Source of the DNA: Desulfovibrio sp. An276
Lineage (GTDB): Bacteria; Desulfobacterota; Desulfovibrionia; Desulfovibrionales; Desulfovibrionaceae
NCBI RefSeq assembly: GCF_002159665.1
Contig: NZ_NFJC01000017.1
Coordinates: 1 to 64,000 of the forward strand
DNA length: 64,000 nt
Direction of reading: 5' to 3'
This document shows positions 1-64,000 of this stretch, one piece after another; position 1 is the stretch's first letter, and every line of letters starts with the position of its first letter. The position numbers and the translations under genes were made by a program. The notes beneath the pieces are model-generated. The model was not told the DNA's origin, did no database searches, and saw only the letters and a list, made by a program, of their open reading frames with translations.

Positions 1-18
1 CTATTCCGCCTTGTGTTC

Positions 19-93
<75 letters not shown>

Positions 94-166
94 TCAGTCG
101 GTGCGAAAAATGTCTCTACGCCAACGTGTGGCGCTTGTCAAGCGTAATTTCGCGCTTTCGCCTCGG

Positions 167-646
167 CTAACCCCTGCAAGAAGAACACGAATCCGTGTGA
201 CCGGCCCGAACCTTCTTCGTCTCAAGTAACTCCTTTACATTTTTTACACAGCTATTGATATCTTCTTTTATATCGCTCTCCCAAAACCGTAATACATCCC
301 AACCAAGATCGCTAAGTTCCTTATTCACCTTAGCGTCCCTTTGAATATTTCTATTTATTTTATTCCGCCAAAACTCAGAATAATGCGATAGTTCCTCATC
401 AAGGGAAGACATTTTCCTGATTACCCAGTTATGCCCGTGCCAAAAATCGCCGTCACAAAAGATGGCGATTTTATATTTTGTAAACACTATATCAGGCTTA
501 CCTGGAAGCTTTGAGTAATTAACACGATATCGTAGACCCTCTCGCCAAAGAGCTTTACGCAATAGTAACTCAGGGACAGTGTTCTTTGATTTTATAGACG
601 ACATTATCCTGTGCGTTACCTCAAATGATCGTTTGCTATCTCCCAC
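167..646 (-). CDS. vsr: Very short patch repair endonuclease (Vsr)
   Basis: Vsr nicks beside T:G mismatches that arise when 5-methylcytosine deaminates, protecting DNA modified by a C5 methyltransferase. The protein has the family blocks MSSIKSKNT..PELLLRKAL, LPGKPDIVF, IAIFCDGDFWHGH (metal and catalytic Asp/His region) and FWRNKI. I place the start at a GTG with an AGGA element nine bases upstream, giving 159 aa, near the usual length. That start overlaps the stop of the restriction gene (GTGGGAGATAG), so the two are probably translationally coupled. It is the last gene of a methyltransferase-endonuclease-Vsr operon, which fits its function. Confidence 0.9.
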   Translation of the reverse strand: MGDSKRSFEVTHRIMSSIKSKNTVPELLLRKALWREGLRYRVNYSKLPGKPDIVFTKYKIAIFCDGDFWHGHNWVIRKMSSLDEELSHYSEFWRNKINRNIQRDAKVNKELSDLGWDVLRFWESDIKEDINSCVKNVKELLETKKVRAGHTDSCSSCRG

Positions 647-1715
647 GATACTCTGTCCTGAAATACTGCGCAAAAATTTTGTTTAGCACATACTCAGATT
701 CACCTCTCGTAATTCCATTTGATGTCTTCCCAGAGGCGATTATAGATACTTTCGTAACCCACTCCTTTATTATATCCCTTATATTACCTTGTATTTGTCT
801 ATTTAATATAGCTCTCTTTATTCTATCGCATATAGAGAAATAATTATCTGAAACTCTTCCATACACTGCAGGAAATCTTTTTATTTCACCAGATTCGAGT
901 TCCATAGGAAATTTACCACCAGCGCTAAAAGAGTCTCTTGTATGTATATCCACAATACCTTTAGTAGTTACTAACCAAAAAGCAAAATTATTATAATTGC
1001 CGGCAAATATCTCAGGATACTTAAGAAGCGCTGTCACTATATAATATTTTTTCTCATTAAGACTCAGTGTGTCCCACATTCTTATTTTCATTGGTACCAC
1101 ATCATTCCCTGTTGTGGAGTCACCAGCCCACCACAGACTCTCACCTTCTTTTAACTGAGATCTGTAATATTTTGCTACTGGCTCAATGGGGTTATCCATG
1201 TTTCTTAGCTGATCGTATGGTATCTTAAGCTTGTCAAATATAGTGGCGTTATCAGACAAATCCATATCAATTAGGTATCTGGGCATATGCGTTACCGCTA
1301 TGTCGTAGAGACATTTCTCGTATGGCTTTGACCTGAATTGGATAGGATTACCACCCAATTTGCCAAACGTCATGTATATGCGCTCAACGCCGTCTATTCG
1401 CGTGGTTTCCAGTATACTGCTCCCAGTAGACCGCCACTTGTCTTCTTTTGTGCTCTTTACCTCAACGCCATACATCCCAGACGCCACTATATCAGGAAAC
1501 TTATGACCAGACACAAGTCTAATAGTGTTCTCAAAAGGTGTTCCCCTCGCGCTTATGTCTAGAGCGTGAGCCACATCTTTCTCCAGGTCAAGCCCTGAGC
1601 GACCTATATAATAGGCCCGTTTGCTCACCGCGTCATTATTTAAGTATGTGTCAGTCCTGCGCATTAATAACGAGAACTCACTCTCGCTAGGGGCTGATGT
1701 CACGCACACTATCAT
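636..1715 (-). CDS. Type II restriction endonuclease, PD-(D/E)XK type
   Basis: A 359 aa protein between the methyltransferase and vsr genes. Around residue 75 it has KFPDIVASGMYGVEVKSTK, the PD...(E)xK arrangement of a PD-(D/E)XK nuclease active site. Position and motif together make it the cleaving partner of the neighbouring C5 methyltransferase. The start has AAGGAG nine bases upstream. It begins three bases after the methyltransferase gene ends. I cannot read the recognition site from sequence. The region looks somewhat more A+T-rich than the replication genes, consistent with acquired cargo. Confidence 0.75.
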   Translation of the reverse strand: MIVCVTSAPSESEFSLLMRRTDTYLNNDAVSKRAYYIGRSGLDLEKDVAHALDISARGTPFENTIRLVSGHKFPDIVASGMYGVEVKSTKEDKWRSTGSSILETTRIDGVERIYMTFGKLGGNPIQFRSKPYEKCLYDIAVTHMPRYLIDMDLSDNATIFDKLKIPYDQLRNMDNPIEPVAKYYRSQLKEGESLWWAGDSTTGNDVVPMKIRMWDTLSLNEKKYYIVTALLKYPEIFAGNYNNFAFWLVTTKGIVDIHTRDSFSAGGKFPMELESGEIKRFPAVYGRVSDNYFSICDRIKRAILNRQIQGNIRDIIKEWVTKVSIIASGKTSNGITRGESEYVLNKIFAQYFRTEYRGR

Positions 1716-1718
1716 ACG

Positions 1719-2942
1719 CTACTCCTTAAAGTACTTTTCCCACTTACGTTCAATATTTTTCGCTATATTGTACGCAAGCACACATGGTACGGCGTTACCA
1801 ATAATTTTATAAGCGTCACTAGAAGATACAGACACATTCTTGCCTGTTTTCGCGAGTATGAATTGATACTCGTCCGGGAACGTTTGTATTCTGGCGCACT
1901 CCCTCACAGTGAGCCTTCTCTCTGGAAGGCCAGCGGCGAGCTCGGCGTCGTGCTTGCCACCATGCTCCTTGGATAGCCTGCGGTACTCGATATTCCCGTG
2001 GTGCTCAGACCTGATTGTAGGCCCAACGGAATCAAGCTTTACTTCCGTTTGCCCCTGGCAATGAGCCCCCATGTATTTTGCCTTTGAGTATTTTTCCTGT
2101 GACTTATCAGTGGCTACCTCTGGCTCGACGAGACCCGTGAAGGCGTCAGAGCAAGTAACATAATCCAGTAAGCCGGGCCCGTGAGTCGGTAATGGGTAAG
2201 GATCATATTCCTCTGGAATATCCTTGCTCAACAGCGCCTCCATCGCTCCGGCGGTCAGGGCGTTCTTTCTGAAGCCAAAGAATATGACCCTCTCTCTTGA
2301 TTGGGGAACGCCGTAATCAGCGGCACGCAGAACTTTCGCTGGAACAACCAAATACCCACCATCGCCAGCCTCAGCGAAATCACGCTCAATAATTTCTTTC
2401 ACATCCTCCAGGTTGGTAAGCCCCTTTACATTTTCAGCTATAAACAATTTAGGGCAAGTTATCGTAATAACTTCCCTCATCCAAATATACAATTTCCCCC
2501 TACTCTCAGTGGATGGCTCACCGGCGTCAAGCGTTCCCCCAAGATGGCTTTTTTTAGATTTGAATCCTAATCTTTTACCAGCCACTGAGAAATCCTGACA
2601 TGGAAAACCACCCGTTACGACATCAATACCTTCTGGAAACACAAAATCCCCAGTATTATGTTTTCTTACCAAGTCTACTATACTACCTAGATGATACACA
2701 TCATCAGCGTTATTTATTCGACAGCTAAAAAAAGAAACCCATGCCGCTTTCGCGTCAGGTCTTATATCGTTAGCAAAGACAGTCCTAAATTTTGTTGGTG
2801 ATAATGTTACCCAATCACCATTATTATTAGCCACCCAGTCTGCGTGCTCCTCAAGATTAATAGATTTTTTCAAGCACGAAAAACCGCCTTCAAAACCTAT
2901 ATCCATGCCACCACATCCAGAAAATAATGACAGTACTTTCAA
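1719..2942 (-). CDS. DNA (cytosine-5-)-methyltransferase
   Basis: A 407 aa enzyme with the ordered C5-methyltransferase motifs: SAM-binding LFSGCGGMDIGF near the N-terminus, catalytic GGFPCQDFSVAG (Cys115), an ENVKG motif, PQSRERVIFFGF, and a C-terminal IGNAVP motif. It would methylate cytosine at the site cut by the downstream nuclease, with Vsr repairing deamination products. The start is a TTG with GGGAGGACAGG immediately upstream. First gene of the operon. A variable region of about 80 residues before the RLTVRECARIQTFP block is the likely target-recognition domain. Confidence 0.93.
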   Translation of the reverse strand: MKVLSLFSGCGGMDIGFEGGFSCLKKSINLEEHADWVANNNGDWVTLSPTKFRTVFANDIRPDAKAAWVSFFSCRINNADDVYHLGSIVDLVRKHNTGDFVFPEGIDVVTGGFPCQDFSVAGKRLGFKSKKSHLGGTLDAGEPSTESRGKLYIWMREVITITCPKLFIAENVKGLTNLEDVKEIIERDFAEAGDGGYLVVPAKVLRAADYGVPQSRERVIFFGFRKNALTAGAMEALLSKDIPEEYDPYPLPTHGPGLLDYVTCSDAFTGLVEPEVATDKSQEKYSKAKYMGAHCQGQTEVKLDSVGPTIRSEHHGNIEYRRLSKEHGGKHDAELAAGLPERRLTVRECARIQTFPDEYQFILAKTGKNVSVSSSDAYKIIGNAVPCVLAYNIAKNIERKWEKYFKE

Positions 2943-3062
2943 CCTGTCCTCCCCTCATACCAAATATTAGCTTAAGCAAGTCTAGCGTCCACAAGTCCTA
3001 CCTACAAAAACGCCAAATTCTACACCATTTCTACCCCACCTTCGGCTAAAAAACAAATGTTT

Positions 3063-3105
3063 GCGTAAGCGGCAGCAGGGCTACCAACCCTGCTGCCGCT
3101 TACGC
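3063..3105 (-). terminator. Rho-independent terminator
   Basis: Perfect 18 bp stem (GCGTAAGCGGCAGCAGGG and its complement) with a seven-base loop. On the minus strand it is followed by AAACATTTGTTTTTT. It ends the transcript that carries the micro-ORF array. Confidence 0.85.
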
Positions 3106-3128
3106 TTTCTACCCTACCGAGTTACCAA

Positions 3129-3146
3129 TCATAATAATAACCGCAT
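3129..3146 (-). CDS. Micro-ORF 7, peptide MRLLL
   Basis: Five codons and TGA, preceded by GGAGG at a workable distance. It is the last member of the array before the terminator. The peptide reduces to the Arg and Leu (TTA) core shared with its neighbours. Whether it is translated is unknown. Confidence 0.4.
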   Translation of the reverse strand: MRLLL

Positions 3147-3192
3147 CGTCTTGGGCCTCCTTAATGCCCAACTCAGCTGCGACGTACCACTC

Positions 3193-3222
3193 CTACCCTA
3201 GTAACCCATGTCTTCTTGGCAT
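3193..3222 (-). CDS. Micro-ORF 6, peptide MPRRHGLLG
   Basis: Nine codons ending TAG with GAGGAGG upstream. The C-terminal Leu-Leu-Gly and the bases GGTTACTAGGGTAG match the array pattern. Function unknown. Confidence 0.5.
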   Translation of the reverse strand: MPRRHGLLG

Positions 3223-3265
3223 CTTCCAACCTCCTCGCGAATAGTATAGTTTCCAGATTAACTTA

Positions 3266-3295
3266 CTAGGTTAATAACGGTTGGCCGTACGGCAT
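3266..3295 (-). CDS. Micro-ORF 5, peptide MPYGQPLLT
   Basis: Nine codons ending TAG, with GGAGG upstream. It shares the Leu-Leu-x ending and the conserved leader GAAACAATC before its ribosome site. Function unknown. Confidence 0.5.
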   Translation of the reverse strand: MPYGQPLLT

Positions 3296-3346
3296 CCACT
3301 AACCTCCTTCGTTTGATTGTTTCTCACTCTTGTCCCCAAACCACGT

Positions 3347-3373
3347 CTATCCTAATAACTGCGCTTGGCGCAT
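3347..3373 (-). CDS. Micro-ORF 4, peptide MRQAQLLG
   Basis: Eight codons and TAG with GGAGG about eight bases before the ATG. Its core CAGTTATTAGGATAG is the clearest copy of the array consensus. That core also resembles the core of the phage promoter (GTTATAAGGATAT). Function unknown. Confidence 0.5.
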   Translation of the reverse strand: MRQAQLLG

Positions 3374-3425
3374 GTTATCCTTCCTCCGTCATTTGATTGT
3401 TTCCTCATCCTGCACCCTAGCCACC

Positions 3426-3455
3426 TTATCTTAATAACTGCGACTGGTGCCGCAT
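3426..3455 (-). CDS. Micro-ORF 3, peptide MRHQSQLLR
   Basis: Nine codons and TAA behind a GGAGGG ribosome site, with the conserved leader GAAACAATC farther upstream. Gln-Leu-Leu is shared with micro-ORF 4. Function unknown. Confidence 0.5.
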   Translation of the reverse strand: MRHQSQLLR

Positions 3456-3496
3456 AATATCTTCCCTCCTTTGGTTAAATTGTTTTCCTCTATCCC

Positions 3497-3526
3497 CTAG
3501 CCTAATAACCGCGACCTAAGCCGCAT
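3497..3526 (-). CDS. Micro-ORF 2, peptide MRLRSRLLG
   Basis: Nine codons and TAG behind AGGAGGTGATGTCA. It ends Leu-Leu-Gly like micro-ORFs 4 and 6. Function unknown. Confidence 0.5.
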   Translation of the reverse strand: MRLRSRLLG

Positions 3527-3545
3527 TGACATCACCTCCTATTTA

Positions 3546-3596
3546 TTAAAGTATGCCTTCCAATTTCCTACAGCCTAATAATAGCCATATAGGCAT
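3546..3596 (-). CDS. Micro-ORF 1, peptide of 16 aa
   Basis: First and longest member (MPIWLLLG then CRKLEGIL), with AGGAGG eight bases before the chosen ATG. An in-frame ATG lies two codons earlier but too close to the ribosome site. The first half has the Leu-Leu-Gly array core; here the stop after Gly is missing and reading continues eight codons. Function unknown. Confidence 0.5.
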   Translation of the reverse strand: MPIWLLLGCRKLEGIL

Positions 3597-3637
3597 CAGC
3601 ATCACCTCCTTGCCATAATGCTATATTTCCCTTCTTA

Positions 3638-3680
3638 CTACCTTATAACACATTTGGTGGCATTTTGACGAAAATTTATA
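3638..3680 (-). promoter_or_regulatory. Phage promoter P1
   Basis: Minus strand reads TATAAATTTTC, a spacer, then TGTTATAAGG. Third and nearest of three copies ahead of the micro-ORF array; its 3' part (TAGTAAG) departs from the GATATG consensus. Confidence 0.6.
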
Positions 3681-3700
3681 GATACACCTACCGTTTATTT

Positions 3701-3740
3701 TTCATATCCTTATAACATAAATGACCCCCAAAAATTTAAT
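3701..3740 (-). promoter_or_regulatory. Phage promoter P2
   Basis: Minus strand: TTAAATTTTTGGGGG, a spacer, then ATGTTATAAGGATATGA. A full match to the element repeated ten times in the window, ahead of the micro-ORF array. Confidence 0.75.
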
Positions 3741-3758
3741 AATAGATAAGTCTATTCT

Positions 3759-3795
3759 TTCATATCCTTATAACACAAAATCGCCAAATTAACGA
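3759..3795 (-). promoter_or_regulatory. Phage promoter P3
   Basis: Minus strand: GTTAATTTGGCG, a spacer, then TGTTATAAGGATATGAAAG. Farthest of the three copies before the micro-ORF array and just downstream of the lipoprotein terminator. Confidence 0.7.
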
Positions 3796-3801
3796 AAAAA
3801 T

Positions 3802-3840
3802 AAAAGCCCCACAACGTTTATTAAACTTTGTGGGGCTTTT
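3802..3840 (-). terminator. Terminator after lipoprotein gene
   Basis: Stem AAAAGCCCCACAA pairing with TTGTGGGGCTTTT around a short A+T loop. It lies 11 bases after the lipoprotein stop codon and probably works in both directions. Confidence 0.8.
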
Positions 3841-3850
3841 ATTTTAATTT

Positions 3851-4216
3851 TTAGAAACTTATGCTATCAACATATTTATCTATACCATCTCCTTTGTATT
3901 CATGATGTACAGTAAAATATAGCTTACATTCTGGTCTATTAGCAACACAAAAGTTCCACTTTGTTCCATCCTTCTCAATATATGTAATATCTATATACTC
4001 CATACTATTATCTGGTGACCAGTAAGTATATACAGAATTGTGAAATGACCTCGGAGCACCCAATTTATCGAGTATCTCCTGTTTTGTAGTCTTCCCCTGA
4101 ATAATAGTCATCTCTGCCACTTTAACAGGTTTAATTTCTACAACCTTAGCTTGTCTCTGAGGTAAGCAAGACACCTGAAGCATAAGGGTTGCAATAAGTG
4201 CCACAAATAATCTCAT
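3851..4216 (-). CDS. BamE/SmpA-like small lipoprotein
   Basis: 121 aa, starting at an ATG with GGAGG nine bases upstream; an upstream in-frame extension would overlap the preceding gene. The N-terminus MRLFVALIATLMLQVSC is a signal peptide ending in a probable lipobox cysteine, although Gln at -3 is atypical. The region GKTTKQEILDKLGAP followed by a Trp/Tyr-rich strand resembles the BamE/SmpA/OmlA fold, which is found in outer membrane lipoproteins. This would suit a Gram-negative host. It is co-transcribed behind the AcrVA2-like gene with a 13-base gap. The role in the phage is unknown; surface modification or exclusion is possible. Confidence 0.6.
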   Translation of the reverse strand: MRLFVALIATLMLQVSCLPQRQAKVVEIKPVKVAEMTIIQGKTTKQEILDKLGAPRSFHNSVYTYWSPDNSMEYIDITYIEKDGTKWNFCVANRPECKLYFTVHHEYKGDGIDKYVDSISF

Positions 4217-4229
4217 AGTATTCCCTCCT

Positions 4230-5201
4230 TTATTCTTTCTCCATCCCAACCAGCATGGGATGGAGCCACTTCAGCACAAACGTCCTATCCCCCTTCCTCG
4301 GACCAGTCCAGAATCCATGCCAATGTCCGCGCCTAACGTGTGCCCGTGGGCTTGCGTGCGTACCACCCGCGTACTCCGGCTTTTGGGCGACAGCATCGCG
4401 CAGGGCTTGGCCCAGGCTGCGTCCTACCTCCCAAACCGTCACCTTCTGCGCTGGAAACAAGGCCATACCGCCCTTTACCTTTTTGGGCTTGGGGCGAACA
4501 GGAGATTTGCCGGGCTGGCGAAGGTTGTCTATTTCCGGTTTGTCGGAGCAGAGATACAATACCAGAGCCACAAGGCTTTGCACATCCTTTTTGTAATGCT
4601 CATCGGGCGGAATCTCCGGCATACCCTTTTGTCTCATATACTCGACCGCAGGGGCATTCAGCTTTGCCAGCGTCTCGCTGACGCTCAAGCCTTCTTCCAA
4701 AGGTATGACGATCTGCACAGGCTCATACTCTTCCAAGAACAGCACGAAGCGCAGCTCCAACAACTGTGTGCCGTAATCAAAATCGTAGAAGACAAGCGTC
4801 CCCACAACGCCAGGCAGTGATTCGAAAAACCAGTCTGGCAACTGAATGTAGATAGCGTACTCCGGCAGCCTGACTACCACATCGATGGGTATGGGCTTAT
4901 CGGTGTCTGTGTCCTTCAACGCCACCAGCAGGTTGTCGTCAAAGTGGTAAACGCCCTGGCTGTACCGCCAGGCTATCAGACCAGTAGTGACGCCAGCGAA
5001 GCGTACATCCTCATCTGTCGGAGGATCACCAATCTCTCCCATTTTTATGAGGCTCTTCGCCCATACGGAGATAGGTATAAACACGATCTCCGGAGCGCTC
5101 CAATATGCCGGGCGCAAGGAGAGCACATGGTTCACATACTTGTTCAGTACCGGGACGCGCTTGCCCAGTTCGGCAAGCTTTCGCGACGGGGGAAAATCCA
5201 T
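4230..5201 (-). CDS. AcrVA2-like protein
   Basis: 323 aa, almost the length of AcrVA2 from Moraxella bovoculi (about 322 aa). The strongest match is the C-terminus: HVRRGHWHGFWTG here against HIRRGHWHGYWQG in AcrVA2, then a basic/aromatic strand (FVLKWLHPMLVG). An acidic middle part (LEEGLSVSETLAKL) also aligns with AcrVA2. AcrVA2 lowers Cas12a production; homologues are known on many mobile elements, including ones whose hosts lack Cas12a. The call rests on recalled family sequence, not a search. The start has AGGAGG seven to eight bases upstream. Array 1 lies just upstream. Confidence 0.75.
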   Translation of the reverse strand: MDFPPSRKLAELGKRVPVLNKYVNHVLSLRPAYWSAPEIVFIPISVWAKSLIKMGEIGDPPTDEDVRFAGVTTGLIAWRYSQGVYHFDDNLLVALKDTDTDKPIPIDVVVRLPEYAIYIQLPDWFFESLPGVVGTLVFYDFDYGTQLLELRFVLFLEEYEPVQIVIPLEEGLSVSETLAKLNAPAVEYMRQKGMPEIPPDEHYKKDVQSLVALVLYLCSDKPEIDNLRQPGKSPVRPKPKKVKGGMALFPAQKVTVWEVGRSLGQALRDAVAQKPEYAGGTHASPRAHVRRGHWHGFWTGPRKGDRTFVLKWLHPMLVGMEKE

Positions 5202-5276
5202 GGCTAACCTCCTGCGTCTGATAACTTACGTAAAAATTTAGAGAAGTGCCAGTACTGCCTAAACTGTGAAAATTTC

Positions 5277-5306
5277 TTGACTATCTCCCAACACATATTG
5301 TATGGC
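5277..5306 (+). promoter_or_regulatory. Promoter of RNA unit 1A
   Basis: TTGACT, an 18-base spacer and TATGGC, ending six bases before the outer stem of unit 1A. The -10 is the weakest of the four array 1 promoters. Confidence 0.5.
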
Positions 5307-5312
5307 GAAATC

Positions 5313-5456
5313 GTGCGGGGTGTTCCTGGCTGGTAACGTCCAGGCTCCATTGAAGCGAGCCAATGCAAGTACTGCTGTATTTCCTAGTTATTACATCCCG
5401 GGTACCGTCCCGGGCTCCATTGGCTTCCATAGGCTAAAAATAGCCGCACCCTGCAC
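5313..5456 (+). ncRNA. Structured RNA unit 1A (array 1)
   Basis: A 144 nt unit closed by a 10 bp outer stem, GTGCGGGGTG with CACCCTGCAC (one G-U pair). Inside are two modules, each a stable hairpin followed by GGCTCCATTG: one stem is CCTGG..CCAGG around GTAA, the other CCCGGG..CCCGGG. GCCAATG and CATTGGC between modules can pair. A small hairpin GGCTA-AAAA-TAGCC comes just before the closing strand. The predicted start site is the first base of the stem. No significant ORF fits. Function unknown. Confidence 0.7.
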
Positions 5457-5468
5457 AGCATTTACCTA

Positions 5469-5498
5469 TTGACACTCACCTTCCCCTCAATCTATAAA
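5469..5498 (+). promoter_or_regulatory. Promoter of RNA unit 1B
   Basis: Consensus TTGACA, 18-base spacer, TATAAA, five bases before the unit's outer stem. This is the best sigma70-like promoter in the window and fixes the array 1 strand as plus. Confidence 0.75.
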
Positions 5499-5503
5499 AT
5501 CCT

Positions 5504-5664
5504 GTGCAGGGTGTTTCCTGGCGGGTAACCGCCAGGCTCCATTGAAGCTAGTACATTTTTTTGTAACTTGAACGGCTATACAGCTTTTCCCGGCAGCCAT
5601 GCTGTCGGGCTCCATTGAAGCAATATTGTGATTGCTACAGGCTAAAAATAGCCGCGCCCTGCAC
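5504..5664 (+). ncRNA. Structured RNA unit 1B (array 1)
   Basis: 161 nt. Outer stem GTGCAGGGTG with CGCCCTGCAC (one T-G wobble on this strand). First module: CCTGGCGG-GTAA-CCGCCAGG then CTCCATTGAAGC. Second module: CCCGGCAG..CTGTCGGG (with G-U) then CTCCATTGAAGC. Then an AGCAAT..ATTGCT hairpin and GGCTA-AAAA-TAGCC. The first hairpin has a GNRA loop, which would be lost on the other strand. Same architecture as unit 1A with different stem sequences. Confidence 0.75.
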
Positions 5665-5703
5665 GACCTTTGACTCCTACACCTCGTAGTCAGCGTCACA
5701 CTA

Positions 5704-5737
5704 AAGGGTATAGCTTGCTTGCGAGCTATACCCTTTA
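5704..5737. terminator. Hairpin between RNA units 1B and 1C
   Basis: AAAGGGTATAGCT pairs with AGCTATACCCTTT around a short TGCTTGCG loop. The right arm overlaps the -35 of unit 1C (TTTACT). No long T-run, so it may be a processing or regulatory hairpin rather than a terminator. Confidence 0.45.
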
Positions 5738-5763
5738 CTTACCAATATCAAATGCTGTATAGA
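5734..5763 (+). promoter_or_regulatory. Promoter of RNA unit 1C
   Basis: TTTACT, 18-base spacer, TATAGA, seven bases before the outer stem of unit 1C. Same geometry as the other array 1 promoters. Confidence 0.65.
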
Positions 5764-5770
5764 CATAGCT

Positions 5771-5857
5771 GTGCAGGGTGTTCCCGATGGGTGACCATCG
5801 GGCCCCATTGAAGCAATATTGTTATTAATATAGGCTAAAAATAGCCGCACCCTGCAC
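5771..5857 (+). ncRNA. Structured RNA unit 1C (array 1)
   Basis: 87 nt, a single-module version. Perfect outer stem GTGCAGGGTG/CACCCTGCAC, hairpin CCCGATGG-GTGA-CCATCGGG (GNRA loop), CCCATTGAAGC, an A+T linker and GGCTA-AAAA-TAGCC. The stem differs from units 1A and 1B at paired positions, so pairing is kept while sequence changes. Confidence 0.75.
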
Positions 5858-5861
5858 GACC

Positions 5862-5891
5862 TTTACTTATCACCGCCAGATAATGTATAGT
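5862..5891 (+). promoter_or_regulatory. Promoter of RNA unit 1D
   Basis: TTTACT, 18-base spacer, TATAGT, seven bases before the outer stem of unit 1D. The bases around it (ATGTATAG, TAGTTGTGCA) resemble those before unit 1C. Confidence 0.6.
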
Positions 5892-5898
5892 CGTAGTT

Positions 5899-5962
5899 GT
5901 GCAAGGTGCTCGCAATGAAGGTTGGTCGAGTCCTTCGTTGTTACATGGGCAACACCCTGCAC
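5899..5962 (+). ncRNA. Structured RNA unit 1D, reduced form
   Basis: 64 nt. The outer stem GTGCAAGGTG/CACCCTGCAC has one mismatch. Inside is one hairpin, CAATGAAGG..CCTTCGTTG, with a T-G pair. It lacks the CTCCATTGAAGC and GGCTAAAAATAGCC blocks. It keeps its own promoter, so it may be a degenerate or specialised copy. Confidence 0.5.
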
Positions 5963-5993
5963 ACCTCTACTTCTCCTTAAGTAGTATCACGTC

Positions 5994-6028
5994 AAAGGGG
6001 CGCAGCCTGCTTGCAAGCCGCGCCCCTT
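5994..6028. terminator. G+C-rich hairpin after array 1
   Basis: AAGGGGCGC pairs with GCGCCCCTT, with an inner TTGCTTGC-type loop like the hairpin between units 1B and 1C. Likely transcription end or processing signal for array 1. Confidence 0.45.
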
Positions 6029-6160
6029 GTCTGTATATTATCTGTACACTTGCTTTACACTTAACCCCGGCAAGTAGCGTTGAGCTCCCTGCACCATGCG
6101 CCCTTGGATGCGGGGAGCTTATTTGCACGAAATACGCCAGTGTATCGGCGGCTTCGAGCA

Positions 6161-6208
6161 CAGGCCCCCTTTCCTGCTAATGTGGCGGCGGGAGAGGGGG
6201 TCTGTTTT
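6161..6208 (+). terminator. Possible plus-strand terminator
   Basis: CAGGCCCCC pairs with GGGGGTCTG, followed on the plus strand by TTTTTG. The loop is long. It could end read-through from array 1. Confidence 0.35.
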
Positions 6209-6416
6209 TGTTTGCTGTTGAAGGTAAAAATACGTGTAAGCTTTTGTGTAGCACACTTGGAGAATCAGCATCAGGATATCTAGAAGCTTTCTCATATTTA
6301 TCGGCAGCCTGGAGCAATCCATACAACTCGGAAAGTTTTCCCTCCAATCCGTAACATAAGTCGTTATTTCTTTCTTCTGCTGCAAGATTATCCCAGGCTG
6401 CCGAACACTGTTCCAT
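6177..6416 (-). CDS. Hypothetical protein (79 aa)
   Basis: A short ORF beginning MEQCSAAWDNLAAEERNN, with a helical, charged N-terminal half and a proline-rich tail. AAAGGGGG lies upstream but is about 12 bases from this ATG and seven from an ATG in another frame, so the reading frame is uncertain. It starts just downstream of a minus-strand terminator. I do not recognise it. Confidence 0.35.
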   Translation of the reverse strand: MEQCSAAWDNLAAEERNNDLCYGLEGKLSELYGLLQAADKYEKASRYPDADSPSVLHKSLHVFLPSTANKNRPPLPPPH

Positions 6417-6459
6417 GGCATCACCGTACCCCCTTTGCCCAGATAACCTAAAAACAAGC

Positions 6460-6506
6460 GGTGCGCCAGTAGCGTGGGTACTGTTTCCCCACACCACTGG
6501 CGCACC
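6460..6506 (-). terminator. Terminator of Arg-rich micro-ORF transcript
   Basis: GGTGCGCCAGT pairs with ACTGGCGCACC; on the minus strand the stem is followed by GCTTGTTTTT. Confidence 0.75.
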
Positions 6507-6530
6507 TTTTTCTAACTAAGCCATCCGGCA

Positions 6531-6560
6531 TCATAACCGTCTACGCCTTCTCTTGCGCAT
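6531..6560 (-). CDS. Arg-rich micro-ORF, MRKRRRRRL
   Basis: Nine codons and TGA, preceded by GGAGGTGCGTT. The first nine residues equal those of the micro-ORF just upstream, so this is a duplication with an early stop. Five consecutive Arg codons are AGA, AGG, CGT, AGA, CGG, most of them rare in many bacteria. Confidence 0.5.
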   Translation of the reverse strand: MRKRRRRRL

Positions 6561-6592
6561 AACGCACCTCCGAGAATTTAATAATTACAAGA

Positions 6593-6667
6593 TTACAAGA
6601 TCATTGCCTCAGCCAATATCGTTGGGCGGAGCCCTTGTCGTAACCGTCTGCGCCTTCTCTTGCGCAT
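6593..6667 (-). CDS. Arg-rich micro-ORF (24 aa)
   Basis: Begins MRKRRRRRLRQGLRP and ends in a short hydrophobic tail. AAGGAGG stands seven to eight bases before the ATG. The strong site, phage promoter P4 upstream and terminator downstream parallel the array at 3.1-3.6 kb. A nucleic-acid-binding peptide or a translation-sensing leader are both possible. Confidence 0.5.
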   Translation of the reverse strand: MRKRRRRRLRQGLRPTILAEAMIL

Positions 6668-6737
6668 GGCACACCTCCTTGTAGTTTCACCGACGTACAC
6701 TTCCTCCTGACAAAAACCTACGTATACGTCAGTTATT

Positions 6738-6776
6738 TCATATCCTTATAACAAAAACAGGCCCTGAAATTTTAAT
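6738..6776 (-). promoter_or_regulatory. Phage promoter P4
   Basis: Minus strand: TTAAAATTTCAGGGCC, then TGTTTTTGTTATAAGGATATGA. A GGCCCTG..CAGGGCC stem ends right before the T-run, so an upstream terminator and this promoter overlap. Confidence 0.75.
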
Positions 6777-6800
6777 AGTCACAGGGCCATAATTTAAGAA

Positions 6801-6829
6801 GGGGGTATGTGCTTTTCACACATACCCCC
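6801..6829 (-). terminator. Terminator after ATPase-like pair
   Basis: Perfect 11 bp stem GGGGGTATGTG/CACATACCCCC with a seven-base loop, eight bases beyond the stop of the downstream ATPase-like gene. Confidence 0.75.
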
Positions 6830-6836
6830 TGAAGGT

Positions 6837-7529
6837 CTACAGCAACTTCATCAGCTGCTTATCATATGTATCCATGAATCCATCTGGCCAATCATCGATG
6901 TGACCATCACTGTCGATATTCAGACGCTTTCCCTCAAAGATAAGAATCACGTCATCCTGGGCGATCTTCCCATCGTGAACATTGACTCGTACCTGACCAA
7001 GGCTGGCGGGACTGTGGGTGGTAACCACAATGTTTAGCCCGGCGACGGCCTTCTCGCACAGGAAGTCAAACAGATTTGCCTGTGCGTCTCCGCTGAGGAA
7101 TGCGTCCGGCTGCTCAAGGTACAGGGTGTATCCTGCGGGAAGCATATCAGCAGCCATAACCACAGGCAGAACCTGTGTGATTTCGGCGGGCATATACAGG
7201 GGTATATTCAGCACTCCATCCATCCCGTACTTCATACTCGTCACGATGTCATCGTGACCTTCCGCAACTATACGCACAGGATTAAGAGGTTGAAGGATTT
7301 CTGTCACAAGGTGTTCATATCTTTCGGCACCATACTCAAGCAGATACCACGGGAATGACAGCTCCGTGATGGTCACAAACGGATTGTCGTCGTCGAAGTC
7401 AGCGGGTTTGAAATACTCATGCCCGCCGAAATCCCGAGCCTCCATAATGATGGCCGATGTCCGTGGATGCTCCCACCACCTGGGATGTAGCCTCGGAAGC
7501 CATCTGCCGGTGATAATTTCAAGAGACAT
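6837..7529 (-). CDS. P-loop-less ABC/OLD-type ATPase half (DUF3696-like) 1
   Basis: 230 aa. The C-terminal half has the pattern of the DUF3696 end of OLD/SMC-like ATPases: TLYLEQPDAFLSGDAQ (Walker B region), NIVVTTHSPASL (H-loop) and DGHIDDWPDGFMD. The N-terminal half has no GxxGxGK[ST] P-loop, so it cannot be a complete ATPase alone. It is paralogous to the gene upstream, whose stop codon lies seven bases before this ATG (weak GGGGTAAG site). It might act as a sensor or pair with another subunit. Confidence 0.55.
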   Translation of the reverse strand: MSLEIITGRWLPRLHPRWWEHPRTSAIIMEARDFGGHEYFKPADFDDDNPFVTITELSFPWYLLEYGAERYEHLVTEILQPLNPVRIVAEGHDDIVTSMKYGMDGVLNIPLYMPAEITQVLPVVMAADMLPAGYTLYLEQPDAFLSGDAQANLFDFLCEKAVAGLNIVVTTHSPASLGQVRVNVHDGKIAQDDVILIFEGKRLNIDSDGHIDDWPDGFMDTYDKQLMKLL

Positions 7530-7536
7530 ATATTGC

Positions 7537-8193
7537 TTACCCCATGAGGATAGCCAGCTGCTTCTCCTGGGTATCGAAGAAGTCTTCAGGCCATTCCTCT
7601 CCAAGATCTACAGGAACAAGGGCGTTGTCCGTGCGCATGCATACCGTAAAGTTAATCAATCCGTTCTTTTGCGCGATGCGGAAACTGTTCATCAGGCACA
7701 TGCTGTAGGTTTCCACAACTACCATAACGCCGGTTGACGCCACGTTCGCCAGGAAATTCCCAAGCTCTGCCTGCCCGACCTCACTGAGAAAAGCGTCCGG
7801 GTGCTCAAGCTTGAGCACAGATCCGGGCTTGGCCATCAGTCCGGCTACCAGAACGGGTATCACCTGCCAGAGACCAGGATTTCCGTAAGCGCCTGCCGGA
7901 GCGTCATTCACCAGCAGAGACACCATGGAACCGTCTCCGGCAAGGCTTGTGTCGACCACAACATTCTTGCCAATGATCTTCTCCACCCACTCGTTGACGA
8001 TATCGCGCATGGCTCTCAGGCCGATTTCCATAAACCAGGGAGCGTACTCGCCCATCTTGCCGACACTGACAATTTCCGGGGACACTGGGAAGCAGTCCAC
8101 ACCGTACATGCGGACAGGTCCAATGACCACTGCGGGCTCAACAGTACGGATGCCGTTGCTGGGTTCTGCGGAAAGGAATACGGAGTTGCTCAT
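7537..8193 (-). CDS. P-loop-less ABC/OLD-type ATPase half (DUF3696-like) 2
   Basis: 218 aa. Shares with the next gene VLKLEHPDAFLSEVGQAEL (Walker B region, Glu-His in place of the usual Glu-Gln), VMVVVETYSM (an H-loop-like strand in which the usual His of ETHS is Tyr) and EEWPEDFFD. No Walker A is visible. AGGAG stands nine bases before the ATG. Two adjacent degenerate paralogues suggest a hetero-oligomer. They lie between array 1 and the reverse transcriptase operon. Function unknown. Confidence 0.55.
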   Translation of the reverse strand: MSNSVFLSAEPSNGIRTVEPAVVIGPVRMYGVDCFPVSPEIVSVGKMGEYAPWFMEIGLRAMRDIVNEWVEKIIGKNVVVDTSLAGDGSMVSLLVNDAPAGAYGNPGLWQVIPVLVAGLMAKPGSVLKLEHPDAFLSEVGQAELGNFLANVASTGVMVVVETYSMCLMNSFRIAQKNGLINFTVCMRTDNALVPVDLGEEWPEDFFDTQEKQLAILMG

Positions 8194-8374
8194 TTTGGAT
8201 CTCCTTTTGTTTCCAAAACTATCTTTGGTTATCTGTAGCTGTCAGGAGGTTGATTATCCTTTACAGAAACTCCGCAAGAAAGGCAAGTACTTTTTTTAAT
8301 TTTTTACGCATATAGTCATTTGAAAATATTTGTAAGCATAAAAAACCTTCAAATGCATATATAGGTATACATAT

Positions 8375-8620
8375 ATGGCACAGTGGACAACATCAGAAAC
8401 AACAAGAGGCGGTGAAGCACTATGGCTCACACGCCTCGGTATACTCACATCAAATAGTGTTCGTAAGTATGGATTACCGTCAGGTAATCAAACGCTGCAG
8501 GTACCTATACCTACACTTATGACGTTAGCTGATAACCTGTACGATGTTACGCATAACGATGTCACTGCGATAAAACCATCTGATCAGCCTCAATTTGTTG
8601 ATGCTGTTGATGACGTTTGA
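8375..8620 (+). CDS. Doubtful small ORF (81 aa)
   Basis: Plus-strand ORF beginning MAQWTTSETTRGGEALW in an otherwise empty 370-base interval. No good ribosome site precedes it, and its last 59 bases overlap the opposing gene. The composition is protein-like but I recognise nothing. The rest of the interval holds A+T-rich sequence and a weak TGTAAAGGATAATC resembling the phage promoter core. Confidence 0.3.
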   Translation: MAQWTTSETTRGGEALWLTRLGILTSNSVRKYGLPSGNQTLQVPIPTLMTLADNLYDVTHNDVTAIKPSDQPQFVDAVDDV

Positions 8621-8888
8621 TGAAATCGAGATATTTCTGCGCAAATATCTGATTCTCATCACCCACAACTATATACATGATGTTCCTGCTGGTAATCGCA
8701 ACGGTAAACGTATGCGTATAATCAGGACTCATGCCTATAGGCATAAACTCAGTGGTAGGTTCTCCACGCATACTGTTATAGTTAACGGCGACAGGATTTT
8801 TCAGCACGACGCCATCATTGTTAACGTCACTGACGACCTCGCCAATAAAGTCAGGTCTATCGTTGGAAACCACAAACGCATAGTACAC
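8562..8888 (-). CDS. Hypothetical protein, possible Sm-like fold
   Basis: 108 aa, GTG start with GGAGG eight bases upstream; the upstream gene's TAG adjoins it. The N-terminal segments FIGEVVSDVNNDGVVLKNP and FMPIGMS suggest the bent beta sheet seen in LSm-like phage proteins, but this is a weak resemblance. The C-terminus is rich in Gln and His. It belongs to the operon with the resolvase and zinc ribbon genes. Confidence 0.6.
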   Translation of the reverse strand: MYYAFVVSNDRPDFIGEVVSDVNNDGVVLKNPVAVNYNSMRGEPTTEFMPIGMSPDYTHTFTVAITSRNIMYIVVGDENQIFAQKYLDFIKRHQQHQQIEADQMVLSQ

Positions 8889-9437
8889 CTATAACACCTC
8901 CCGATAATTTTTGGCTAATGCCATCCTCTTTCTTAACATACTGCGATTAACGCATTTTTTGCACCCGTCCGCGAACGCGGCGAACATCGCCAAAAAATAC
9001 GCGTCGCATATATCGCTGGAGCATGTGTCACCCAGTCCTTCATCGTGTGCGTATTTACGCACCAGGTCCTTGCTTGCCTGGCCATTACCTGTGGCAAAAG
9101 CCTTGTTTGTGGTTGGTGGGACTATATATATGATAGAGGCTATGTCGCTGAGAGCGTTTTTCAGTATGCCACCGTACTCAGCGAGGTCGTACGCCCTGTG
9201 CGCGGAGCCATACGAGTATCCCTCGTAGCCGCATACGCACCTGGCATTACCAATTTTGTTGAGCACAAAATCGACAAGTCCTGATACTTGCACCCTGTAC
9301 CGCGCAAAGCCCTTTTCCTTCCCCACAAACGTCCTGCCGTCCACTGCCCCTACAAGCTTGGCATTATTGTCTAAAATAGCAATGCCAGTATTGGTAATGG
9401 ACGGGTCCACGCCAAGGTAATAGCTAGTACTGGACAA
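8889..9437 (-). CDS. RuvC-like Holliday junction resolvase
   Basis: RNase H-fold nuclease of the RuvC group, expected to resolve branched replication or recombination intermediates before packaging. Motifs: YLGVDPSITNTGIAIL (first catalytic Asp), CGYEGYSYG (Glu), PPTTNKAFATGNGQASKD, and a C-terminal SSDICDAYFLAMF (Asp pair). I favour a TTG start with AAGGAAGGAG just upstream, giving 182 aa and a 14-base overlap with the preceding gene. A longer version starting about 22 codons earlier is possible. Confidence 0.8.
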   Translation of the reverse strand: MSSTSYYLGVDPSITNTGIAILDNNAKLVGAVDGRTFVGKEKGFARYRVQVSGLVDFVLNKIGNARCVCGYEGYSYGSAHRAYDLAEYGGILKNALSDIASIIYIVPPTTNKAFATGNGQASKDLVRKYAHDEGLGDTCSSDICDAYFLAMFAAFADGCKKCVNRSMLRKRMALAKNYREVL

Positions 9438-9636
9438 ACGCTCCTTCCTTGAAGTACCCGCGAGCTCCGCAAGTGAAGCAGTACCAGCCGCCTTCCGTGT
9501 CATCCTGATACCAGGCAGATGTTCCACACTTTCTGCACCTTTCTTCCGGTACTGCGCTTCTTGCCTTCTTCTCGATGTATCTTCTTCTAATATTATCGAT
9601 GTGTCTCTTTCGTTCTCCTTTACTTTGATTCATCAA
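9424..9636 (-). CDS. Small zinc ribbon protein
   Basis: 70 aa. A basic N-terminus (KGERKRHIDNIRRRYIEKKA) is followed by CRKCG..W..D..WYCFTCG, four cysteines in two CxxC pairs as in zinc ribbons. GGAGG precedes a TTG-ATG pair of possible starts; TTG has the better spacing. The gene overlaps the resolvase start, so the two are coupled. Probably nucleic-acid binding. Confidence 0.65.
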   Translation of the reverse strand: MMNQSKGERKRHIDNIRRRYIEKKARSAVPEERCRKCGTSAWYQDDTEGGWYCFTCGARGYFKEGAFVQY

Positions 9637-9662
9637 CTAAGTCAAGCCTCCTAAAACAATAA

Positions 9663-9704
9663 GCGAACTTAAACACAATTATTTCTAATAATGTTTAAGT
9701 TCGC
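9663..9704 (-). terminator. Terminator of the reverse transcriptase operon
   Basis: Perfect 13 bp stem GCGAACTTAAACA/TGTTTAAGTTCGC, eight bases after the RT stop. On the minus strand it is followed by TTATTGTTTT. Confidence 0.8.
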
Positions 9705-9712
9705 AAAATTGT

Positions 9713-10867
9713 TTAGGACGACAAACAGTCAAGAAATCTTCTTCTAAACTCTTCTATCCCAACAGAGTCATCTTTATAAAGTTTTGCACATTCTATATGC
9801 TTGTTGTCCAAACCGTATTTGAATATCATACCATCTTCATTGAAATATCCGTCTTTTATCCTTACTGCTATCAAAAGCTTTGCAATTCTGTTGGCGAACT
9901 TGTCCTGAATCATTCTTGCATATGCCACGTATCCCTGCATAGCCATCATAAACTTTGTTGTGTAGACTTCCTCCTCATCTGCTATTCCACGAGGAAGTTC
10001 TCCGGTATCAGCAAAATACTTTTTTGCTTCCTCTGCCGTATTACCAACTACGGCATTCCAGAGTATGGCTCTTATGCGATCTCGCTTGACGCGACTTATA
10101 TTCGCTACCTCGTTCAGCACGATACCCAGGAACTCCTGGTGTCTGGTCGGATGGTTGTTGCGAATACTGCTCCAGGAGTGCGTTCGAAACTCTCCCCTGG
10201 CAGCCGTTGTTTTCACGAACTCCTTGTACTCGTTGATAAAGTCGTTGCCTGGTTCCTCCTTGCAGAACAACACCAGATTGTCCGAATACCTGTAATACGT
10301 GTGTTCCACAGGGCAGTGATCCCTCAGCCACCTCACGATAGGCCGGTCAAAGTATCTGTTGCCCACGATGTTTGCCAGCGCCGGTGAGCACGCGCTGCCC
10401 TGCTGCAAGGACGAGAATCTTCCGTTCCAGATAGTACAATAGCTGGCTATCAACCTGGCGCCCCTGGCTATCATGCCGCAATCCATCAGCGCCTTCTCGA
10501 TATGGGCATACGAAATGTTGTCGTAATAATGACGTATGTCCGTCTTGATCATAATAGCGCTGCCCTGACACACGGCAAGCTTTTCGGCCACGTTCACTCC
10601 GGGACGATAGGCGATGGCTACCTCGTTATACGGAAGGTCGTCCATCATAATATTAAACACCATGCCAAGTCGCCGCTGGATAACCGACAACGGAGACTTG
10701 CTCGCGTACACGGTACGCTTGCCCACTTTGATCTTCCTGCGCAGGTCGTCCCGGAATTTCCTGGCGTAGGCCATGTGGTTGTTTTTAATATGCAGCAGAC
10801 TGCCCAACTCAGAGAAGTTATCAATGAGCTTCATCATCTGCGATGCTTCAGTACTCCTGAGCTTCAT
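9713..10867 (-). CDS. Reverse transcriptase, retron/unknown-group type
   Basis: 384 aa RT. Visible blocks: AIAYRPGVNVAEKL (86-99), motif A KTDIRHYYDNI with Asp110, motif B-like QGSACSPALANI (156-167), motif C YRYSDNLVLF (192-201) and QEFLGIVLN (244-252). The QG..SP.LAN form is typical of retron and related bacterial RTs, not of a group II intron ORF; no maturase or HNH domain follows. The usual YxDD is YSDN, so the second Asp is Asn. The start has GGAGG upstream. It is second in an operon from promoter P5 and ends at a strong terminator. No DGR-type template/variable repeat pair was noticed next to it. Confidence 0.88.
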   Translation of the reverse strand: MKLRSTEASQMMKLIDNFSELGSLLHIKNNHMAYARKFRDDLRRKIKVGKRTVYASKSPLSVIQRRLGMVFNIMMDDLPYNEVAIAYRPGVNVAEKLAVCQGSAIMIKTDIRHYYDNISYAHIEKALMDCGMIARGARLIASYCTIWNGRFSSLQQGSACSPALANIVGNRYFDRPIVRWLRDHCPVEHTYYRYSDNLVLFCKEEPGNDFINEYKEFVKTTAARGEFRTHSWSSIRNNHPTRHQEFLGIVLNEVANISRVKRDRIRAILWNAVVGNTAEEAKKYFADTGELPRGIADEEEVYTTKFMMAMQGYVAYARMIQDKFANRIAKLLIAVRIKDGYFNEDGMIFKYGLDNKHIECAKLYKDDSVGIEEFRRRFLDCLSS

Positions 10868-10881
10868 CCTGTCTCACCTCC

Positions 10882-11421
10882 CTACATATAGCACAGATTT
10901 GCAAGCGTGGCCTCATCTACGAGGTCTTCCCTGTGGCTACCATTGTATATGGTCTCAATGTGCTTATCGAAAATGTAGTCATCAAACCTGCTGTAGTTTT
11001 GACCAATCAGTATCCGTATCTCCGGCCTTGATGAAATATTACCGTACGACTGAAAAAGCGTGGTGACAAAGCGAACATTCTTGTCTACCGGAATGGGAAC
11101 ATCACAGCCCTCCCTTTCGTATACAGGTACAACAATAAGCTGTCTGTCCTCATCATTACTGTGAACGATTTCCTCGCAGAAATGAATGTTCTGATAATTT
11201 ATCGCAGACATAATATTACTCGCTATTCCTCTTGGTACGACAACAAAGCTTCCGAACACGTCTATGAGTCTTCTTTTCAAAAACGGATATGCCTTGATTG
11301 AGCATGTGTGAATTGTGGCTCTGCCATGTTTATTAAAATACCTGTTGTCCGATTTGTCGAAAACAAATGTGTGCAGTACAGCCTGCTGTACTGGAATGGA
11401 AATGGAAACTGTTCTGTACAT
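10882..11421 (-). CDS. Hypothetical protein co-transcribed with the RT
   Basis: 179 aa, start chosen at the ATG with GGAGG six bases upstream. Only 14 bases separate it from the RT gene and both follow promoter P5. It has a beta-rich N-terminus (YRTVSISIPVQQAVLHTFVF) and a cluster of aromatic residues and histidines, with no motif I recognise. Position makes it the best candidate for an RT accessory protein. It does not resemble the Avd helical bundle of diversity-generating retroelements. Confidence 0.65.
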   Translation of the reverse strand: MYRTVSISIPVQQAVLHTFVFDKSDNRYFNKHGRATIHTCSIKAYPFLKRRLIDVFGSFVVVPRGIASNIMSAINYQNIHFCEEIVHSNDEDRQLIVVPVYEREGCDVPIPVDKNVRFVTTLFQSYGNISSRPEIRILIGQNYSRFDDYIFDKHIETIYNGSHREDLVDEATLANLCYM

Positions 11422-11492
11422 GCAAACCTCCATTGTTATATTAACGCATACAGCGGTTTAACCTATTGTTAAGTTAAACAGCCATACGTAAC

Positions 11493-11530
11493 ATTACCTT
11501 ATAACACATAAACACCCCAAAAATTTAATG
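11493..11530 (-). promoter_or_regulatory. Phage promoter P5 (RT operon)
   Basis: Minus strand: TTAAATTTTTGGGG, spacer, TGTTATAAGGTAATG. It stands about 70 bases before the RT partner gene. Confidence 0.7.
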
Positions 11531-11567
11531 ACAACTTTTTGTATACCCCTCTATAGCGGAGACACTT

Positions 11568-12575
11568 ATGATTAAAGATACACCAAAGATACAGGACCAG
11601 TACACGGACCGTTCCGGGGCCGTGCTCACAAAAATAGCCTCCAACCTTGCCAGCGAGGAGGAATTTCAACACGTTGTCGATACGCTGTACGCATTGCCAG
11701 AGCGCATGGACAAACTTGCTACTATCGCTACATTTCCCTGTGATACTCTTGAGGATACCCTTCTGAGCCGTGTCTACTTTGAAGGCCAGAAGCATTTGCT
11801 GAAGGAAGCCGAGGCTGCTGAAATCGACAAGCGCATCAGCGTTCGCGAAACCCTCTACGGTATCAATGCACCGCAGTTTGCCGAAGAGGAGCCTGCCGAG
11901 AAGACGGCTTCAGTAGAATTGCTTCCCGGCTTATCGGTAAGCACGCCAGAGGAGCTCGAAAAGCTTGGCGCCGACTTTGAGCAGAACTACCGTCAGTTGA
12001 GCTATGATGATCGCAAGAGCTTTGCTACTGCCTACGCCAAGGTAGCTGAAGAGTTACCTACAAGTATCTCTCTGTATGCCGGTACCAACATTCAGCTGCG
12101 CCCTGACGTTGCCGAACAGCTACACTACCGCAAGGTTGCCTGCGACATGGCCGGCAAAGATGGCAGCGCCTACTTGAAGCTTGCCGAAATGCTGAAGCAG
12201 GCTGATCCCGAAAGCTTTACAGACGAGAATCTCTCCAAACTTGCCGAGACTGTTTTCTCCCTGGACGAGCAAAACGGTCTGTCCGACATCTCCTATGACA
12301 AGCGCCTGCCAGACGCCTGGCACGCTGTTCTTAAGACAGCCGAGGATGGAGAAAGCGAGCTCTCTGATGAGCCCAAGCCTGTGTTGGACAGATCCGACAT
12401 TATCTCCCGCTTTGGCGAGGCCGCACTCGATGAAGTCGAGAATCCCGACGGCAGCATCAATCAGCAGCGTCTGCAACAGATTATGAATCTTTTCGGTGAG
12501 CGTGAGGGTGAGGACGCCAGGAAATTCGACAAGAACGAAGCGGCAGTGCATGGGAAGACGCCCAATGGAGAATAA
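11568..12575 (+). CDS. Hypothetical phage protein (335 aa)
   Basis: First gene of a plus-strand operon ending in TerL. Acidic, mostly helical, with many Glu/Asp/Ala segments and no recognisable catalytic motif; no membrane segments. Upstream, ATGACA and TATAGC with 18 bases between could be the operon promoter, and GCGGAGACACTT precedes the ATG. Position before TerL suggests a virion or packaging role, but this is inference. Confidence 0.65.
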   Translation: MIKDTPKIQDQYTDRSGAVLTKIASNLASEEEFQHVVDTLYALPERMDKLATIATFPCDTLEDTLLSRVYFEGQKHLLKEAEAAEIDKRISVRETLYGINAPQFAEEEPAEKTASVELLPGLSVSTPEELEKLGADFEQNYRQLSYDDRKSFATAYAKVAEELPTSISLYAGTNIQLRPDVAEQLHYRKVACDMAGKDGSAYLKLAEMLKQADPESFTDENLSKLAETVFSLDEQNGLSDISYDKRLPDAWHAVLKTAEDGESELSDEPKPVLDRSDIISRFGEAALDEVENPDGSINQQRLQQIMNLFGEREGEDARKFDKNEAAVHGKTPNGE

Positions 12576-13257
12576 TACCCCCTCAGTGACTAACGACGTA
12601 CTACTGGGTTCTCACCCCATCGAGATCTACCTCGCCTGCGACAAGCTGTTCGAGGGCGAGCCCTGGCTGCAATGGGAACCGGAAACCCTCATCATGCAGT
12701 TGCGAAATGACGTGGACGACCTGGCCGAGGACAAGCTGCTTGCTGTACAGTCTGTAGCCTCCAACGCTACCGTTGTGCTCAACATGGCGTTATCGTTCGA
12801 GAAGGCTGTACTGGCCTTTAACAACTGCGTATGCGTCATGGACACCTGGCAGCCTCCGTACGTTGAAGAGCTGTGCTACGCTGTACCCCAAATACTCAAG
12901 ATACTGAGGGCCGTGCATGGCCCCAACCACACCTTTGAGTTTGCAGGGGAAGTGCCCAACTATGTGGCGTCTGTCGCCAAATACCGTGGCTGGATAGCTC
13001 TGCCCAGGCGTCTCGACTTCGCTTCCGAGCTGCTCAACAGTATGAACGGCCTTACCGAAAAGTCCAAGCGGTACATCGAAAGCAAGGAACTGGTGGACGA
13101 AGTTCGCGAGGTGTATCGCGGCCTCGATAATCCTACTGCGGACGCCATCCTGAACAGCGAACAGTATAAGCAGCTGTCCAGGCCGGAACAAATCCAGTTC
13201 GCAAAGATAGCTGGCGCACTCCTTTTCGACCCAACCATTCTCTATCGAGCCAACTAA
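12565..13257 (+). CDS. Hypothetical phage protein before TerL
   Basis: 230 aa. I choose the ATG that overlaps the end of the previous gene by 11 bases, with GGGAAG upstream; an ATG five codons earlier lacks a site. Helical and acidic with a Trp-rich N-terminal part (EPWLQWEPETL). It ends 24 bases before TerL, the usual place of a small terminase subunit, but no helix-turn-helix is evident. Confidence 0.65.
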   Translation: MENNTPSVTNDVLLGSHPIEIYLACDKLFEGEPWLQWEPETLIMQLRNDVDDLAEDKLLAVQSVASNATVVLNMALSFEKAVLAFNNCVCVMDTWQPPYVEELCYAVPQILKILRAVHGPNHTFEFAGEVPNYVASVAKYRGWIALPRRLDFASELLNSMNGLTEKSKRYIESKELVDEVREVYRGLDNPTADAILNSEQYKQLSRPEQIQFAKIAGALLFDPTILYRAN

Positions 13258-13281
13258 CCTGTATCGCAACAAACAAGCGTA

Positions 13282-14871
13282 ATGGAAGAACTGCAACTCG
13301 ACATAACACGCTCCGAGGTAGCGGAACGCCTTTTGAGCCTGAACGGACAGCAGTATTCGCTCAGGGACTATCCCATGTTCGTGAACATATTGAATAGCCC
13401 CTGGCCGAGGCGACTCATGCGCTCTGGCCGTCAGGTATCCAAAACAACGACAATGGGCGCTGACCTCACCATATCCGTTGTCGAAGAGCCCTACACTGCC
13501 TGTCTGTATTGCAACTCGTCCCAAGCGCAAACCAGAAGCTTTTCCAATAGCAAACTTGCGCCATTCTTACGGCAGTCGCCACTCATTTACCACACCTTCT
13601 TCAAAGGAAAGAGTGTGATAGACAATGTGTTTGAAAAGCGCCTGTCGAATTGCAGTTCCATTGAAATGAGCTACTTCTGTGATGTGGCTGACCGCGTACG
13701 TGGCAAGAGCGCGAGATCCATGTATCTGGACGAAGTGCAGGACATGCTCTGGGAAGCCATGATTGACGCTGAGGAGTGTCTCTCGGCGGCTGCTCACCCC
13801 AAGATCATGTACGCCGGTACCTCCAAGAGTACCATCACACCTCTTGAGGATCTGTGGCTCAACTCCACCAAGAAGGAATGGCTCATACCATGCTCTGGTT
13901 GTGGCAGCTACAACAGGCCGGGACGCAAGAACATAGGCAAGCACGGGTTGATTTGCTCAAAGTGTGGCAAGGAGCTCAATACATACGATGGCTTCTGGTA
14001 CAGCTTTGCTGACACAGACAAGGAGCCAATGGTTGATGGCTACTGGATACCCCAGATTATCATGCCCATCCATTGCTGCTCCGCCGACAAATGGAAGCGC
14101 CTGCTGGAGAAGCTGGAGACCTACCCTGACATCAAGTTTGACAACGAGGTAATGGGCTTGCCCAACGGTGAGGGAGACAGTCCCATTACCGAAGAAATGC
14201 TCAGGAATATGTGCATCGATAGCCTGAAGATGTCCGATGAGCCAATACGCAGCATACAGGAATCCTACGATGGCTTTGTCGCGGGCATAGACTGGGGTGG
14301 CGGTGGCGTTATGGGTACCAGCCGCACTACCCTGCACATCTATGCATATGGAACATCTCCTGCACGGTACACCTGCGTGTTTGGCCGAATATATGATGAG
14401 GGTGAACCTACACGACACGTTGAGGATATCGCCAGGATACTGCTGCGATACAACTGTGATGCTGTGTACGGTGACCATGGCGGGGGCAATTTCGCTATGT
14501 CCCAGCTACGCCAACTGGTAAGTGGGGCCATGCAGGTTGTTCCTGTCATGTATAGCGAAGCCTCTTCCCCTCTGAAGTGGAACGAGGCAGGCAAGTTCTT
14601 TACCGCGAACAGAACCACGGTTATCGACGAGTTCTTCGCCGACATGCAACGCAATCTGATACACGCCTACAACTGGGAAGAGTTTCGCCCCAGTGCCAAG
14701 GATATCCTCAACATTCGCCAGGTGTACATAGGTGAAGAGATAGGTAAACCAAGGCGCGTATGGAGACACAGTCAGCAGGCACCTGACGACAGCCTGCACT
14801 CCATGGTATTCGGCTGGATTGGATGCAGGGTTATTACTGGCAGACTTGATTTTACAAGTAGTTTCACATAG
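13282..14871 (+). CDS. terL: Terminase large subunit
   Basis: 529 aa packaging motor. The ATPase half has SGRQVSKTTTMG (Walker A-like, about residue 48) and ARSMYLDEVQDM (Walker B plus catalytic Glu). The nuclease half begins AGIDWGGGG, the first metal-binding Asp of the RNase H-like fold, with further Asp in YGDHGGG and QAPDDSLHS. A four-cysteine ribbon (CSGCG..CSKCGKEL) lies between the halves. It translocates and cuts DNA at the portal. Last gene of its operon. Confidence 0.9.
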   Translation: MEELQLDITRSEVAERLLSLNGQQYSLRDYPMFVNILNSPWPRRLMRSGRQVSKTTTMGADLTISVVEEPYTACLYCNSSQAQTRSFSNSKLAPFLRQSPLIYHTFFKGKSVIDNVFEKRLSNCSSIEMSYFCDVADRVRGKSARSMYLDEVQDMLWEAMIDAEECLSAAAHPKIMYAGTSKSTITPLEDLWLNSTKKEWLIPCSGCGSYNRPGRKNIGKHGLICSKCGKELNTYDGFWYSFADTDKEPMVDGYWIPQIIMPIHCCSADKWKRLLEKLETYPDIKFDNEVMGLPNGEGDSPITEEMLRNMCIDSLKMSDEPIRSIQESYDGFVAGIDWGGGGVMGTSRTTLHIYAYGTSPARYTCVFGRIYDEGEPTRHVEDIARILLRYNCDAVYGDHGGGNFAMSQLRQLVSGAMQVVPVMYSEASSPLKWNEAGKFFTANRTTVIDEFFADMQRNLIHAYNWEEFRPSAKDILNIRQVYIGEEIGKPRRVWRHSQQAPDDSLHSMVFGWIGCRVITGRLDFTSSFT

Positions 14872-14881
14872 TTAAAAAATA

Positions 14882-14928
14882 TGGCGAGCAGTATGAAAAC
14901 GCAAATGCGCTTTGCATACTGCTCGCCA
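14882..14928 (-). terminator. Strong hairpin with minus-strand U-tract
   Basis: TGGCGAGCAGTAT pairs exactly with ATACTGCTCGCCA. On the minus strand it is followed by TATTTTTTAAC, a typical terminator. On the plus strand it closes the terL transcript without a T-run. It marks the left edge of array 2. Confidence 0.8.
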
Positions 14929-14938
14929 CTTTGTAAAC

Positions 14939-15063
14939 CAGGTTTGATGCTATGCCGCGACGGAGGCGGAGCGAGGCTGTGCGAGCGTAGCGGAGGAGTG
15001 GGACTGCATTTCCACATAATGGTGGGGTTACCCCACCGTTGCTGTGAAGCAACATGAAACCTG
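14939..15063 (+). ncRNA. Structured RNA unit 2.1 (array 2)
   Basis: 125 nt, outer stem CAGGTTT/AAACCTG. Long imperfect arm with apical GCGTAGC, lower clamp ATGC/GCAT, then hairpin GGTGGGG-TTA-CCCCACC and hairpin GTTGCT-GTGA-AGCAAC (GNRA loop on this strand). The arm is the least regular of the six. Strand assignment is tentative. Confidence 0.75.
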
Positions 15064-15088
15064 ATCTGAAAATTAAACCTCAACGAAT

Positions 15089-15214
15089 TGTGGTCCGATG
15101 CATGGTGCGTCGAGTCGCCTGTACGGCGTAGCCGGTAAGGCGTTCGACGAGACATGTATTACCATTGTGTGGTGGGGTTACCCCACCGTTGCTAAAGCAC
15201 AACATGAGACCACA
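15089..15214 (+). ncRNA. Structured RNA unit 2.2 (array 2)
   Basis: 126 nt, outer stem TGTGGTC/GACCACA. Arm base ATGCATG/CATGTAT has a pair that is G-U only on the plus strand; arm GTCGA..TCGAC with apical GGCGTAGCC. Then ATTACCA, hairpin GGTGGGG-TTA-CCCCACC and hairpin GTTG..CAAC. The outer stem shares almost no sequence with unit 2.1 yet pairs fully. Confidence 0.8.
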
Positions 15215-15228
15215 GAAAACCGTCGGTT

Positions 15229-15359
15229 ACAGGGTTTGATGCGAAGGCTGCGATTCTATCTTCGTAGGGCTTGTCCCGGAGAAGTTAGAATGGCAGCGTG
15301 CAGCATTGCCAGATAATGGCGCGGTTACCGCGCCGTTGTTTTACAACCTGAAACCCTGT
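15229..15359 (+). ncRNA. Structured RNA unit 2.3 (array 2)
   Basis: 131 nt, outer stem ACAGGGTTT/AAACCCTGT. Clamp ATGC/GCAT, arm GCTGC.ATTCTA/TAGAAT.GCAGC with the looped TTCGTAGGG inside, hairpin GGCGCGG-TTA-CCGCGCC, hairpin GTTGT-TTT-ACAAC. Compensatory changes relative to other units occur in four stems. Confidence 0.8.
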
Positions 15360-15361
15360 GT

Positions 15362-15496
15362 GCAAAGTCAGATACAATGAGTCGGGTGAACACTAACAGA
15401 TTCGCAGGATCTGTTAGTGTTCGGCTCGACCGCATGGTATTAGCCATGAGTGGCGTGGTTGCCACGCCGCTGCTCGAAAGCAACATGAGACTTTGC
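15362..15496 (+). ncRNA. Structured RNA unit 2.4 (array 2)
   Basis: 135 nt, outer stem GCAAAGTC/GACTTTGC, only two bases after unit 2.3. Clamp ATAC/GTAT, arm AACACTAACAGAT/ATCTGTTAGTGTT (13 bp) with apical TCGCAGG, hairpin GGCGTGG-TTG-CCACGCC, hairpin GCTGCT-CGAA-AGCAAC. A T-rich stretch (TTTTTG) follows on the plus strand. Confidence 0.8.
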
Positions 15497-15505
15497 GATT
15501 TTTGT

Positions 15506-15640
15506 CAAAAGGTCAGATACGTTGGTTACGCGGATGAGGGCCAGGAGGCGTAGCATCCTGGGCCTCTACGCGTCCGACGGTATTACCAATAAGTGACGTG
15601 GTTACCACGTCGTTACTGATGCGTAACATATGGCCTTTTG
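15506..15640 (+). ncRNA. Structured RNA unit 2.5 (array 2)
   Basis: 135 nt, ten-pair outer stem CAAAAGGTCA/TGGCCTTTTG with one T-G pair on this strand. Clamp ATAC/GTAT, arm GAGG.CCAGGA/TCCTGG.CCTC with apical GGCGTAGC, ATTACCA, hairpin GACGTGG-TTA-CCACGTC, hairpin GTTAC..GTAAC. ATTTTTTATC follows on the plus strand. Confidence 0.8.
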
Positions 15641-15654
15641 ATTTTTTATCGATA

Positions 15655-15797
15655 TTGAAGGTCAGATACGTTTTATGCACGCGGACATGTGGCTCAAAAG
15701 CGTAGCGCATTGAGCCGCGTGTCCGCGTGGAGGGAAGTATTACCAATAGATGACGTGGTTGCCACGCCGTTACTGATGTGTAACATAGGACCTTCAA
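15655..15797 (+). ncRNA. Structured RNA unit 2.6 (array 2)
   Basis: 143 nt, perfect nine-pair outer stem TTGAAGGTC/GACCTTCAA. Arm CACGCGGACA..GGCTCAA against TTGAGCC..TGTCCGCGTG with apical AGCGTAGCG, clamp ATAC/GTAT, ATTACCA, hairpin GACGTGG-TTG-CCACGCC (one pair is G-U only on the minus strand) and hairpin GTTAC..GTAAC. It ends ten bases from the stop of the convergent 64 aa gene. Confidence 0.8.
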
Positions 15798-15806
15798 GTT
15801 TAAGTG

Positions 15807-16001
15807 TTAAACGCGTACCTTACCAATACTGATGATATGGTAAGCATTTACCGTGCATCGCTTATCAGCGTCTCGCACAATCTCCAGCCATGTGCCGTGA
15901 CAGTGCACGACACCAACGAGGCACTGTGAATTGGTAGTGAATACCTTGCACCATTCCCCGTTGTATTTCTGCAGGAAGTCAGCATTGAACTCATCCGGCA
16001 T
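15807..16001 (-). CDS. Hypothetical protein (64 aa) beside array 2
   Basis: Small protein starting MPDEFNADFLQKYNGEWCK, with AAAGGAG eight bases before the ATG and promoter P6 upstream. It contains four cysteines and looks beta-rich; an Sm- or SH3-like fold is conceivable but unproven. Minus-strand transcription through it would continue across array 2 to the terminator at the array's left edge. It may therefore be linked to the array. Confidence 0.65.
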   Translation of the reverse strand: MPDEFNADFLQKYNGEWCKVFTTNSQCLVGVVHCHGTWLEIVRDADKRCTVNAYHIISIGKVRV

Positions 16002-16050
16002 GGCCTACTCCTTTCCTGCCAGGAACAACCACCAGATCAGAGTTAACGTT

Positions 16051-16092
16051 TGGTGTACGTCCTATATGCGCCAGCATGTAAGACGTACACCA
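16051..16092 (+). terminator. Hairpin downstream of array 2 on plus strand
   Basis: TGGTGTACGTC pairs exactly with GACGTACACCA, followed on the plus strand by TTTGTTTGACG. It would end plus-strand transcription from terL/array 2. On the minus strand it sits in the leader of the 64 aa gene and could be regulatory. Confidence 0.55.
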
Positions 16093-16126
16093 TTTGTTTG
16101 ACGTTAAATGCTAACCCCGTACAGAA

Positions 16127-16166
16127 TCATATCCTTATAACAAAAAAGGGGGTCAAAAATTTAATC
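16127..16166 (-). promoter_or_regulatory. Phage promoter P6
   Basis: Minus strand: TTAAATTTTTGACCCCC, T-run, TGTTATAAGGATATGA. Identical over nearly 40 bases to P10 before the ubiquitin-like gene. It overlaps the last codons of the DNA polymerase gene. Confidence 0.8.
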
Positions 16167-19058
16167 GACTTTACCGTGTGTATCACCGTAATTCGGCCCC
16201 CAGCCTACATCATATTTCCAGACCACAGGAAGCCATGGGCACTGCTTGCGAGTCTCCTCGACTATCAGATTATCGAGGGTAGACTTGAGATCTGTGTATG
16301 CTCCATGGGGCGCCTGGAAGAGAATAGAGTCGTGAACGGTAAGAAGAACGCAACTGCCATCGTTACGAGACTGCAAATACTTGTTTACGCGAATCAGGCA
16401 GGACATGACGATATCCGAACTGGTACTCTGTATCCTTGCGTTTACTGCCTGTCTGTGCATGCGCTCCCTGTCACCTCTTGAATAGTATGCGTATGGGAAA
16501 CGCCTACGTCTTCCGAAGTATGTATAGACGAAATTGTGCTTATCCGCGAAGTTTTTCGTATCATTTATGTAACGAAAAACACCTGGATATGTAACGAAAA
16601 ACTGATCAAGATAATGCTGCGCTTCTTCTACTGTCACATCGATGCGCATACCGTTCCAGAGTTGCTCCTTGAGGGTTTGTGCACCTACCATATAAATGGT
16701 ACCGAAGTTTACTTTCTTTGCCACCTGCCTCTGCTTATACTCCTTGGTCGTCTTGTCCTCCTTGTTGACGCATATCTGTTCGTAGGTAAACCTACCGCTA
16801 CTGATACCCGCGCCAGTCAATGAGTGAATATCCTTCCCGGTATTGAAAGCATCGATCAGGTGCTCATCCATGCTGTATGCGCACAGAGTACGCATTTCAG
16901 CGTTCGATATATCAAGGTCGTATATGTCGTAGCCTTCGTCTGGAAGGAAGAGAGCTTTCAGGTTGAGCATCTCGTCCCCGCCCATCTTCAGACTAAACGG
17001 CACGTTTTGTAGGTTAGGGTTGCTGGAACTGAGTCGATACGTAGCCGTACCAGTCTGCAAAAAGTCTGTGTGCAGACGGCCATCGTACGCTGACTTGTCC
17101 AGCCAATTCTTCAGGTAGGTGCCTGAAGTCTTGGACAATCTTCTATACAGAAGCAGATCATTCAGAAAGTTCAGATCCGGGTGAGCGTCAGCCAGATTGT
17201 TGAGACTTTCCTTGTCCACAGCGGGAGCGCCACTGTCTGTATAGTTAAGTATGGGGAGCTTGAGGTCCTCATACAGGATCTTCACGAGATCCGCGCTGGA
17301 GTTCGGGTTGAAGCTCACCCCTATCTCCGTGCGCATACGATCAAGAACTTCTTCCGTCTTCCTCTCCAGTATGCCCTGATACTCGCGTATCCTGTCACGG
17401 TCCATGCGGATACCATGCAACTGCATCCTGGCGAGCTGTTCGGACAACGGCATGGTAATGTTCATGTATGCCTCGCCAACCGGACGCAACATGCTCATTT
17501 CCTTGCCGTATTTACGCCTGTTCAACTGGTCCTGTATGTCACTCTTGCGCATCTCTTCCAGCTGAATATCGTATATCATCCTGGTGGTGATAACGTCCAT
17601 CGCGGCGTAACGAAGAATGGTATCAAGATCGATATCCTCGTAGGACTTGAACTTGAGCTCCTCTGGAATATCAGGCTCAACGACAATTTCCTGGGGAATC
17701 TCCGTATCCGGCAAGCGCTTTGCCATTCGACTAAGCGAGTCCAGATACTTCTTGGGTATCACAAGCTCGCCCTTGCGCTTCACGCGCTTTACCTCAGCCA
17801 GAAATGCCGTGTCCTTGACGGTTATGTACTTTGCGGCAGCCCATTTGGCGAGCAGCTCGATACGTGTGGCCGTATCCAGACCTACCCACCACTCAAGCAG
17901 GTTCTGCCTTGTCTTCTCCTTCGCCTCATCCTCAAGCTTGCGAACTTCAACATCCTTGTCCTTCCACGCTACCTCCCTTATTTTCTTGAGTTCCTCTTCA
18001 TAGTTGGCGTATCCGGGAAGCCTGTCGCGAGTAATATCCTTCAGGCTGTACTCGCCCTGCTTGGCCTCATCCAGGGTATGCTCGGCAAGAATCACATCCC
18101 AGTACTGAGGAGGACACGTTATCCCCCTGCCCCAGAGATAACGCATATCAAAGGAGCCGTTGGCCATAAGCAGCTTCACCTTGGGGTGATTGAGTATCCT
18201 CTCGGCTGCCTCCTGAATTGCCTTGCGCTCATCAGCTGTGAACGGCGCCTTGCGATGGTCAAAGGGAAATGCCAAACCCTTGTTCTTCGCCCACGAAAAG
18301 GACATCACAATAATGCGATCTTCCAGCACATGTGGCAACAACGAGGTTGTTTCCGTATCGAACGCCACCGGTACGGCTTCCTGTTGTGACCTGTTTATCC
18401 CCTCCTCAAGATTCTTCAGCTTTGCCAATATCTCCGGCACTGTCACCGGACAATGCACTATCGGTTCCGTATGGTTGCGTGTACCGTAGTAGACATCCAA
18501 TGCCTTCTGACAGTCACTCACAAACACGTTCACCAGACCGTGATTCTTCACGATTGTTGACAAGTCATAGGCGCATACCACAGGAACCGTTCTGCCATTC
18601 TTGTCAGTAAACGGCTCAAGTGTGCCACGCTTGGCTGATACCACGCCCTTGATGTTCAGCGCCCTGTAGGCATCCACGCCCATCGCGAGTATGACATCTG
18701 GTTGCTGTAAATCGATGAAATCCCTGGCGTAGTTCGCGCACCTGGATATGATATCCGCAGAAATGTCATACCGTTTTGTCTCCCTGTTGTAGGAAGGATT
18801 GCAGCAACATGCGTAGCCGTAATAGCATGTAGGCTTGTCTCCTGCCGGAAGCCGCATGTACAGCTTGTTCATAATGCTGCGGATAAGGTTCGATCTTTGT
18901 CCCATGAACGGGACACTGCCTTTGCCATTCTCCGTGGCGGACCGTGCATCCGGGAAGCCTCCCAGTATGTACAGTCCGCCTTTCTGCTCACCAGCCCTGT
19001 TTGGGGTTACGCACGGACGCCCCTCAAGAGGGCAACCGCTACACAGGGAAGAGTTCAT
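16161..19058 (-). CDS. DNA polymerase I family with N-terminal uracil-DNA glycosylase-like domain
   Basis: 965 aa replicative polymerase. Residues about 1-200 form a UDG-superfamily domain with cysteines for an iron-sulfur site (SSLCSGCPLEGRPCV, YACCCNP). A 3'-5' exonuclease follows (VAFDTETTSLL), then family A polymerase motifs DLDISNAEMRTL (A), KKVNFGTIYMVG (B region) and LTVHDSILF (C). The same fusion is known in SPO1-like phages. The start is the ATG with AGGAG eight bases upstream; a longer reading would overlap the primase-helicase gene. It is the last gene of the replication block. Confidence 0.92.
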   Translation of the reverse strand: MNSSLCSGCPLEGRPCVTPNRAGEQKGGLYILGGFPDARSATENGKGSVPFMGQRSNLIRSIMNKLYMRLPAGDKPTCYYGYACCCNPSYNRETKRYDISADIISRCANYARDFIDLQQPDVILAMGVDAYRALNIKGVVSAKRGTLEPFTDKNGRTVPVVCAYDLSTIVKNHGLVNVFVSDCQKALDVYYGTRNHTEPIVHCPVTVPEILAKLKNLEEGINRSQQEAVPVAFDTETTSLLPHVLEDRIIVMSFSWAKNKGLAFPFDHRKAPFTADERKAIQEAAERILNHPKVKLLMANGSFDMRYLWGRGITCPPQYWDVILAEHTLDEAKQGEYSLKDITRDRLPGYANYEEELKKIREVAWKDKDVEVRKLEDEAKEKTRQNLLEWWVGLDTATRIELLAKWAAAKYITVKDTAFLAEVKRVKRKGELVIPKKYLDSLSRMAKRLPDTEIPQEIVVEPDIPEELKFKSYEDIDLDTILRYAAMDVITTRMIYDIQLEEMRKSDIQDQLNRRKYGKEMSMLRPVGEAYMNITMPLSEQLARMQLHGIRMDRDRIREYQGILERKTEEVLDRMRTEIGVSFNPNSSADLVKILYEDLKLPILNYTDSGAPAVDKESLNNLADAHPDLNFLNDLLLYRRLSKTSGTYLKNWLDKSAYDGRLHTDFLQTGTATYRLSSSNPNLQNVPFSLKMGGDEMLNLKALFLPDEGYDIYDLDISNAEMRTLCAYSMDEHLIDAFNTGKDIHSLTGAGISSGRFTYEQICVNKEDKTTKEYKQRQVAKKVNFGTIYMVGAQTLKEQLWNGMRIDVTVEEAQHYLDQFFVTYPGVFRYINDTKNFADKHNFVYTYFGRRRRFPYAYYSRGDRERMHRQAVNARIQSTSSDIVMSCLIRVNKYLQSRNDGSCVLLTVHDSILFQAPHGAYTDLKSTLDNLIVEETRKQCPWLPVVWKYDVGWGPNYGDTHGKVD

Positions 19059-19074
19059 AAAGAATCTCCTTTTG

Positions 19075-22000
19075 TCAGATATCAAAGTCCATGTCTGTAT
19101 CCTCACTTCCTTTACACGTTGCGGAGCCGCCAAACTCTGGGTCGTTATCATAGCAGGACATCGGCGGTTCCGGTGGGCAGCAACTTTCGGATACATGCCT
19201 CTGACCTGGCTGCATCTGGTTGCTGTCAAAATCATCTCGCAGATACGCCATCTGCACCACCGAATAGGATGCGGGAGTCTTGGCGTCCACGATATTGAGT
19301 TCGTTCACAATTTGCTTGTGTGTCTGTTTATCTATATTTCCAACAAGATACTTGTTCTTGGAGATGCTCTCGCGCATACCGCCTTCAGTAAGGTTTTTGT
19401 ACTGACTATACCCCATACCGAAAATCGCTGTGCGAATCTGTCGCCAGTAGAATACCAGCCAATTCTTTGACGGTATGCAGTACACTCCGCAATGAGAGTT
19501 GTTGAGAACATTGATGTCATCCATCGTACCCTCGATTATGAGGTCACGAGGAGACACCTTCTCGGATATATTCCCATTGGAAGCCTGTATGCATTTGGTA
19601 AACAGAATGCTGTCAAGTATCCTGCTTTTGGAATCTGCTGTATACACTGTTTCAAGCCTCGTCTTGTTTGCCGATACAACATCTTTATACAATTCTATGG
19701 GGTCGTGCGGATCATCCTTTGTCCCACACATTTCATACACGGTGAGAACTGTGGATACCGCAGACACAAAGCGCGATGACACAGGAGGAGTTGTCTGTAC
19801 CTTCGACAATATGGTGTCCAGGTCTCTGCGCCGGTTTATGATTTCGGGTATGTACCCGATTAATCCTGTAGTGATGGACTTGCGCAGCTCGTGCACTTGC
19901 TGTTCGCTGAACTTCTCGTTGATGATGTCGGCGATATTCCTGCGCGTGTAGTCCTTCTTGGTGTAGAGAACGACAATACGGGTCAGGAAGGTATCATCGT
20001 CAGGAAGGTGGATAGCAGCACACAGGATAGGAGATTGCAGCGTGTACTCAATGACATCCGCCTTTGCCGCCGAACCTCGGCCAATCTTCGAACCACCAGT
20101 GGGCACACCATACGCAAGTTTCAGAATGGACTTCATGCGCATATTGTGCTCGGTGGTGTCGTCTGTCTCGGCCTCGTCAATATTCAGCAACTCCGAGGAT
20201 CCATCCATTGCCTGATAGATGTACGCTTCCGTCGCATTCGTCGTAACTTTCGCGGGCTCCAAAATGGACGGGATTTCATGTCCGGTGCTGAATATACCCC
20301 CCAAGAGTCCTTGTGCGAACGAGGTCTTGCCCGAAGTTGACTCGCCAGTAATGAACGTGACGTTCACACGCTTGGTAGCCAACTGGATGGGCAATGACAT
20401 GATCCATGCAGCGATGTACTTGCGCATGATTTCGTGATTCTCGAACAGCCATCCATCAACGATATTGAGAATATCGTTGTAGGTCTTGTTCAGGTCAACC
20501 TGCATGCCGTAGTACAAATCCTGAATATCATTGACAGTCTCAGACCACTTGTCCTTGTTGTTGATGGCAAAGTAGAAGCGACCGTCACGGATATCGCGTA
20601 TTCTCTCCCACTCTATCTTCGAACCGGACTCAGGGTTGTACGTGCCCCGAAACACACGTGAACCGTTAACGACATACACATGGTTGTTGCCCGCGATATC
20701 CTTGTAGTGGATACCCTGCCCGATTCTCGTGAGTATGCCTTTGTCCACGCAAGCTGCCGCCAACATGGACATAACCTTGCGCATGACAACCGTACCCCGA
20801 CGAATCTCCTCTGTGCGAAGAGAGGTAGGATTCGAGGCGTACTTCTCGGCCTCGGCCTGTGGCGGCGTGATAGTAACTGCATTGCGCAGGATACGCTTGA
20901 GCCAGTCCACCATGTCCATACCAACGTATTGCGTGACCATTGTCTGCAGAGCCATCTCCGAGCTGAGTGACAGCATGCAGTAGGTCTCGTTCAGGCGGGA
21001 GTACACACAGTACACATTTACGCCCTGACGGCTTTCGTAGAACGGTATGCTCACCTGATCCACAAAAGCGTCATAGGCCACACGGGTAGCGCCATCCATG
21101 GTATTCACATCGTGCACATCGTTGTACACAACGTCATCCAGGGAAAGGTCCACACCGGTCTTGTTGGAATAGACCGATATGAACATCGCCTTGTCGGCCT
21201 TGTCATAGACTGCCTTCAGCCAGTAGGCGAGCACTTCCCGCAACTTGCCGGCACGTTCGCTGGCAAGGTTGGACGCAACGGTTTCCTGTCCGGACGCCCT
21301 GGCAAGCTCCTGCTCTGAGTCAAGCCGAGCGTTCAGCTTGGCGAGAGCCTGATCGCACTGCTCCTCTACCCAGGGCAGTTGATTCAGGTAAGTATTCTCG
21401 CGCTGAACCCATATCTGCTCACGTACAAAGTCGTAGCCGTGTGTTTGTACGGCCTCATCCAGGTCGCCAACATTGTTGGCCATCTCCGGAGGCCAGGTAA
21501 AGATGCGGTACTGAATGGGAGGATTGCTTGGGTCACCACGATGGTTATCGGGACGGCACAGCCAGCTGTACGCGATCTCTGTGCCCTTCTTTTCGCCCGG
21601 AACGTCGGTGACTATGCACAATGTGCGTATCCAGCACTCTCTCAGGAACGAGAAATCGGTGGCAGCCCCACCACCGCCGGCAAAGATGGGAAAATCCGTG
21701 GTGTACCCGTTTTTGAGTTGCTCTACCATAATCGAAAGAGCGTCAAACTCCCCTTCGGTTATGACAGCAGCTGTACTGGTATCAGAGATAAGGCGGGAAT
21801 AGTGATGGAGCCCAAACACGCCCATACGGCGCTTTTCCACAGGATCCTTCACTATGTAGAAGTTTTTAGAAAAGAGAGTACGCGCAACATTGGGGTCAAG
21901 GTCCTCAACCTTGTCCACCGAGGCCATAATGGCCTGGGTTTCCTTCGCACGCATACGCAGCTTGAAGTTTGATATGGTACCAGGACTGTCGTTGTACCAG

Positions 22001-22653
22001 AATATGACATCGCCCCACATACGAAAGCTGTTCGCTTCCTTGAAGTATTTGTCATAAGCGGAATGGTACTCCTCACTTATATACTTTTTGACATGTTCGG
22101 GCTTTCCGAAAATTGCCACAGGAAGGTTTGGTATCATCGAGACAGGCACATTGCGTGCCTTCTCAAGATACACCGCTGCGGGGCGCATATAATCGAGATA
22201 GGAAGGATGATCCCGGATGAATTCTTCGGCGAGCTTTCCGAAAGCCACTGCGGCTTCCTTCTTCATCTCCTCGATTTCATGGAATTCCGAGAACTTGTCC
22301 GCGTCATCCCCAAGGATGTTCTCCAGCTTCAGTTCGGCATTGAGGTATATCAGAGCCGCAAGGTAGCTGGATCCCTGCAACTTTGCCACAAGTTGAACAA
22401 TGTCGGTTATGGTTTTGCCACAGCCGAAACATTTGCCCAACCTCATGCCAAACTGCAACTTGAGGCTGGGCGTTTTTTCATCGTGGTACGGGCAAAGGCC
22501 GGTTATTGTCTGACCATTCCTCGTCCACTTCTGATTCGGAGCGATACGCTGCAACAGCGCCAGCCAATCGGCAGCCGGGGCAGCTGACCATATTTCACGC
22601 AACCGCTCCCAGGTTACCGACTTTCTCTCTCCTTTCTTGCGCTGTCTCGCCAT
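19075..22653 (-). CDS. Primase-helicase (CHC2 zinc finger, TOPRIM, AAA+ helicase)
   Basis: 1192 aa. Residues 50-100 hold a DnaG-type zinc finger (CPYHDEKTPS..CFGCG). A TOPRIM-like region has VITEGEFDALS and LCIVTDVPG. The C-terminal part is an AAA+/SF3-like helicase: VTFITGESTSGKTSFAQG (Walker A), LLNIDEAETDD (Walker B), then an IHLPDDDTFLTRIV segment. It should unwind the fork and prime DNA synthesis for the neighbouring polymerase. The start has AAGGAG eight bases upstream and overlaps the nuclease gene by 59 bases. Confidence 0.88.
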   Translation of the reverse strand: MARQRKKGERKSVTWERLREIWSAAPAADWLALLQRIAPNQKWTRNGQTITGLCPYHDEKTPSLKLQFGMRLGKCFGCGKTITDIVQLVAKLQGSSYLAALIYLNAELKLENILGDDADKFSEFHEIEEMKKEAAVAFGKLAEEFIRDHPSYLDYMRPAAVYLEKARNVPVSMIPNLPVAIFGKPEHVKKYISEEYHSAYDKYFKEANSFRMWGDVIFWYNDSPGTISNFKLRMRAKETQAIMASVDKVEDLDPNVARTLFSKNFYIVKDPVEKRRMGVFGLHHYSRLISDTSTAAVITEGEFDALSIMVEQLKNGYTTDFPIFAGGGGAATDFSFLRECWIRTLCIVTDVPGEKKGTEIAYSWLCRPDNHRGDPSNPPIQYRIFTWPPEMANNVGDLDEAVQTHGYDFVREQIWVQRENTYLNQLPWVEEQCDQALAKLNARLDSEQELARASGQETVASNLASERAGKLREVLAYWLKAVYDKADKAMFISVYSNKTGVDLSLDDVVYNDVHDVNTMDGATRVAYDAFVDQVSIPFYESRQGVNVYCVYSRLNETYCMLSLSSEMALQTMVTQYVGMDMVDWLKRILRNAVTITPPQAEAEKYASNPTSLRTEEIRRGTVVMRKVMSMLAAACVDKGILTRIGQGIHYKDIAGNNHVYVVNGSRVFRGTYNPESGSKIEWERIRDIRDGRFYFAINNKDKWSETVNDIQDLYYGMQVDLNKTYNDILNIVDGWLFENHEIMRKYIAAWIMSLPIQLATKRVNVTFITGESTSGKTSFAQGLLGGIFSTGHEIPSILEPAKVTTNATEAYIYQAMDGSSELLNIDEAETDDTTEHNMRMKSILKLAYGVPTGGSKIGRGSAAKADVIEYTLQSPILCAAIHLPDDDTFLTRIVVLYTKKDYTRRNIADIINEKFSEQQVHELRKSITTGLIGYIPEIINRRRDLDTILSKVQTTPPVSSRFVSAVSTVLTVYEMCGTKDDPHDPIELYKDVVSANKTRLETVYTADSKSRILDSILFTKCIQASNGNISEKVSPRDLIIEGTMDDINVLNNSHCGVYCIPSKNWLVFYWRQIRTAIFGMGYSQYKNLTEGGMRESISKNKYLVGNIDKQTHKQIVNELNIVDAKTPASYSVVQMAYLRDDFDSNQMQPGQRHVSESCCPPEPPMSCYDNDPEFGGSATCKGSEDTDMDFDI

Positions 22654-23512
22654 TGGTCATCTCCTTGTGCAGGGGACACATGCCTGCCACACGAAAATCA
22701 CAATACTCGCAGTAACGGTTTTCGCGGGGTTCGGGTTCGAGATTTTCCAGGGCAACCAGGTAATCGTTCATCAGTGTCAGTACATTATGCTCAAGGGAAG
22801 CAAAGTCCCTCTCCCTGTTGTAATGAGCAACCTTGTCGATTGTGGCGTCCTTCAGGTAAATACAATAGGTGTTTACGTTGTTTAGTGTGGGGTCCGACAG
22901 AAACTCGACATAAGAGTAGATACCTGTCTGGCGTATTACTTCTTCTCTTCGTTCTCTGGTAGGATGCTCTGTCTTGTAATCTACAAGATTCATCCATCCA
23001 TCACGACGCATTTCAAGGTCTATATACCCAAGAAAACCGAGCGGTGGATACTTTCCTTTCGGGTAATAGGCTCGTGTCGGCTTGACCGGCAAACCGCCAG
23101 GGCTGAGAGTTATCTTCTTTTCAGTCGATATCTCCGTCCCAGCGGTAGACATCAGCTGTAGCAGGCGATCCAAAACAGCCATCATCGGTTTCTGAATATC
23201 AGAAAATATAGACGCCTGCTCAACTGTACTCCTCTGATACACATAGTCGAAGAAGAAGTCAAACTCGGCGCCAGCCAGCGAAAAGTCCTTGCAGCTGTAG
23301 GCAGTCTTCATGGAATTTTCCATAATCCAGTGGGCCTGCTTGCCTACAACCATATCGTCATTGGCGGGGAGTTTCGGCAGCTGAATCTTCTTCTGGTATC
23401 GCAGAAAGAAAGACAAAGGGCATCCGAGCAGCGTATGCATCCGCGAATACGATGTAGGCAAGCCACCCTTGTGCTTTCCAATTTCCCGCAATACCTCGGA
23501 AAGACCCAGCAT
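22595..23512 (-). CDS. PD-(D/E)XK exonuclease, RecB/Cas4-like
   Basis: 305 aa. Active-site signature: FLGYIDLEMRRDGWMNLVDYKTE positions (Asp, then Asp-Tyr-Lys), preceded by an N-terminal TSYSRMHTLLGCPLSFFLRY cysteine helix. A C-terminal CEYCDFRVAGMC cluster completes a Cas4/AddB-type iron-sulfur set. Probably processes DNA ends in replication or recombination. I chose the ATG with GGGGAG upstream. The downstream primase-helicase starts inside this gene's 3' end. Confidence 0.8.
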   Translation of the reverse strand: MLGLSEVLREIGKHKGGLPTSYSRMHTLLGCPLSFFLRYQKKIQLPKLPANDDMVVGKQAHWIMENSMKTAYSCKDFSLAGAEFDFFFDYVYQRSTVEQASIFSDIQKPMMAVLDRLLQLMSTAGTEISTEKKITLSPGGLPVKPTRAYYPKGKYPPLGFLGYIDLEMRRDGWMNLVDYKTEHPTRERREEVIRQTGIYSYVEFLSDPTLNNVNTYCIYLKDATIDKVAHYNRERDFASLEHNVLTLMNDYLVALENLEPEPRENRYCEYCDFRVAGMCPLHKEMTNGETAQERREKVGNLGAVA

Positions 23513-23534
23513 ACCGGAACTCCCCTGTAACTGG

Positions 23535-23780
23535 CTAGGCCGTTGCCACGGGCTTCTTGTAAACGATGAAGCTGGCTTCCTTGGTAAGGTCGGTCTGTCC
23601 GGTCTGGAGGTTATGGAAACGACGAGGCTTCCGGTCCACCTTCTTGAAATAGTGGTTACGGCCAACAAAGCAGCGACCCTTCTCGGTCACCTCGTTGACG
23701 ATGGTGTCCAGAATGAACTCGGCGATTTCCTTGGCCTTGGCCTGAGAGATTTCGAACTTTTCAGCGATTGCTTTGAACAT
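23535..23780 (-). CDS. HU-like DNA-binding protein
   Basis: 81 aa, slightly short for HU (about 90). The N-terminal helical half (FEISQAKAKEIAEFILDTIV) and the beta region GRNHYFKKVDRK follow the HU/IHF pattern. The conserved tip proline segment is modified. AAGGAG lies nine to ten bases upstream of the ATG. Likely organises or bends phage DNA during replication. Same transcript as the replication genes. Confidence 0.7.
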   Translation of the reverse strand: MFKAIAEKFEISQAKAKEIAEFILDTIVNEVTEKGRCFVGRNHYFKKVDRKPRRFHNLQTGQTDLTKEASFIVYKKPVATA

Positions 23781-23794
23781 GTGTTAAAAACTCC

Positions 23795-24682
23795 TTAAAT
23801 ATCAAACGTTTCAGCGTCGGCCTTCTCTTCAATGACCGTCGCCTCTTCAACATCAATTGGCTCTTCTTCCTGCGGTGCGCGATTGAAGAGCTTTGCTCTG
23901 TAGTAGGCCGCAAGTGTCCTGTAGGTGCTCATATCTCCAAACTCTTCTGGAGCCTTCACATAGGACGCGAGCAGCCTTGCGTATGTGCCCTCATGCTTCC
24001 CCTTGAGGAGCACCACATAATCGTCCAGGCTTCTGTGACGAATTCTGGCTACATTGCGGGCACGTGCCATATTCTTGTCCAGGTCGATAAACGCCTGCAT
24101 ACCGGTGCCACGCATACGCATGAACAGCGGAATTCCTTCCTGGATATCGAGGAAGGCGACATTAACCGTCAATGTGCACTGAGCCTTCTCTCCGGACGGA
24201 GACTTTTTGGCGGAAGGACAAAGCGGAACAAGACGATTATTTACAAGTTTGGCGCACTGTGGAGCGTCTGGTGTAAGCTCTCCGGTCTCCGGATACATGC
24301 CATCACGAGAACGGCACAGCGGTGTAGAGGTCTTGTTACCGTCAAACTTGGCAAATTTGGACCTGCTGTAGTTGAGAACGCAGATTGGAATCAGATACAG
24401 CTGGTCAACGATATCCTCATCACTTGGTTCCTCGGAAAGCTTCTTCCAGAACTTCCCGACATATTCTGGCTTGAGCTTGTCATTGAACCTCAAAGCGCCT
24501 GGTTGCACCAGGGAAAGCTCAAAATACGCGTCCATGATAGGATACGCATTCCCGTTTATCATTACGGATTCGGATCCATCTTCTCCATACACAGCAACGC
24601 TTGTAATGTCGTCGTTCGCCTTTGCGGGAAGAAAACGGTTGCGGTTTGCCTCGGCATACTGTTCAAGCACTTCGTTTGACAT
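23795..24682 (-). CDS. Hypothetical replication-block protein, candidate ssDNA-binding protein
   Basis: 295 aa, first gene after promoter P7; the ATG has AAGGAG nine bases upstream. Several cysteines (LCRSRDGMYPE..CAKL..LCPSA..CTLTV) could bind zinc. The C-terminal tail is strongly acidic and ends DAETFDI, like the acidic tips of SSB proteins. With polymerase, primase-helicase and nuclease behind it, an SSB is the missing replication component. No OB-fold is demonstrable by eye. Confidence 0.5.
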   Translation of the reverse strand: MSNEVLEQYAEANRNRFLPAKANDDITSVAVYGEDGSESVMINGNAYPIMDAYFELSLVQPGALRFNDKLKPEYVGKFWKKLSEEPSDEDIVDQLYLIPICVLNYSRSKFAKFDGNKTSTPLCRSRDGMYPETGELTPDAPQCAKLVNNRLVPLCPSAKKSPSGEKAQCTLTVNVAFLDIQEGIPLFMRMRGTGMQAFIDLDKNMARARNVARIRHRSLDDYVVLLKGKHEGTYARLLASYVKAPEEFGDMSTYRTLAAYYRAKLFNRAPQEEEPIDVEEATVIEEKADAETFDI

Positions 24683-24751
24683 AATTGTCACTCCTTTGGT
24701 TTTTACGTACAAAATTACGCACAAAAAGATATACATGGACACAATTATCCA

Positions 24752-24793
24752 TGTATATCCTTATAACAAAAACAAGCGTCATATATTTAATTT
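24752..24793 (-). promoter_or_regulatory. Phage promoter P7 (replication block)
   Basis: Minus strand: AATTAAATATATGACGC, spacer, TTTTTGTTATAAGGATATAC. Followed by a GGATAAT..ATTATCC-type small palindrome before the first gene. Confidence 0.75.
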
Positions 24794-24926
24794 AAGCTCT
24801 TTTATAATCACGAGCTTTAACCGCTTTGTCGCATGGTGTAACATGCTAACCGAAAATTTCGGCTACCCTTGAAAACTACCCAATATCGGGCGGTTTGTCA
24901 ATACTTTTATCCAAAGAGAAAACACT

Positions 24927-25844
24927 ATGCCAAAAAATAATTCCGGCGTCATGTCGAAAATTAACAATTATATCAAGTCCAGAAGGGAGCAGCTTGCGGA
25001 AAACCCGCTATTCGACAAGTATGACAAGATGCGCGTAGAGGATCTGATAGCCTGCTACAAGGATAATACATGTGGAGAAAGTGAGAAGAAGTTCATACTT
25101 GAGACCATATATCTGAAGGTCTTTTTTTATTTTCCCAGTTTTTTGAGCAAGAAGCGCTATCGCATGAATGTCATGCTGTACGATGAGGCATTGCAGAATA
25201 TTTCCCTGCACATACTCGATGCTATCAACAGATTTGATCCATCAAGAGGCTTCCCTTTTGTAGCATACGCCTACGGTGACATTACGGCAGCCATGACACA
25301 GACGTTCCAGGAGTACAATACCATACGACTGCCGCAGGGGTCGAAGGCGTCAAAGGCAAAGGCGTTCTTCAAGGAAGAGGACTCACCTGCAAAGGAAGAA
25401 GAGCATAATGATGACTGCGAAATACCTGTGGACAACTTTGTACTCAATCCCGATATAGGCATGACCGCAGCCGTAGATAATCCCGACAAGGCCATCAACA
25501 GCGATATATCCACCGATGTTGTGCTGTCCTCGCAGACAATCATGTTTACTGACGCAGATAGCATGGTTGTCGTCAACTATGACAATGACCTACACAACAA
25601 GCAGGTAAAAGAATGGCTTGAGGAGGCATTGTCCGAGGAGTCCGGTGTACTCACCGATGATGAACGTCAGGTAGTGATATTGCACAACGGCCTGTTTGAT
25701 CACGAGCCCATGGTTTATGACGACATAGCTGCCATGCGCAGAGAAGCCGGCAAGGGCAGTTCTCGCTCGCGTATATCACAAATACACACCAGAGCTGTGG
25801 AAAAGCTGAGAAATTGGTTTGAGGAGATGGAAGTGGATGGTTAG
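24927..25844 (+). CDS. Phage RNA polymerase sigma factor
   Basis: 305 aa sigma70-type factor. Region 2: EALQNISLHILDAINRFDP, then FPFVAYAYGDITAAMTQ (core-binding and -10 contact helices) and TIRLPQGS. An acidic linker of about 80 residues follows. Region 4 near the C-terminus: LTDDERQVVILHNGLF and SRSRISQIHTRAVEKLRNW (helix-turn-helix for the -35). It would direct host or phage RNA polymerase to phage promoters, plausibly the TTATAAGG elements. Single gene between two minus-strand blocks, ended by a strong terminator. Confidence 0.82.
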   Translation: MPKNNSGVMSKINNYIKSRREQLAENPLFDKYDKMRVEDLIACYKDNTCGESEKKFILETIYLKVFFYFPSFLSKKRYRMNVMLYDEALQNISLHILDAINRFDPSRGFPFVAYAYGDITAAMTQTFQEYNTIRLPQGSKASKAKAFFKEEDSPAKEEEHNDDCEIPVDNFVLNPDIGMTAAVDNPDKAINSDISTDVVLSSQTIMFTDADSMVVVNYDNDLHNKQVKEWLEEALSEESGVLTDDERQVVILHNGLFDHEPMVYDDIAAMRREAGKGSSRSRISQIHTRAVEKLRNWFEEMEVDG

Positions 25845-25861
25845 CTGCAATAGCTAAAAAA

Positions 25862-25899
25862 TGGTATACGCATAACATGTTAATGTTATGCGTATACCA
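25862..25899. terminator. Bidirectional terminator after sigma gene
   Basis: Perfect 17 bp stem TGGTATACGCATAACAT with its complement around GTTA. Flanking CAATAGCT and AGCTATTG can extend it. It separates convergent transcription units. Confidence 0.85.
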
Positions 25900-25912
25900 G
25901 CTATTGTCCTAA

Positions 25913-26086
25913 TTACTTGTCGGTATCTGCCCTCTGTTTCCTGTTCTCAAGAATCTCCTTCACCTTCTCAAGCTTGTCGGACGCAAGCTGATTTTTCTCA
26001 TTGAGCTTTTTCAGCTCACTGATAAGCTGCTCTGTCACCTGCTCGATCTCCTTGCGGGCAGCCTCAATGTTACGAACACCACTCAT
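25913..26086 (-). CDS. Small coiled-coil protein (57 aa)
   Basis: Reads MSGVRNIEAARKEIEQVTEQ then a Leu/Lys/Glu-rich heptad pattern to the end, almost certainly one long coiled coil. Its start overlaps the preceding nuclease stop as ATGA, so it is translationally coupled to it. It ends just before the shared terminator. Function unknown. Confidence 0.7.
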   Translation of the reverse strand: MSGVRNIEAARKEIEQVTEQLISELKKLNEKNQLASDKLEKVKEILENRKQRADTDK

Positions 26087-26943
26087 ACACGCTTACCTCT
26101 GCACAGATGCCAGAAATCACACCATATCGATGAGCACCACCAGTTACCAGGCTGTGTAGGAATGAAGATACCCGTGGTGATCAGCTCCGCGCAACGCTGA
26201 ACAAGATCCTCAAGGTATTCTTTCTGGTTGTTATCAAAGGTATGGCCAAGAATGTGAAGACTGCTGCCTGCAGTGAACTCGTATGTCCCTGTGCTGCCCT
26301 TGTCCTTATCCGCATACTGACTGTTCATAATGACTTTCTTTCCGGAAGCTGGCTTCACGATATTCTGAATCTGAACATCACTTATTCCGGTAAGATAGGT
26401 GTACAGCATGAACTGGAGAGAGTTCTGCAGCCTGGACATCTGCCACGCTCTGCCCGAGATCTTGTAGTCTACCAGGCCCTTGCCGTCATCAACAACACGC
26501 ACAAGGTCAAGGTATGCCTTCATGGGCACCTGGCACTCCATGGTAAAGTCGATTTCCTGCTCAACACCCAGCGGCGTTATTGTGGAGCCAACACAGTCCA
26601 CATAGTTCTCGACGATATTCGGAACAACCTCCTCGATCTCGTCCCTCTCTTCCGGCTTGATGTCCGTCTCCTTCTCCTCAAACCATGTGGGCATTACATC
26701 GTCCATGGTCAACTCAACCATCTGCTTGCCGGTAAGACGCTCTTCGTTCTTGTGTTCCAGGACATCATTGTAATACGTCTCGAATGCCGCATGTGTGATG
26801 GAGCCCATAGCCAACATCTTGTTCTGCGGTTTGGTACGGTTCTCTATATACTTGAACTCGTACATCTTCGGGCACTTCAGCAAGGTATCAATGGCGCTGG
26901 CAGACAGATACCCCTTTGGAAGTTCGTATATGCCTACCTCCAT
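26083..26943 (-). CDS. PD-(D/E)XK nuclease, Cas4/RecB-like (second copy)
   Basis: 286 aa. YLSASAIDTLLKCPKMYEF at the N-terminus, MKAYLDLVRV and GLVDYKISG forming the D..DxK active site, and C-terminal CSSIWCDFWHLC cysteines. This is the domain order of Cas4-like exonucleases with an iron-sulfur cluster. It is only distantly similar to the nuclease at 22.6 kb. The end of an operon with the SNF2-type helicase suggests recombination or repair. Confidence 0.8.
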   Translation of the reverse strand: MEVGIYELPKGYLSASAIDTLLKCPKMYEFKYIENRTKPQNKMLAMGSITHAAFETYYNDVLEHKNEERLTGKQMVELTMDDVMPTWFEEKETDIKPEERDEIEEVVPNIVENYVDCVGSTITPLGVEQEIDFTMECQVPMKAYLDLVRVVDDGKGLVDYKISGRAWQMSRLQNSLQFMLYTYLTGISDVQIQNIVKPASGKKVIMNSQYADKDKGSTGTYEFTAGSSLHILGHTFDNNQKEYLEDLVQRCAELITTGIFIPTQPGNWWCSSIWCDFWHLCRGKRV

Positions 26944-27311
26944 TAAAAACCTCCCTCCTCCTCTATGCCATATTCATCTTTGTAAACCCTGTTGCGCAGC
27001 ATTGCGTTCAGAGGAGTGTTGCCGATATCCATAAAGTCCAGACCCTTGTCCGTAATTTCATAGGTAGCCCAGAACTTTCCGTACCCGTTGTTCTTATACT
27101 TGCCGCGCAGGTACTGGTTACGCATGAGCCAACCGACAAGCGCAAGCAGCGTATTGACCCATTCTGTCCACACTTCCTGCGAACCTGCTTTCCTGTCAAA
27201 AATGTACTTGATATCCGCCTCGTTGACAGAGCAAGGTGTGGGGAAAGCGTCCCGTGCCTTGTTTAACAGGTAGTTGATTGCGTTGTCGAGGTCCCTAATC
27301 TCCATTTCCAT
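26943..27311 (-). CDS. Hypothetical protein (122 aa)
   Basis: Small soluble protein beginning MEMEIRDLDNAINYLLNKAR, with a Trp-rich centre (EVWTEWVNTLLALVGWLMRN) and ITDKGLDFMDIG, which resembles the end of winged-helix proteins. AAGGAG precedes the ATG. It shares one base with the nuclease start and overlaps the next gene by 17 bases, indicating tight coupling. No firm family. Confidence 0.65.
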   Translation of the reverse strand: MEMEIRDLDNAINYLLNKARDAFPTPCSVNEADIKYIFDRKAGSQEVWTEWVNTLLALVGWLMRNQYLRGKYKNNGYGKFWATYEITDKGLDFMDIGNTPLNAMLRNRVYKDEYGIEEEGGF

Positions 27312-27735
27312 TGTCTATCTCCTTGTAGATATCCCGTATTTTCTTGTCCCAGCTCTCATGTGTGTTATCAGACGCTACTGCCACCTCACCACCACTAAAC
27401 GAGACATAAACCTGCTTCTCCATCCACTCCCAGAACGCTATCTGTGTTTTTCGTGATGGTCGCTCTCTTGTGTATATGTACTTCTCCGCAAATACTCCGT
27501 CCCTTGCTACCTCATATACATCGCTAAGATCCGCGTATGGGTAATTTGCTATCCATACCGCAAACACCTTGTCTCCCACCTGCACAAACGCATGGGCTGG
27601 GCATCCATACAAGCTATCACCTATGGCAACAAGTTTTCCTTCATTTATAATATACTTTATGAACTTGTCCGCTCTGTCTGAATATGAGTACAGTTTAAGA
27701 TTAAACCATATGTACGCCTTGGTTGAAAATTTCAT
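27295..27735 (-). CDS. Hypothetical protein (146 aa)
   Basis: Basic, aromatic-rich protein (FSTKAYIWFNLKLYSYSDRADKF) with a mixed alpha/beta appearance. GGAGGAG lies before the ATG. It overlaps the genes on both sides by a few bases, in an operon with the SNF2-type helicase. I do not recognise it. Confidence 0.6.
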   Translation of the reverse strand: MKFSTKAYIWFNLKLYSYSDRADKFIKYIINEGKLVAIGDSLYGCPAHAFVQVGDKVFAVWIANYPYADLSDVYEVARDGVFAEKYIYTRERPSRKTQIAFWEWMEKQVYVSFSGGEVAVASDNTHESWDKKIRDIYKEIDNGNGD

Positions 27736-27923
27736 ATTCCCTTCTCCTCCTTAGCGTCTCTTGTGTTTCCATAAGTAACAGCTCTCCAACCTGCCTGCGT
27801 GCACGCATCAATAACTGTGTCTTCAAGATGCTCAGCATTTTCGTATAAGTAATCTCCCGTATCCGAGTAAACGCTGTCATCTATTATTGTTGTGATTGTA
27901 ACGATAACTCTTATCTTTTTCAT
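27732..27923 (-). CDS. Hypothetical protein (63 aa)
   Basis: Starts KKIRVIVTITTIIDDSVYSD, a short beta-strand pair followed by an acidic helix and a Trp. Overlaps the next start by four bases (ATGA). GGAGG lies about 11 bases before the ATG. Function unknown. Confidence 0.55.
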   Translation of the reverse strand: MKKIRVIVTITTIIDDSVYSDTGDYLYENAEHLEDTVIDACTQAGWRAVTYGNTRDAKEEKGI

Positions 27924-27930
27924 CTGATAC

Positions 27931-30132
27931 CTAATCCTCCAGAAGTTTTAGCCCAAGAGTTTTCTTTTCCTGTGCTGCCTGCAACTCATTGCAATATATA
28001 CAGCCCTTTGCATATTGCCTGATGCCCTTCTCCCTGCATTCAGCATAGTTTGCGGCACACATGATGCACCTGGTGTCCTTTTGCATAAACGCGTGCACAT
28101 CATCCTTGTGCTGCAGCAGCGTAACTATCGCTTCCTCAACACTGCCACGGCATACGTAGTCCCTCACCACCAGCTTCCTGGTCTGCCCTATGCGCATGTT
28201 TCTATCCATGCTCTGCAGCCTTGGCTCAAGAGCCGTACCATGCGAGTAGTAAATCATGGTGGTAGCGGAGTTGAGTGTGATTCCGATACCCTGCATGGTC
28301 TGACCAAGAAACACTCGTATATTGTCATCAGCCTCGAATCGCTGAGCGCATTTCGATTCGTCAGCCGTTATGTATCTGATTTTCAGCTTCTTCAGCAGTT
28401 TCTCTATCTCCGCGAGGTCATACTGATACCACGCCCAGACTATTACCTTCTCGAAAGGAGTGATGTCCTTCAGGTCATTTTCCAGCATGGCCAGCTTTGG
28501 GTTCTCGGACAGAGGAAGATCTATGTCGATCTCGCTCTCCCTGAACTCGTTGTGTCTGGGACATTTGGGGCTCGAAGGTATGACGCCCTTGTCCATACAC
28601 TTCTCGATCTGCTCATCTCCGCACTCGCCACAATGCTCTGTGCCAGGCGTGATATGAACAAATCCGGATAGCACCTGCAGGCATTTTTGAATCTTCTGAA
28701 TGTCCATACCGCAGAACAATCTACGGTTGCCAATCTTGACGTAATCCTCTGCGGTGATGATACCGTTGTACAAATCGCGAACCTTATCACCTATCGGATA
28801 GTAGCATGTGACTATAGTTCTATCCGGCATGTCAAAACACTCATCACGTTTGTAGCTGATTATGAACGGCTCTATACGTGCCTTGATATCGTCAACGTTC
28901 TTGTAGCCAGTGATGATATTCGCATTGTAGCTGCTGGTGATACAATACCTGTTTCTGAATTGCCACCAGTTCATGCTGAATATAGATGTATCCAGTATAC
29001 GCATGGGCATATACATATCTGTCGGTCTTCCCACGCATAGTGTTCCCGACAGCAGGTACACACGATGACTCTTCAAGCCCTCCATCGCTTTCGCCGTGTG
29101 TGAAGCATGATTTATCAGTCTGCTGGCCTCATCGAATATCGTCACCGACAAGTCTAGGCTGTTGAAAAACTCCTCCGCCCTGTCAGCCTTTATTATCTGT
29201 GATATCAATGAATTATAGAGTTTTATCTCCTTGGCTATCTCCGGGAAGGCAGCCACCATCGCCCGCTCTACCTCCTTTTTAGGATCGATGTCCCTGAACA
29301 GCTTGCCGCAGGCATTGAGCCAGGTATTGCGCCTGGTTTTCGCAAGCTTCGAGCTGTCTGTCAGAAGTGTTTCCCTGGCTTTGGCATCGTCGGCGAACAG
29401 CGCATTTACCAGCTTCTCGCGAACATCCGCAGGGACCATTTCCCAGGCAAGCCCCTTGTAGATAAGCTTGCTCTTGTTGTCCGGGTCCCTAAGCATGTCA
29501 TATGTGGTTAGTATTATGTCCCAATTTTCGCCGCAATTATCGCCGCAATTATCGCGGTATTTATTGGAACTTTCACCGCATTTTATGCGGCGCTGCACCT
29601 CAAGCCTTGCCTGTAGGTCGCCCTTGTAGGGAATAATCTTAAGCTCCGGCGTAAACTTCTCGGCCTCGGCAAGCCATGTGTCGAACACAATGGCGGGGCA
29701 CATAACCAGCGCCCTGAGATATCCATCCCTTTTCTTGAACATTCTCAGGGACATAAGAGATATGTACGTTTTTCCCAGTCCCTGCTCCAACAACAGTGCC
29801 AGCCGGTCGCTCTTCTGCATGGCCTCCACGGCCTTCATCTGATGCTCGAACGGCTTGCCGGCAAACAGATCCATGTACTCCTGAACGTAATTTTTCTCCT
29901 GCTCCTCCTTTATTGCGGCGATACGCTTTTTGGCTTCAGGAGTGGCTTTCGCATCTCCCCTGAATAACTCTTTGAACAACTTGATATTGCGATAGTTTTT
30001 TGGAGACACATCCCCAAACACATATCGTCGGCCACCTCTTAAATCGACTGTGGCGCCTGCCATTCCGATCAGGTCTTTATCGTACCTGAACCAGAATGAT
30101 TTGGCAATAGAATCATACTCCAATACAGGCAT
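27931..30132 (-). CDS. SNF2-type SF2 helicase
   Basis: 733 aa. Motif I LLLEQGLGKTYISL (Walker A), LTTYDML (Ia/Ib region), TIFDEASRL (DEAx box), LLSGTL (III), GQTMQGIGITLNSA (V) and MDRNMRIGQTRKL (VI). Cysteine pairs (CGECG, CIMCAANYAEC, CIYC) near the C-terminus may bind zinc. It likely remodels or translocates on DNA in recombination. An internal Asn-Cys-Gly repeat (NCGDNCGEN) com.es from a 14-base tandem duplication. First gene after promoter P8. Confidence 0.82.
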   Translation of the reverse strand: MPVLEYDSIAKSFWFRYDKDLIGMAGATVDLRGGRRYVFGDVSPKNYRNIKLFKELFRGDAKATPEAKKRIAAIKEEQEKNYVQEYMDLFAGKPFEHQMKAVEAMQKSDRLALLLEQGLGKTYISLMSLRMFKKRDGYLRALVMCPAIVFDTWLAEAEKFTPELKIIPYKGDLQARLEVQRRIKCGESSNKYRDNCGDNCGENWDIILTTYDMLRDPDNKSKLIYKGLAWEMVPADVREKLVNALFADDAKARETLLTDSSKLAKTRRNTWLNACGKLFRDIDPKKEVERAMVAAFPEIAKEIKLYNSLISQIIKADRAEEFFNSLDLSVTIFDEASRLINHASHTAKAMEGLKSHRVYLLSGTLCVGRPTDMYMPMRILDTSIFSMNWWQFRNRYCITSSYNANIITGYKNVDDIKARIEPFIISYKRDECFDMPDRTIVTCYYPIGDKVRDLYNGIITAEDYVKIGNRRLFCGMDIQKIQKCLQVLSGFVHITPGTEHCGECGDEQIEKCMDKGVIPSSPKCPRHNEFRESEIDIDLPLSENPKLAMLENDLKDITPFEKVIVWAWYQYDLAEIEKLLKKLKIRYITADESKCAQRFEADDNIRVFLGQTMQGIGITLNSATTMIYYSHGTALEPRLQSMDRNMRIGQTRKLVVRDYVCRGSVEEAIVTLLQHKDDVHAFMQKDTRCIMCAANYAECREKGIRQYAKGCIYCNELQAAQEKKTLGLKLLED

Positions 30133-30159
30133 ATATAAAACCTCCTTCAGGTTTTACTT

Positions 30160-30200
30160 GTATATACTTATAACAAAAAACACCCCTTAATATTTACTGC
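30160..30200 (-). promoter_or_regulatory. Phage promoter P8
   Basis: Minus strand: TAAATATTAAGGGGTG, T-run, TTGTTATAAGTATATAC. One base off in the core. Placed before the SNF2-type helicase operon. Confidence 0.65.
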
Positions 30201-30262
30201 CTATTTATTTTACAACATAATTTATGTAGTATACTCAGAGCATTCGAAGGAATAAAAGCGTT

Positions 30263-31996
30263 ATGGCAAATGAGACTCCAATCATATCACCCGTTCTTGG
30301 TCGGACAGTCTATCCTAATAACAAATACTCACGTTTATACGGCAATCCTCACTTTGACTACCTGTCGGAGATGCTGCCGAAGAATATCAAGGATCTCTTC
30401 CGGTGGTGTGAAGTGGTCTACAACTCCATGCCTACGGTAGCAAACGCCATACGCAAGCTTGTCCACTACCCCATCACAGATTTCTCGTTTGAGGACCAGC
30501 CAGAGAAGATGCGGGACAAGACCAAAAAGCTTCTCGATGATATCCACATGAAGTCCATCCTCATGGACTTCAATACTGACTTCTATATTTACGGCAATGT
30601 CTTCCGCACAGTATACATGCCGTTCAAACGCTTTATACAATGTTCACACTGCAATGAGCGTACTGCTATCGACAACTCGACTTTCCGGGTTCGCCGTCAG
30701 AAAATAGAGGTAAAGTGTAAAAACTGTGGCTGGCAACTTGCCAAACTGCACGATGAGGAGCTCAATGACCCCAGCAAGATCGTTATCGTGAGGTGGGATC
30801 CCAAGAGCATCAATCTTGTGCAGAACCCCATCACCGGCACTACAGAGTACTACTACCAGATGCCGGAAGAACTGACAAAACGCATACAGCAAGGCGACAA
30901 GACGATCTTCCGGGACACACCTCAGATTTTCATCGAAGGCGCCCTCAAGGACAAGAACATCAAGTTCGGTCCCAACTTCTATCACGCCAAAATGCCCAGC
31001 TTGTCTGGTTATCAGTCAGGATGGGGAATTTCCCAGCTGATGTCCACCCTGCGCATCTATATGTACATAGCTGTGCTTCGAAGGGCTTCAGAGGCCATTG
31101 GTATGGAACACATCACTCCGCAGCGCATTTTGTTCCCGCAATCGTCCGGCACAAGTGACCCTGCTGTGGGCACGTCACTCAAGAGGTGGCGAGAAGAGGT
31201 CAACAAGGCGCTGGAAAGATGGCGTTTTGATCCGAACTACGTGATGACAGCACCCTATCCTACCGGGCTCGTCAATATTGGCTCACAGGGACGCCAGCTC
31301 TCTCCCATCGAGGAAATCAAGGACGCCCGCGTTGAAATGACAATGGCGCTGGACATCCCGCCAGCACTGCTCACCTGTGACGCCAGCATTCAGGCAAGCG
31401 CTATTGGACTGAGAATTCTTGAGAACCAGCTTACCCCACACGTTCGGGAAATGGAACGCTTCATGCGCTGGGTCATTGACGCCATCAACGCGCATACCGG
31501 TATGGAGTATACCTATCCTTCCCTCGTACCGTTCAAGCTTGCCGATGACATAATGAACAAGCAGATGCTCATGCAGCTCGCCGCCAACGGTACAGTTTCC
31601 CGCACAACCATCCTTGAGAGCCTCAACATCGATCCCGCCAGGGAAAAGGAGCTGCTCAAGTCCGACACCGTTTCCGACCAGATTATGCAACAGGAAGTAC
31701 AGGAAGAGGTCAACAAGCAGCTCAACAGCCTGTCCAACCAGGTCAAATCGCAGGTTGAGGAATCGCAGACGGGTATGCCGAGTCAGTACAATCAGCAGAA
31801 GATGATTGCTCAGGCCCAGCAGATAGCCAACCAGATGCTGTCTGTTCCGTATGAACAAAGGAAATCTCAGCTGTCACAGCTGCAGAACGAGGACTACGTT
31901 ATGTGGGCACTGGTATCCAAACAACTTGAGCAGATGCGAACAATGCAGGCAGCCCAGATGGCGCAGACTGCCCAGACACAATCGGTACAGGGGTAA
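30263..31996 (+). CDS. Portal protein
   Basis: 577 aa, first gene of a plus operon. Portal-like features: an N-terminal region with YNSMPTVANAIRKLVHYP, a central segment ALDIPPALLTCDASIQASAIGLR and a Gln-rich helical C-terminus (about residues 480-577). It carries an inserted four-cysteine ribbon (CSHC..CKNCG, about residues 127-154), uncommon in portals. The portal forms the dodecameric DNA channel to which TerL docks. GAAGGAATAAAAGCGTT precedes the ATG. Confidence 0.75.
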   Translation: MANETPIISPVLGRTVYPNNKYSRLYGNPHFDYLSEMLPKNIKDLFRWCEVVYNSMPTVANAIRKLVHYPITDFSFEDQPEKMRDKTKKLLDDIHMKSILMDFNTDFYIYGNVFRTVYMPFKRFIQCSHCNERTAIDNSTFRVRRQKIEVKCKNCGWQLAKLHDEELNDPSKIVIVRWDPKSINLVQNPITGTTEYYYQMPEELTKRIQQGDKTIFRDTPQIFIEGALKDKNIKFGPNFYHAKMPSLSGYQSGWGISQLMSTLRIYMYIAVLRRASEAIGMEHITPQRILFPQSSGTSDPAVGTSLKRWREEVNKALERWRFDPNYVMTAPYPTGLVNIGSQGRQLSPIEEIKDARVEMTMALDIPPALLTCDASIQASAIGLRILENQLTPHVREMERFMRWVIDAINAHTGMEYTYPSLVPFKLADDIMNKQMLMQLAANGTVSRTTILESLNIDPAREKELLKSDTVSDQIMQQEVQEEVNKQLNSLSNQVKSQVEESQTGMPSQYNQQKMIAQAQQIANQMLSVPYEQRKSQLSQLQNEDYVMWALVSKQLEQMRTMQAAQMAQTAQTQSVQG

Positions 31997-31999
31997 TGT

Positions 32000-33376
32000 A
32001 TGCCAGATGCCCTTAAGGACTACCAACAACGAGTTATTGATAAACTGTACGGGAAGAAGAGTCCACGTGGTGTTATCGCCTATCACTCTACGGGTTCTGG
32101 CAAGACCTACACAGCACTGTCAGCTCTAAGCAAGGCTCTGCAAAATAAGGATGACCGAGCCCTATGGATTGCTCCGGCCTCACTCACCACGAACTTCGAA
32201 AAGGAGCGCGTGAAGCATGGCCTGCAATATCCGGGCAAGGTCGATGTCTACAGCTACGAGAAGGCCCGTAACCTCGCAGACAAGCTCAAAGACACTAGGT
32301 ACAAGCTGATAGTTCTTGATGAGGCACACAAACTGAGAAACAGCGGCACATCACTCACTTCTCGTCTAAAACCTGTTCTTGACAACTCAGATAAGGTTCT
32401 CATGCTTACCGGGACTGCCGGATACAACCACCCATCGGACATGATGAGCCTCATATCACTGATGGACAGTGATGCAAAAGTTCCCCGTGACCGTAAAGAG
32501 TTTATCAGCAACTATGTTGACGATGACAAGTGGAAAATCAAAAATCGTCCCAGATTGAAGAATATTCTCGACAGATACATTGATGTGTACGAGACTCCCA
32601 AGGACAGCGCTGACTTTCCTCGTATATACCGCAAGGTTATAGACACAGAAATGTCTCCTCACCAGGTAGAGTTGTACAGGTATCTTGAAAACAAAATACC
32701 TTCGCCGCTACGCAAAAAGGTTCGCAACAATCTGCCCATGAGCCTACGGGAAGCCACCAATCTCAATGCCTTCTCGACTGGCATCCGCCAGGCTTCCAAC
32801 TCCATATCTCACCATCAGGTCAATGCTGACCCGTTCGACAGCGAAAAACTTAGAGTTGCTGCTGACCGCATGGCCAGAGCCGCCAATAAGACAGACAACT
32901 TCAGAGGTGTTGCATACTCAAACTTCCTTGATGCTGGCATTCTTCCCTACGAGAAGATACTGCAGAAACACGGACTGAAACCTATTGTATTTACTGGTGG
33001 GCTAGATGCAGAGCAGAAAAAGAAACTCGTTGCTGATTACAACACCCCTGGTGGGAAGAAAATTCTGTTGTTGTCCTCATCTGGTAGTGAAGGACTTGAC
33101 CTCAAAGGGACAAGGCTTCTGCAGATACTGGAGCCACATTTTAATAGATCCAAGATACAGCAGGTTGAGGGGCGCGGAGCCCGATACCATTCACATATAG
33201 ACCTGCCTGAAGATCAACGAAATATCACCATCGAAGAATATCACTCCAAGCTTCCGCCCAGGATGTGGCAAAAGCTTCTCAATACAAGAGATACTTCGAT
33301 AGACGAATACCTTGCCGCAATCTCTAATATGAAACAGCAACTTACAGATGATATGAGGGGCTTGGCTAAAAAATGA
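32000..33376 (+). CDS. SF2 helicase, viral transcription-factor-like
   Basis: 458 aa. GVIAYHSTGSGKTYTALSAL (motif I), WIAPASLTTNFEKE (Ia), LIVLDEAHKLRN (DEAH box), MLTGTA (III), LLLSSSGSEGLDLKG (V) and QQVEGRGARYHSH (VI). The short form and motif style recall the poxvirus/giant-virus early transcription factor and termination helicases. It sits between portal and RNA polymerase genes, four bases after the portal stop, so a transcription-linked or virion role is plausible. Confidence 0.78.
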   Translation: MPDALKDYQQRVIDKLYGKKSPRGVIAYHSTGSGKTYTALSALSKALQNKDDRALWIAPASLTTNFEKERVKHGLQYPGKVDVYSYEKARNLADKLKDTRYKLIVLDEAHKLRNSGTSLTSRLKPVLDNSDKVLMLTGTAGYNHPSDMMSLISLMDSDAKVPRDRKEFISNYVDDDKWKIKNRPRLKNILDRYIDVYETPKDSADFPRIYRKVIDTEMSPHQVELYRYLENKIPSPLRKKVRNNLPMSLREATNLNAFSTGIRQASNSISHHQVNADPFDSEKLRVAADRMARAANKTDNFRGVAYSNFLDAGILPYEKILQKHGLKPIVFTGGLDAEQKKKLVADYNTPGGKKILLLSSSGSEGLDLKGTRLLQILEPHFNRSKIQQVEGRGARYHSHIDLPEDQRNITIEEYHSKLPPRMWQKLLNTRDTSIDEYLAAISNMKQQLTDDMRGLAKK

Positions 33377-33693
33377 GCGATGTAGCTACAGTAACAGACG
33401 ACAAGCTTGAGGGATTTGGTAATCCCTTCTCTTCCAGATATACGGAAGCACCATTCCCGAAGGATACAGTTATCAAGATGTACACTGGAAATCTGTCCGA
33501 CCCAGGCGATTGCGCTATAGCCGAGTACATACTCACGAAATCCCTGCGCTGTGGTGGATACCTGAACAAACCAGGAGACATAGCTGTATTCGAGCGCACA
33601 GGCACATTCGACAAGATGGGCGACTACCACATCTACCTGTACTACGCCATGCTGCCTGAGCAAGAGAAAAAGGCTGAAAGTAATGCCCAATAA
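33373..33693 (+). CDS. Hypothetical protein (106 aa)
   Basis: Overlaps both neighbours by a few bases. Contains GNPFSSRYTEAPFPKDTVIK and a Tyr-rich C-terminal part. Unrecognised; given its place directly before the RNA polymerase gene it may be a structural or polymerase-associated protein. Confidence 0.6.
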   Translation: MSDVATVTDDKLEGFGNPFSSRYTEAPFPKDTVIKMYTGNLSDPGDCAIAEYILTKSLRCGGYLNKPGDIAVFERTGTFDKMGDYHIYLYYAMLPEQEKKAESNAQ

Positions 33694-36600
33694 TGTCTCT
33701 ATTCGCAAGATAGTTGCCTACCCATACGAGATCCGCAATGCCATCCACGAAAAGGTAGCAGCGGCCATCAAGAGCAAGTTTCCTGTAGAGGGTGAGCGGT
33801 ATACAGCTGATGTTTCCAATGTAGAGGCTGTCTTCGGTGAAATCTCCCACGACCAGCAGAAGAAGGTTGTGCTGACCAAGGGCAACAAGAACTCTCGCAT
33901 ATATGGCGACCTCACCATAACCGACAAGAAGACCGGCAAGGTTGTCGCAACATTTAAGAAATACCTGCTGGCTACGCTGCCCTACTACACATATCGCTAC
34001 ACGATGATGGTAGACGGCAACGAGTATTCGGTAGTCTCACAGATGCGCACAAAGTCTGGTGTCTATACCCGCAAGAGAGGCAACGATGAACTCGAAAGCG
34101 CCTTCAACCTGGAGAAGGGAGCGAACTTCAAACTGCTCATGGACCCCAAGACAGGTATCTTCAAGATGGACATCCTCGGGTCCACATTTCCTGTGTTCGC
34201 TTTTCTGGACATACTCGGCGCCAAGCGAGCCGATGAGGAAAACGCCATCGGGACCGAGCTTTGGCAGAGGAATCGTGAGGCAGCCACAGAATCCCAGATA
34301 GCGAAGGCTCGCAACCTTCTCTTCAACAAGCTGGTACGCTACAAGGATACCGGGCCAGACGAGCACATCAATTCCGCCGAAAAGGACGAAGCCATCCGTG
34401 GATATTTTGCCAACACGAAGATGGACCCGGAGACCACAAAGGTAACTCTTGGTATTCCGCAAACATCTGTCGGTGTCGTAACCATCCTGCGCGCCATGCG
34501 CAAAATCATGGATGTCTACAAAGGCGAGGCTGATGTTGACGAACGAGATCATCTGGAGTTCCAGAAAGTCTACGGTGTGGAGGATCTGCTCGCCGAAGTA
34601 ATCGAGAAGTCGAAAGAGATAGGCCCGAAGATAAAGAAGGCGCTGGACACTTTCGAGCTGAAGCATCCGGAAAAGTTCAAGACGAATTTCAACTCCAGCG
34701 TCTTTTCTCAGCCCATACGCAGCTTTTTGACCTCATCGTCCCTTTCGCGTTTACCCTCGCAAATCAACCCGATGGAGTTCATGGACTCTGCCTCGATCAT
34801 CACGAGGCTTGGCGAGGGGGCTATCTCCAGTGAAAGAGCTGTGCCCTTCTCTACCCGTGGTGTTACCTACTCAAGCGCCGGCCTTATCGACCCTATCGCA
34901 GCGCCTGAATCCTTCAAGGTTGGTATTGACGTGCACGCTACCATCAATGCCGCCAAGGGATCTGACCACGAGTTCTACAAGAAACTGCGTGACTGCAAGA
35001 CAAATCAGATAGGTTACCACAGAGCTATCGATCTGTACGACAAAAGGGTTGGCTTCCCTGACCCCAAATACCTCAAGAACAAGAAGCGTGATGATATCGT
35101 CTATGCCACCTACCGTGGTGATCTGGTAAAGTGCAGACGCTCCGAGCTGGATTACCAGATAGACGATCCAGCAGATCTTACCAGCTTCACCACCAACAGC
35201 ATACCCTTTATGCCCAGCAACCAGGGCAACCGTTTGTTGATGGGTGACAAGCATGTGCAGCAGGCTCTGCCCCTGGAGGATCCAGACGTTCGTCTCGTAC
35301 GTACAAAATCGGATTCATTCCGGGATGGTAGCGTGCTCAGAGAGCTTGGCTACGGCACTGTTCCCGTGGCGCCTGCCGATGGGACAGTTACCAGGGTGGA
35401 CGAGGACTTTATCTATATAAAGGACACCACAGGGAAAACATGGCCGGTAGATTATGTAAAGGACATGCCGCTGGCCTCAAAGACGTTCCTCACCAATACC
35501 GTCACGGTAAAAGTTGGAGACAAGGTAACGAAGGGGCAACCTCTTGCCAATTCAAACTTCTCCAAGGATGGCTGGCTGACAACAGGCAAGAACCTGCTGG
35601 TTGCGTACATGCCCTACAAGGGCCTGAATCACGAAGACGCCATTGTGGTGAGCGAAGCTGCCGCGCAAAAGATGACCTCCATCCATGCCAGCAAGATATT
35701 CGTTCAGATTACCCGCAACATGATCCTCGGCAAGGACCACTACACTGCTGCCTTTCCTACCAACTTCACTACAGAGCAACTCGCGAATCTGGATGCGGAT
35801 GGTATCGTAAAGAAGGGCACGAAGGTACATGAGGGCGATCCGCTGGTGCTGGCCATCGAGTCCAATACGGACAGCCGTATCAACCAGATCCTGGGCAAGC
35901 TCAACAAATCCCTTATGCACCCGTACAGGGATCTGGCGGAGAAGTACGAGGATCATTACGAGGCTGAAGTCACCGATACCTTCAAAACGGACAAGCTCAT
36001 CACTGTTGTCCTCAGAATGCGCAAACCCCTGCAGATAGGCGACAAGCTTGCCGGATCCTATGGCAACAAGGGCGTGTGCTCTGTCATTGTGCCCACCGAC
36101 AAGATGCCCAGGGATGAGGAAGGCAGGCCGCTAGATCTGGTGCTCACCTCTGCTGGCGTTATCTCGCGCATCAACCCTGCCCAGACTTTGGAATCTGCCC
36201 TTGGAAAAATAGCCCTCAAAACCGGAAAGGCATACGACATAGAGAACTACTCGATGCCTGATGCCGTCGAGTTCGTAAAGAACGAGATGAAGAAGAACGG
36301 CGTCAAGGACAAGGAAACGCTGTTCGACCCTGAGACGGGCAAGAAGATTCCCGGTGTCTTCGTCGGCGTGCAGCACATGCAAAAGCTCTTCAAGACGACC
36401 GATACCAACTTTGCGGCTCGCGGTATTGAAGGTGGCTATGATCAGGATGAAGTTCCCACAGGCAGTGGAGCAACCGGACCGAAAGGTATGGGCGGTATGG
36501 AAATCAATGCCCTGTTGGCCTCAAATGTACGAGCTCTGCTCCGCGAAGGAACCATGCTCCGCAGCTCGAAAAACTCCGACTTCTGGCGAGCGTTCCAGTC

Positions 36601-38092
36601 CGGAGCCACGCCGAACTTCCCCACCGAGAAGAAGACTTTCACCAGATTTCTGTCCATTCTGAAGCAGGCTGGCATCAACGTTGAGCGCAGGGGTGACGAA
36701 CTGGTTGCCGCTCCGCTTACCGACAAGGATATCGAGAAGCTAAGCAGTGGCGAGCTCAAGACAGCAAAAAGACTTGATGCCGTTGACCTTCAGCACCCCT
36801 CAAAGGACGGCCTGTTTGACGAGGCCATCTTTGGTGGTCTTAAGGGAACCAAATGGGGACACATCACCCTCCCCGAACCTGTAGTCAATCCCGTCTTCGA
36901 GGGAGCGGCACGCAGGTTACTTGGGCTCTCCTCCAAGGACTTTGAGGAGCTTTGCCTGGACAAGGGCGGCAAGTACATAAAGGACAGGCTGAACGCCCTT
37001 GATATCAAGGAAGAACTGAAGAAAGCCGAGGACGCTCTCCATAACAATCAGGTAAAGAAGACTGAACTTGATGATATGGTCAAGCGTGTAAAGACACTCA
37101 GAGCCCTTGACCAGAACAACATGAAAGCCGGAGACGCCTACGTTCTGACAAAGTTCCCTGTAACGCCTCCCATACACAGACCCGTTGTCATCAGCCGAAC
37201 TGGTGACATTATGAGCGGTGATACCAACGACTTCTACAAGGACCTGGTTCTCCAGAGCAACAGCTTCAAGGATGTCCTGAAAGCCGGTCTTGACCATGAT
37301 GACATACGCAAGGAGCGAGAGGCACTGTACAAGCGTATCGGCGAGATTACCGGTATGCTTGCCCCCGATAGCGCCATGCAGAGAAACCGTAATGTGAAGG
37401 GCGCTATCAAGTTTATCGCCGGAGATGTTCCAAAGTCTGGATACTTTTATAAAAAATGTATCTATGGCCGCATGAATATGTCTGGTCGAGCCACAATTTC
37501 GCCTGATGTCTCATTAGGACTGGACGAGATTGGACTTCCCGAAGACATCGCCTGGGGTATGTACAAGCCATTTGTTATTCGAGAGATGTCTCGTATGGGG
37601 TACTCCATGGCCGATGCAGAAGAGGCCATCGAACAGCGAAACGATGTGGCAACCAAGATATTGCAGGCCGAGCTGGAAAAGCGTCCTGTAATTATGAATC
37701 GTGCTCCTTCACTGTGGCGACATTCTATGGTTGCTGCAAAGCCGTTGCTCCGCAAAGGCAAAAACGTCTGCGTCAACTCAATATGGGAAAAGGGCCTCAA
37801 CGCAGACTACGATGGTGATGCCGTCAACATTCATGTTCCTGTTACAGACGAGGCCGTGGAAGACGCAAAGAAGCTGTTCCCATCTCACCAGGTATTCAAC
37901 GACAAGGTACCGAACGCTATTGTGCAATCTCCCACCAGAGAACCAATCATAGGTCTGTACAAAGCAACGGCAAATATCGGAAAACCAAAGCCTGCTGGAG
38001 CAAAGATACACAAGTTCGCTAATGTTGAAGCTGCGTGGAAAGCGTACTACGCTGGTGAACTCAAGCTTACAGATTATGTGGATATAGGATAA
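33683..38092 (+). CDS. RNA polymerase beta fused to N-terminal part of beta'
   Basis: 1469 aa multisubunit-type RNA polymerase chain. Beta motifs: GLNHEDAIVVSE (about 647), GDKLAGSYGNKG (about 786) and MGGMEINALLASN. Beta' motifs follow in the same chain: YGRMNMSGRATIS (about 1262), NRAPSLWRHSM and the catalytic NADYDGD (1373-1379), which binds the active-site magnesium. The chain stops about 90 residues later, so bridge helix and trigger loop are absent and must be encoded elsewhere. No FLAP/zinc finger is evident. Lies in an operon with portal and SF2 helicase, suggesting a virion-packaged or late polymerase. Confidence 0.9.
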   Translation: MPNNVSIRKIVAYPYEIRNAIHEKVAAAIKSKFPVEGERYTADVSNVEAVFGEISHDQQKKVVLTKGNKNSRIYGDLTITDKKTGKVVATFKKYLLATLPYYTYRYTMMVDGNEYSVVSQMRTKSGVYTRKRGNDELESAFNLEKGANFKLLMDPKTGIFKMDILGSTFPVFAFLDILGAKRADEENAIGTELWQRNREAATESQIAKARNLLFNKLVRYKDTGPDEHINSAEKDEAIRGYFANTKMDPETTKVTLGIPQTSVGVVTILRAMRKIMDVYKGEADVDERDHLEFQKVYGVEDLLAEVIEKSKEIGPKIKKALDTFELKHPEKFKTNFNSSVFSQPIRSFLTSSSLSRLPSQINPMEFMDSASIITRLGEGAISSERAVPFSTRGVTYSSAGLIDPIAAPESFKVGIDVHATINAAKGSDHEFYKKLRDCKTNQIGYHRAIDLYDKRVGFPDPKYLKNKKRDDIVYATYRGDLVKCRRSELDYQIDDPADLTSFTTNSIPFMPSNQGNRLLMGDKHVQQALPLEDPDVRLVRTKSDSFRDGSVLRELGYGTVPVAPADGTVTRVDEDFIYIKDTTGKTWPVDYVKDMPLASKTFLTNTVTVKVGDKVTKGQPLANSNFSKDGWLTTGKNLLVAYMPYKGLNHEDAIVVSEAAAQKMTSIHASKIFVQITRNMILGKDHYTAAFPTNFTTEQLANLDADGIVKKGTKVHEGDPLVLAIESNTDSRINQILGKLNKSLMHPYRDLAEKYEDHYEAEVTDTFKTDKLITVVLRMRKPLQIGDKLAGSYGNKGVCSVIVPTDKMPRDEEGRPLDLVLTSAGVISRINPAQTLESALGKIALKTGKAYDIENYSMPDAVEFVKNEMKKNGVKDKETLFDPETGKKIPGVFVGVQHMQKLFKTTDTNFAARGIEGGYDQDEVPTGSGATGPKGMGGMEINALLASNVRALLREGTMLRSSKNSDFWRAFQSGATPNFPTEKKTFTRFLSILKQAGINVERRGDELVAAPLTDKDIEKLSSGELKTAKRLDAVDLQHPSKDGLFDEAIFGGLKGTKWGHITLPEPVVNPVFEGAARRLLGLSSKDFEELCLDKGGKYIKDRLNALDIKEELKKAEDALHNNQVKKTELDDMVKRVKTLRALDQNNMKAGDAYVLTKFPVTPPIHRPVVISRTGDIMSGDTNDFYKDLVLQSNSFKDVLKAGLDHDDIRKEREALYKRIGEITGMLAPDSAMQRNRNVKGAIKFIAGDVPKSGYFYKKCIYGRMNMSGRATISPDVSLGLDEIGLPEDIAWGMYKPFVIREMSRMGYSMADAEEAIEQRNDVATKILQAELEKRPVIMNRAPSLWRHSMVAAKPLLRKGKNVCVNSIWEKGLNADYDGDAVNIHVPVTDEAVEDAKKLFPSHQVFNDKVPNAIVQSPTREPIIGLYKATANIGKPKPAGAKIHKFANVEAAWKAYYAGELKLTDYVDIG

Positions 38093-38098
38093 CAGTAT

Positions 38099-38842
38099 AT
38101 GGGATTGAAAGACGATAAAACCAACGTTGAAATAGCGCAGACCGCAACGATTGGTGTAGGGGCATATTATGGCGCTCGCGCTGCTGGGCGAAAGACTGGT
38201 AGATACGTAACACGTAATATGGTCAACCCAGGCAAGGACCTTGAACTGTCCACGAGGGACATCAAGAAAGTCTACGCTACACTCAAGGCAGACAAGAAGG
38301 ATATCCGGGTAAAAAGCGTTCTTGATCCGACATCGCGTGTACCTGCTCCACACTACAATCCTGAAACAAACACTGCCCACATTAGGAATACGGCTGACGC
38401 AGCGCACGAGCTCGGCCACGCCACCAGTATTCTTAATCCCAAAAACAAGAGTTTGCGTCTGTTTTCAGCCAAGATAACCGCTGGAATCGGACATCATAAT
38501 GCCGGTCACATTCGTGGAGCCACTGGGTTTCTGCGTGGACTTGAAGGTAAGGATAACGATTCCGGTGATTACAGCCTTGCTGACAACTTCGCCAGGGTAG
38601 CGACCGGTCTCGGAATGTTTGAGGAAGGTCAGGCATCCGTACGAGGCTACAACGCTCTTCGCAAGGTGAAAGGCTCTGAGTTCGCCAATCGTTCGGCTAA
38701 AAAAATCCTCATCCCTGCCTACGCCACCTATGTAGCCAATGCGGCCATAAACCATTTCGCTATGCCACGCATCGGGAATGCGTTTGGCCAGGCGGTAAGA
38801 AAAATAAAAGAGGAGTTGATTCCAAAAACTTCCAAAAAATGA
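38099..38842 (+). CDS. Putative zinc metallopeptidase
   Basis: 247 aa. Contains AAHELGHATS, the HExxH zinc-binding signature, about residue 101, and a hydrophobic C-terminal segment near AAINHFAMPRIG. An N-terminal small-residue stretch (ATIGVGAYYGARAAG) could be a membrane segment. Could be a prohead or lysis-related protease. Starts six bases after the RNA polymerase stop and is followed by a terminator. Confidence 0.6.
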   Translation: MGLKDDKTNVEIAQTATIGVGAYYGARAAGRKTGRYVTRNMVNPGKDLELSTRDIKKVYATLKADKKDIRVKSVLDPTSRVPAPHYNPETNTAHIRNTADAAHELGHATSILNPKNKSLRLFSAKITAGIGHHNAGHIRGATGFLRGLEGKDNDSGDYSLADNFARVATGLGMFEEGQASVRGYNALRKVKGSEFANRSAKKILIPAYATYVANAAINHFAMPRIGNAFGQAVRKIKEELIPKTSKK

Positions 38843-38870
38843 AAGTTTAAGGAATCAATTCCTCAAAAAT

Positions 38871-38905
38871 AAAAGGGGCAGCATTTTTATGTGCTGCCCC
38901 TTTTT
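38871..38905. terminator. Bidirectional terminator
   Basis: AAAAGGGGCAGCA pairs with TGCTGCCCCTTTT, T-run on both strands. It separates the convergent metallopeptidase and rtcB genes. Confidence 0.88.
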
Positions 38906-38922
38906 AATTTATCTAAATGCCC

Positions 38923-40026
38923 CTACCCGGCCTTGAAACTGTACACTGGCTTGATGACCTTTACCACATCAGCAGTTGGACCAATGTTGGCAAGTATATT
39001 GTCCATGCCCTTGTAGGCCATCGGACTTTCGTCCAGAGTTGTCTGCTTTACTGAGGTTGAGTACACACCGGCCATTTCTCGCTGAAACTCTGCCATGCTC
39101 AACTTCTTCTTGGCCTGACTCCTGCTCATAATCCTGCCTGCGCCGTGGGGAGCCGAGTAATTCCAGTCTGCATTACCCTTGCCCCTGCAGATAAGGCTGC
39201 CATCTCGCATGTTGATTGGTACAAGGAACAGCTCATCCTTCTGTGCAGACACTGCGCCCTTGCGAAGAATCATGTTCTTCATGTCGATGTAGTTGTGAAT
39301 TGTGGTGAAGTTGTTTGTGGGCAACGCTTCCATGCCGAACATATTGAACAGTATACTCCTGACAATTGTCTCTCTGTTCAGCACTGCGTATTCCTGAGCG
39401 ACACGCATATCATTGAGATATGTGGTAAATGCGGAGTCCGTCAGATACGCCAACTCCTGTGGTACCTTGGCGCTGCACTGTTCGATAGCCAACTGCTGGT
39501 AGTAGTTGGCTATCTGCAAACCAAGATGCCTGCTGCCGGAATGCACAACCAGATACAGAGATCCCTCTTCATCCTTGTCGATCTCGATGAAATGGTTCCC
39601 ACCACCGAGAGTACCGACACTCTTGGCAGCCCTGTCCATATCCACATGGTCTTTGCATACAAGTCCATCAAGCATGTCCTGCACTTCAGGGCATGGAACA
39701 TGATCATGTATGGAAAAGCCCGCTGGTACATACTTGCGGATAACCTGGTCCAGCTTCTCAAAATCAAGGTCCACTGCGCCAAGATTCACGACAAACATTC
39801 CGCAGCCGATATCCACTCCGACAAGATTGGGGACTACCTTATCGGTAATCGTCATGGTAGTACCGATAGTGCAGCCCTTGCCTGCATGGATATCCGGCAT
39901 CAGCCTGATACGGCTACCTTCAGTGAACTCCTGGTTACACAAGAGCTGCACCTGCTTGATGGACTCACCGTCCACCTCATCTGTAAATATCTTTGCTGTT
40001 GAGTACTTTCCTGTTATCTCTATCAT
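38923..40026 (-). CDS. rtcB: RtcB-type RNA ligase
   Basis: 367 aa. RtcB signatures: MPDIHAGKGCTIGTT, VGVDIGCGM (Mn-binding Asp and Cys), GTLGGGNHFIEI, HSGSRHLG, SAPHGAGRIMSRS with the guanylylated His and DESPMAYKGM. It joins RNA 2',3'-cyclic phosphate to 5'-OH ends, for example broken tRNAs. GGAGG precedes the ATG. In phages it can undo host anticodon-nuclease defences. Shorter than E. coli RtcB (408 aa) but all motifs are present. Confidence 0.92.
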   Translation of the reverse strand: MIEITGKYSTAKIFTDEVDGESIKQVQLLCNQEFTEGSRIRLMPDIHAGKGCTIGTTMTITDKVVPNLVGVDIGCGMFVVNLGAVDLDFEKLDQVIRKYVPAGFSIHDHVPCPEVQDMLDGLVCKDHVDMDRAAKSVGTLGGGNHFIEIDKDEEGSLYLVVHSGSRHLGLQIANYYQQLAIEQCSAKVPQELAYLTDSAFTTYLNDMRVAQEYAVLNRETIVRSILFNMFGMEALPTNNFTTIHNYIDMKNMILRKGAVSAQKDELFLVPINMRDGSLICRGKGNADWNYSAPHGAGRIMSRSQAKKKLSMAEFQREMAGVYSTSVKQTTLDESPMAYKGMDNILANIGPTADVVKVIKPVYSFKAG

Positions 40027-40047
40027 TTCGTACCCTCCTCTACAAAA

Positions 40048-40269
40048 CTATTGATGCGGTATCAAAGTAACAGGCTTACCGTCATTGTCAAAGACAGCAA
40101 TATACTTGTCCTTGTCAATCTCCACTACCTTGTAGTTCATCACTTCGTGCGCCGGGAACACCGGACTCTCATCATCCTTCGGCGTAGCCCCACGAACGTG
40201 TACGTTTATGCGTACCTTGCAGAAGCACAGAATGATAAACACAATTATTAATAATACTGTTCCAACCAT
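40048..40269 (-). CDS. Small membrane protein (73 aa)
   Basis: N-terminal membrane helix MVGTVLLIIVFIILCFC, then a soluble tail with NYKVVEIDKDKY and a strand pattern ending in TLIPHQ. I use the internal ATG with AGGAGG seven bases upstream; the longer reading overlaps the next gene. Function unknown. Confidence 0.65.
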   Translation of the reverse strand: MVGTVLLIIVFIILCFCKVRINVHVRGATPKDDESPVFPAHEVMNYKVVEIDKDKYIAVFDNDGKPVTLIPHQ

Positions 40270-40270
40270 T

Positions 40271-40495
40271 TTAATTCCTCCTAAGATCCAATATGTCTCC
40301 GTCACTATTATATGTTATGCGATATGTCTTTTTAGATAATGTTACAAATATATGTGGCATTCTAGAAATTAGCTTTCTGCGAACTTCTATTTTCTTCTCG
40401 ATTTCTTCATCCTGACTTGATGTGAATAAAATGTAAGCAGCCGTAATACCGATGCCAATCAATACAGCAAATATAAAGTCAATAACCACTGTCAT
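40271..40495 (-). CDS. Small membrane protein (74 aa)
   Basis: One N-terminal membrane helix (VVIDFIFAVLIGIGITAAYI), then a basic/charged cytoplasmic tail of about 45 residues. Ends one base before the preceding reading begins. Function unknown. Confidence 0.6.
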   Translation of the reverse strand: MTVVIDFIFAVLIGIGITAAYILFTSSQDEEIEKKIEVRRKLISRMPHIFVTLSKKTYRITYNSDGDILDLRRN

Positions 40496-40498
40496 ATA

Positions 40499-40651
40499 TC
40501 AACCTATTGATTTTATTGCAAAATGTATGGCAAGGTATAGTGCGCATATGCATGCAACTACATCAAGTATATCATACACTTTATTTACGAAAATTTTCCA
40601 TGAACTCTGTATCAAAAGGACAACAGCTGCTATTGTAGCAATTACATACAT
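40499..40651 (-). CDS. Small membrane protein (50 aa)
   Basis: MYVIATIAAVVLLIQS helix, short basic loop (WKIFVNKVYD), second helix LDVVACICALYLAIHF. AGAGGTAC precedes the ATG. Two-helix hairpin; holin-like in size only. Too short for many gene finders. Confidence 0.6.
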   Translation of the reverse strand: MYVIATIAAVVLLIQSSWKIFVNKVYDILDVVACICALYLAIHFAIKSIG

Positions 40652-40664
40652 AGAAGTACCTCTA

Positions 40665-40874
40665 TTATCCTGCCAACCTACCAGCCATTTTAGCTGTAAA
40701 CAGCAATGTGAACATCAACACGCAAAATATAGGTGCCAGCACAAGCCAGACGTTAAGGAGTTTTTCAGCATCACGTTCCGAGTGAATAATATTGACGTAC
40801 CCTATTGTCATCCCTAGCACCGTGATTACCAAAAACAGTATGCCTGCTACGATAAGTCCTATATCCCACCACAT
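40665..40874 (-). CDS. Small membrane protein (69 aa)
   Basis: Two hydrophobic helices (LIVAGILFLVITVLGMTIG and WLVLAPIFCVLMFTLLF) separated by a charged loop (SERDAEKLL). Overlaps the upstream gene by 16 bases. Size and topology would fit a holin, but no lysis gene is adjacent. Confidence 0.6.
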   Translation of the reverse strand: MWWDIGLIVAGILFLVITVLGMTIGYVNIIHSERDAEKLLNVWLVLAPIFCVLMFTLLFTAKMAGRLAG

Positions 40875-41383
40875 ATCTTCTCGTATTCCTCGCGGTTTAC
40901 CTCACGCATAAACAGCGGGCCTATTGGTCCATCGGTTTTGTCTTCAACAGGAACAATAGCCAGTATTCTTCCGTCCCAGTATCCAGCAGACGCATTATAT
41001 ACGCATTCGTTTTCTACATCGACGTAGTGGAAGTAGTTCCAGTTGAGTTCCTTAAGTATGTACTTCGATATATCAAAACTAAGGTCCTGGTCTATCTCAA
41101 GACGGGCAATAAGCTTCAATCCCTCAAGCGTTTTCTTTGAAGGTCTGTACAGATACTGTCCTGTTTCCTCACACATTCCATCAAATTTCAGCGCCTCATG
41201 TTCGACAGGTCTACTGTAGGCAAAGATAGCCACCTTGTTGTCATCAAATCTGAAGCGCTCAGGAGAGCAATAGTCCGCTATAAGGCGCTCGCACGCTTCC
41301 TTGTGCTTTAGATTCAGGTACGTAGCCTTGTAGTACAAAAGATCGTTGTACTTCCCTTCACCAACATAGTACTGGTATTCCAT
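40859..41383 (-). CDS. Hypothetical protein, paralogue of 41.6 kb gene
   Basis: 174 aa. The segments YRPSKKTLEGLKLIARLE, FDISKYILKEL and PLFMREVNREEYEKI match positions in the 169 aa protein two genes upstream. AAGGAGG precedes the ATG. Soluble, acidic; unrecognised family. Confidence 0.65.
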   Translation of the reverse strand: MEYQYYVGEGKYNDLLYYKATYLNLKHKEACERLIADYCSPERFRFDDNKVAIFAYSRPVEHEALKFDGMCEETGQYLYRPSKKTLEGLKLIARLEIDQDLSFDISKYILKELNWNYFHYVDVENECVYNASAGYWDGRILAIVPVEDKTDGPIGPLFMREVNREEYEKICGGI

Positions 41384-41637
41384 CAGATACCCTCCTTGTT
41401 TTGTGTCTTGAGCTGCTTAACGCCATCTAGTACCTTGCGCACTTTTCGATACGTCTCCGGCCCGTTTCCTACAGCCATCCCCAGGCGCACACCATCGAGG
41501 TACTCCCTGGCTATCTCTTCGATAGCCTCAATGGCTGACTTTCCGCTCCGCATACGCTCAAGTACAAGCGCCAAGCCCTCGGCACGGTAGCCTATGATCT
41601 CAAGCGTATAATACCAGTCTCCGGTATCGCACAGCAT
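41383..41637 (-). CDS. Hypothetical protein (84 aa)
   Basis: Between two paralogues, sharing one base with the next gene's start. Sequence YTLEIIGYRAEGLALVLERM and a helical middle. GAGGG lies before the ATG. Unrecognised. Confidence 0.6.
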   Translation of the reverse strand: MLCDTGDWYYTLEIIGYRAEGLALVLERMRSGKSAIEAIEEIAREYLDGVRLGMAVGNGPETYRKVRKVLDGVKQLKTQNKEGI

Positions 41638-41639
41638 TG

Positions 41640-42149
41640 CTAGCCCTCTTCAGCATACAGCCTGTCGCATTCGGACTGAGTGATTTCCCTCATCCAGTCA
41701 GGCACAACAGGGAACTCCTCATCCTTTGGACCTGGTATTTTCACCATCACTCGTTTCGTAGTGTATCCAGCGACAGTGCAATACCAACGCCCTCTTTCAT
41801 AGGAATCTCTTCTTACTCCCAGTTTTTCCATAATATACTTGCTCGGATCGAAGTGCAGCATCTTCTCCTGCTCAATCCTGTTGGCGAGTTTCTTTCCTTC
41901 CTTGTCTCCCTTTCTGGGGAGATATCCATATCCACCGCCAAGCTCTATCTCCCCCCTCAGATAAGGCAGGTTTTTTCGTTCATTAAAGGCCAGGCCCATA
42001 ATCTCATTGCCCTCAATGTACAGACCATCAGCACCATAGTCTTCCTTGAGAGACTTGCGTGCCTGCCTGCACTGCTCAACCCTGTCCCTGAGATCTTCCA
42101 TGAAGGCATCGTTTTCGGGGCCTTCTCCCGCGTATATATACCTTTCCAT
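41640..42149 (-). CDS. Hypothetical protein, paralogue of 40.9 kb gene
   Basis: 169 aa, start at the ATG with GGAGGAG upstream. Shares with the 174 aa protein the segments YLPRKGDKEGKKLANRIE, FDPSKYIMEKL and PDWMREITQSECDRL. Has a conserved-looking Asp/Glu-rich N-terminus. The pair arose by duplication. Function unknown. Confidence 0.65.
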   Translation of the reverse strand: MERYIYAGEGPENDAFMEDLRDRVEQCRQARKSLKEDYGADGLYIEGNEIMGLAFNERKNLPYLRGEIELGGGYGYLPRKGDKEGKKLANRIEQEKMLHFDPSKYIMEKLGVRRDSYERGRWYCTVAGYTTKRVMVKIPGPKDEEFPVVPDWMREITQSECDRLYAEEG

Positions 42150-42151
42150 AC

Positions 42152-42415
42152 CTATCTCCTCCTCTCTGTGCATACAGCTGGCCTTGGGCCATTTGGCGTG
42201 TTTTCCCAGAGCTGAACAACAGGCCACTCGGGAAATCTGACGTTACTCTCCACAAACTTGTATCCATCTATACAAACTATACGAAATCGCTCACGCTTTT
42301 TCGTATCTCTGCTTTCCTCGACTTTATGCTTGTTGTTAAACTCAAAAGCTTCTGTATATGCAGGTACTGTTATTATGCTGCATACATGCAATATAATAAC
42401 GATCAACGCTCTCAT
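42152..42415 (-). CDS. Secreted small protein (87 aa)
   Basis: N-terminal signal peptide RALIVIILHVCSIITVPAYT followed by a charged mature domain with one VQLWENTPNG motif and two cysteines. Probably exported to the periplasm. GAGGG precedes the ATG. Function unknown. Confidence 0.65.
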   Translation of the reverse strand: MRALIVIILHVCSIITVPAYTEAFEFNNKHKVEESRDTKKRERFRIVCIDGYKFVESNVRFPEWPVVQLWENTPNGPRPAVCTERRR

Positions 42416-42425
42416 GTTATTACCC

Positions 42426-42602
42426 TCAATTTACAACACTTAGTAAAAGTGCCATTGCTGCCGATATAACTGCTACAAAAGTCAGAAACTTGAAAAACGT
42501 TGTGTCCGTTGGCTCACACCACCAGAAGATGGTCCACCACGCCACACTGGTAATTGTAAGCACCAGCAGTATCCCTATGAAATTGATAGCAAAGTCAAAC
42601 AT
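42426..42602 (-). CDS. Small membrane protein (58 aa)
   Basis: Two membrane helices: FAINFIGILLVLTITSVAWW and FLTFVAVISAAMALLLSVV. It overlaps the preceding gene by 28 bases. Too short for many gene finders. Unrecognised. Confidence 0.6.
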   Translation of the reverse strand: MFDFAINFIGILLVLTITSVAWWTIFWWCEPTDTTFFKFLTFVAVISAAMALLLSVVN

Positions 42603-42748
42603 TTTTCAATTTCACTCCAGAAAAACCATGTAAAGACAGCGCACGACACAATAAATGCTACTATGTCCTCTACTGGTGATGAATCGGTAACCAATGAGGC
42701 AAGACCTACTGCAAAGAAGCTGAGCAACAGTATGAGCAAAATGATCAT
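42575..42748 (-). CDS. Small membrane protein (57 aa)
   Basis: Helix MIILLILLLSFFAVGLASLV, acidic loop SSPVED, helix IVAFIVSCAVFTWFFW, then a charged tail. It starts right after the helicase gene. Part of a run of tiny membrane proteins in this operon; roles unknown. Confidence 0.6.
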   Translation of the reverse strand: MIILLILLLSFFAVGLASLVTDSSPVEDIVAFIVSCAVFTWFFWSEIEKCLTLLSIS

Positions 42749-42753
42749 ACGGC

Positions 42754-43908
42754 CTACCTTATTACCAGCAGATTCTTCTTCGCTCTGGTTACACCTGTGT
42801 ACAGCCAGTGAGTGTACTCCTCTTCGGATACCTTACCTGGCTTGTAGTCAGCATACAGGACCACATTGTCCCATTCACTGCCCTGCGCCTTGTGCACTGA
42901 CAACGCGTATCCATACTGGACAGGCACGGTATCTGGAGTGACTTTCGGAAAAGACGTGCTCTCCAGACCATCCCCATTTATCGGTACCCACTCATGGCAG
43001 CCCTCCAGCCACACTACCATCGTATTGGCGTTAACGAACACATCTCTATCCAGATCCTTAATCTCACCTATCTTGAGAACCTTATGCACCTCTCCGTTGT
43101 ACAGTGATCCTCCAAGCGTGTTTCTCAATACAACTATCTTCTCGCCTACCTGAACGTTACCAGTGTAACCAAGCTTGTCCCGCATCTGTATATTCAAACG
43201 CTGGCGCCTGCTATTTGTGTAGCACAGAAGCGTGGTGTTGGACTTGCCTATGTTTTTGAAGAATGCCTGAGCGTACTTTGCGCCTGCGTACGCGGGAAAC
43301 ACGCCACACGCTCCTGACGATGTTTTATGCAAACCAACGTCCGGAAGCCTTCCCTCTTCACGAACCATGGTAGCGGCCTTGATGATGGGGTTATCGAGTG
43401 CTTGTCGGAAGACTTTCGTAAGTCTTGCGTCAGGGTTGTCGAGAACATCTATGCGTGTGCCAGATACCGGTGGCAACTGGAAGCTGTCACCTATAAGGAC
43501 AACAGGCACATTCAGCTTGAGCACATCCCAGAGTATCTCCTGGTTTAGCATCGATGCTTCATCAATGATGAGCATGTCTGCCGGTATATGTTTTCTGCTT
43601 GTAAAAAGCAGGTTATTATTTTTTGTTTCTTCCGGTGGGTAATATATGGTCCTGTGCAGAGTAGCTATACTTTTGACCTTGCAGTACGGACCCATCTTTG
43701 ACCTCAGCACCGAGGTAGCCTTTCCGGTGGGGGCGCAAAGGGCAACTGCTACCTTGTCGGACAGCTTTTCGAGCAGGTAACTGAGAACCGTAGTCTTTCC
43801 GGTACCAGCGTAGCCGGTAAGCGTAAACACCGTACCACCTCTGCGATACCACTCAAGTATGGCATCTATGGCATTGTTTTGCTCATCGCTAAGAGTTATG
43901 TCTGTCAT
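42754..43908 (-). CDS. RecD/Dda-like SF1B helicase
   Basis: 384 aa. Motif I FTLTGYAGTGKTTVLSYLL, APTGKA (Ia), DMLIIDEASML (II), VVLIGDSFQLPPVSG (III), VFRQ (IV), ALSVHKAQGSEWDNVV (V) and LYTGVTRAKKNLLV (VI). 5'-3' DNA helicase of the Dda type used in phage replication and recombination. The start overlaps the upstream small gene by 20 bases; only a weak GGTG lies before the ATG. Confidence 0.88.
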   Translation of the reverse strand: MTDITLSDEQNNAIDAILEWYRRGGTVFTLTGYAGTGKTTVLSYLLEKLSDKVAVALCAPTGKATSVLRSKMGPYCKVKSIATLHRTIYYPPEETKNNNLLFTSRKHIPADMLIIDEASMLNQEILWDVLKLNVPVVLIGDSFQLPPVSGTRIDVLDNPDARLTKVFRQALDNPIIKAATMVREEGRLPDVGLHKTSSGACGVFPAYAGAKYAQAFFKNIGKSNTTLLCYTNSRRQRLNIQMRDKLGYTGNVQVGEKIVVLRNTLGGSLYNGEVHKVLKIGEIKDLDRDVFVNANTMVVWLEGCHEWVPINGDGLESTSFPKVTPDTVPVQYGYALSVHKAQGSEWDNVVLYADYKPGKVSEEEYTHWLYTGVTRAKKNLLVIR

Positions 43909-44098
43909 TTGGGATCACCAGCGGTATTATATAATTCCTGTTATCAAAAGTGAGCTCGTCAAGACTTACCGGCCTCTGAGGCTCTTCACGCTTGTCTCTG
44001 GAACCAAAGTGTCTCACTATTATATCCTTGCGCTTACCGGTAAGTCTTCTCCTCGCTATTTCCACGGCTTCCATAGCCTGCTCATCTGTGAGTTCCAT
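43889..44098 (-). CDS. Hypothetical protein (69 aa)
   Basis: Begins MELTDEQAMEAVEIARRR, a helical charged segment, then a Pro/Arg-rich tail that overlaps the helicase start. AAGGAG precedes the ATG. It may be a regulator, but no fold is evident. The following hairpin GGCGCATT/AATGCGCC lies upstream. Confidence 0.55.
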   Translation of the reverse strand: MELTDEQAMEAVEIARRRLTGKRKDIIVRHFGSRDKREEPQRPVSLDELTFDNRNYIIPLVIPNDRHNS

Positions 44099-44161
44099 TT
44101 TATCTCCTTTTTTGAATGGCGCATTATCGTATGGGGTACGGTAATGCGCCTATATTTTTAT

Positions 44162-44311
44162 CTACGCTGCCATGCCACAAACTGGTGTGGTATTACGATA
44201 TTTCTTCAGATCATTCTTGCATGTATAGAAGAATCTCTCCCACACATCGATATGGCAGGCACCAGTAGTACCGTATAGATATGAATGTAAGGTGGTGAAA
44301 CCATTTAACAC
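44162..44311 (-). CDS. Possible small protein (49 aa)
   Basis: GTG start with a weak GGATAGG site, beginning two bases after the stop of the upstream GIY-YIG gene. Sequence has CHIDVWERFFYTCKND and a Cys near the C-terminus, protein-like composition. Low support because of the weak ribosome site. Confidence 0.35.
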   Translation of the reverse strand: MLNGFTTLHSYLYGTTGACHIDVWERFFYTCKNDLKKYRNTTPVCGMAA

Positions 44312-44313
44312 CC

Positions 44314-44730
44314 CTATCCGCACATACCAATCAAATTGGCGAAGTCCCTCACATACGCATTGTGAACATCAATCTCTTCTTCCATGCGTACACGACGGAT
44401 ATCATCTTCGGTTGCGGTCATCTGATCGCTACACCGCTTAACGTAGTTGCGCACCGTATAGAACGGGTAGCGAACCCATTCACCATTCGTACGCTTGCCG
44501 GAGAACTTTTTGAGCGCACTTTTCTCCAGGGAAGCGTAGTCAAGTACCACAGGGGTAACATACACCATTGCCTTGTCCGGGCTGATGCCAGCCGCTGACA
44601 GGACGGACCTCGTTCTCCGCCGAGGATCCTTGGTCCGCCCTATCTTCACCATATTTCTTTCCCTGTCGGCAATGACGTACACATACCCAAGGTTTCCGCA
44701 CAAATCCCTCCCGATTTGTGCTGTATTCAA
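44314..44730 (-). CDS. GIY-YIG-type (T5orf172/MUG113) protein
   Basis: 138 aa. GYVYVIADRERNMVKIGRTK followed by RRRTRSVLSA and an EKSALKKF segment match the T5orf172/MUG113 GIY-YIG nuclease-like domain common in phages. TTG start coupled to the upstream stop: GGAGATTAACCAACATTG. Could be a homing or host-DNA nuclease; the domain can also be non-catalytic. Confidence 0.75.
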   Translation of the reverse strand: MNTAQIGRDLCGNLGYVYVIADRERNMVKIGRTKDPRRRTRSVLSAAGISPDKAMVYVTPVVLDYASLEKSALKKFSGKRTNGEWVRYPFYTVRNYVKRCSDQMTATEDDIRRVRMEEEIDVHNAYVRDFANLIGMCG

Positions 44731-44736
44731 TGTTGG

Positions 44737-45081
44737 TTAATCTCCGTTGGAAGTGTCAGCGCCAGTGTAATGGGTGACCTGATGAGCTACCCACTTCGAG
44801 AAGCCAAGCGCTTTGGGTTTGTTGCTACGGAACAGGAAGTAGAACATTCCGGCCTCGGACACCAGCAGTGCTGTCTGCCTGCCGCTGTTGGTGGGAATGA
44901 TACGATACCTCTTCCATTCTTCAGGAACACTGGAAAACGATTTTCCAATATTGTTGATAGCCTTTTGCGAGAAATCCAGAGACGACAATATGTCTCTGGC
45001 AACAAACAGCAAAAGGTTATCTTCCCGGAACACCCGAACTTTTCGCTGCTTGTCATCTGTGAACACTGTTTCGGCCAACAT
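44737..45081 (-). CDS. Bro-N domain protein
   Basis: 114 aa. Block KVRVFREDNLLLFVARDILSS..DF, then GRQTALLVSEAGMFYFLFRS and ALGFSKWVAHQV is the Bro-N (phage antirepressor) domain. It is expected to bind DNA. I chose the ATG with AGGTAGG upstream; a longer reading overlaps the HTH gene. No C-terminal Ant domain is present. Confidence 0.75.
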   Translation of the reverse strand: MLAETVFTDDKQRKVRVFREDNLLLFVARDILSSLDFSQKAINNIGKSFSSVPEEWKRYRIIPTNSGRQTALLVSEAGMFYFLFRSNKPKALGFSKWVAHQVTHYTGADTSNGD

Positions 45082-45089
45082 GGCGCTGC

Positions 45090-45320
45090 CTACCTGTTTA
45101 CATTGTTGAAGATAAAGCGATTCAATTCTTCCTTCAGAACGTACAGCCGCCTGGGGGAAAACTGCACACACTTCAGTGGATTCTCCTCGCGGTGTATGTA
45201 ATTCCTCACCTGCCCCGGCGTACATCTGAGAATCTTCGCTACTTCCTTAATGGTAAGCAACGGCGACTTCCCTAATTCCACAGCCTCACAAACATCCGCC
45301 ATTGCGATATCATCAGACAT
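45090..45320 (-). CDS. HTH (excisionase/MerR-like) protein
   Basis: 76 aa. LLTIKEVAKILRCTPGQVRN is the helix-turn-helix of the excisionase/HTH_17 family, with a winged FSPRRLYVLKEELNRF tail. Next to the Bro-N gene, so the pair may form a regulatory switch or act in excision. It starts three bases before the stop codon of the upstream gene. Confidence 0.7.
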   Translation of the reverse strand: MSDDIAMADVCEAVELGKSPLLTIKEVAKILRCTPGQVRNYIHREENPLKCVQFSPRRLYVLKEELNRFIFNNVNR

Positions 45321-45322
45321 TT

Positions 45323-45676
45323 TTATTCCCCGGTGCTATTGCTCGTTGATTCATCTATGTACAGAACTGCAGCCGCCAAATAATTTATAGCGCCCAGCAG
45401 CTCGTTCCGCGCCGCTTCCGGCCCCTTTGACTCCAGCAGTCCTATGGCCTCAACCGCCTTCTTGCAGCACTGTCCTACAGGAAATCCCAAGCCAACATCA
45501 CGTGTAATGGTCATAATTGGCTGCTTACGAAATTCCTTGCAATCACGATTGTGTCTCTCCCTGCCCTTGCCATACGCCGCCTGGCAGCATGCCTCGTTAA
45601 ACACACTTGCAAGCGTGCAGTAATCCTTATACTCCTGACTATCGCTGTCAGGTTTAGGTAATATCAAGTTCTCCAT
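45323..45676 (-). CDS. Hypothetical protein (117 aa)
   Basis: Cysteine-containing helical protein with NEACCQAAYGKGRERHNRD and a C-terminal LLGAINYLAAAVLYIDE stretch. AGGA lies about eight bases before the ATG; overlaps the preceding gene by 23 bases. The pattern resembles phage nucleotide-associated small proteins, but no family is clear. Confidence 0.55.
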   Translation of the reverse strand: MENLILPKPDSDSQEYKDYCTLASVFNEACCQAAYGKGRERHNRDCKEFRKQPIMTITRDVGLGFPVGQCCKKAVEAIGLLESKGPEAARNELLGAINYLAAAVLYIDESTSNSTGE

Positions 45677-46031
45677 TGCGAATCCTGTAGAGATTACAAG
45701 TTGATATTTCGCAGTCCGGTTCAACCACGTGCCGCCCATCGACTATCTTTACGGAGCCACCACCCATACACTCGCTGCAATGCTTGCGTATGAGTTTCAG
45801 CAGCTCCTTTGTAAGCTTGTCGCCGACCAACGGCTTTACGGGTTTTTCCTTATTAGCAGTCGCCTTACCAGTTGCGGCCTTAGCTTGTTGCGCCTTTTCG
45901 GCAGACTCTATCTTCTTCAACAGCGTCGCCTCCAACCGCTGCTTTGCCTTCTCGTCGCCCAGTGCCGCCTGTTGAGTCCAATACACCAACAATTCCGGCA
46001 CTGTACGTCTTACCCTCTTTGCCTTTGCCAT
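45654..46031 (-). CDS. Hypothetical zinc-binding protein (125 aa)
   Basis: Lys/Ala-rich N-terminus, coiled region, then HCSECMGGG..CEISTCNLYRI, a four-cysteine cluster likely to bind zinc. GGAGGGGG precedes the ATG. Its first 152 bases lie inside the end of nrdG in another frame. Confidence 0.6.
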   Translation of the reverse strand: MAKAKRVRRTVPELLVYWTQQAALGDEKAKQRLEATLLKKIESAEKAQQAKAATGKATANKEKPVKPLVGDKLTKELLKLIRKHCSECMGGGSVKIVDGRHVVEPDCEISTCNLYRIRNGELDIT

Positions 46032-46584
46032 AGTGGATATCCCCCTCCTCTGCCTTTTCAAGCCACTTGAGAAGTTCTGACGGTTCGGTCTCGTCGGGCT
46101 TCCACAGGACAACCCTGTCAGCCCCGAGACTTTTATGGCAGTCTATCAATCGCTGATTCGAAGAACCACGGTACGGGAGTTCAAGTGTTCGCAACTCCTG
46201 CACAAATGGCCCGTCTACCAACACATCGATAAACGGTATGGCGTGACTTAGACAGACATTCTCCCAAAGGTAGCCTGTGTACACCCAAATATTGCAGTCC
46301 TGGCGGGCATACTTGAGATTCAAGCACAACCTTGTGAGTGCGTCCTCTTGGAAAAAGGGGTCTCCGCCTGAGATAGTGATACGGGGTATCTCATCCCTTG
46401 TAAAGCCCTCCAGCAGCTTTTCAACAATATTTTTTGAATTTTCGACATGTCCGGCATCAGGGTCATGTGTCTGTGGATTGTGACAACCCTTGCAGTGATG
46501 CGAACATCCCTGAAAAAACACGACGTTACGAATGCCTGGACCGTCCACGACAGAGTTGAACTCGTAACTTGCGATTTTAGCCAT
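45880..46584 (-). CDS. nrdG: Anaerobic ribonucleotide reductase activating protein
   Basis: 234 aa radical SAM enzyme. FQGCSHHCKGCHNPQ holds the CxxxCxxC iron-sulfur motif; ITISGGDPFFQ is the GGD loop that binds SAM. It makes the glycyl radical on NrdD. Length exceeds the usual 150-180 aa: the last 50 residues are a low-complexity Gly/Glu/Lys tail that overlaps the next gene. The true stop may have been lost. GGAGG lies before the ATG. Confidence 0.9.
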   Translation of the reverse strand: MAKIASYEFNSVVDGPGIRNVVFFQGCSHHCKGCHNPQTHDPDAGHVENSKNIVEKLLEGFTRDEIPRITISGGDPFFQEDALTRLCLNLKYARQDCNIWVYTGYLWENVCLSHAIPFIDVLVDGPFVQELRTLELPYRGSSNQRLIDCHKSLGADRVVLWKPDETEPSELLKWLEKAEEGDIHYGKGKEGKTYSAGIVGVLDSTGGTGRREGKAAVGGDAVEEDRVCRKGATS

Positions 46585-46614
46585 AAAATCCTCCTTAAAG
46601 CTGGGAAATTCCAG

Positions 46615-46645
46615 ACAATACCTTATAACAAAAATGGGTGCCAAA
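46615..46645 (-). promoter_or_regulatory. Phage promoter P9 (nrdG operon)
   Basis: TTTTTGTTATAAGGTATTG on the minus strand. The T-run of the NrdD terminator stem lies directly upstream, so the two signals overlap. Confidence 0.65.
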
Positions 46646-46669
46646 AACGCATAGCGCAATTGGCACCCA
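46635..46669 (-). terminator. Terminator after nrdD
   Basis: TGGGTGCCAA pairs with TTGGCACCCA, T-run TTTTTG on the minus strand. Overlaps promoter P9. Confidence 0.75.
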
Positions 46670-46772
46670 CAAGCAAAAATATGATCAAAAACGCGTTAAA
46701 ATGTGCTTAACGATGTTAGCAGTAACAATGATGGCATGTTTAGATATACATGTATAAAAATACCCCTGACAG

Positions 46773-49019
46773 CTATATTTTATGCTTAACGCGATCACGC
46801 TCTTCTGCAAGCTTACCATCGTTAAACCGCTTGTTCCTGTCTCCCACCAAGTATCCTGTTATTCTCCGAAGGCGTTGAATTTTTCCTTCATCGCTATTGC
46901 CACACTTTGGACACATATCGTTAATGATACCGGTATGGCCACACACAGTGCAAGTATCAATAGCCCTGTTAATAGCGCCGTAACCAATATTAAAGTCATG
47001 CATCCAGCGAACAATACGCTCAACAGCCTCCAGATTTTGTGTGGGATCTCCATCAAACTCGACATAAGCGATATGCCCTCCGTTCTCAAGAGCGTGGTAA
47101 GGTGCTTCTATGGCTAGTTTATCTTTTGCGCTAATATTATACCAAACAGGGCAATGGGAGGAGTTAGTGTAATACTCTCTATCGGTAACACCAGGGATAA
47201 CACCAAAGCGTTCTCGATCCTTGCGCAGTAGCGAAGAAGCAGTACTCTCTGCGGGAGAGCCGATAAGAGAGAAGTTCAAATGATGCTTTTCGGTAGCCTG
47301 GTCCATGCGCTCACGCATATGGCCGATGATCCTCAAGCCAAGCTCCTGCGCTTCGGCTGACTCTCCGTGGTGCTTCCCGATAAGGGCCACAAGGCATTCA
47401 GCGAGTCCAACAAAGCCAGTAGTGAGAGTACCATGCTTGTAAGCGTCGAACAGAGTAGAATCATCCTTCAAGTCCTCGGAACCCATGTACATCTTGTTTC
47501 CGAAGAGCATGGGGTAATTGTACACGTGACGAGATGCCTGGATGCGGAATCGGAAGAGAAGCTCCTCAATGCAGAGATCAATGGTATCGTCCAGCTTCTT
47601 GAAGAATGTATCGATGTTACCTTCAGATTCGAGAGCGAGGTGCGGCAGGTTTACCGTGATAAAGGACAGGTTGCCACGCATGGAGGTAGTCTCAGGGCCA
47701 TTGACGTTGCCCATCACGCGGGTGCGGCACCCCATCGTACAGACGTAGGTATCCGGCTCACCTTCTTTATAATACTGCAAATTGAATGGCGAATCCAGAA
47801 ACTCGTAGTTGGGGAACATACGATGTGCTGTAACTGCAATTGCTTTCCTGAACAAATCGTAGTTAGGATCACCAGGCTTGTAGTTCACACCATCTTTAAC
47901 GAGAAACACATGAATGGGAAATATCTGCGTCTCGCCATTACCAAGGCCATTATCAAGTGCCTGCAGCATGCACGCGATTACCATACGCTGCTCAATAGAC
48001 GTTCCCATACCGTAGTTCACAGAAGAGAACGGAACTTGGGCGCCAGCTCTGCTCGCCATGGTACAAAGGTTGTGGATGCATGCCTCGGCACCTTGCATAC
48101 ACTCGTCTGTCACCTGGATGATAGCAGAGTTCACCTGCTGCTTTGTTGGCTTAACGCCATAGAACTCCTCGCAGAGAGAACAGAGCTCTTTGATGGCCTC
48201 ATTGGACATCAGGGTCTTGCCGCACTTGGGATAGATACGCTCCATGGCCGCATCGCGGAAACGCCTTGCGTGATGCATACCGTACTTGTCGCGAGCTCCC
48301 ATACTCTCGATGATGGTATCGGCCAATATACGGGCGAAAGATTTCGACACGCCAGGGGCAAGATAATACTCAAGCGCCGGGATGGACTGGCCCCCAAACA
48401 TATCGTTCTGATTAGCCTGGATAACTATACACAGAAGAGACCAGTAATTGCGGATAGACTGCGGCGTGCGAATAGACCCGTGCCCGGTGCTAAAGCCATT
48501 CTCGAACAACTTCTCAAGGTTAATCTGGAGGCAGTTTGCTGCCGTTCCATAAAAATCCAGATCATGTTCGTGCGTGACTCCATCTCTGTGAGCTTTTGAA
48601 GCTTCTGGGCTCAGCACCTCGGACAGGTAATAGTGCTTCATCACATCAGAGCCAATCTTCAGCATCAGCCCCATAGTGCTATCGGCGTTGATATTCCCAT
48701 TCTCACGCATACCTGTATCCTGGCTTGCGTCAATGTTGGTAAGCGTACGCAATCGGTTGAATATATATCCCTGTTTCTCTCGCTCAGCATCACGGCTAAG
48801 GCGCTCTTCAGCGTATTTATCAGCAGCAACCTTGTCCAGATGTGCCATTACAATATTGCTGATTTCTGACGTTGTAATATCTTTGCCGACATTCATATCG
48901 TTAATAATGTCAGCGGTAATAGTGTTGATATTGTCAGGATTGACAAGTGAGGATATGGAGTTTGCTATTTTGTTGGAATCAAACTCATCCACACTGCCGT
49001 CACGTTTATAAACCTGCAT
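46773..49019 (-). CDS. nrdD: Anaerobic ribonucleoside-triphosphate reductase
   Basis: 748 aa class III reductase. N-terminal ATP cone (MQVYKRDGSVDEFDSNKIAN), catalytic barrel, C-terminal zinc site (CTVCG..CPKCG) and the glycyl radical loop RITGYLVGD at about residue 722. It makes dNTPs without oxygen, so the host grows anaerobically. nrdG follows downstream on a separate promoter. No ribosome site is clear before the ATG. Confidence 0.95.
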   Translation of the reverse strand: MQVYKRDGSVDEFDSNKIANSISSLVNPDNINTITADIINDMNVGKDITTSEISNIVMAHLDKVAADKYAEERLSRDAEREKQGYIFNRLRTLTNIDASQDTGMRENGNINADSTMGLMLKIGSDVMKHYYLSEVLSPEASKAHRDGVTHEHDLDFYGTAANCLQINLEKLFENGFSTGHGSIRTPQSIRNYWSLLCIVIQANQNDMFGGQSIPALEYYLAPGVSKSFARILADTIIESMGARDKYGMHHARRFRDAAMERIYPKCGKTLMSNEAIKELCSLCEEFYGVKPTKQQVNSAIIQVTDECMQGAEACIHNLCTMASRAGAQVPFSSVNYGMGTSIEQRMVIACMLQALDNGLGNGETQIFPIHVFLVKDGVNYKPGDPNYDLFRKAIAVTAHRMFPNYEFLDSPFNLQYYKEGEPDTYVCTMGCRTRVMGNVNGPETTSMRGNLSFITVNLPHLALESEGNIDTFFKKLDDTIDLCIEELLFRFRIQASRHVYNYPMLFGNKMYMGSEDLKDDSTLFDAYKHGTLTTGFVGLAECLVALIGKHHGESAEAQELGLRIIGHMRERMDQATEKHHLNFSLIGSPAESTASSLLRKDRERFGVIPGVTDREYYTNSSHCPVWYNISAKDKLAIEAPYHALENGGHIAYVEFDGDPTQNLEAVERIVRWMHDFNIGYGAINRAIDTCTVCGHTGIINDMCPKCGNSDEGKIQRLRRITGYLVGDRNKRFNDGKLAEERDRVKHKI

Positions 49020-49071
49020 ACTGTCAACCTTCGTTCGGGTAAAAAATTAGGGGGATTTTCCAGCCAAATAA

Positions 49072-49147
49072 GGCGGTGCGCTTTACGAAATGAACCGTAT
49101 CACGCACCGCCGATCTTGGCAAGGGGCTCTAATTAAATATTGAGCCC
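49072..49147 (-). terminator. Double hairpin before HTH gene end
   Basis: Stem GGCGGTGCG/CGCACCGCC and then GGGCTC/GAGCCC around an A+T loop. They follow the stop of the CI-like gene on the minus strand. Confidence 0.6.
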
Positions 49148-49160
49148 AATCCCCCTTCTG

Positions 49161-49550
49161 TTACACCCTGTCAATTCCAGGATTGTCGCTAACCATAAGG
49201 AATTTCTTGTTTTCTCCCCCGAACAAAATATAGTAGGGGTTCACGGAATAGAGCATCATCAGGTTCCACAGCCAGTAGGAAGGTATGTGCCCAGCTTGCT
49301 TGGCCTTTACGAAGGTTGCGGAATTTATGTCAGCAAGGCGCTGCAAATCCTGCGCTGTAGAGGCACTGGTGATCTCCCGCATGCGCTCAACCACAGCGTC
49401 AAAGTCATCCACCTTGTAATTCTTGTCCACCTTGCGAGGCTTGCTCATCCGGGTAAGAACCTTCCGAACATCCTCCAGGTTCAGGTTGGCAAAGCTGGGG
49501 TCGTCCTTGAGAATTTCGAGTGCCTTGTTGAGTTTTTCGTTGTCTATCAT
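49161..49550 (-). CDS. CI-like HTH protein
   Basis: 129 aa. The stretch from DAVVERMREITSASTAQDLQRLAD through WLWNLMMLYSVNPYYILFG follows the N-terminal helix-turn-helix domain of phage CI-type repressors (recognition helices then the 'wLltG'-like end). An N-terminal acidic extension precedes it. AAGGAG precedes the ATG. Possible transcription regulator for this operon. Confidence 0.6.
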   Translation of the reverse strand: MIDNEKLNKALEILKDDPSFANLNLEDVRKVLTRMSKPRKVDKNYKVDDFDAVVERMREITSASTAQDLQRLADINSATFVKAKQAGHIPSYWLWNLMMLYSVNPYYILFGGENKKFLMVSDNPGIDRV

Positions 49551-49602
49551 TGTTTTCTCCTTTTTGGTGCTTGCCGGCTTAGCCAGCTAGTCAATCAATT
49601 CG

Positions 49603-49643
49603 GCATTAAGGTTTGGTTTTCTTGCAAAAACAAACCTTAATGC
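49603..49643 (-). terminator. Hairpin at the end of RNase H gene
   Basis: Perfect 13 bp stem GCATTAAGGTTTG/CAAACCTTAATGC. Its right arm overlaps the RNase H stop codon. It would end the E1-containing operon. Confidence 0.7.
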
Positions 49644-50134
49644 GCAATAATCGTCTGCTTCATAAGCGTCCCCGGTATCCATACGAGATGCACCGGTACA
49701 GTAATTTCATCTATGATGTCCAATATGCGTGCGTGAATCCTTTTCAAATGTTCCGCGTTCGTTCTGTACACCCCCTTCAGCTGGTACTCTACCGTCCTGC
49801 TGTCCATACACACCTCGACGCTCGTCACGTCATCGTGGTGATCCCTCACATAGTTTCGCGCCCATATCAGCGCTGATTCCAATGTCTTTGCTTCTGCCAG
49901 GTTGTTCGTGGGACGCTCATGCGCACCAGCCACAACGGTCATCTTTTCCATATGCACCAGCGGCCTGCCCTCCTCTTTCAGGCGCAAGTGCTTCTCTTCA
50001 CTCTCCTGTCCATGCCAGCCCCATATGGTCCCGCACGGGACCAGATACGCGGCAAAGCTTCCGCTAGCCGCCGCCTGCTTCCTGCCGTTAAACGTGCAGG
50101 CTCCGTCCGAATACATCAGCAATTTGTGGGGCAT
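49637..50134 (-). CDS. RNase H-like protein
   Basis: 165 aa. LLMYSDGACTFNG (first Asp), NNLAEAKTLESAL (Glu), CMDSRTVEYQLKG (Asp) and VWIPGT, the family order of type I RNase H, with His in the last position replaced by Leu/Met region. It removes RNA primers or RNA-DNA hybrids. The start is 18 bases inside the E1 gene end; GGAG is 12 bases upstream. Confidence 0.75.
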   Translation of the reverse strand: MPHKLLMYSDGACTFNGRKQAAASGSFAAYLVPCGTIWGWHGQESEEKHLRLKEEGRPLVHMEKMTVVAGAHERPTNNLAEAKTLESALIWARNYVRDHHDDVTSVEVCMDSRTVEYQLKGVYRTNAEHLKRIHARILDIIDEITVPVHLVWIPGTLMKQTIIAH

Positions 50135-52347
50135 ACCAAGAAGTCTCCAGGAAACACCGTCTGCGAATCGCCGTGCTTGGCCCATACCGTATTGCGTACC
50201 GAATCCTTCGAGACAACCTCGAAAGTGTTGTCTGCGAATACAAATCGGGCGCCTTGCGTCAGGGTAGACAGTGCGACTGTCTCTGTTGCGATCACGGGCT
50301 CAGGCGCCGGCTCTGATTCTACAGGCTCAAGTGGTACCAGCTGCGATATGTCCTCCATGTTGGTCAGGCTTACCAACTCCTCTGTATTACTGACAAATGT
50401 CTTGAACTCTGGAGAAGAATGTCCCTGTCTCAGTGACAGGCGTTTGAGAGAAACATGGTCGAAGGTTGCATCCAAATCATGCATATCGTAGCGCCATCCA
50501 GTCGTGACAACCGGACCGCTGCCAATATCCGGGATACTGCACATCTTGTCCCACAGCTCAGACATACCCTGCTTGAATACCATAGGACGGAACTCGGATA
50601 TCCTGTGGAACTTATGTCCTGTGGCATCCTTGAACGCATCAAAGCTCTTTATGCTTGCCTTGTACTCATGGTGAGCTTTGGAATCGTTACTTTTATCATC
50701 ACTGAAGTACCCCGCCACATACTTCAGTGATATGACATATCCATCGTAACTGCACAGATCACCGTTGTCCTTCTTTACGTAAAGAACCTGAACAAGATTT
50801 CCGTTACTGGCGGAATTTCGTGTATGAATACTATCAATTATACCTTGGTATCTTGGATTAATATCTATCTTACCAACAAGAAGATACGCAGTGATACAGT
50901 GATCATATACTATACTGTATATTGATTCATCGGAAACCCCGAGACCTGGCAAAAATGGTTCTCCAAGAAGCAGCATTGTAGCGAACTCCGGAACATTCCT
51001 GGCAAAGGTAAACAGTGGCAAGTGGCTGAAATACTTTTTAGTGTCAAACTCTGCCGTTGTTGTGTAATGAAGATCCTCCCTGCTGGATACAAGATCTGCG
51101 TCCTCCGTATCCAGATTTATCACCAACTGATGTGTTATCGGATTTCCCCCGAGAACAGATGCAACAGATCTGACTACAAGACATTCTTCACCGCGAATAT
51201 TGAGAGCTATGTACGCATTATCACTCCTGTTACTGGAGCTTACATATCCAGGTATCCTGTTCAGTATGGGAGAGTTACCCCAATTCCATCTATTCTCCAA
51301 CCAATTGTCGAAAACCATGCGGTAGCGATCCAGCTCTATCCCATTCACTATGGCCTTCGCTTGGGTTTCCGTTTTTGTTTCCGGCAGAAATTCCCTGCTG
51401 GAATTTACATACATCCAGTTAAAGTTCCTGTCCTTGCGGTCATCGCGGTAGAACTCCGTGATGTACCACGCAGGCTCGTGACTGCCTCCGCCGGTAAGCC
51501 ACCAGTGGATAAACGCTCCCACATAGGAGGCCACGTTGGCGCCGGTGTAGGTAATAGCCCTGGCCGTGCATGGCTCCTGCACACCGTTCTCATCATCAAA
51601 GTAGGCTGCCCTGCGGTACATACCCTCAACAGCCGCCACAAGAGACCTCGCGCCCTCCACATTGCTTGTCTGTAGCTGACGCATCTTCTTCGGAGTATAC
51701 ACAAAGCAGTTCCAGTCACCCAACGCCATACGCAGGTCAATGTACAGCTGCACCTGTCGTGCGTCATCGCCAAGATCAACAATCTCGTCAATCATGCGCT
51801 TGCGGAACTCCATGTTGTCCACAGCGCTTATCACTATGTCAGGCACGTACCCGAGCAGGCTGCAAATGTGCCCAAGGTCGTTTACACGCTGTGGAAACAC
51901 CTGAAGGTCAACACCACGAAACGCCAGCGCCTGTCGGCGTATGGCCTCAACCTTTGGCATACCAACATCTATCAAATTATGGGCCTGTGGGCCTATGTTC
52001 ACAGTATCGACAACATCGTCATCAAATATGGCAATGTCCCTGAATCCCATACCAACAAGCACACGCCATACCCAGTTGCCAAGCCCTCCGGCGCCAACAA
52101 GCGCTATGGTAGTGTTCTGCACCATATTGGCAGGCAATACTGTGGAAAACCTCTGACTCCCCTCCTCCTGTATCTGCGCAAGCCTGGCCTCGCCCATACC
52201 CAGTATGTGCTCGCGCATGTCGTCCACAAAGCGCTCGTACTTTTCCTCAAACATATGTACCTCGCCCTGCTGCGCGGCTTCAGGCGCACTACCGCTACTG
52301 GTAAGCTCGTTGGCGAACTGTTCGAGATCGAAATCATCTCCGTCCAT
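50116..52347 (-). CDS. E1/ThiF-like ubiquitin-activating enzyme
   Basis: 743 aa. Residues 81-160 are a ThiF/E1 adenylation domain: IALVGAGGLGNWVWRVLVG (nucleotide-binding loop), IFDDDVV (Asp), N117 and a PKVEA helix. The long C-terminal two thirds has no recognised domain; it may hold a catalytic-cysteine region. It should adenylate the C-terminal glycine of the Ubl encoded upstream. Starts behind AAGGAG. Last in the cassette before RNase H. Confidence 0.82.
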   Translation of the reverse strand: MDGDDFDLEQFANELTSSGSAPEAAQQGEVHMFEEKYERFVDDMREHILGMGEARLAQIQEEGSQRFSTVLPANMVQNTTIALVGAGGLGNWVWRVLVGMGFRDIAIFDDDVVDTVNIGPQAHNLIDVGMPKVEAIRRQALAFRGVDLQVFPQRVNDLGHICSLLGYVPDIVISAVDNMEFRKRMIDEIVDLGDDARQVQLYIDLRMALGDWNCFVYTPKKMRQLQTSNVEGARSLVAAVEGMYRRAAYFDDENGVQEPCTARAITYTGANVASYVGAFIHWWLTGGGSHEPAWYITEFYRDDRKDRNFNWMYVNSSREFLPETKTETQAKAIVNGIELDRYRMVFDNWLENRWNWGNSPILNRIPGYVSSSNRSDNAYIALNIRGEECLVVRSVASVLGGNPITHQLVINLDTEDADLVSSREDLHYTTTAEFDTKKYFSHLPLFTFARNVPEFATMLLLGEPFLPGLGVSDESIYSIVYDHCITAYLLVGKIDINPRYQGIIDSIHTRNSASNGNLVQVLYVKKDNGDLCSYDGYVISLKYVAGYFSDDKSNDSKAHHEYKASIKSFDAFKDATGHKFHRISEFRPMVFKQGMSELWDKMCSIPDIGSGPVVTTGWRYDMHDLDATFDHVSLKRLSLRQGHSSPEFKTFVSNTEELVSLTNMEDISQLVPLEPVESEPAPEPVIATETVALSTLTQGARFVFADNTFEVVSKDSVRNTVWAKHGDSQTVFPGDFLVCPTNC

Positions 52348-52380
52348 ATTTTCCTTTTCTCCTTTTATATTTTCTTTTTC

Positions 52381-52440
52381 GCTAACGGCAAGTTAGCAAT
52401 CAATTTTATGTCAAAAAATCATGCTTTTCTTGCCGTTAGC
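52381..52440 (-). terminator. Long-loop hairpin between JAMM and E1 genes
   Basis: GCTAACGGCAAG pairs with CTTGCCGTTAGC around a 36-base A+T loop, followed by TTTTTCTTTC. A TTTTTGCC/GGCAAAAA pair lies beside it. Could lower E1 expression relative to the upstream genes. Confidence 0.5.
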
Positions 52441-52504
52441 ACCCCCTGTTTTTGCCGCAATGTCAAAAACGTGGCAAAAATAGTTAATTCGATTACCAAA
52501 AACG

Positions 52505-53866
52505 TTACACAATAATATTTTTAATAATTGGCTTCGCCTGCAGCAAGTCGCTCGCATAACGGCACGCCCACATACCGGCGTCCATAACAGCATCCTTATC
52601 GTCGAGTCTAAGCAGGTCGGTCACAAAATCCGAATTGTCGTACATGAACTGGTAATGCTTTCCGATGAAGTTCACCACATCGCAGAACGCATTGACATCA
52701 GCTCCATACGTATCGATAAAGCCGCTCAGAACAGCCTCTCTTGCCTGATCATCAAAATCAAGAGTCAGAATGTCTCGCATCTGCTCCAATGACTCACCCT
52801 TTATGCTCCCCTGCAGCTCCTGCCAGAACTCATTGACTTCTACCTGATCGTACACAACACCAAGGTCCATCAAATTGGCACACATGGCGTACAGTGTTTC
52901 GTACAGGCTATTGTCGGGGCTGTCGTTTGGTATTCCGTAGTTGTAGTCGTAGTCGTAATCGTAGTCGTACCTTTTGAATGGAGCTGCCTGCTGCTCTTTG
53001 TATGTATACGGCCACGCAGTATTACCACCATATGAGTAGCTGTAGTTGTTGTACTGCTGCCACACAGGCTTCGTGTAGGGCACATACTGCTCTGTTTCAG
53101 CTCCGGTAAAGGTACGGATACCAGAGAAGACATCCGCCTTGGTAGGAGCAACCCTGTCCGCAATCCAGCCATCGAGTTCGGACTTGCGCTCTTCGGTAAG
53201 CTCGCAATGCTCGCCAACGATAATCACAGGTATGTTATCGATACGCTTGAGCAACGGCTGGTACATAACGTAGGAACAGCGCACGTTACCGGACGTATTC
53301 ACAACCAGGTAGTAGCGAAACGTGTCGTAGTAGCCCAGGTCATCGTGGGACAACTGCTGGTTATCGTCCGTGCCGCTCCACATGGCGCTCATGGAATGAT
53401 GCGAGTGGATATGCGCTATACGGCAATGCATGTGGTTACCAAAGTCAGGATGCTCGTGCAGCTTCTCGTAGAACTTCTCCACCTCCTCGGTCCTGAATAC
53501 CGAGGCAACCGAGCTGGCCTCCTGCGAGGGGAACACCAGGTCAATCGCCATGTACTTCGGCTTGAAAGCCGTAAACTGCTTGAGCACCAGGAAACCGCCC
53601 CACTCTCTGTGAGGCGATGCCTTGGCAAGATACATCACCTCTTCCCACACCTGCCTGCGGAAGAGGAACACTGGGGTACTGTCGTTGGCAAGCAGCTGGG
53701 CTACCGTAGCGTCGCCTCCATTCAGTATTTCGCAAATCTCCTCGGCAGGCGCCGGCTCCGGGATGTTTCTCTCAAGGTTGTCGAAGTTAAAGTCTATCGC
53801 CTCGTCCACATCACCAATATCGTTTATTTCTACCATCTCGGCAACTTCTGCCACCGCTGTCTCCAT
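52505..53866 (-). CDS. JAMM/MPN metalloprotease
   Basis: 453 aa. REWGGFLV (Glu at about 88) and AHIHSHHSMSAMWSGTDD match the JAMM motif: His154, His156, Ser164, Asp167 with the upstream Glu. It can trim or remove ubiquitin-like proteins. The C-terminal half has a Tyr/Asp repeat (RYDYDYDYDYNYG) and helical region. Starts behind AGGAGG/AAGGAG. 13 bases separate it from the E2-like gene. Confidence 0.82.
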   Translation of the reverse strand: METAVAEVAEMVEINDIGDVDEAIDFNFDNLERNIPEPAPAEEICEILNGGDATVAQLLANDSTPVFLFRRQVWEEVMYLAKASPHREWGGFLVLKQFTAFKPKYMAIDLVFPSQEASSVASVFRTEEVEKFYEKLHEHPDFGNHMHCRIAHIHSHHSMSAMWSGTDDNQQLSHDDLGYYDTFRYYLVVNTSGNVRCSYVMYQPLLKRIDNIPVIIVGEHCELTEERKSELDGWIADRVAPTKADVFSGIRTFTGAETEQYVPYTKPVWQQYNNYSYSYGGNTAWPYTYKEQQAAPFKRYDYDYDYDYNYGIPNDSPDNSLYETLYAMCANLMDLGVVYDQVEVNEFWQELQGSIKGESLEQMRDILTLDFDDQAREAVLSGFIDTYGADVNAFCDVVNFIGKHYQFMYDNSDFVTDLLRLDDKDAVMDAGMWACRYASDLLQAKPIIKNIIV

Positions 53867-53879
53867 ATCTCCTTACCTC

Positions 53880-55115
53880 CTACTTGCACAAATATTCGTA
53901 ACTGTTGAAGTATCTTGCCACTTCAGCCGGAGAAATCAGCTCGTACCTGGTATTGTCGTCATGTTCGTCAGGGAAGGCGTAAGGAGCGAGCCTCGCCGTG
54001 AACTGCAATTCCTCCGCGCACCAGGCGTAGGGCAACAGGATAAAGTCCGACAACGTTGCTATTTTCAGCATGTAGGGCATGTCCCCATCATCCCTCTTCC
54101 AAAGCATGGCTGCGGACAACAGTGTGTGCACGCACAATACACTGCATATGTTGTAGGTATTTGTACTCCTCAGATACGCACACATATTGCCAAACTGATT
54201 GGCAAGCTCAGGGTAATCACTCTTGCTGCCCTGCAAAAACGGATACAGATTTGTCTCCATCACACTCTGGTATCTGGTTATGTCTCCCGCAACAAGACTG
54301 TTCTTGCGTGCCTTCTCGACAAACTCTTTATACCATGCGCCTGTGTATATATCCTCCATACTGTCTGCCAGGCGATTGTAAAACCTGATTATGGAATGAT
54401 ATTCATCTTCATCCCACCTTATTGGCGTAACAGCTGAATTGTACGAGTCACCAATATTAATATGAGTAAGCCAGTCGTACACGCTGTGCAGGAAGACGCC
54501 AATATCCTCAAGCCTGCGTATCCTTTTGAACAGCTCCACAAACCTGTTGTTGCCAGTGCATATGGTGGTGAGCCTCATTGAGTCCGAATCAGATCCATTT
54601 ACGTGTGGATGCCCATAATTCTCGGAGTATGATTCAAGGCCAAGACAGTTCTCTATCTTCAAGTTCTCGGTGTTAATGTGATTTTCCACGCGTACCCTTG
54701 GGTTGACCGTATAGTTCAGCTTGGTGAAGGAACTCAGTCCCCCAGAGGAAAACGTCAGCCAGAAGGAATGTATGGGAGCATCCGCGTACACGTACTCTCC
54801 CGTATCGTTCATACTGTAGAAGAATGATCCCTTGTCGAGACCGACACTGGCTTCTCTCGGCACTCCCTCCCCACCGTAGCCACTTTCGGACACGTTGAAC
54901 GTCATACGCGGGTAACTTCTGGAGGTACTTTCCGAGAGAGACTTGACTGTCATCTTTGACTTTCCAGACTTCGCGGAGGCCAGCTTTCTGTACACCTCCT
55001 GAACCTGATCCAGAAGGGACTCCAGCTTCTTCTGAAGCTCTTCGGCCTCCGTATCCTTTTTTTCGCTGAGCATCAGGAAATTCTCCACGAAAGACCTGAG
55101 CAATGGTTCATACAT
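53880..55115 (-). CDS. E2-like (UBC/RWD fold) protein
   Basis: 411 aa. After an N-terminal coiled coil (residues 15-50) comes a region with LTFSSGG and GHPHVNGSDSDSMRLTTICT: HPHVN at 169-173 and Cys186 in ICTGN mirror the E2 'HPN..ICL' block, where Cys carries the thioester. Pro139-Arg-Val-Arg precedes it as expected. The rest is helical. With Ubl, JAMM and E1 beside it, an E2 role is likely. The match is by motif only. Confidence 0.6.
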   Translation of the reverse strand: MYEPLLRSFVENFLMLSEKKDTEAEELQKKLESLLDQVQEVYRKLASAKSGKSKMTVKSLSESTSRSYPRMTFNVSESGYGGEGVPREASVGLDKGSFFYSMNDTGEYVYADAPIHSFWLTFSSGGLSSFTKLNYTVNPRVRVENHINTENLKIENCLGLESYSENYGHPHVNGSDSDSMRLTTICTGNNRFVELFKRIRRLEDIGVFLHSVYDWLTHINIGDSYNSAVTPIRWDEDEYHSIIRFYNRLADSMEDIYTGAWYKEFVEKARKNSLVAGDITRYQSVMETNLYPFLQGSKSDYPELANQFGNMCAYLRSTNTYNICSVLCVHTLLSAAMLWKRDDGDMPYMLKIATLSDFILLPYAWCAEELQFTARLAPYAFPDEHDDNTRYELISPAEVARYFNSYEYLCK

Positions 55116-55126
55116 ATAGACCACCC

Positions 55127-56530
55127 TTACTTGCTGAAAATTGGTATCACAGGGACAAGCATCTCGTTTACCTGCAGGTTAGGAGCCGGGGATGGCTCCT
55201 GCCCCATGTACTCGGTAAGAGAGTGCCTGCCCAGAAACACAAGACTGTCTACAATGCGAGCCGCGCCCATATACTGCTCGTCAAGCCATTCCCTGGAGGT
55301 CCTGAAGGCGATCTCGTTCTTCGCGAACACGGCAAATCTGTCTGGGACAAACAGGGTAGACCACATGGCTTGGGACTTCCTGGGAAGTACCATCAGGGGA
55401 TCAGGCAGCTTCACCCTGTAAAGTTTCGCCAAAAACAGGGCGCACTCCATGGTAGCCGGCAGCAGTATCACAGGCAGATGCCTATCGCTCACAGCCTGCA
55501 GGTATGGTATGGCAGCCCTCCCCAGCTGTATTACCCCGCATTTTCCCGGCAGGGCTGGCGTCAGGGTTTGTGGTTCGGGTAGCTCTGAACCGAACACTGG
55601 CGCAAACTGTCTGGTGAAGCGTATCTCGTCCACCGCGACGCGTGGCTCAATGTATGGCGCGTTCATACCCTCGAAGAGAGGCATCTCGACAAGGTTTGTG
55701 ACATACGCCATGAGAAACCTTCCGGTATACGTACCAGCGACTTCGCTCAGCCATTTGCCGACAGGAGTTTGAGGATCCCTCTCCTTCCTTTCTCGTATGG
55801 AGGCAGCGATCTGCATGCGATTGAAGTTGTCGCTCAGCGTGTCTACCTCAAGGCATTTCTGCATGATAGCCACGAGGATCTCGTCAACCTTGCGATATGT
55901 GCTGGCCATATACTCATCTGTGTCACTTGCGTTCTCGTCTGCTTCAGCCAGCACAAAGCCGAAATAGAACGCTGCCACGTAGGGGAAATCCATATGGAGC
56001 AGATACAGGGTATTGCTTATGCCGCACAGATACAGGGAAGCTTCCTTGCCAGTATACTTGTCCATAAAACCTGTTATGGCGCTCCTGTTCCGCCTCCTGT
56101 CCATGTTCTGCTTGCGTCTGCTCAGGGCGTACAGATCACCAGCAGGGTTTTCCCCGTAGGTAAGCCTCGTGACCTGATTACGTATGGCGGGAGTATGCAG
56201 CCCAGCCGAAATGGCCTCGATAAGCTCTGGGGTAAGGTTGTCCTGAAACCGTTTCGCCAGCTCTGACCAGATTATCTCCTCTCCTGATCCTCTGGCCATT
56301 TCCGCGTAAAGATCCGATATAGCGTGGCGCAGTGCCAGCGTGTTCTCGTAGGTAAGCACAGAGGATACCAGAAACTCGGTAGGAAGTTTTTCTACAAATG
56401 GAATGGGCGTGTATCTCCTGAGACTCAACCAGCCGTTTACGAATGAGGAATCCATAGGACTTGCCATGTTGTATACGGCAGTCTCCGGTATACGCGCCCC
56501 ATCCGCTAGTGAGATATCAAGTATCGACAT
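55127..56530 (-). CDS. Hypothetical protein of the ubiquitin-like cassette
   Basis: 467 aa, beginning MSILDISLADGARIPETAVY. Mostly helical with a central SRRKQNMDRRRNRSAITGFM basic stretch; the C-terminal part alternates hydrophobic strands and helices. No motif I recognise, so a scaffold or second conjugation component is only possible. Only a weak ribosome site precedes the ATG. Eleven bases before the E2-like gene. Confidence 0.6.
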   Translation of the reverse strand: MSILDISLADGARIPETAVYNMASPMDSSFVNGWLSLRRYTPIPFVEKLPTEFLVSSVLTYENTLALRHAISDLYAEMARGSGEEIIWSELAKRFQDNLTPELIEAISAGLHTPAIRNQVTRLTYGENPAGDLYALSRRKQNMDRRRNRSAITGFMDKYTGKEASLYLCGISNTLYLLHMDFPYVAAFYFGFVLAEADENASDTDEYMASTYRKVDEILVAIMQKCLEVDTLSDNFNRMQIAASIRERKERDPQTPVGKWLSEVAGTYTGRFLMAYVTNLVEMPLFEGMNAPYIEPRVAVDEIRFTRQFAPVFGSELPEPQTLTPALPGKCGVIQLGRAAIPYLQAVSDRHLPVILLPATMECALFLAKLYRVKLPDPLMVLPRKSQAMWSTLFVPDRFAVFAKNEIAFRTSREWLDEQYMGAARIVDSLVFLGRHSLTEYMGQEPSPAPNLQVNEMLVPVIPIFSK

Positions 56531-56558
56531 ATCATGGGGTCTCGCTTGGTAAAAAAAT

Positions 56559-56580
56559 GGGGCAAGCGGCAGCTTACCCC
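56559..56580 (-). terminator. Second terminator after Ubl gene
   Basis: GGGGCAAGC/GCTTACCCC with a four-base loop, one G-U pair, ATTTTTTT on the minus strand. It lies just ahead of the 467 aa gene. Confidence 0.75.
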
Positions 56581-56612
56581 AGATGGTTTTCCTGGTGGTT
56601 GTTATGTGGAAA

Positions 56613-56654
56613 AACAGGCCCGCCCTCCTGGCAGGTATCAAGAGCGGGCCTGTT
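56613..56654 (-). terminator. First terminator after Ubl gene
   Basis: AACAGGCCCGC pairs exactly with GCGGGCCTGTT, U-tract TTTTTCC. It follows eight bases after the Ubl stop. Confidence 0.85.
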
Positions 56655-56661
56655 AACCTGA

Positions 56662-56913
56662 CTAGCAGCCGGAATTTCCTGACTTATAAGACTTCGGCTG
56701 GCAGGTGATGTCGCAGTCCTCGGTCAGCTCGGTGCTGAGATCATCGACAACATCACCGTCGAGAAGAATGGTGGCCTTGCCGGGGGTAACACCCACGGCT
56801 TCGAGCACGTCGGCAATGGTGACACCCTTGCGCTGAAGAGCCTGGATGGGTTCGGCGGTGGCGGAGGGGGTAACGTTGACGGTGATGTAGTCGGCGGCGT
56901 TCATGTAAGACAT
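56662..56913 (-). CDS. Ubiquitin-like (beta-grasp) protein
   Basis: 83 aa. The length, the strand-helix-strand pattern (YITVNVTP..IADVLEAVG..KATILLDGD..DCDITCQP) and position in front of E1/E2/JAMM genes fit a ubiquitin/ThiS-like protein. It ends SGNSGC: one Cys follows Gly, so the JAMM enzyme could expose the glycine. AAAGGAG precedes the ATG. It has its own promoter P10 and two terminators, so it should be far more abundant than the downstream enzymes. Confidence 0.68.
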   Translation of the reverse strand: MSYMNAADYITVNVTPSATAEPIQALQRKGVTIADVLEAVGVTPGKATILLDGDVVDDLSTELTEDCDITCQPKSYKSGNSGC

Positions 56914-56977
56914 AGTGGTACTCCTTTAAGAGAAATAATTTAGGGGGTAATTATCGAGGACATAAATCCCCAATAAT

Positions 56978-57018
56978 TTCATATCCTTATAACAAAAAAG
57001 GGGGTCAAAAATTTAATT
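56978..57018 (-). promoter_or_regulatory. Phage promoter P10 (Ubl cassette)
   Basis: Minus strand: TTAAATTTTTGACCCCC, T-run, TGTTATAAGGATATGA, identical over about 38 bases to P6. Confidence 0.8.
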
Positions 57019-57250
57019 TTTTCGGCAGATATTTTGCAGTGTGTGAAATCTGCCGAAGGTTGTGGTGAAAATCTGCCGAAAATGTTGTAATCGGTAAAAA
57101 GTTTTTGCCAATTACATATTTTATTGAATTGGTCACGAATTTTAATGTTGAAAACGTGACCAACTGTAAGGTTAGTGTGGAGATAATCACGTGTGGTGGG
57201 CGACTTGCTTTTTAGGTAAGGGGTTTTTAAGGGTGGTTAGGGGATGCCAA

Positions 57251-57424
57251 GCGCCCGATAACCGCCACGGCAGCCGCTGATTGAAGTGTTGTGCTATCAG
57301 AACGGTTGGCGGCATGGCTGGCCGCCACGATAACCGCCACGGCAGGCGCACAGTGAAGTGTGGGGCTATCCCTACGGATGTCGTAACGGTTATCGTGGCG
57401 CTTATCGCTGTGCCTAGCGGGCGC
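57251..57424. repeat. G+C-rich nested hairpin and 72-bp direct repeats
   Basis: Outer arms GCGCCCG and CGGGCGC; inner CGCCACGATAACCG pairs perfectly with CGGTTATCGTGGCG. Two ~49-base direct repeats (GATAACCGCCACGGCAG and onward) are 72 bases apart. No convincing ORF. The stretch on either side (about 57.0-57.25 and 57.43-57.6 kb) shows nothing I can name. Confidence 0.6.
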
Positions 57425-57660
57425 TTTGCGCTCCTAAGCACCTCTGTTCATACCCAACCAAACCCTCGGCCAGCCGCAGCTCTTCCGGATATGCCTCAAC
57501 TATGTCCATGTGCTGGCAAAAGGTTTAGCGGTCAGGTGAAATTTTTTTGAAATTTCCTTGATTTTTGCTCGATTTTGCAGTAATAACAAGATGTTGATTG
57601 TGATTTTGGGGCGGAATGGCAATTGTATAGTGATTTACTACTATTCAGATGATGTAATTT

Positions 57661-58473
57661 GAAAACGATTTTCAATTATACCAAATACAGCAATTGCAAG
57701 TACTTATGAAAATCGGGTTCGAAAACGCTACCGACAGCAAAAAATCAATTATGTAGTTGGTTGTCTGTCAGTAGCAAAATCGGGGTCTGCATAATCCTGT
57801 CAGTAGCATTTTTTCGTAAAGTATTACAGCATGTTGCAGAGCATGCTACTGACAGCGCATTTTGGCCCCAAAAATGCTACTGACAGGATATTCAGTAAAA
57901 TCATAAAGTTATCCCATTTCTACTGAAAGATATGTCCCAACACCTCCTGGGGAACATATACATATTCGTATGGGTATAAAAAATAAAAATCGAAATTGAG
58001 AAAGCCCGGGTGGCGGTATTATATTATTATTATTATTATTATTAGATCGGATCTCTTTTATTTTTATTATTATTATTATATATGTGTAAGTATTTGATAT
58101 TATTTACTTTTTTTCTAACTATCCAGAATCATTACTTTTTCTATTTCTCAATTTTTTACTCTCTAGAATATGTATATGTTCCAGACCACATGTCGGGACA
58201 TATCTTTCAGTAGATCGGGCTTAACTTCTCTACATCATTGACAAACCTGTCAGTAGCTATTTTTGGGCAAAATTGAGCTGTCAGTAGCTGCTCTCGTAAG
58301 CCATTAAAATATTTTACGAAAAATACCTACTGACAGAATTATGCAGACCCCCAAAATGCTACTGATAGAAAGCAACATACATAATTGGTACCCTCTCTGT
58401 CAGTAGCTCTCTGAGAGCCAATTTTTCTAAGTGTTTGAAATCATTGATTTCACTATAATTGAAAACGATTTTC
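57661..58473. other. Palindromic iteron-type origin of replication (candidate)
   Basis: Eight 12-base iterons (TGCTACTGACAG or complement) sit at equal mirrored distances around base 58066-58067: 57765, 57797, 57844, 57875 on one side and 58247, 58278, 58326, 58357 on the other, paired 31-32 bases apart. Further outward, GAAAACGATTTTC occurs on both sides at mirrored positions. Between the arms, 57918-57966 and 58167-58215 form a 50-base inverted repeat around an A+T core with TTA repeats, a candidate unwinding site. Extra iterons lie near 57727, 58397, 58691 and 58713. No initiator gene is visible here. Confidence 0.72.
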
Positions 58474-58793
58474 AAAAATACCCAAAAGAGTAGTTCTGTA
58501 CCAATTGGAGATACAAATGCAAGTCATTGATATTATTGACAGCAGAAACAGCACATCCAGTAATTCCAACAACTTGCGTCAGAGGATATGCAATTGTGTA
58601 GCAGATTACTAATAATAGTATTTCACTACACAATTGAACGTGTAACCAATTGCATACCAAATTACTACACAATTTCAGCCCCCTTATTTTCTACCGACAG
58701 CATCACAACATAATACTGACAGAGTAGGTCAGGACAGGTTTGATTGAATGTGCAATCAGTTTTCCAACCCCTACACTATAGGAGCAAACCCCT

Positions 58794-59594
58794 ATGAAAG
58801 AGTCCTATACCGGAAGTGGCAACGTCGTACTCATCGCCGGCGGAGGCAAGGTCTACACGGACATCGCGGCTCGTTTCGTGGCCTCTGAGCGCCCGATAAC
58901 CGAGATAATAGCCTCACCGTACTCCCCCGCGATTGTCCGCAACATTCTCCAGAGCGGCCATCTTGCCGCCACAGAGTTCGATTTCTTCATCTTCGGCGTG
59001 GAGGGCTATTCCCGTGTCACCGAGACGCAACTCGTCCGCAAGCGCCTGGCCTCCTATCTTGTCAAGTCCGGCAGGGCAGAGCTTCACGGCAAGCGTGCGT
59101 TCAGCGTGGTGTATCCCCTGAGCGTGGCCCAGTTCGCAGCGCCTGTCACCCTCCCCGATGGCCAGGAGACTGTCCTTACCGGCCATGACCTCGCGGAGAT
59201 CACCGAGCAGTGGTACAACAACGGCCTTGAATACGGCCTGCCCGAGGAAGACCTGCGCTACCTGAAGCCCCAGGCCACGGAGTTCAAGGCTATCATTGGC
59301 ATGAACGCCCATGCCCTGCGCGACTGGTTTGCCATACGCTGCTGCCAGAACGCTCAGCGAGAGATTCGGGACATGGCCAACAAGATGCTGCATCTGTGCC
59401 AGGACGCTGCCCTGGATCTCTTCGCTGGCGCTGGACCATCCTGCGCCGTCCTTGGCTACTGTCCCGAGAACGAACGTCAGAACGCCAGGTGCAGGGGCGT
59501 CATTCCTACCAAGGATGTCGCTATGGGATTGCTGAGAGACTGGCGCCGGCAGCACGGTTCGGAGAGGGCTGAGGAGCTGCAGGGCATGCGCTAA
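58794..59594 (+). CDS. thyX: Flavin-dependent thymidylate synthase (ThyX)
   Basis: 266 aa, divergent. SRVTETQLVRKRLASYLVKS aligns with the ThyX motif RHRxxS (His replaced by Lys). EDLRYLKPQATEFKAIIGMN, ALRDWFAIRCCQNAQREIRD and LFAGAGPSC match the C-terminal pattern. It methylates dUMP using FAD and folate, alongside NrdD in an anaerobic host. AGGAG nine bases before the ATG. It stands beside the origin, with a promoter-like TTGATT..TACACT. Confidence 0.72.
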   Translation: MKESYTGSGNVVLIAGGGKVYTDIAARFVASERPITEIIASPYSPAIVRNILQSGHLAATEFDFFIFGVEGYSRVTETQLVRKRLASYLVKSGRAELHGKRAFSVVYPLSVAQFAAPVTLPDGQETVLTGHDLAEITEQWYNNGLEYGLPEEDLRYLKPQATEFKAIIGMNAHALRDWFAIRCCQNAQREIRDMANKMLHLCQDAALDLFAGAGPSCAVLGYCPENERQNARCRGVIPTKDVAMGLLRDWRRQHGSERAEELQGMR

Positions 59595-59690
59595 GCGTAC
59601 GATAGCCGCCACGGTTGGCGCTGTGCCTGACGTAACGCTTACCGTGGCGGTTTGCGCTGGGGTTATCGTGGCGCTCAGCCACACCACCCA
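59594..59690. repeat. G+C-rich inverted repeat after thyX
   Basis: GCCGCCACGGT..ACCGTGGCGG and GATAGCC..GGTTATC form nested hairpins like those at 57.3 kb. Could be a terminator or a structural element framing the origin. Confidence 0.55.
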
Positions 59691-59713
59691 TCCTAACCTA
59701 CCACCTTCACTAC

Positions 59714-59785
59714 GCCACCTGAGCGCCTCGCTGAGCTCGTCAAATCAATTTTACGATACATCATACACGCAGACACAAACCCATG
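59714..59785. repeat. Direct repeat copy 1 (~73 bp)
   Basis: CACCTGAGCGCCTCGCTGA, then A+T sequence containing ATTTTACGATACATCATAC, ending CACAAACCCAT. The second copy is 180 bases on. No ORF. Confidence 0.7.
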
Positions 59786-59893
59786 CCTTAGAATCGAAAT
59801 ATGAGAGTCGTAGAAATTGATTTTCCTTTTCAATTATGTTTTGCCAACGAGGCGTTCAGCACTACCTGACAAATTTCATAACACCTTCGAGAA

Positions 59894-59966
59894 GGCACCT
59901 GAGCGCCTCGCTGACGCGATTCCAGAAATTTTATGATAAATCATACATGCCGACCACAAACCCATC
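59894..59966. repeat. Direct repeat copy 2 (~73 bp)
   Basis: Same order as copy 1 with about 80 percent identity by eye: CACCTGAGCGCCTCGCTGA, TTTTATGATAAATCATACA, CACAAACCCAT. Between the copies only A+T-rich sequence. Confidence 0.7.
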
Positions 59967-60091
59967 TTGAGTTTTTCATACCAAAGTCAAGTATTTCAAA
60001 TACTTATGCTAAAAATAAGCGGAAATTTTGTGCACGACTGCGTTTTTGTTGGGCTATGCAGGGCGCTTAATGCCAGATAAAAAATTTTAAG

Positions 60092-60145
60092 TATACAAAT
60101 AGAGGTGCATTGTTACATGTATAACAACACACCTCTATTTGTATA
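60092..60145. terminator. Strong terminator-like hairpin
   Basis: TATACAAATAGAGGTG pairs exactly with CACCTCTATTTGTATA; inner TTGTTA/TAACAA pair too. A+T-rich flanks. Closes the minus-strand block beginning further right. Confidence 0.8.
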
Positions 60146-60222
60146 TTAGCTAATTTTGCAGGGTAGTAGTCACGAAAAATATTGCTGCTTGCTTAATAGG
60201 TAATAAAATAATTGCTTATATG

Positions 60223-60672
60223 CTACTCGTCAATGAAGGGATATGCACCAATGATGGACTGCATAAGGTCATCGAAAGTGGCGTTCTCGTCACCCTCTCC
60301 TACCGTGTCAACCTCTTCGCTACCATTGGTGCAACAATGCATTGTCCACCAGCCAGAACCTTCCTTTTCGTATGTGTCGTCACCACGCATTTCCCAGTCA
60401 ATACGCAGGAAGCTCGCGTCGTGCACCCTCTGTGGCCCATCGCCAACCGTGATGGCTGTCGTGCCCCAGCAGGTCCAGGAACGGAGATGAAATCCACCGA
60501 ATGCCGCCCTTGATACGAAGAGCATGTATCCATTGTACTTCAGGCACGCAAAGTTCTTGTCAAACTGCACAACGTCTATCGGCAGGATGGTGATGAGGTC
60601 CGTTACCTTTTGGTTGTCATTATTGACGCAGACAAACTTGTCGTCAACCTTCTCGATAATATATTCTTCCAT
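60223..60672 (-). CDS. Hypothetical protein (149 aa)
   Basis: Begins MEEYIIEKVDDKFVCVNNDN, beta-rich, with several tryptophans and an acidic C-terminus (GEGDENATFDDLMQ). AAGGA before the ATG. Preceded by a separate hairpin, so possibly its own expression level. Unrecognised. Confidence 0.6.
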   Translation of the reverse strand: MEEYIIEKVDDKFVCVNNDNQKVTDLITILPIDVVQFDKNFACLKYNGYMLFVSRAAFGGFHLRSWTCWGTTAITVGDGPQRVHDASFLRIDWEMRGDDTYEKEGSGWWTMHCCTNGSEEVDTVGEGDENATFDDLMQSIIGAYPFIDE

Positions 60673-60716
60673 GGTTGTTGTCCTTAAATTAAGCTGTTTC
60701 GATACCACAACAACAA

Positions 60717-60751
60717 AGCGCCCGGCAAGCACAAACGCTGCGCCGGGCGCT
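60717..60751 (-). terminator. Hairpin between small genes
   Basis: AGCGCCCGGC pairs with GCCGGGCGCT. Poor U-tract on the minus strand, TTTGTTG. Confidence 0.55.
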
Positions 60752-60784
60752 GTTTTCGAGTTATTAAGTATTACTCAATAACTG

Positions 60785-61381
60785 CTATTCCTCCTCCATC
60801 CTCAGATTGTGCTCGACCAAGTGTTCCATAATCTTTCCCCACGCCTTTTTCTTCACCTCCAGGGCGCAGCAGCCGTTAACCCTGAAGTCGAGGTCGTCTG
60901 TCACAACGGCCAGCAGCATGCTTCTCTCCAGACTGCTTTCTTCGTTGCCGAAGGTCATACGCAGACAGTAGAGGTCTCGATCCTTGTTGATGTACTTGCG
61001 AACGTCTACATAGAATGAGTCACAGTCATTGTGTGTAATGAGCAGGTCGCTCACTTCATCCATGTTTTTTCCTGTGAACGCAACACCGTCATCACGGCGC
61101 CGGTAATCTTTGTATATTACGCCAAAGTCTACCAAGTACCCATCAGCTATCGCCTTCCGGAGCCCCTCGCCAAGTGTGTCGTTCATGGTGGCGATTGATG
61201 CTCCTGTCATGTAATCCTTTACAAAGCTCATACGTCCAGTATACTTGTCCTGGATGTAGTTCACCAGCTTGCACGCAAGCCTTGTGCACGCCTCTTTTGG
61301 GCTCTTGCCGGTGGACAGGAATTTTATCCCTACTACCTCGGTAGACATTGTGATTATGCCACAGCTCGTTGTTACCTTCAT
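60785..61381 (-). CDS. Tandem-family protein 1 (198 aa)
   Basis: Contains GKSPKEACTRLACKLVNYI, DKYTG and AIADGYLVDFGV. These three blocks occur in the same order in the next minus-strand genes, so the genes form a tandem family. Acidic, soluble, no catalytic motif visible. GGAGGG about ten bases before the ATG. Confidence 0.65.
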   Translation of the reverse strand: MKVTTSCGIITMSTEVVGIKFLSTGKSPKEACTRLACKLVNYIQDKYTGRMSFVKDYMTGASIATMNDTLGEGLRKAIADGYLVDFGVIYKDYRRRDDGVAFTGKNMDEVSDLLITHNDCDSFYVDVRKYINKDRDLYCLRMTFGNEESSLERSMLLAVVTDDLDFRVNGCCALEVKKKAWGKIMEHLVEHNLRMEEE

Positions 61382-61385
61382 GGTC

Positions 61386-61979
61386 CTAAACCCTCCCCAC
61401 TTTCAGATAGTTGTCCACAAGGTATGTCAGTAGCCTTTCCTGCACATGGTTCTTGAGCTCATAGCGGTCGTGACCGATCATGCTGATGAACAGGCCATCA
61501 CGCGTCTGAACTTCCAGTCTCATTGTGTCATACATGCGGTCATCGCTATCGATTGCCACACGCATGGAGTAGAGGCCATCACCTTCCTCGCGCTTTCCAA
61601 CCGATATGAAACGTATGAATTTCCGTGGTGTCTCGGTGGCGCTCCTGATCAGGTCTCCCATGTTGTACCCATCATAGTGCATACTCAGTTCTTGATGCTT
61701 GTTCTTATCGTAGACGGAGAACCACACTTGGTACCCGTCATCCACCGCTCTGCCAAACTTGTCGATAAGCTTGTCCCTCAGAAGATCAATCCGCCCCCTG
61801 CGGATAGTATCGAGCTCCTCACTGCTTATGCACATGTAGTTGTCCGGCAGGTAGTCCACCAAGTTACTCGCCATTCCTGTGACTGCCTCGCTTGGTGTTT
61901 TCCCTGGTACCTCGCAGTTCAGGCCGAGGAAGTTGTCCAGGACGGCCATGTATATGTTGTCGTTTTGTGTGATGTACAT
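61386..61979 (-). CDS. Tandem-family protein 2 (197 aa)
   Basis: Contains GKTPSEAVTGMASNLVDYL, DNYMC and AVDDGYQVWFSV in the same order as in protein 1. AGGGG precedes the ATG. Two bases separate it from the upstream gene. Confidence 0.65.
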   Translation of the reverse strand: MYITQNDNIYMAVLDNFLGLNCEVPGKTPSEAVTGMASNLVDYLPDNYMCISSEELDTIRRGRIDLLRDKLIDKFGRAVDDGYQVWFSVYDKNKHQELSMHYDGYNMGDLIRSATETPRKFIRFISVGKREEGDGLYSMRVAIDSDDRMYDTMRLEVQTRDGLFISMIGHDRYELKNHVQERLLTYLVDNYLKVGRV

Positions 61980-61981
61980 TT

Positions 61982-62497
61982 TTACCCCTGCACTACCAAA
62001 CCACCACTGTTGCGTATGTCATCGAGAATTCTAGTAAACTCAATGCTATCTACCAGCCATTGAGCGTTCTCTAATTCATCGCCAAGTTTATTGAGTTCAG
62101 CATGCATTTCATAATAGAAGCACCTGCTTTCAGACTCTTCTAAATCATCTACACACATTCGACCACCGCAAAGACCAACAGCTACCCCATCAGACAAAAA
62201 TTTCGCGAACACAGCAATCCCACCACGAGTGTTTGATAAAGTGATTATTATCTGGTGAGCGCGAAACTTCCTGTCCTTCTGTAGTATGCGAATCGTGTCT
62301 TCGAAATACTTCGCATCAGTCTCTATTTTATTCAGATTATAAAAATCTTTGTTTTGTACACGCTCGTGTGTTGGATTGGCATCATAGCTCTTGTCTATAT
62401 CACATTCTATATATACTTCTTCAGAAGAGTCAGCCACTGCTCCAAAAACAGCAATACTTGTCATCGTCGTTACTGTGCATAGCTTTTCAAGAAACAT
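61982..62497 (-). CDS. Possibly secreted protein (171 aa)
   Basis: MFLEKLCTVTTMTSIAVFG then AVA before an acidic mature part: a plausible signal peptide. It interrupts the tandem family and lacks its blocks. AAAGGA before the ATG, overlapping the upstream gene stop region. Function unknown. Confidence 0.55.
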   Translation of the reverse strand: MFLEKLCTVTTMTSIAVFGAVADSSEEVYIECDIDKSYDANPTHERVQNKDFYNLNKIETDAKYFEDTIRILQKDRKFRAHQIIITLSNTRGGIAVFAKFLSDGVAVGLCGGRMCVDDLEESESRCFYYEMHAELNKLGDELENAQWLVDSIEFTRILDDIRNSGGLVVQG

Positions 62498-62508
62498 TAT
62501 ATCGTCCT

Positions 62509-63168
62509 TTATACCAGTTTCGGTTGCCTGTTTAGCAGAGAGGCGCATATCTGCCAGGCAAGCTTATCGGTAGCCTTACGATAATCGCAGTTCATCAAGC
62601 TTATGTGATCTTCTGCTATGCCCATTGTAATTTTGGTAATATACTTTTCGTTATTACGAAAAGTGAATTTATGCAAAAGATATATCATATCACCGTTTGA
62701 AGATTTTTTCTCTATTCCAATAGAATCTATGTAGATTCTTCTGCACCGTACCGATTCCATAAATCTTTCATCATATGGAACGATACTTGCCCCTTCACAA
62801 TATCTCTGTGGAATCATTCCCCAAACTATATTACGGTCTACGTTACATCCATACTCGACAAAACCATTCGGTATGTTGTCGGAATCAAATATGTACATCT
62901 TGGTTGGAACAACATTGTCACATATCTTGACGGTAAACCCATCGGCAGCCGCAGCGTTGAGCATGTTAATGATCGCCTCCGCCCTGCCAGCGTCTGTGTA
63001 CATGTATATAATTGCCGGCCCAAGATACTTGTCGCTAAGGTTCTCCAGAAATTTGTGCGCTACCCGGTACGCGGCGGTTGACGGTGTGCTTGCCGTGGCG
63101 GTTGCCGTTTGGCCGAACGCTTCGAATGTGACTAGTACGCCGTTATCTGTGTAGTCTACGGTAATCAA
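62509..63168 (-). CDS. Tandem-family protein 3 (219 aa)
   Basis: TTG start overlapping the upstream TGA (TTGA), AGGAG seven bases before. Blocks STPSTAAYRVAHKFLENLS, DKYLG and AAADGFTVKI. Starts MITVDYTDNGV. Confidence 0.62.
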   Translation of the reverse strand: MITVDYTDNGVLVTFEAFGQTATATASTPSTAAYRVAHKFLENLSDKYLGPAIIYMYTDAGRAEAIINMLNAAAADGFTVKICDNVVPTKMYIFDSDNIPNGFVEYGCNVDRNIVWGMIPQRYCEGASIVPYDERFMESVRCRRIYIDSIGIEKKSSNGDMIYLLHKFTFRNNEKYITKITMGIAEDHISLMNCDYRKATDKLAWQICASLLNRQPKLV

Positions 63169-63743
63169 AATTTGTCTCCTACTTCGCACTTCACGGCTGC
63201 AATTTTGTTTAGCATGTATTTGCACATATCGTTTGAAAAAGAGTCTATTGTATCATCCATACTCTCTTCCCAGCCAGTGAAGAGCGTATCACGGAAGTCT
63301 GGTATACGTACTCTTATATAGTAGTCGGTGCATGCTATATCTGGAAAGTTCTCATCACGATAGAACCAGTAGCCAATCTTGTTATTATCTTCCTTGAAGT
63401 TTACGAATATCCCTTCGAGCTCTACTCCCGGCCTAATGTAGCTATCGAATATTTTGTCAATTACTTCGTGGCTGTATTCTGCTTCAGGGTCAGAGAGTAT
63501 AACCACTCGATGACCATCGGCCACCGCCAGGTCCAGCTTTTCGATGAGCTTTTTCTTGCCGTCATCGTCAGGCTCAAGGATGAGGTCTGGCGGTACCAGG
63601 TACTTGTCAAAAAGGTATTTGATTATGCCTGTCGACAAGTCATGCGCAGCAGTTGTCGGGTTCATATCACACGAGGAGAAAGCAGATCCTCCCAGGTGCA
63701 TGCTCAGCTTGAATCCGTCATATGTCCTTTCTATATGTAGCAT
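63165..63743 (-). CDS. Tandem-family protein 4 (192 aa)
   Basis: Start at the ATG with AGGAGG upstream. Blocks NPTTAAHDLSTGIIKYL, DKYLV and AVADGHRVVI. Acidic, soluble. Overlaps neighbours at both ends. Confidence 0.65.
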   Translation of the reverse strand: MLHIERTYDGFKLSMHLGGSAFSSCDMNPTTAAHDLSTGIIKYLFDKYLVPPDLILEPDDDGKKKLIEKLDLAVADGHRVVILSDPEAEYSHEVIDKIFDSYIRPGVELEGIFVNFKEDNNKIGYWFYRDENFPDIACTDYYIRVRIPDFRDTLFTGWEESMDDTIDSFSNDMCKYMLNKIAAVKCEVGDKF

Positions 63744-64000
63744 ATATGCCTCCTTTTCCAGTTTTCGTACCAATCTTTCCTGGACGTTATGTTCAGGTCT
63801 ACCCTACCGCTGCACTCAAGCAGCAGAGCACACAGCTTCCACTTCAGCCTTTCAACTGCAGCAGTACCAGTAAGAGTTTCTTCGATAATGATTCCTTCGT
63901 CAGCGAGGTGCAGATATATTCCGTAACCAGTCCCTTTGGCGATACCATTATCTTCCGTGAACGTACGCCATATGCGAACATTGCTGCCGTTCTTGAAATT
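63731..64000 (-). CDS. Partial gene at window edge
   Basis: C-terminal 89 residues of a protein whose start lies beyond the window. Visible: GYGIYLHLADEGIIIEET, a Lys/Cys helix, RKDWYENWKRRHICYI end. Stop overlaps the next gene's start region. Possibly another member of the local operon. Confidence 0.6.
   Translation of the reverse strand, partial: NFKNGSNVRIWRTFTEDNGIAKGTGYGIYLHLADEGIIIEETLTGTAAVERLKWKLCALLLECSGRVDLNITSRKDWYENWKRRHICYI

Follow-up and report, generated by a model that had tools for sequence, protein, structure and literature searches.

A candidate multi-unit retron-like system, with a tandem RNA array and an Sm-like gene, in a phage lineage represented by a Desulfovibrio contig

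We propose that the locus described here is a phage-encoded, multi-unit retron-like system, in which one reverse transcriptase (RT) serves a tandem array of structured RNAs in trans, with an Sm-like protein as a partner. We assign this reading a probability of about 0.58. The array can be read as a set of RT templates supplied in trans because its closing stem, junction base, stem-loops and long hairpin, taken with a retron-type RT, make up the retron plan. A fuller version, which we hold to be slightly short of an even bet, is a natural retron array: an RT of a new YxDN clade would act in trans on 3 to 8 msr-msd units, yield several distinct small DNAs per infected cell and form a ribonucleoprotein with the Sm-like protein, perhaps disarming host defenses. 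Doubt attaches mainly to the junction seen in the window itself, to the YxDN motif, to the retron motifs that are missing and to the shared descent of neighboring genes.

The window, by which we mean the whole 64,000-nucleotide stretch of DNA analyzed, matches a 64.3-kb contig in IMG/VR classed as virus. Its array sits between the terminase large subunit gene and a 64-amino-acid (aa) ORF, which itself comes after the polymerase gene. The features used below are as follows.

16161-19235, minus strand: family-A DNA polymerase gene
16134-16147, minus strand: promoter-like motif TTTTTTGTTATAAG (presumed function), ahead of the Sm-like gene and the array
15807-16001, minus strand: gene for a 64-aa protein of predicted Sm/Hfq fold (AlphaFold2, Foldseek, profile search)
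15655-15797, minus strand: unit 1 in transcript order (sixth in an earlier note), outer stem TTGAAGGTC/GACCTTCAA, by folding
15505-15641, minus strand: unit 2, outer stem TCAAAAGG/CCTTTTGA, by folding
15362-15497, minus strand: unit 3, outer stem GCAAAGTC/GACTTTGC, by folding
15227-15361, minus strand: unit 4, outer stem ACAGGGTTT/AAACCCTGT, by folding
15088-15215, minus strand: unit 5, outer stem TGTGGTCT/GGACCACA with a last pair U.G, by folding
14939-15063, minus strand: unit 6, outer-stem core CAGGTTT/AAACCTG, by folding
15752-15768, minus strand: 7-bp hairpin with an NAA loop in unit 1
15595-15611, 15452-15468, 15318-15334, 15171-15187 and 15021-15037, minus strand: the other five NAA hairpins of the window
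14874-14928, minus strand: intrinsic-terminator-like hairpin followed by a T run, closing the array (inverted repeat 14882-14899/14911-14928; A6 at 14874-14879 on the plus strand)
13282-14871, plus strand: terminase large subunit gene
11498-11504, minus strand: core of the promoter-like motif, ahead of the 183-aa ORF and the RT gene
10882-11433, minus strand: 183-aa ORF upstream of the RT gene, no family match
9713-10867, minus strand: retron-type RT with motif C YSDN (PF00078, 5.7e-9)

The array comprises six tandem units (14939-15797). An earlier note, made from the letters of the window, had placed six units here, and each of its positions holds one; its claim of a single tandem family with compensated stems is borne out by covariation. 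Every unit is more stable than all 200 of its dinucleotide shuffles, with z scores of -4.75 to -8.77 on the plus strand and of -3.91 to -8.05 on the minus strand (200 dinucleotide shuffles). In an alignment of the six units, with the arms written as N, standard pairs fill 98.6% of 145 cells, a percentage that is partly circular because the structure was drawn from the same six sequences. Both sides have changed in 12 of 26 pairs; the outer stem accounts for 7 of these, the NAA hairpin for 3 and the two remaining helices for 1 each. The observed value for paired cells, both-sided changes or covariation score was reached by none of 500 shuffles, and the number of pair types was equaled by 15 of 500. 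The outer helices span 8 to 11 bp; the arms have little sequence in common between units and keep their pairing. The note's remark that the array holds no ORF is too strong as worded, in that short ORFs of 53 to 127 aa, all putative, do run across it on both strands.

The units had no match in Rfam at the gathering score, and nothing came close to that score at E values up to 10; on the 12 sources scanned, the Rfam matches were tRNAs and group I introns, with no family on the units. A search of the host genome with the whole array brought up the array and an inverted repeat within it, and nothing else. Therefore, at that sensitivity, the arms are not copies of resident sequence.

Ten further phages carry an Sm-like gene together with an array of 3 to 8 recognized units. 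They were gathered by terminase, polymerase and RT searches and are denoted L011 (L004), L013 (L005), L014, L012+L017, L018, L019, L020, L043 (with the near-identical L048), L044 and L074. With the window, the 12 loci amount to eleven phages by our count, since L012 and L017 come from one metagenome and have an end unit in common that we take as an overlap. The unit statistics count that shared unit once and leave out L048 as a near-duplicate of L043; L020 and L074 may contain further, uncounted units. In the window, L011, L013 (L005), L014, L017 (whose array runs on into L012), L018, L020, L043, L044 and L074, the array comes immediately after the Sm-like gene and shares its strand; in L019, the gene has two units on either side. 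The Sm gene follows directly on the end of the polymerase gene in the window, L011, L014, L017, L018 and L044. Between these two genes are one ORF each in L020 and L074 and two units in L019; other ORFs lie upstream of the Sm gene in L043, and the L013 contig ends before any polymerase gene. As separate observations, a tRNA gene lies within the L018 RNA array (11165-11237), and group I introns are present in the DNA polymerase regions of L014 (8048-8366) and L044 (8584-8795), on the minus strand.

Unit sequences are unrelated from phage to phage. A covariance-model search against phages, a check that the earlier note had proposed, was run on 17 sources with model R1 (six units, arms as N) and reached significance for the window's own units only; the best scores elsewhere were a weak plus-strand match in the window (E 0.07) and one in L011 (E 0.34). 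The model is blind to the other arrays because the arrays share little sequence, and these were found by synteny. What ties the arrays of different phages together is thus synteny, plan and junction rather than a sequence profile. A DNA search of 50,697 phage records returned no array match, and one Sm protein searched against 50,697 phage records gave a single chance-level match (E 2). A scan for hairpin clusters found none outside the array phages within the loci examined, which were flanks rather than whole contigs; owing to its spacing and pairing cut-offs, it missed the arrays of L012, L019, L020 and L074.

The array RNA is most likely the minus strand. Folding energy is good on both strands, so energy alone does not pick one. 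Read on the minus (Sm-gene) strand, 54 NAA hairpins from the 12 loci have 378 paired positions, comprising 324 Watson-Crick pairs, 44 G.U, 4 A.C and 6 others; the hairpins were picked by rule, in one pass that treated G.U and A.C alike, and then sorted by eye (L074 by eye only), and the window's share is one G.U and no A.C, so that the strand bias rests on the relatives. The minus strand is favored because of this excess of G.U over A.C, the promoter-like motif, the terminator-like hairpin and L018, where a same-strand gene lies downstream of the array. Before the 64-aa ORF, the promoter-like motif takes the form TTTTTTGTTATAAGGATATG. The window has 13 copies of TTATAAG, of which 11 are on the minus strand, and 10 of those 11 read GTTATAAG. 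A GTTA(T/C/A)(A/G)AG site is present in the stretch upstream of the Sm gene at all 11 loci looked at, a pattern picked after some of them had been seen. Separately, a 39-bp identical direct repeat (window 16127-16165 and 56979-57017) holds the promoter-like motif. On polarity, then, these signs go against the earlier note, which described the complement of the likely RNA. It also knew of no family with this plan; on the minus strand, the plan is that of the retron ncRNA as described in PMC6868368.

On the Sm-gene strand, the 54 units share a succession of a closing strand (a1), a short hairpin, a 7-bp NAA hairpin, a linker, a long variable arm and the closing partner (a2). The NAA loop was the search key for the units of other phages and its presence in 54 of 54 is therefore by construction; the rest of the plan is not. 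The loops read AAA in 36 of the 54, TAA in 8, GAA in 5, AAAA in 3 and CAA in 2. Of 46 segments, 41 form a first short hairpin of 4 bp or more; the mean z is -2.5 against mononucleotide shuffles, 8 of the 54 segments having been dropped, nearly always for length. The arm is not one clean hairpin in all 16 example units folded. According to PMC6868368, retron ncRNAs have end complementarity of about 8 to 30 nt, a priming G directly 3' of or within a1, msr stem-loops with 3- to 10-nt loops and an msd hairpin with a stem of 10 to 50 bp; the same source describes how an 8-bp msr stem, whose loop is UUU, was bound by a region-Y fragment of Retron-Eco1 RT.

The closing stem and its junction were examined across these units, with calls that take the best helix blindly, so that a few stems are probably wrong (e.g., L011 unit 8 and L043 unit 2). 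In a stricter ungapped test, the outer-stem score was 21.9 for matched strands (n = 50) versus 17.9 for swapped ones (n = 167), with a P value of about 1e-10 that, like the other stem and junction P values, counts units as independent even though they are related; this test was written after a looser RNAduplex test, run first, had given a P value of 0.11. The true closing partner was the best in its own row in 30 of 50 cases by the ungapped test. The base 3' of a1 is G in 35 of 54 units, and AG stands before a2 in 31 of 54, in every case opposite such a G; the combination occurs in 6 of 176 with swapped partners. This G...AG junction is absent from the window (0 of 6 units: C/CT, C/GA, T/CT and three C/TC), from L013 (0 of 4: T/TC and three C/TC) and from L019 (0 of 4: T/AC, C/CA and two A/CA). 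Often the same base stands on both sides of the stem end. At least 31 of 54 units, from eight phages, have G/G; three of the six window units and three of the four L013 units have C/C, and two of the four L019 units have A/A. If the natural retron array holds, the priming nucleotide itself may have been switched between phages.

All eleven array phages encode RTs of one clade, and among known RTs those of retrons are closest to it; PADLOC, too, ranks retron RTs at the top. For the window RT, the best curated NCBIfam model is retron_St85_RT (1.8e-27; 96 bits, below the cut-off of 235), and all seven PDB sequence matches at E values up to 1 are retron RTs. Foldseek places retron structures at ranks 1 to 15 for the predicted model, with DRT9 structures also among the matches; TM-scores by query length are 0.41 to 0.51 in the top 20. 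PF00078 is above its cut-off in 11 of the 12 array-phage records, the exception being the L017 contig, whose partner L012 has a clade RT that is itself below that cut-off. Independently of this, the L012 contig holds a second RT, of the YMDD type, beside its YxDN RT (L063 3212-4255, minus strand); it is above the Pfam cut-off. At E values up to 1e-40, clade RTs occur in 2 of 348 genomes of the class, the window's own and one of the same genus, which we identify as Desulfovibrio piger PG-251-APC-1. The RT profile matched none of 22 more distant phage records, some of them fragments, and a search of 50,697 phage records with the RT gave distant matches in 14. In the window, RT and array are about 4 kb apart on the same strand, with the terminase and other genes on the opposite strand between them. 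Co-occurrence of RT and array may reflect shared ancestry, both being neighbors in one phage lineage.

Motif C of the clade RTs is Y/F-x-D-N in all 11 that were read, with Phe once, and the Asp-to-Asn change could lower or abolish RT activity. Among seven family RTs aligned with a Klebsiella phage RT that passes the retron cut-off with 324 bits, none has the NAxxH of region X (the Klebsiella phage RT itself reads HASIH), and in place of the VTG of region Y, present in the Klebsiella phage RT, all seven have FLG, VLG, LLG or ALG. Validated retron RTs have NAxxH in 14 of 16 and VTG in 14, according to PMC6868368. No retron effector was recognized by Pfam on 39 window ORFs or by PADLOC on three.

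The 64-aa protein is probably Sm-like and RNA-binding. Its AlphaFold2 model comprises a helix and five strands (pLDDT 88.7), and Foldseek ranks 1 to 10 in the PDB are Hfq, Sm or LSm-type by title, with a best E value of 0.015 and none below 0.001. The eight members used for a profile (the window and seven relatives) align weakly with a common pattern; Hfq/Sm proteins make up 35 of the 36 PDB sequences that the profile matched at E values up to 1, and the best E value is 0.019. Similar ORFs in L074, L043 and L044 were judged by eye. All eight members score below the curated Pfam cut-offs for Hfq and LSM (best E values of 0.023 for Hfq, 0.035 for LSM and 0.004 for Hfq_1), and DUF6897 matches four of the eight, at best with 6.6e-4 and 19.7 bits, below its cut-off of 23.9; the window's own protein matches none of Hfq, LSM, Hfq_1 and DUF6897. 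The Sm/Hfq fold is assigned because the single weak matches agree with one another.

We infer that the array is transcribed, that RT and RNA pair and the units are reverse transcribed into DNA, that the Sm-like protein forms a ring and binds, and that the phage benefits; counter-defense or phage DNA metabolism would be our guess for that benefit. A minus-strand transcript from about 16130 would carry the Sm-like protein first and then six structured RNAs, each with a1, a junction base, a pair of short stem-loops of which the NAA hairpin comes second, a long variable hairpin and a2. The RT would recognize the short stem-loops of each unit and, starting at the a1/a2 junction, copy the long hairpin, so that the array would yield an assortment of distinct small DNAs or RNA-DNA hybrids, while the Sm-like protein may bind, protect or chaperone the array RNA.

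The position of the Sm-like gene, directly before the array or, in L019, inside it, in all eleven phages, would also suit an Sm-like-protein/sRNA module, in which the array is cut into stable sRNAs bound by the adjacent protein and the RT is an unrelated neighbor. The promoter-like motif ahead of the Sm gene and the start of unit 1 fewer than 10 bases past its stop codon in the window fit such a module, as does the Sm-like gene itself, for which we know of no counterpart in retrons. Like Hfq/Sm-like proteins with their sRNAs, a small predicted Sm-fold protein is encoded here beside structured RNAs; unlike them, it is phage-encoded, has 64 aa and accompanies a tandem retron-like RNA array. We nevertheless judge this explanation rather unlikely, since it accounts neither for the junction bases nor for the a1/msr/msd-like plan nor for an RT of the clade in each phage, and neither an antisense seed nor a U-rich tail common to the units caught our eye.

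The window arms, which differ in sequence between units and stay paired, could alternatively supply nothing but stable helices, the units being structural decoys, or sponges, for a host defense sensor, nuclease or RNA-binding protein that they would titrate. Past the NAA hairpin, the most enriched 5-mer in 50 units is CTACG (16 units versus 4.4 expected) and the fourth is CTTCG (17 versus 6.7), both at or near the arm tips in the units looked at, which would suit such a role. Conserved junction bases and a dedicated RT are not predicted by it, and we consider it improbable as a separate explanation; it is compatible with the retron-like reading if the RT-DNA is the decoy. That the units act as DNA-level or transcription-termination elements between convergent operons (a terminator cluster, or a replication or packaging site) is hardly tenable: the array does lie between converging terminase and Sm genes in the window, L014 and others, as do the last units of L019, but the L018 array is followed on the same strand by another gene, the array ends in a separate terminator-like hairpin, and the 44 G.U versus 4 A.C in the NAA hairpins suggest selection on one RNA strand.

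The retron-like reading, which we prefer, sets the locus apart from known systems in several ways. Retrons are bacterial defense units with a YxDD catalytic motif and typically one ncRNA each. Compared with them (Retron-Eco1/Ec86, Eco2, Eco8, St85 family), the system here has 3 to 8 tandem RNAs per RT, located away from the RT gene; it combines YxDN, in RTs without NAxxH or VTG, with an Sm-like gene and no recognized known effector, and it is common to a phage lineage. The likeness lies in the RT, nearest to retron RTs by profile, sequence and predicted fold, and in the RNA order of closing stem, junction base, short stem-loops, long hairpin and closing stem (PMC6868368). Diversity-generating retroelements (DGRs) also have phage RTs, and those of three D. 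piger prophages are called DGR in PMC12724379. We rejected a DGR for the window: self-BLAST revealed no template/variable repeat pair beside the RT (9713-10867), and the best RT models are retron. The defense systems DRT2 and DRT9 have, to our knowledge, one ncRNA per system; here there is an array, and the Drt2 model scores the window RT at 1.3e-6 and 28 bits against a cut-off of 390. In both, the RT works with a structured ncRNA (PMC12039810), a likeness to which the DRT9 fold matches add. GOLLD and ROOL are structured bacterial or phage RNAs too, but large and homo-oligomer-forming as described in PMC12286853, and Rfam gave no match here.

In the open full-text literature, which leaves subscription papers mostly uncovered, no title or abstract start among the matches listed dealt with tandem natural retron RNAs in phages or with retrons accompanied by Sm/Hfq proteins; retron, Hfq and msDNA never occurred together in one paper, and the term YxDN appeared nowhere among the matches listed on retrons. 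Engineered "retron arrays" are reportedly, to judge from a title, the subject of a published paper. If our reading is true, the retron plan has been turned round, with multiplexed reverse transcription in a virus's service, and the locus would be a possible natural counterpart of engineered multi-template retrons. It also provides an RT clade with an unusual active site and a new structured RNA family.

Some further features of the window deserve mention. An RtcB RNA ligase gene (38923-40026, minus strand) was ruled out as part of the module, since RtcB occurs in just three of the 12 array-phage records, and two of those three are near-identical phages. A second repeat region (5202-6118, minus strand) looks like another tandem structured RNA family, with ends GTGCAGGGTG/CACCCTGCAC, hairpins GGCTATTTTTAGCC and elements GCTTCAATGGAGCC. 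An imperfect palindrome of 0.82 kb (57658-58476; 69% self-complementary, E 1.4e-68) is rich in CTGTCAGTAGC / GCTACTGACAG repeats and is a possible replication or partition site. Finally, a row of micro-ORFs was recognized by eye at 2943-3850 on the minus strand, each with a GGAGG-like site, an ATG and 5 to 9 codons, most ending in Leu-Leu-Gly or similar before the stop (MRLRSRLLG, MRHQSQLLR, MRQAQLLG, MPYGQPLLT, MPRRHGLLG and MRLLL); three TGTTATAAG promoter-like sites lie ahead of it.
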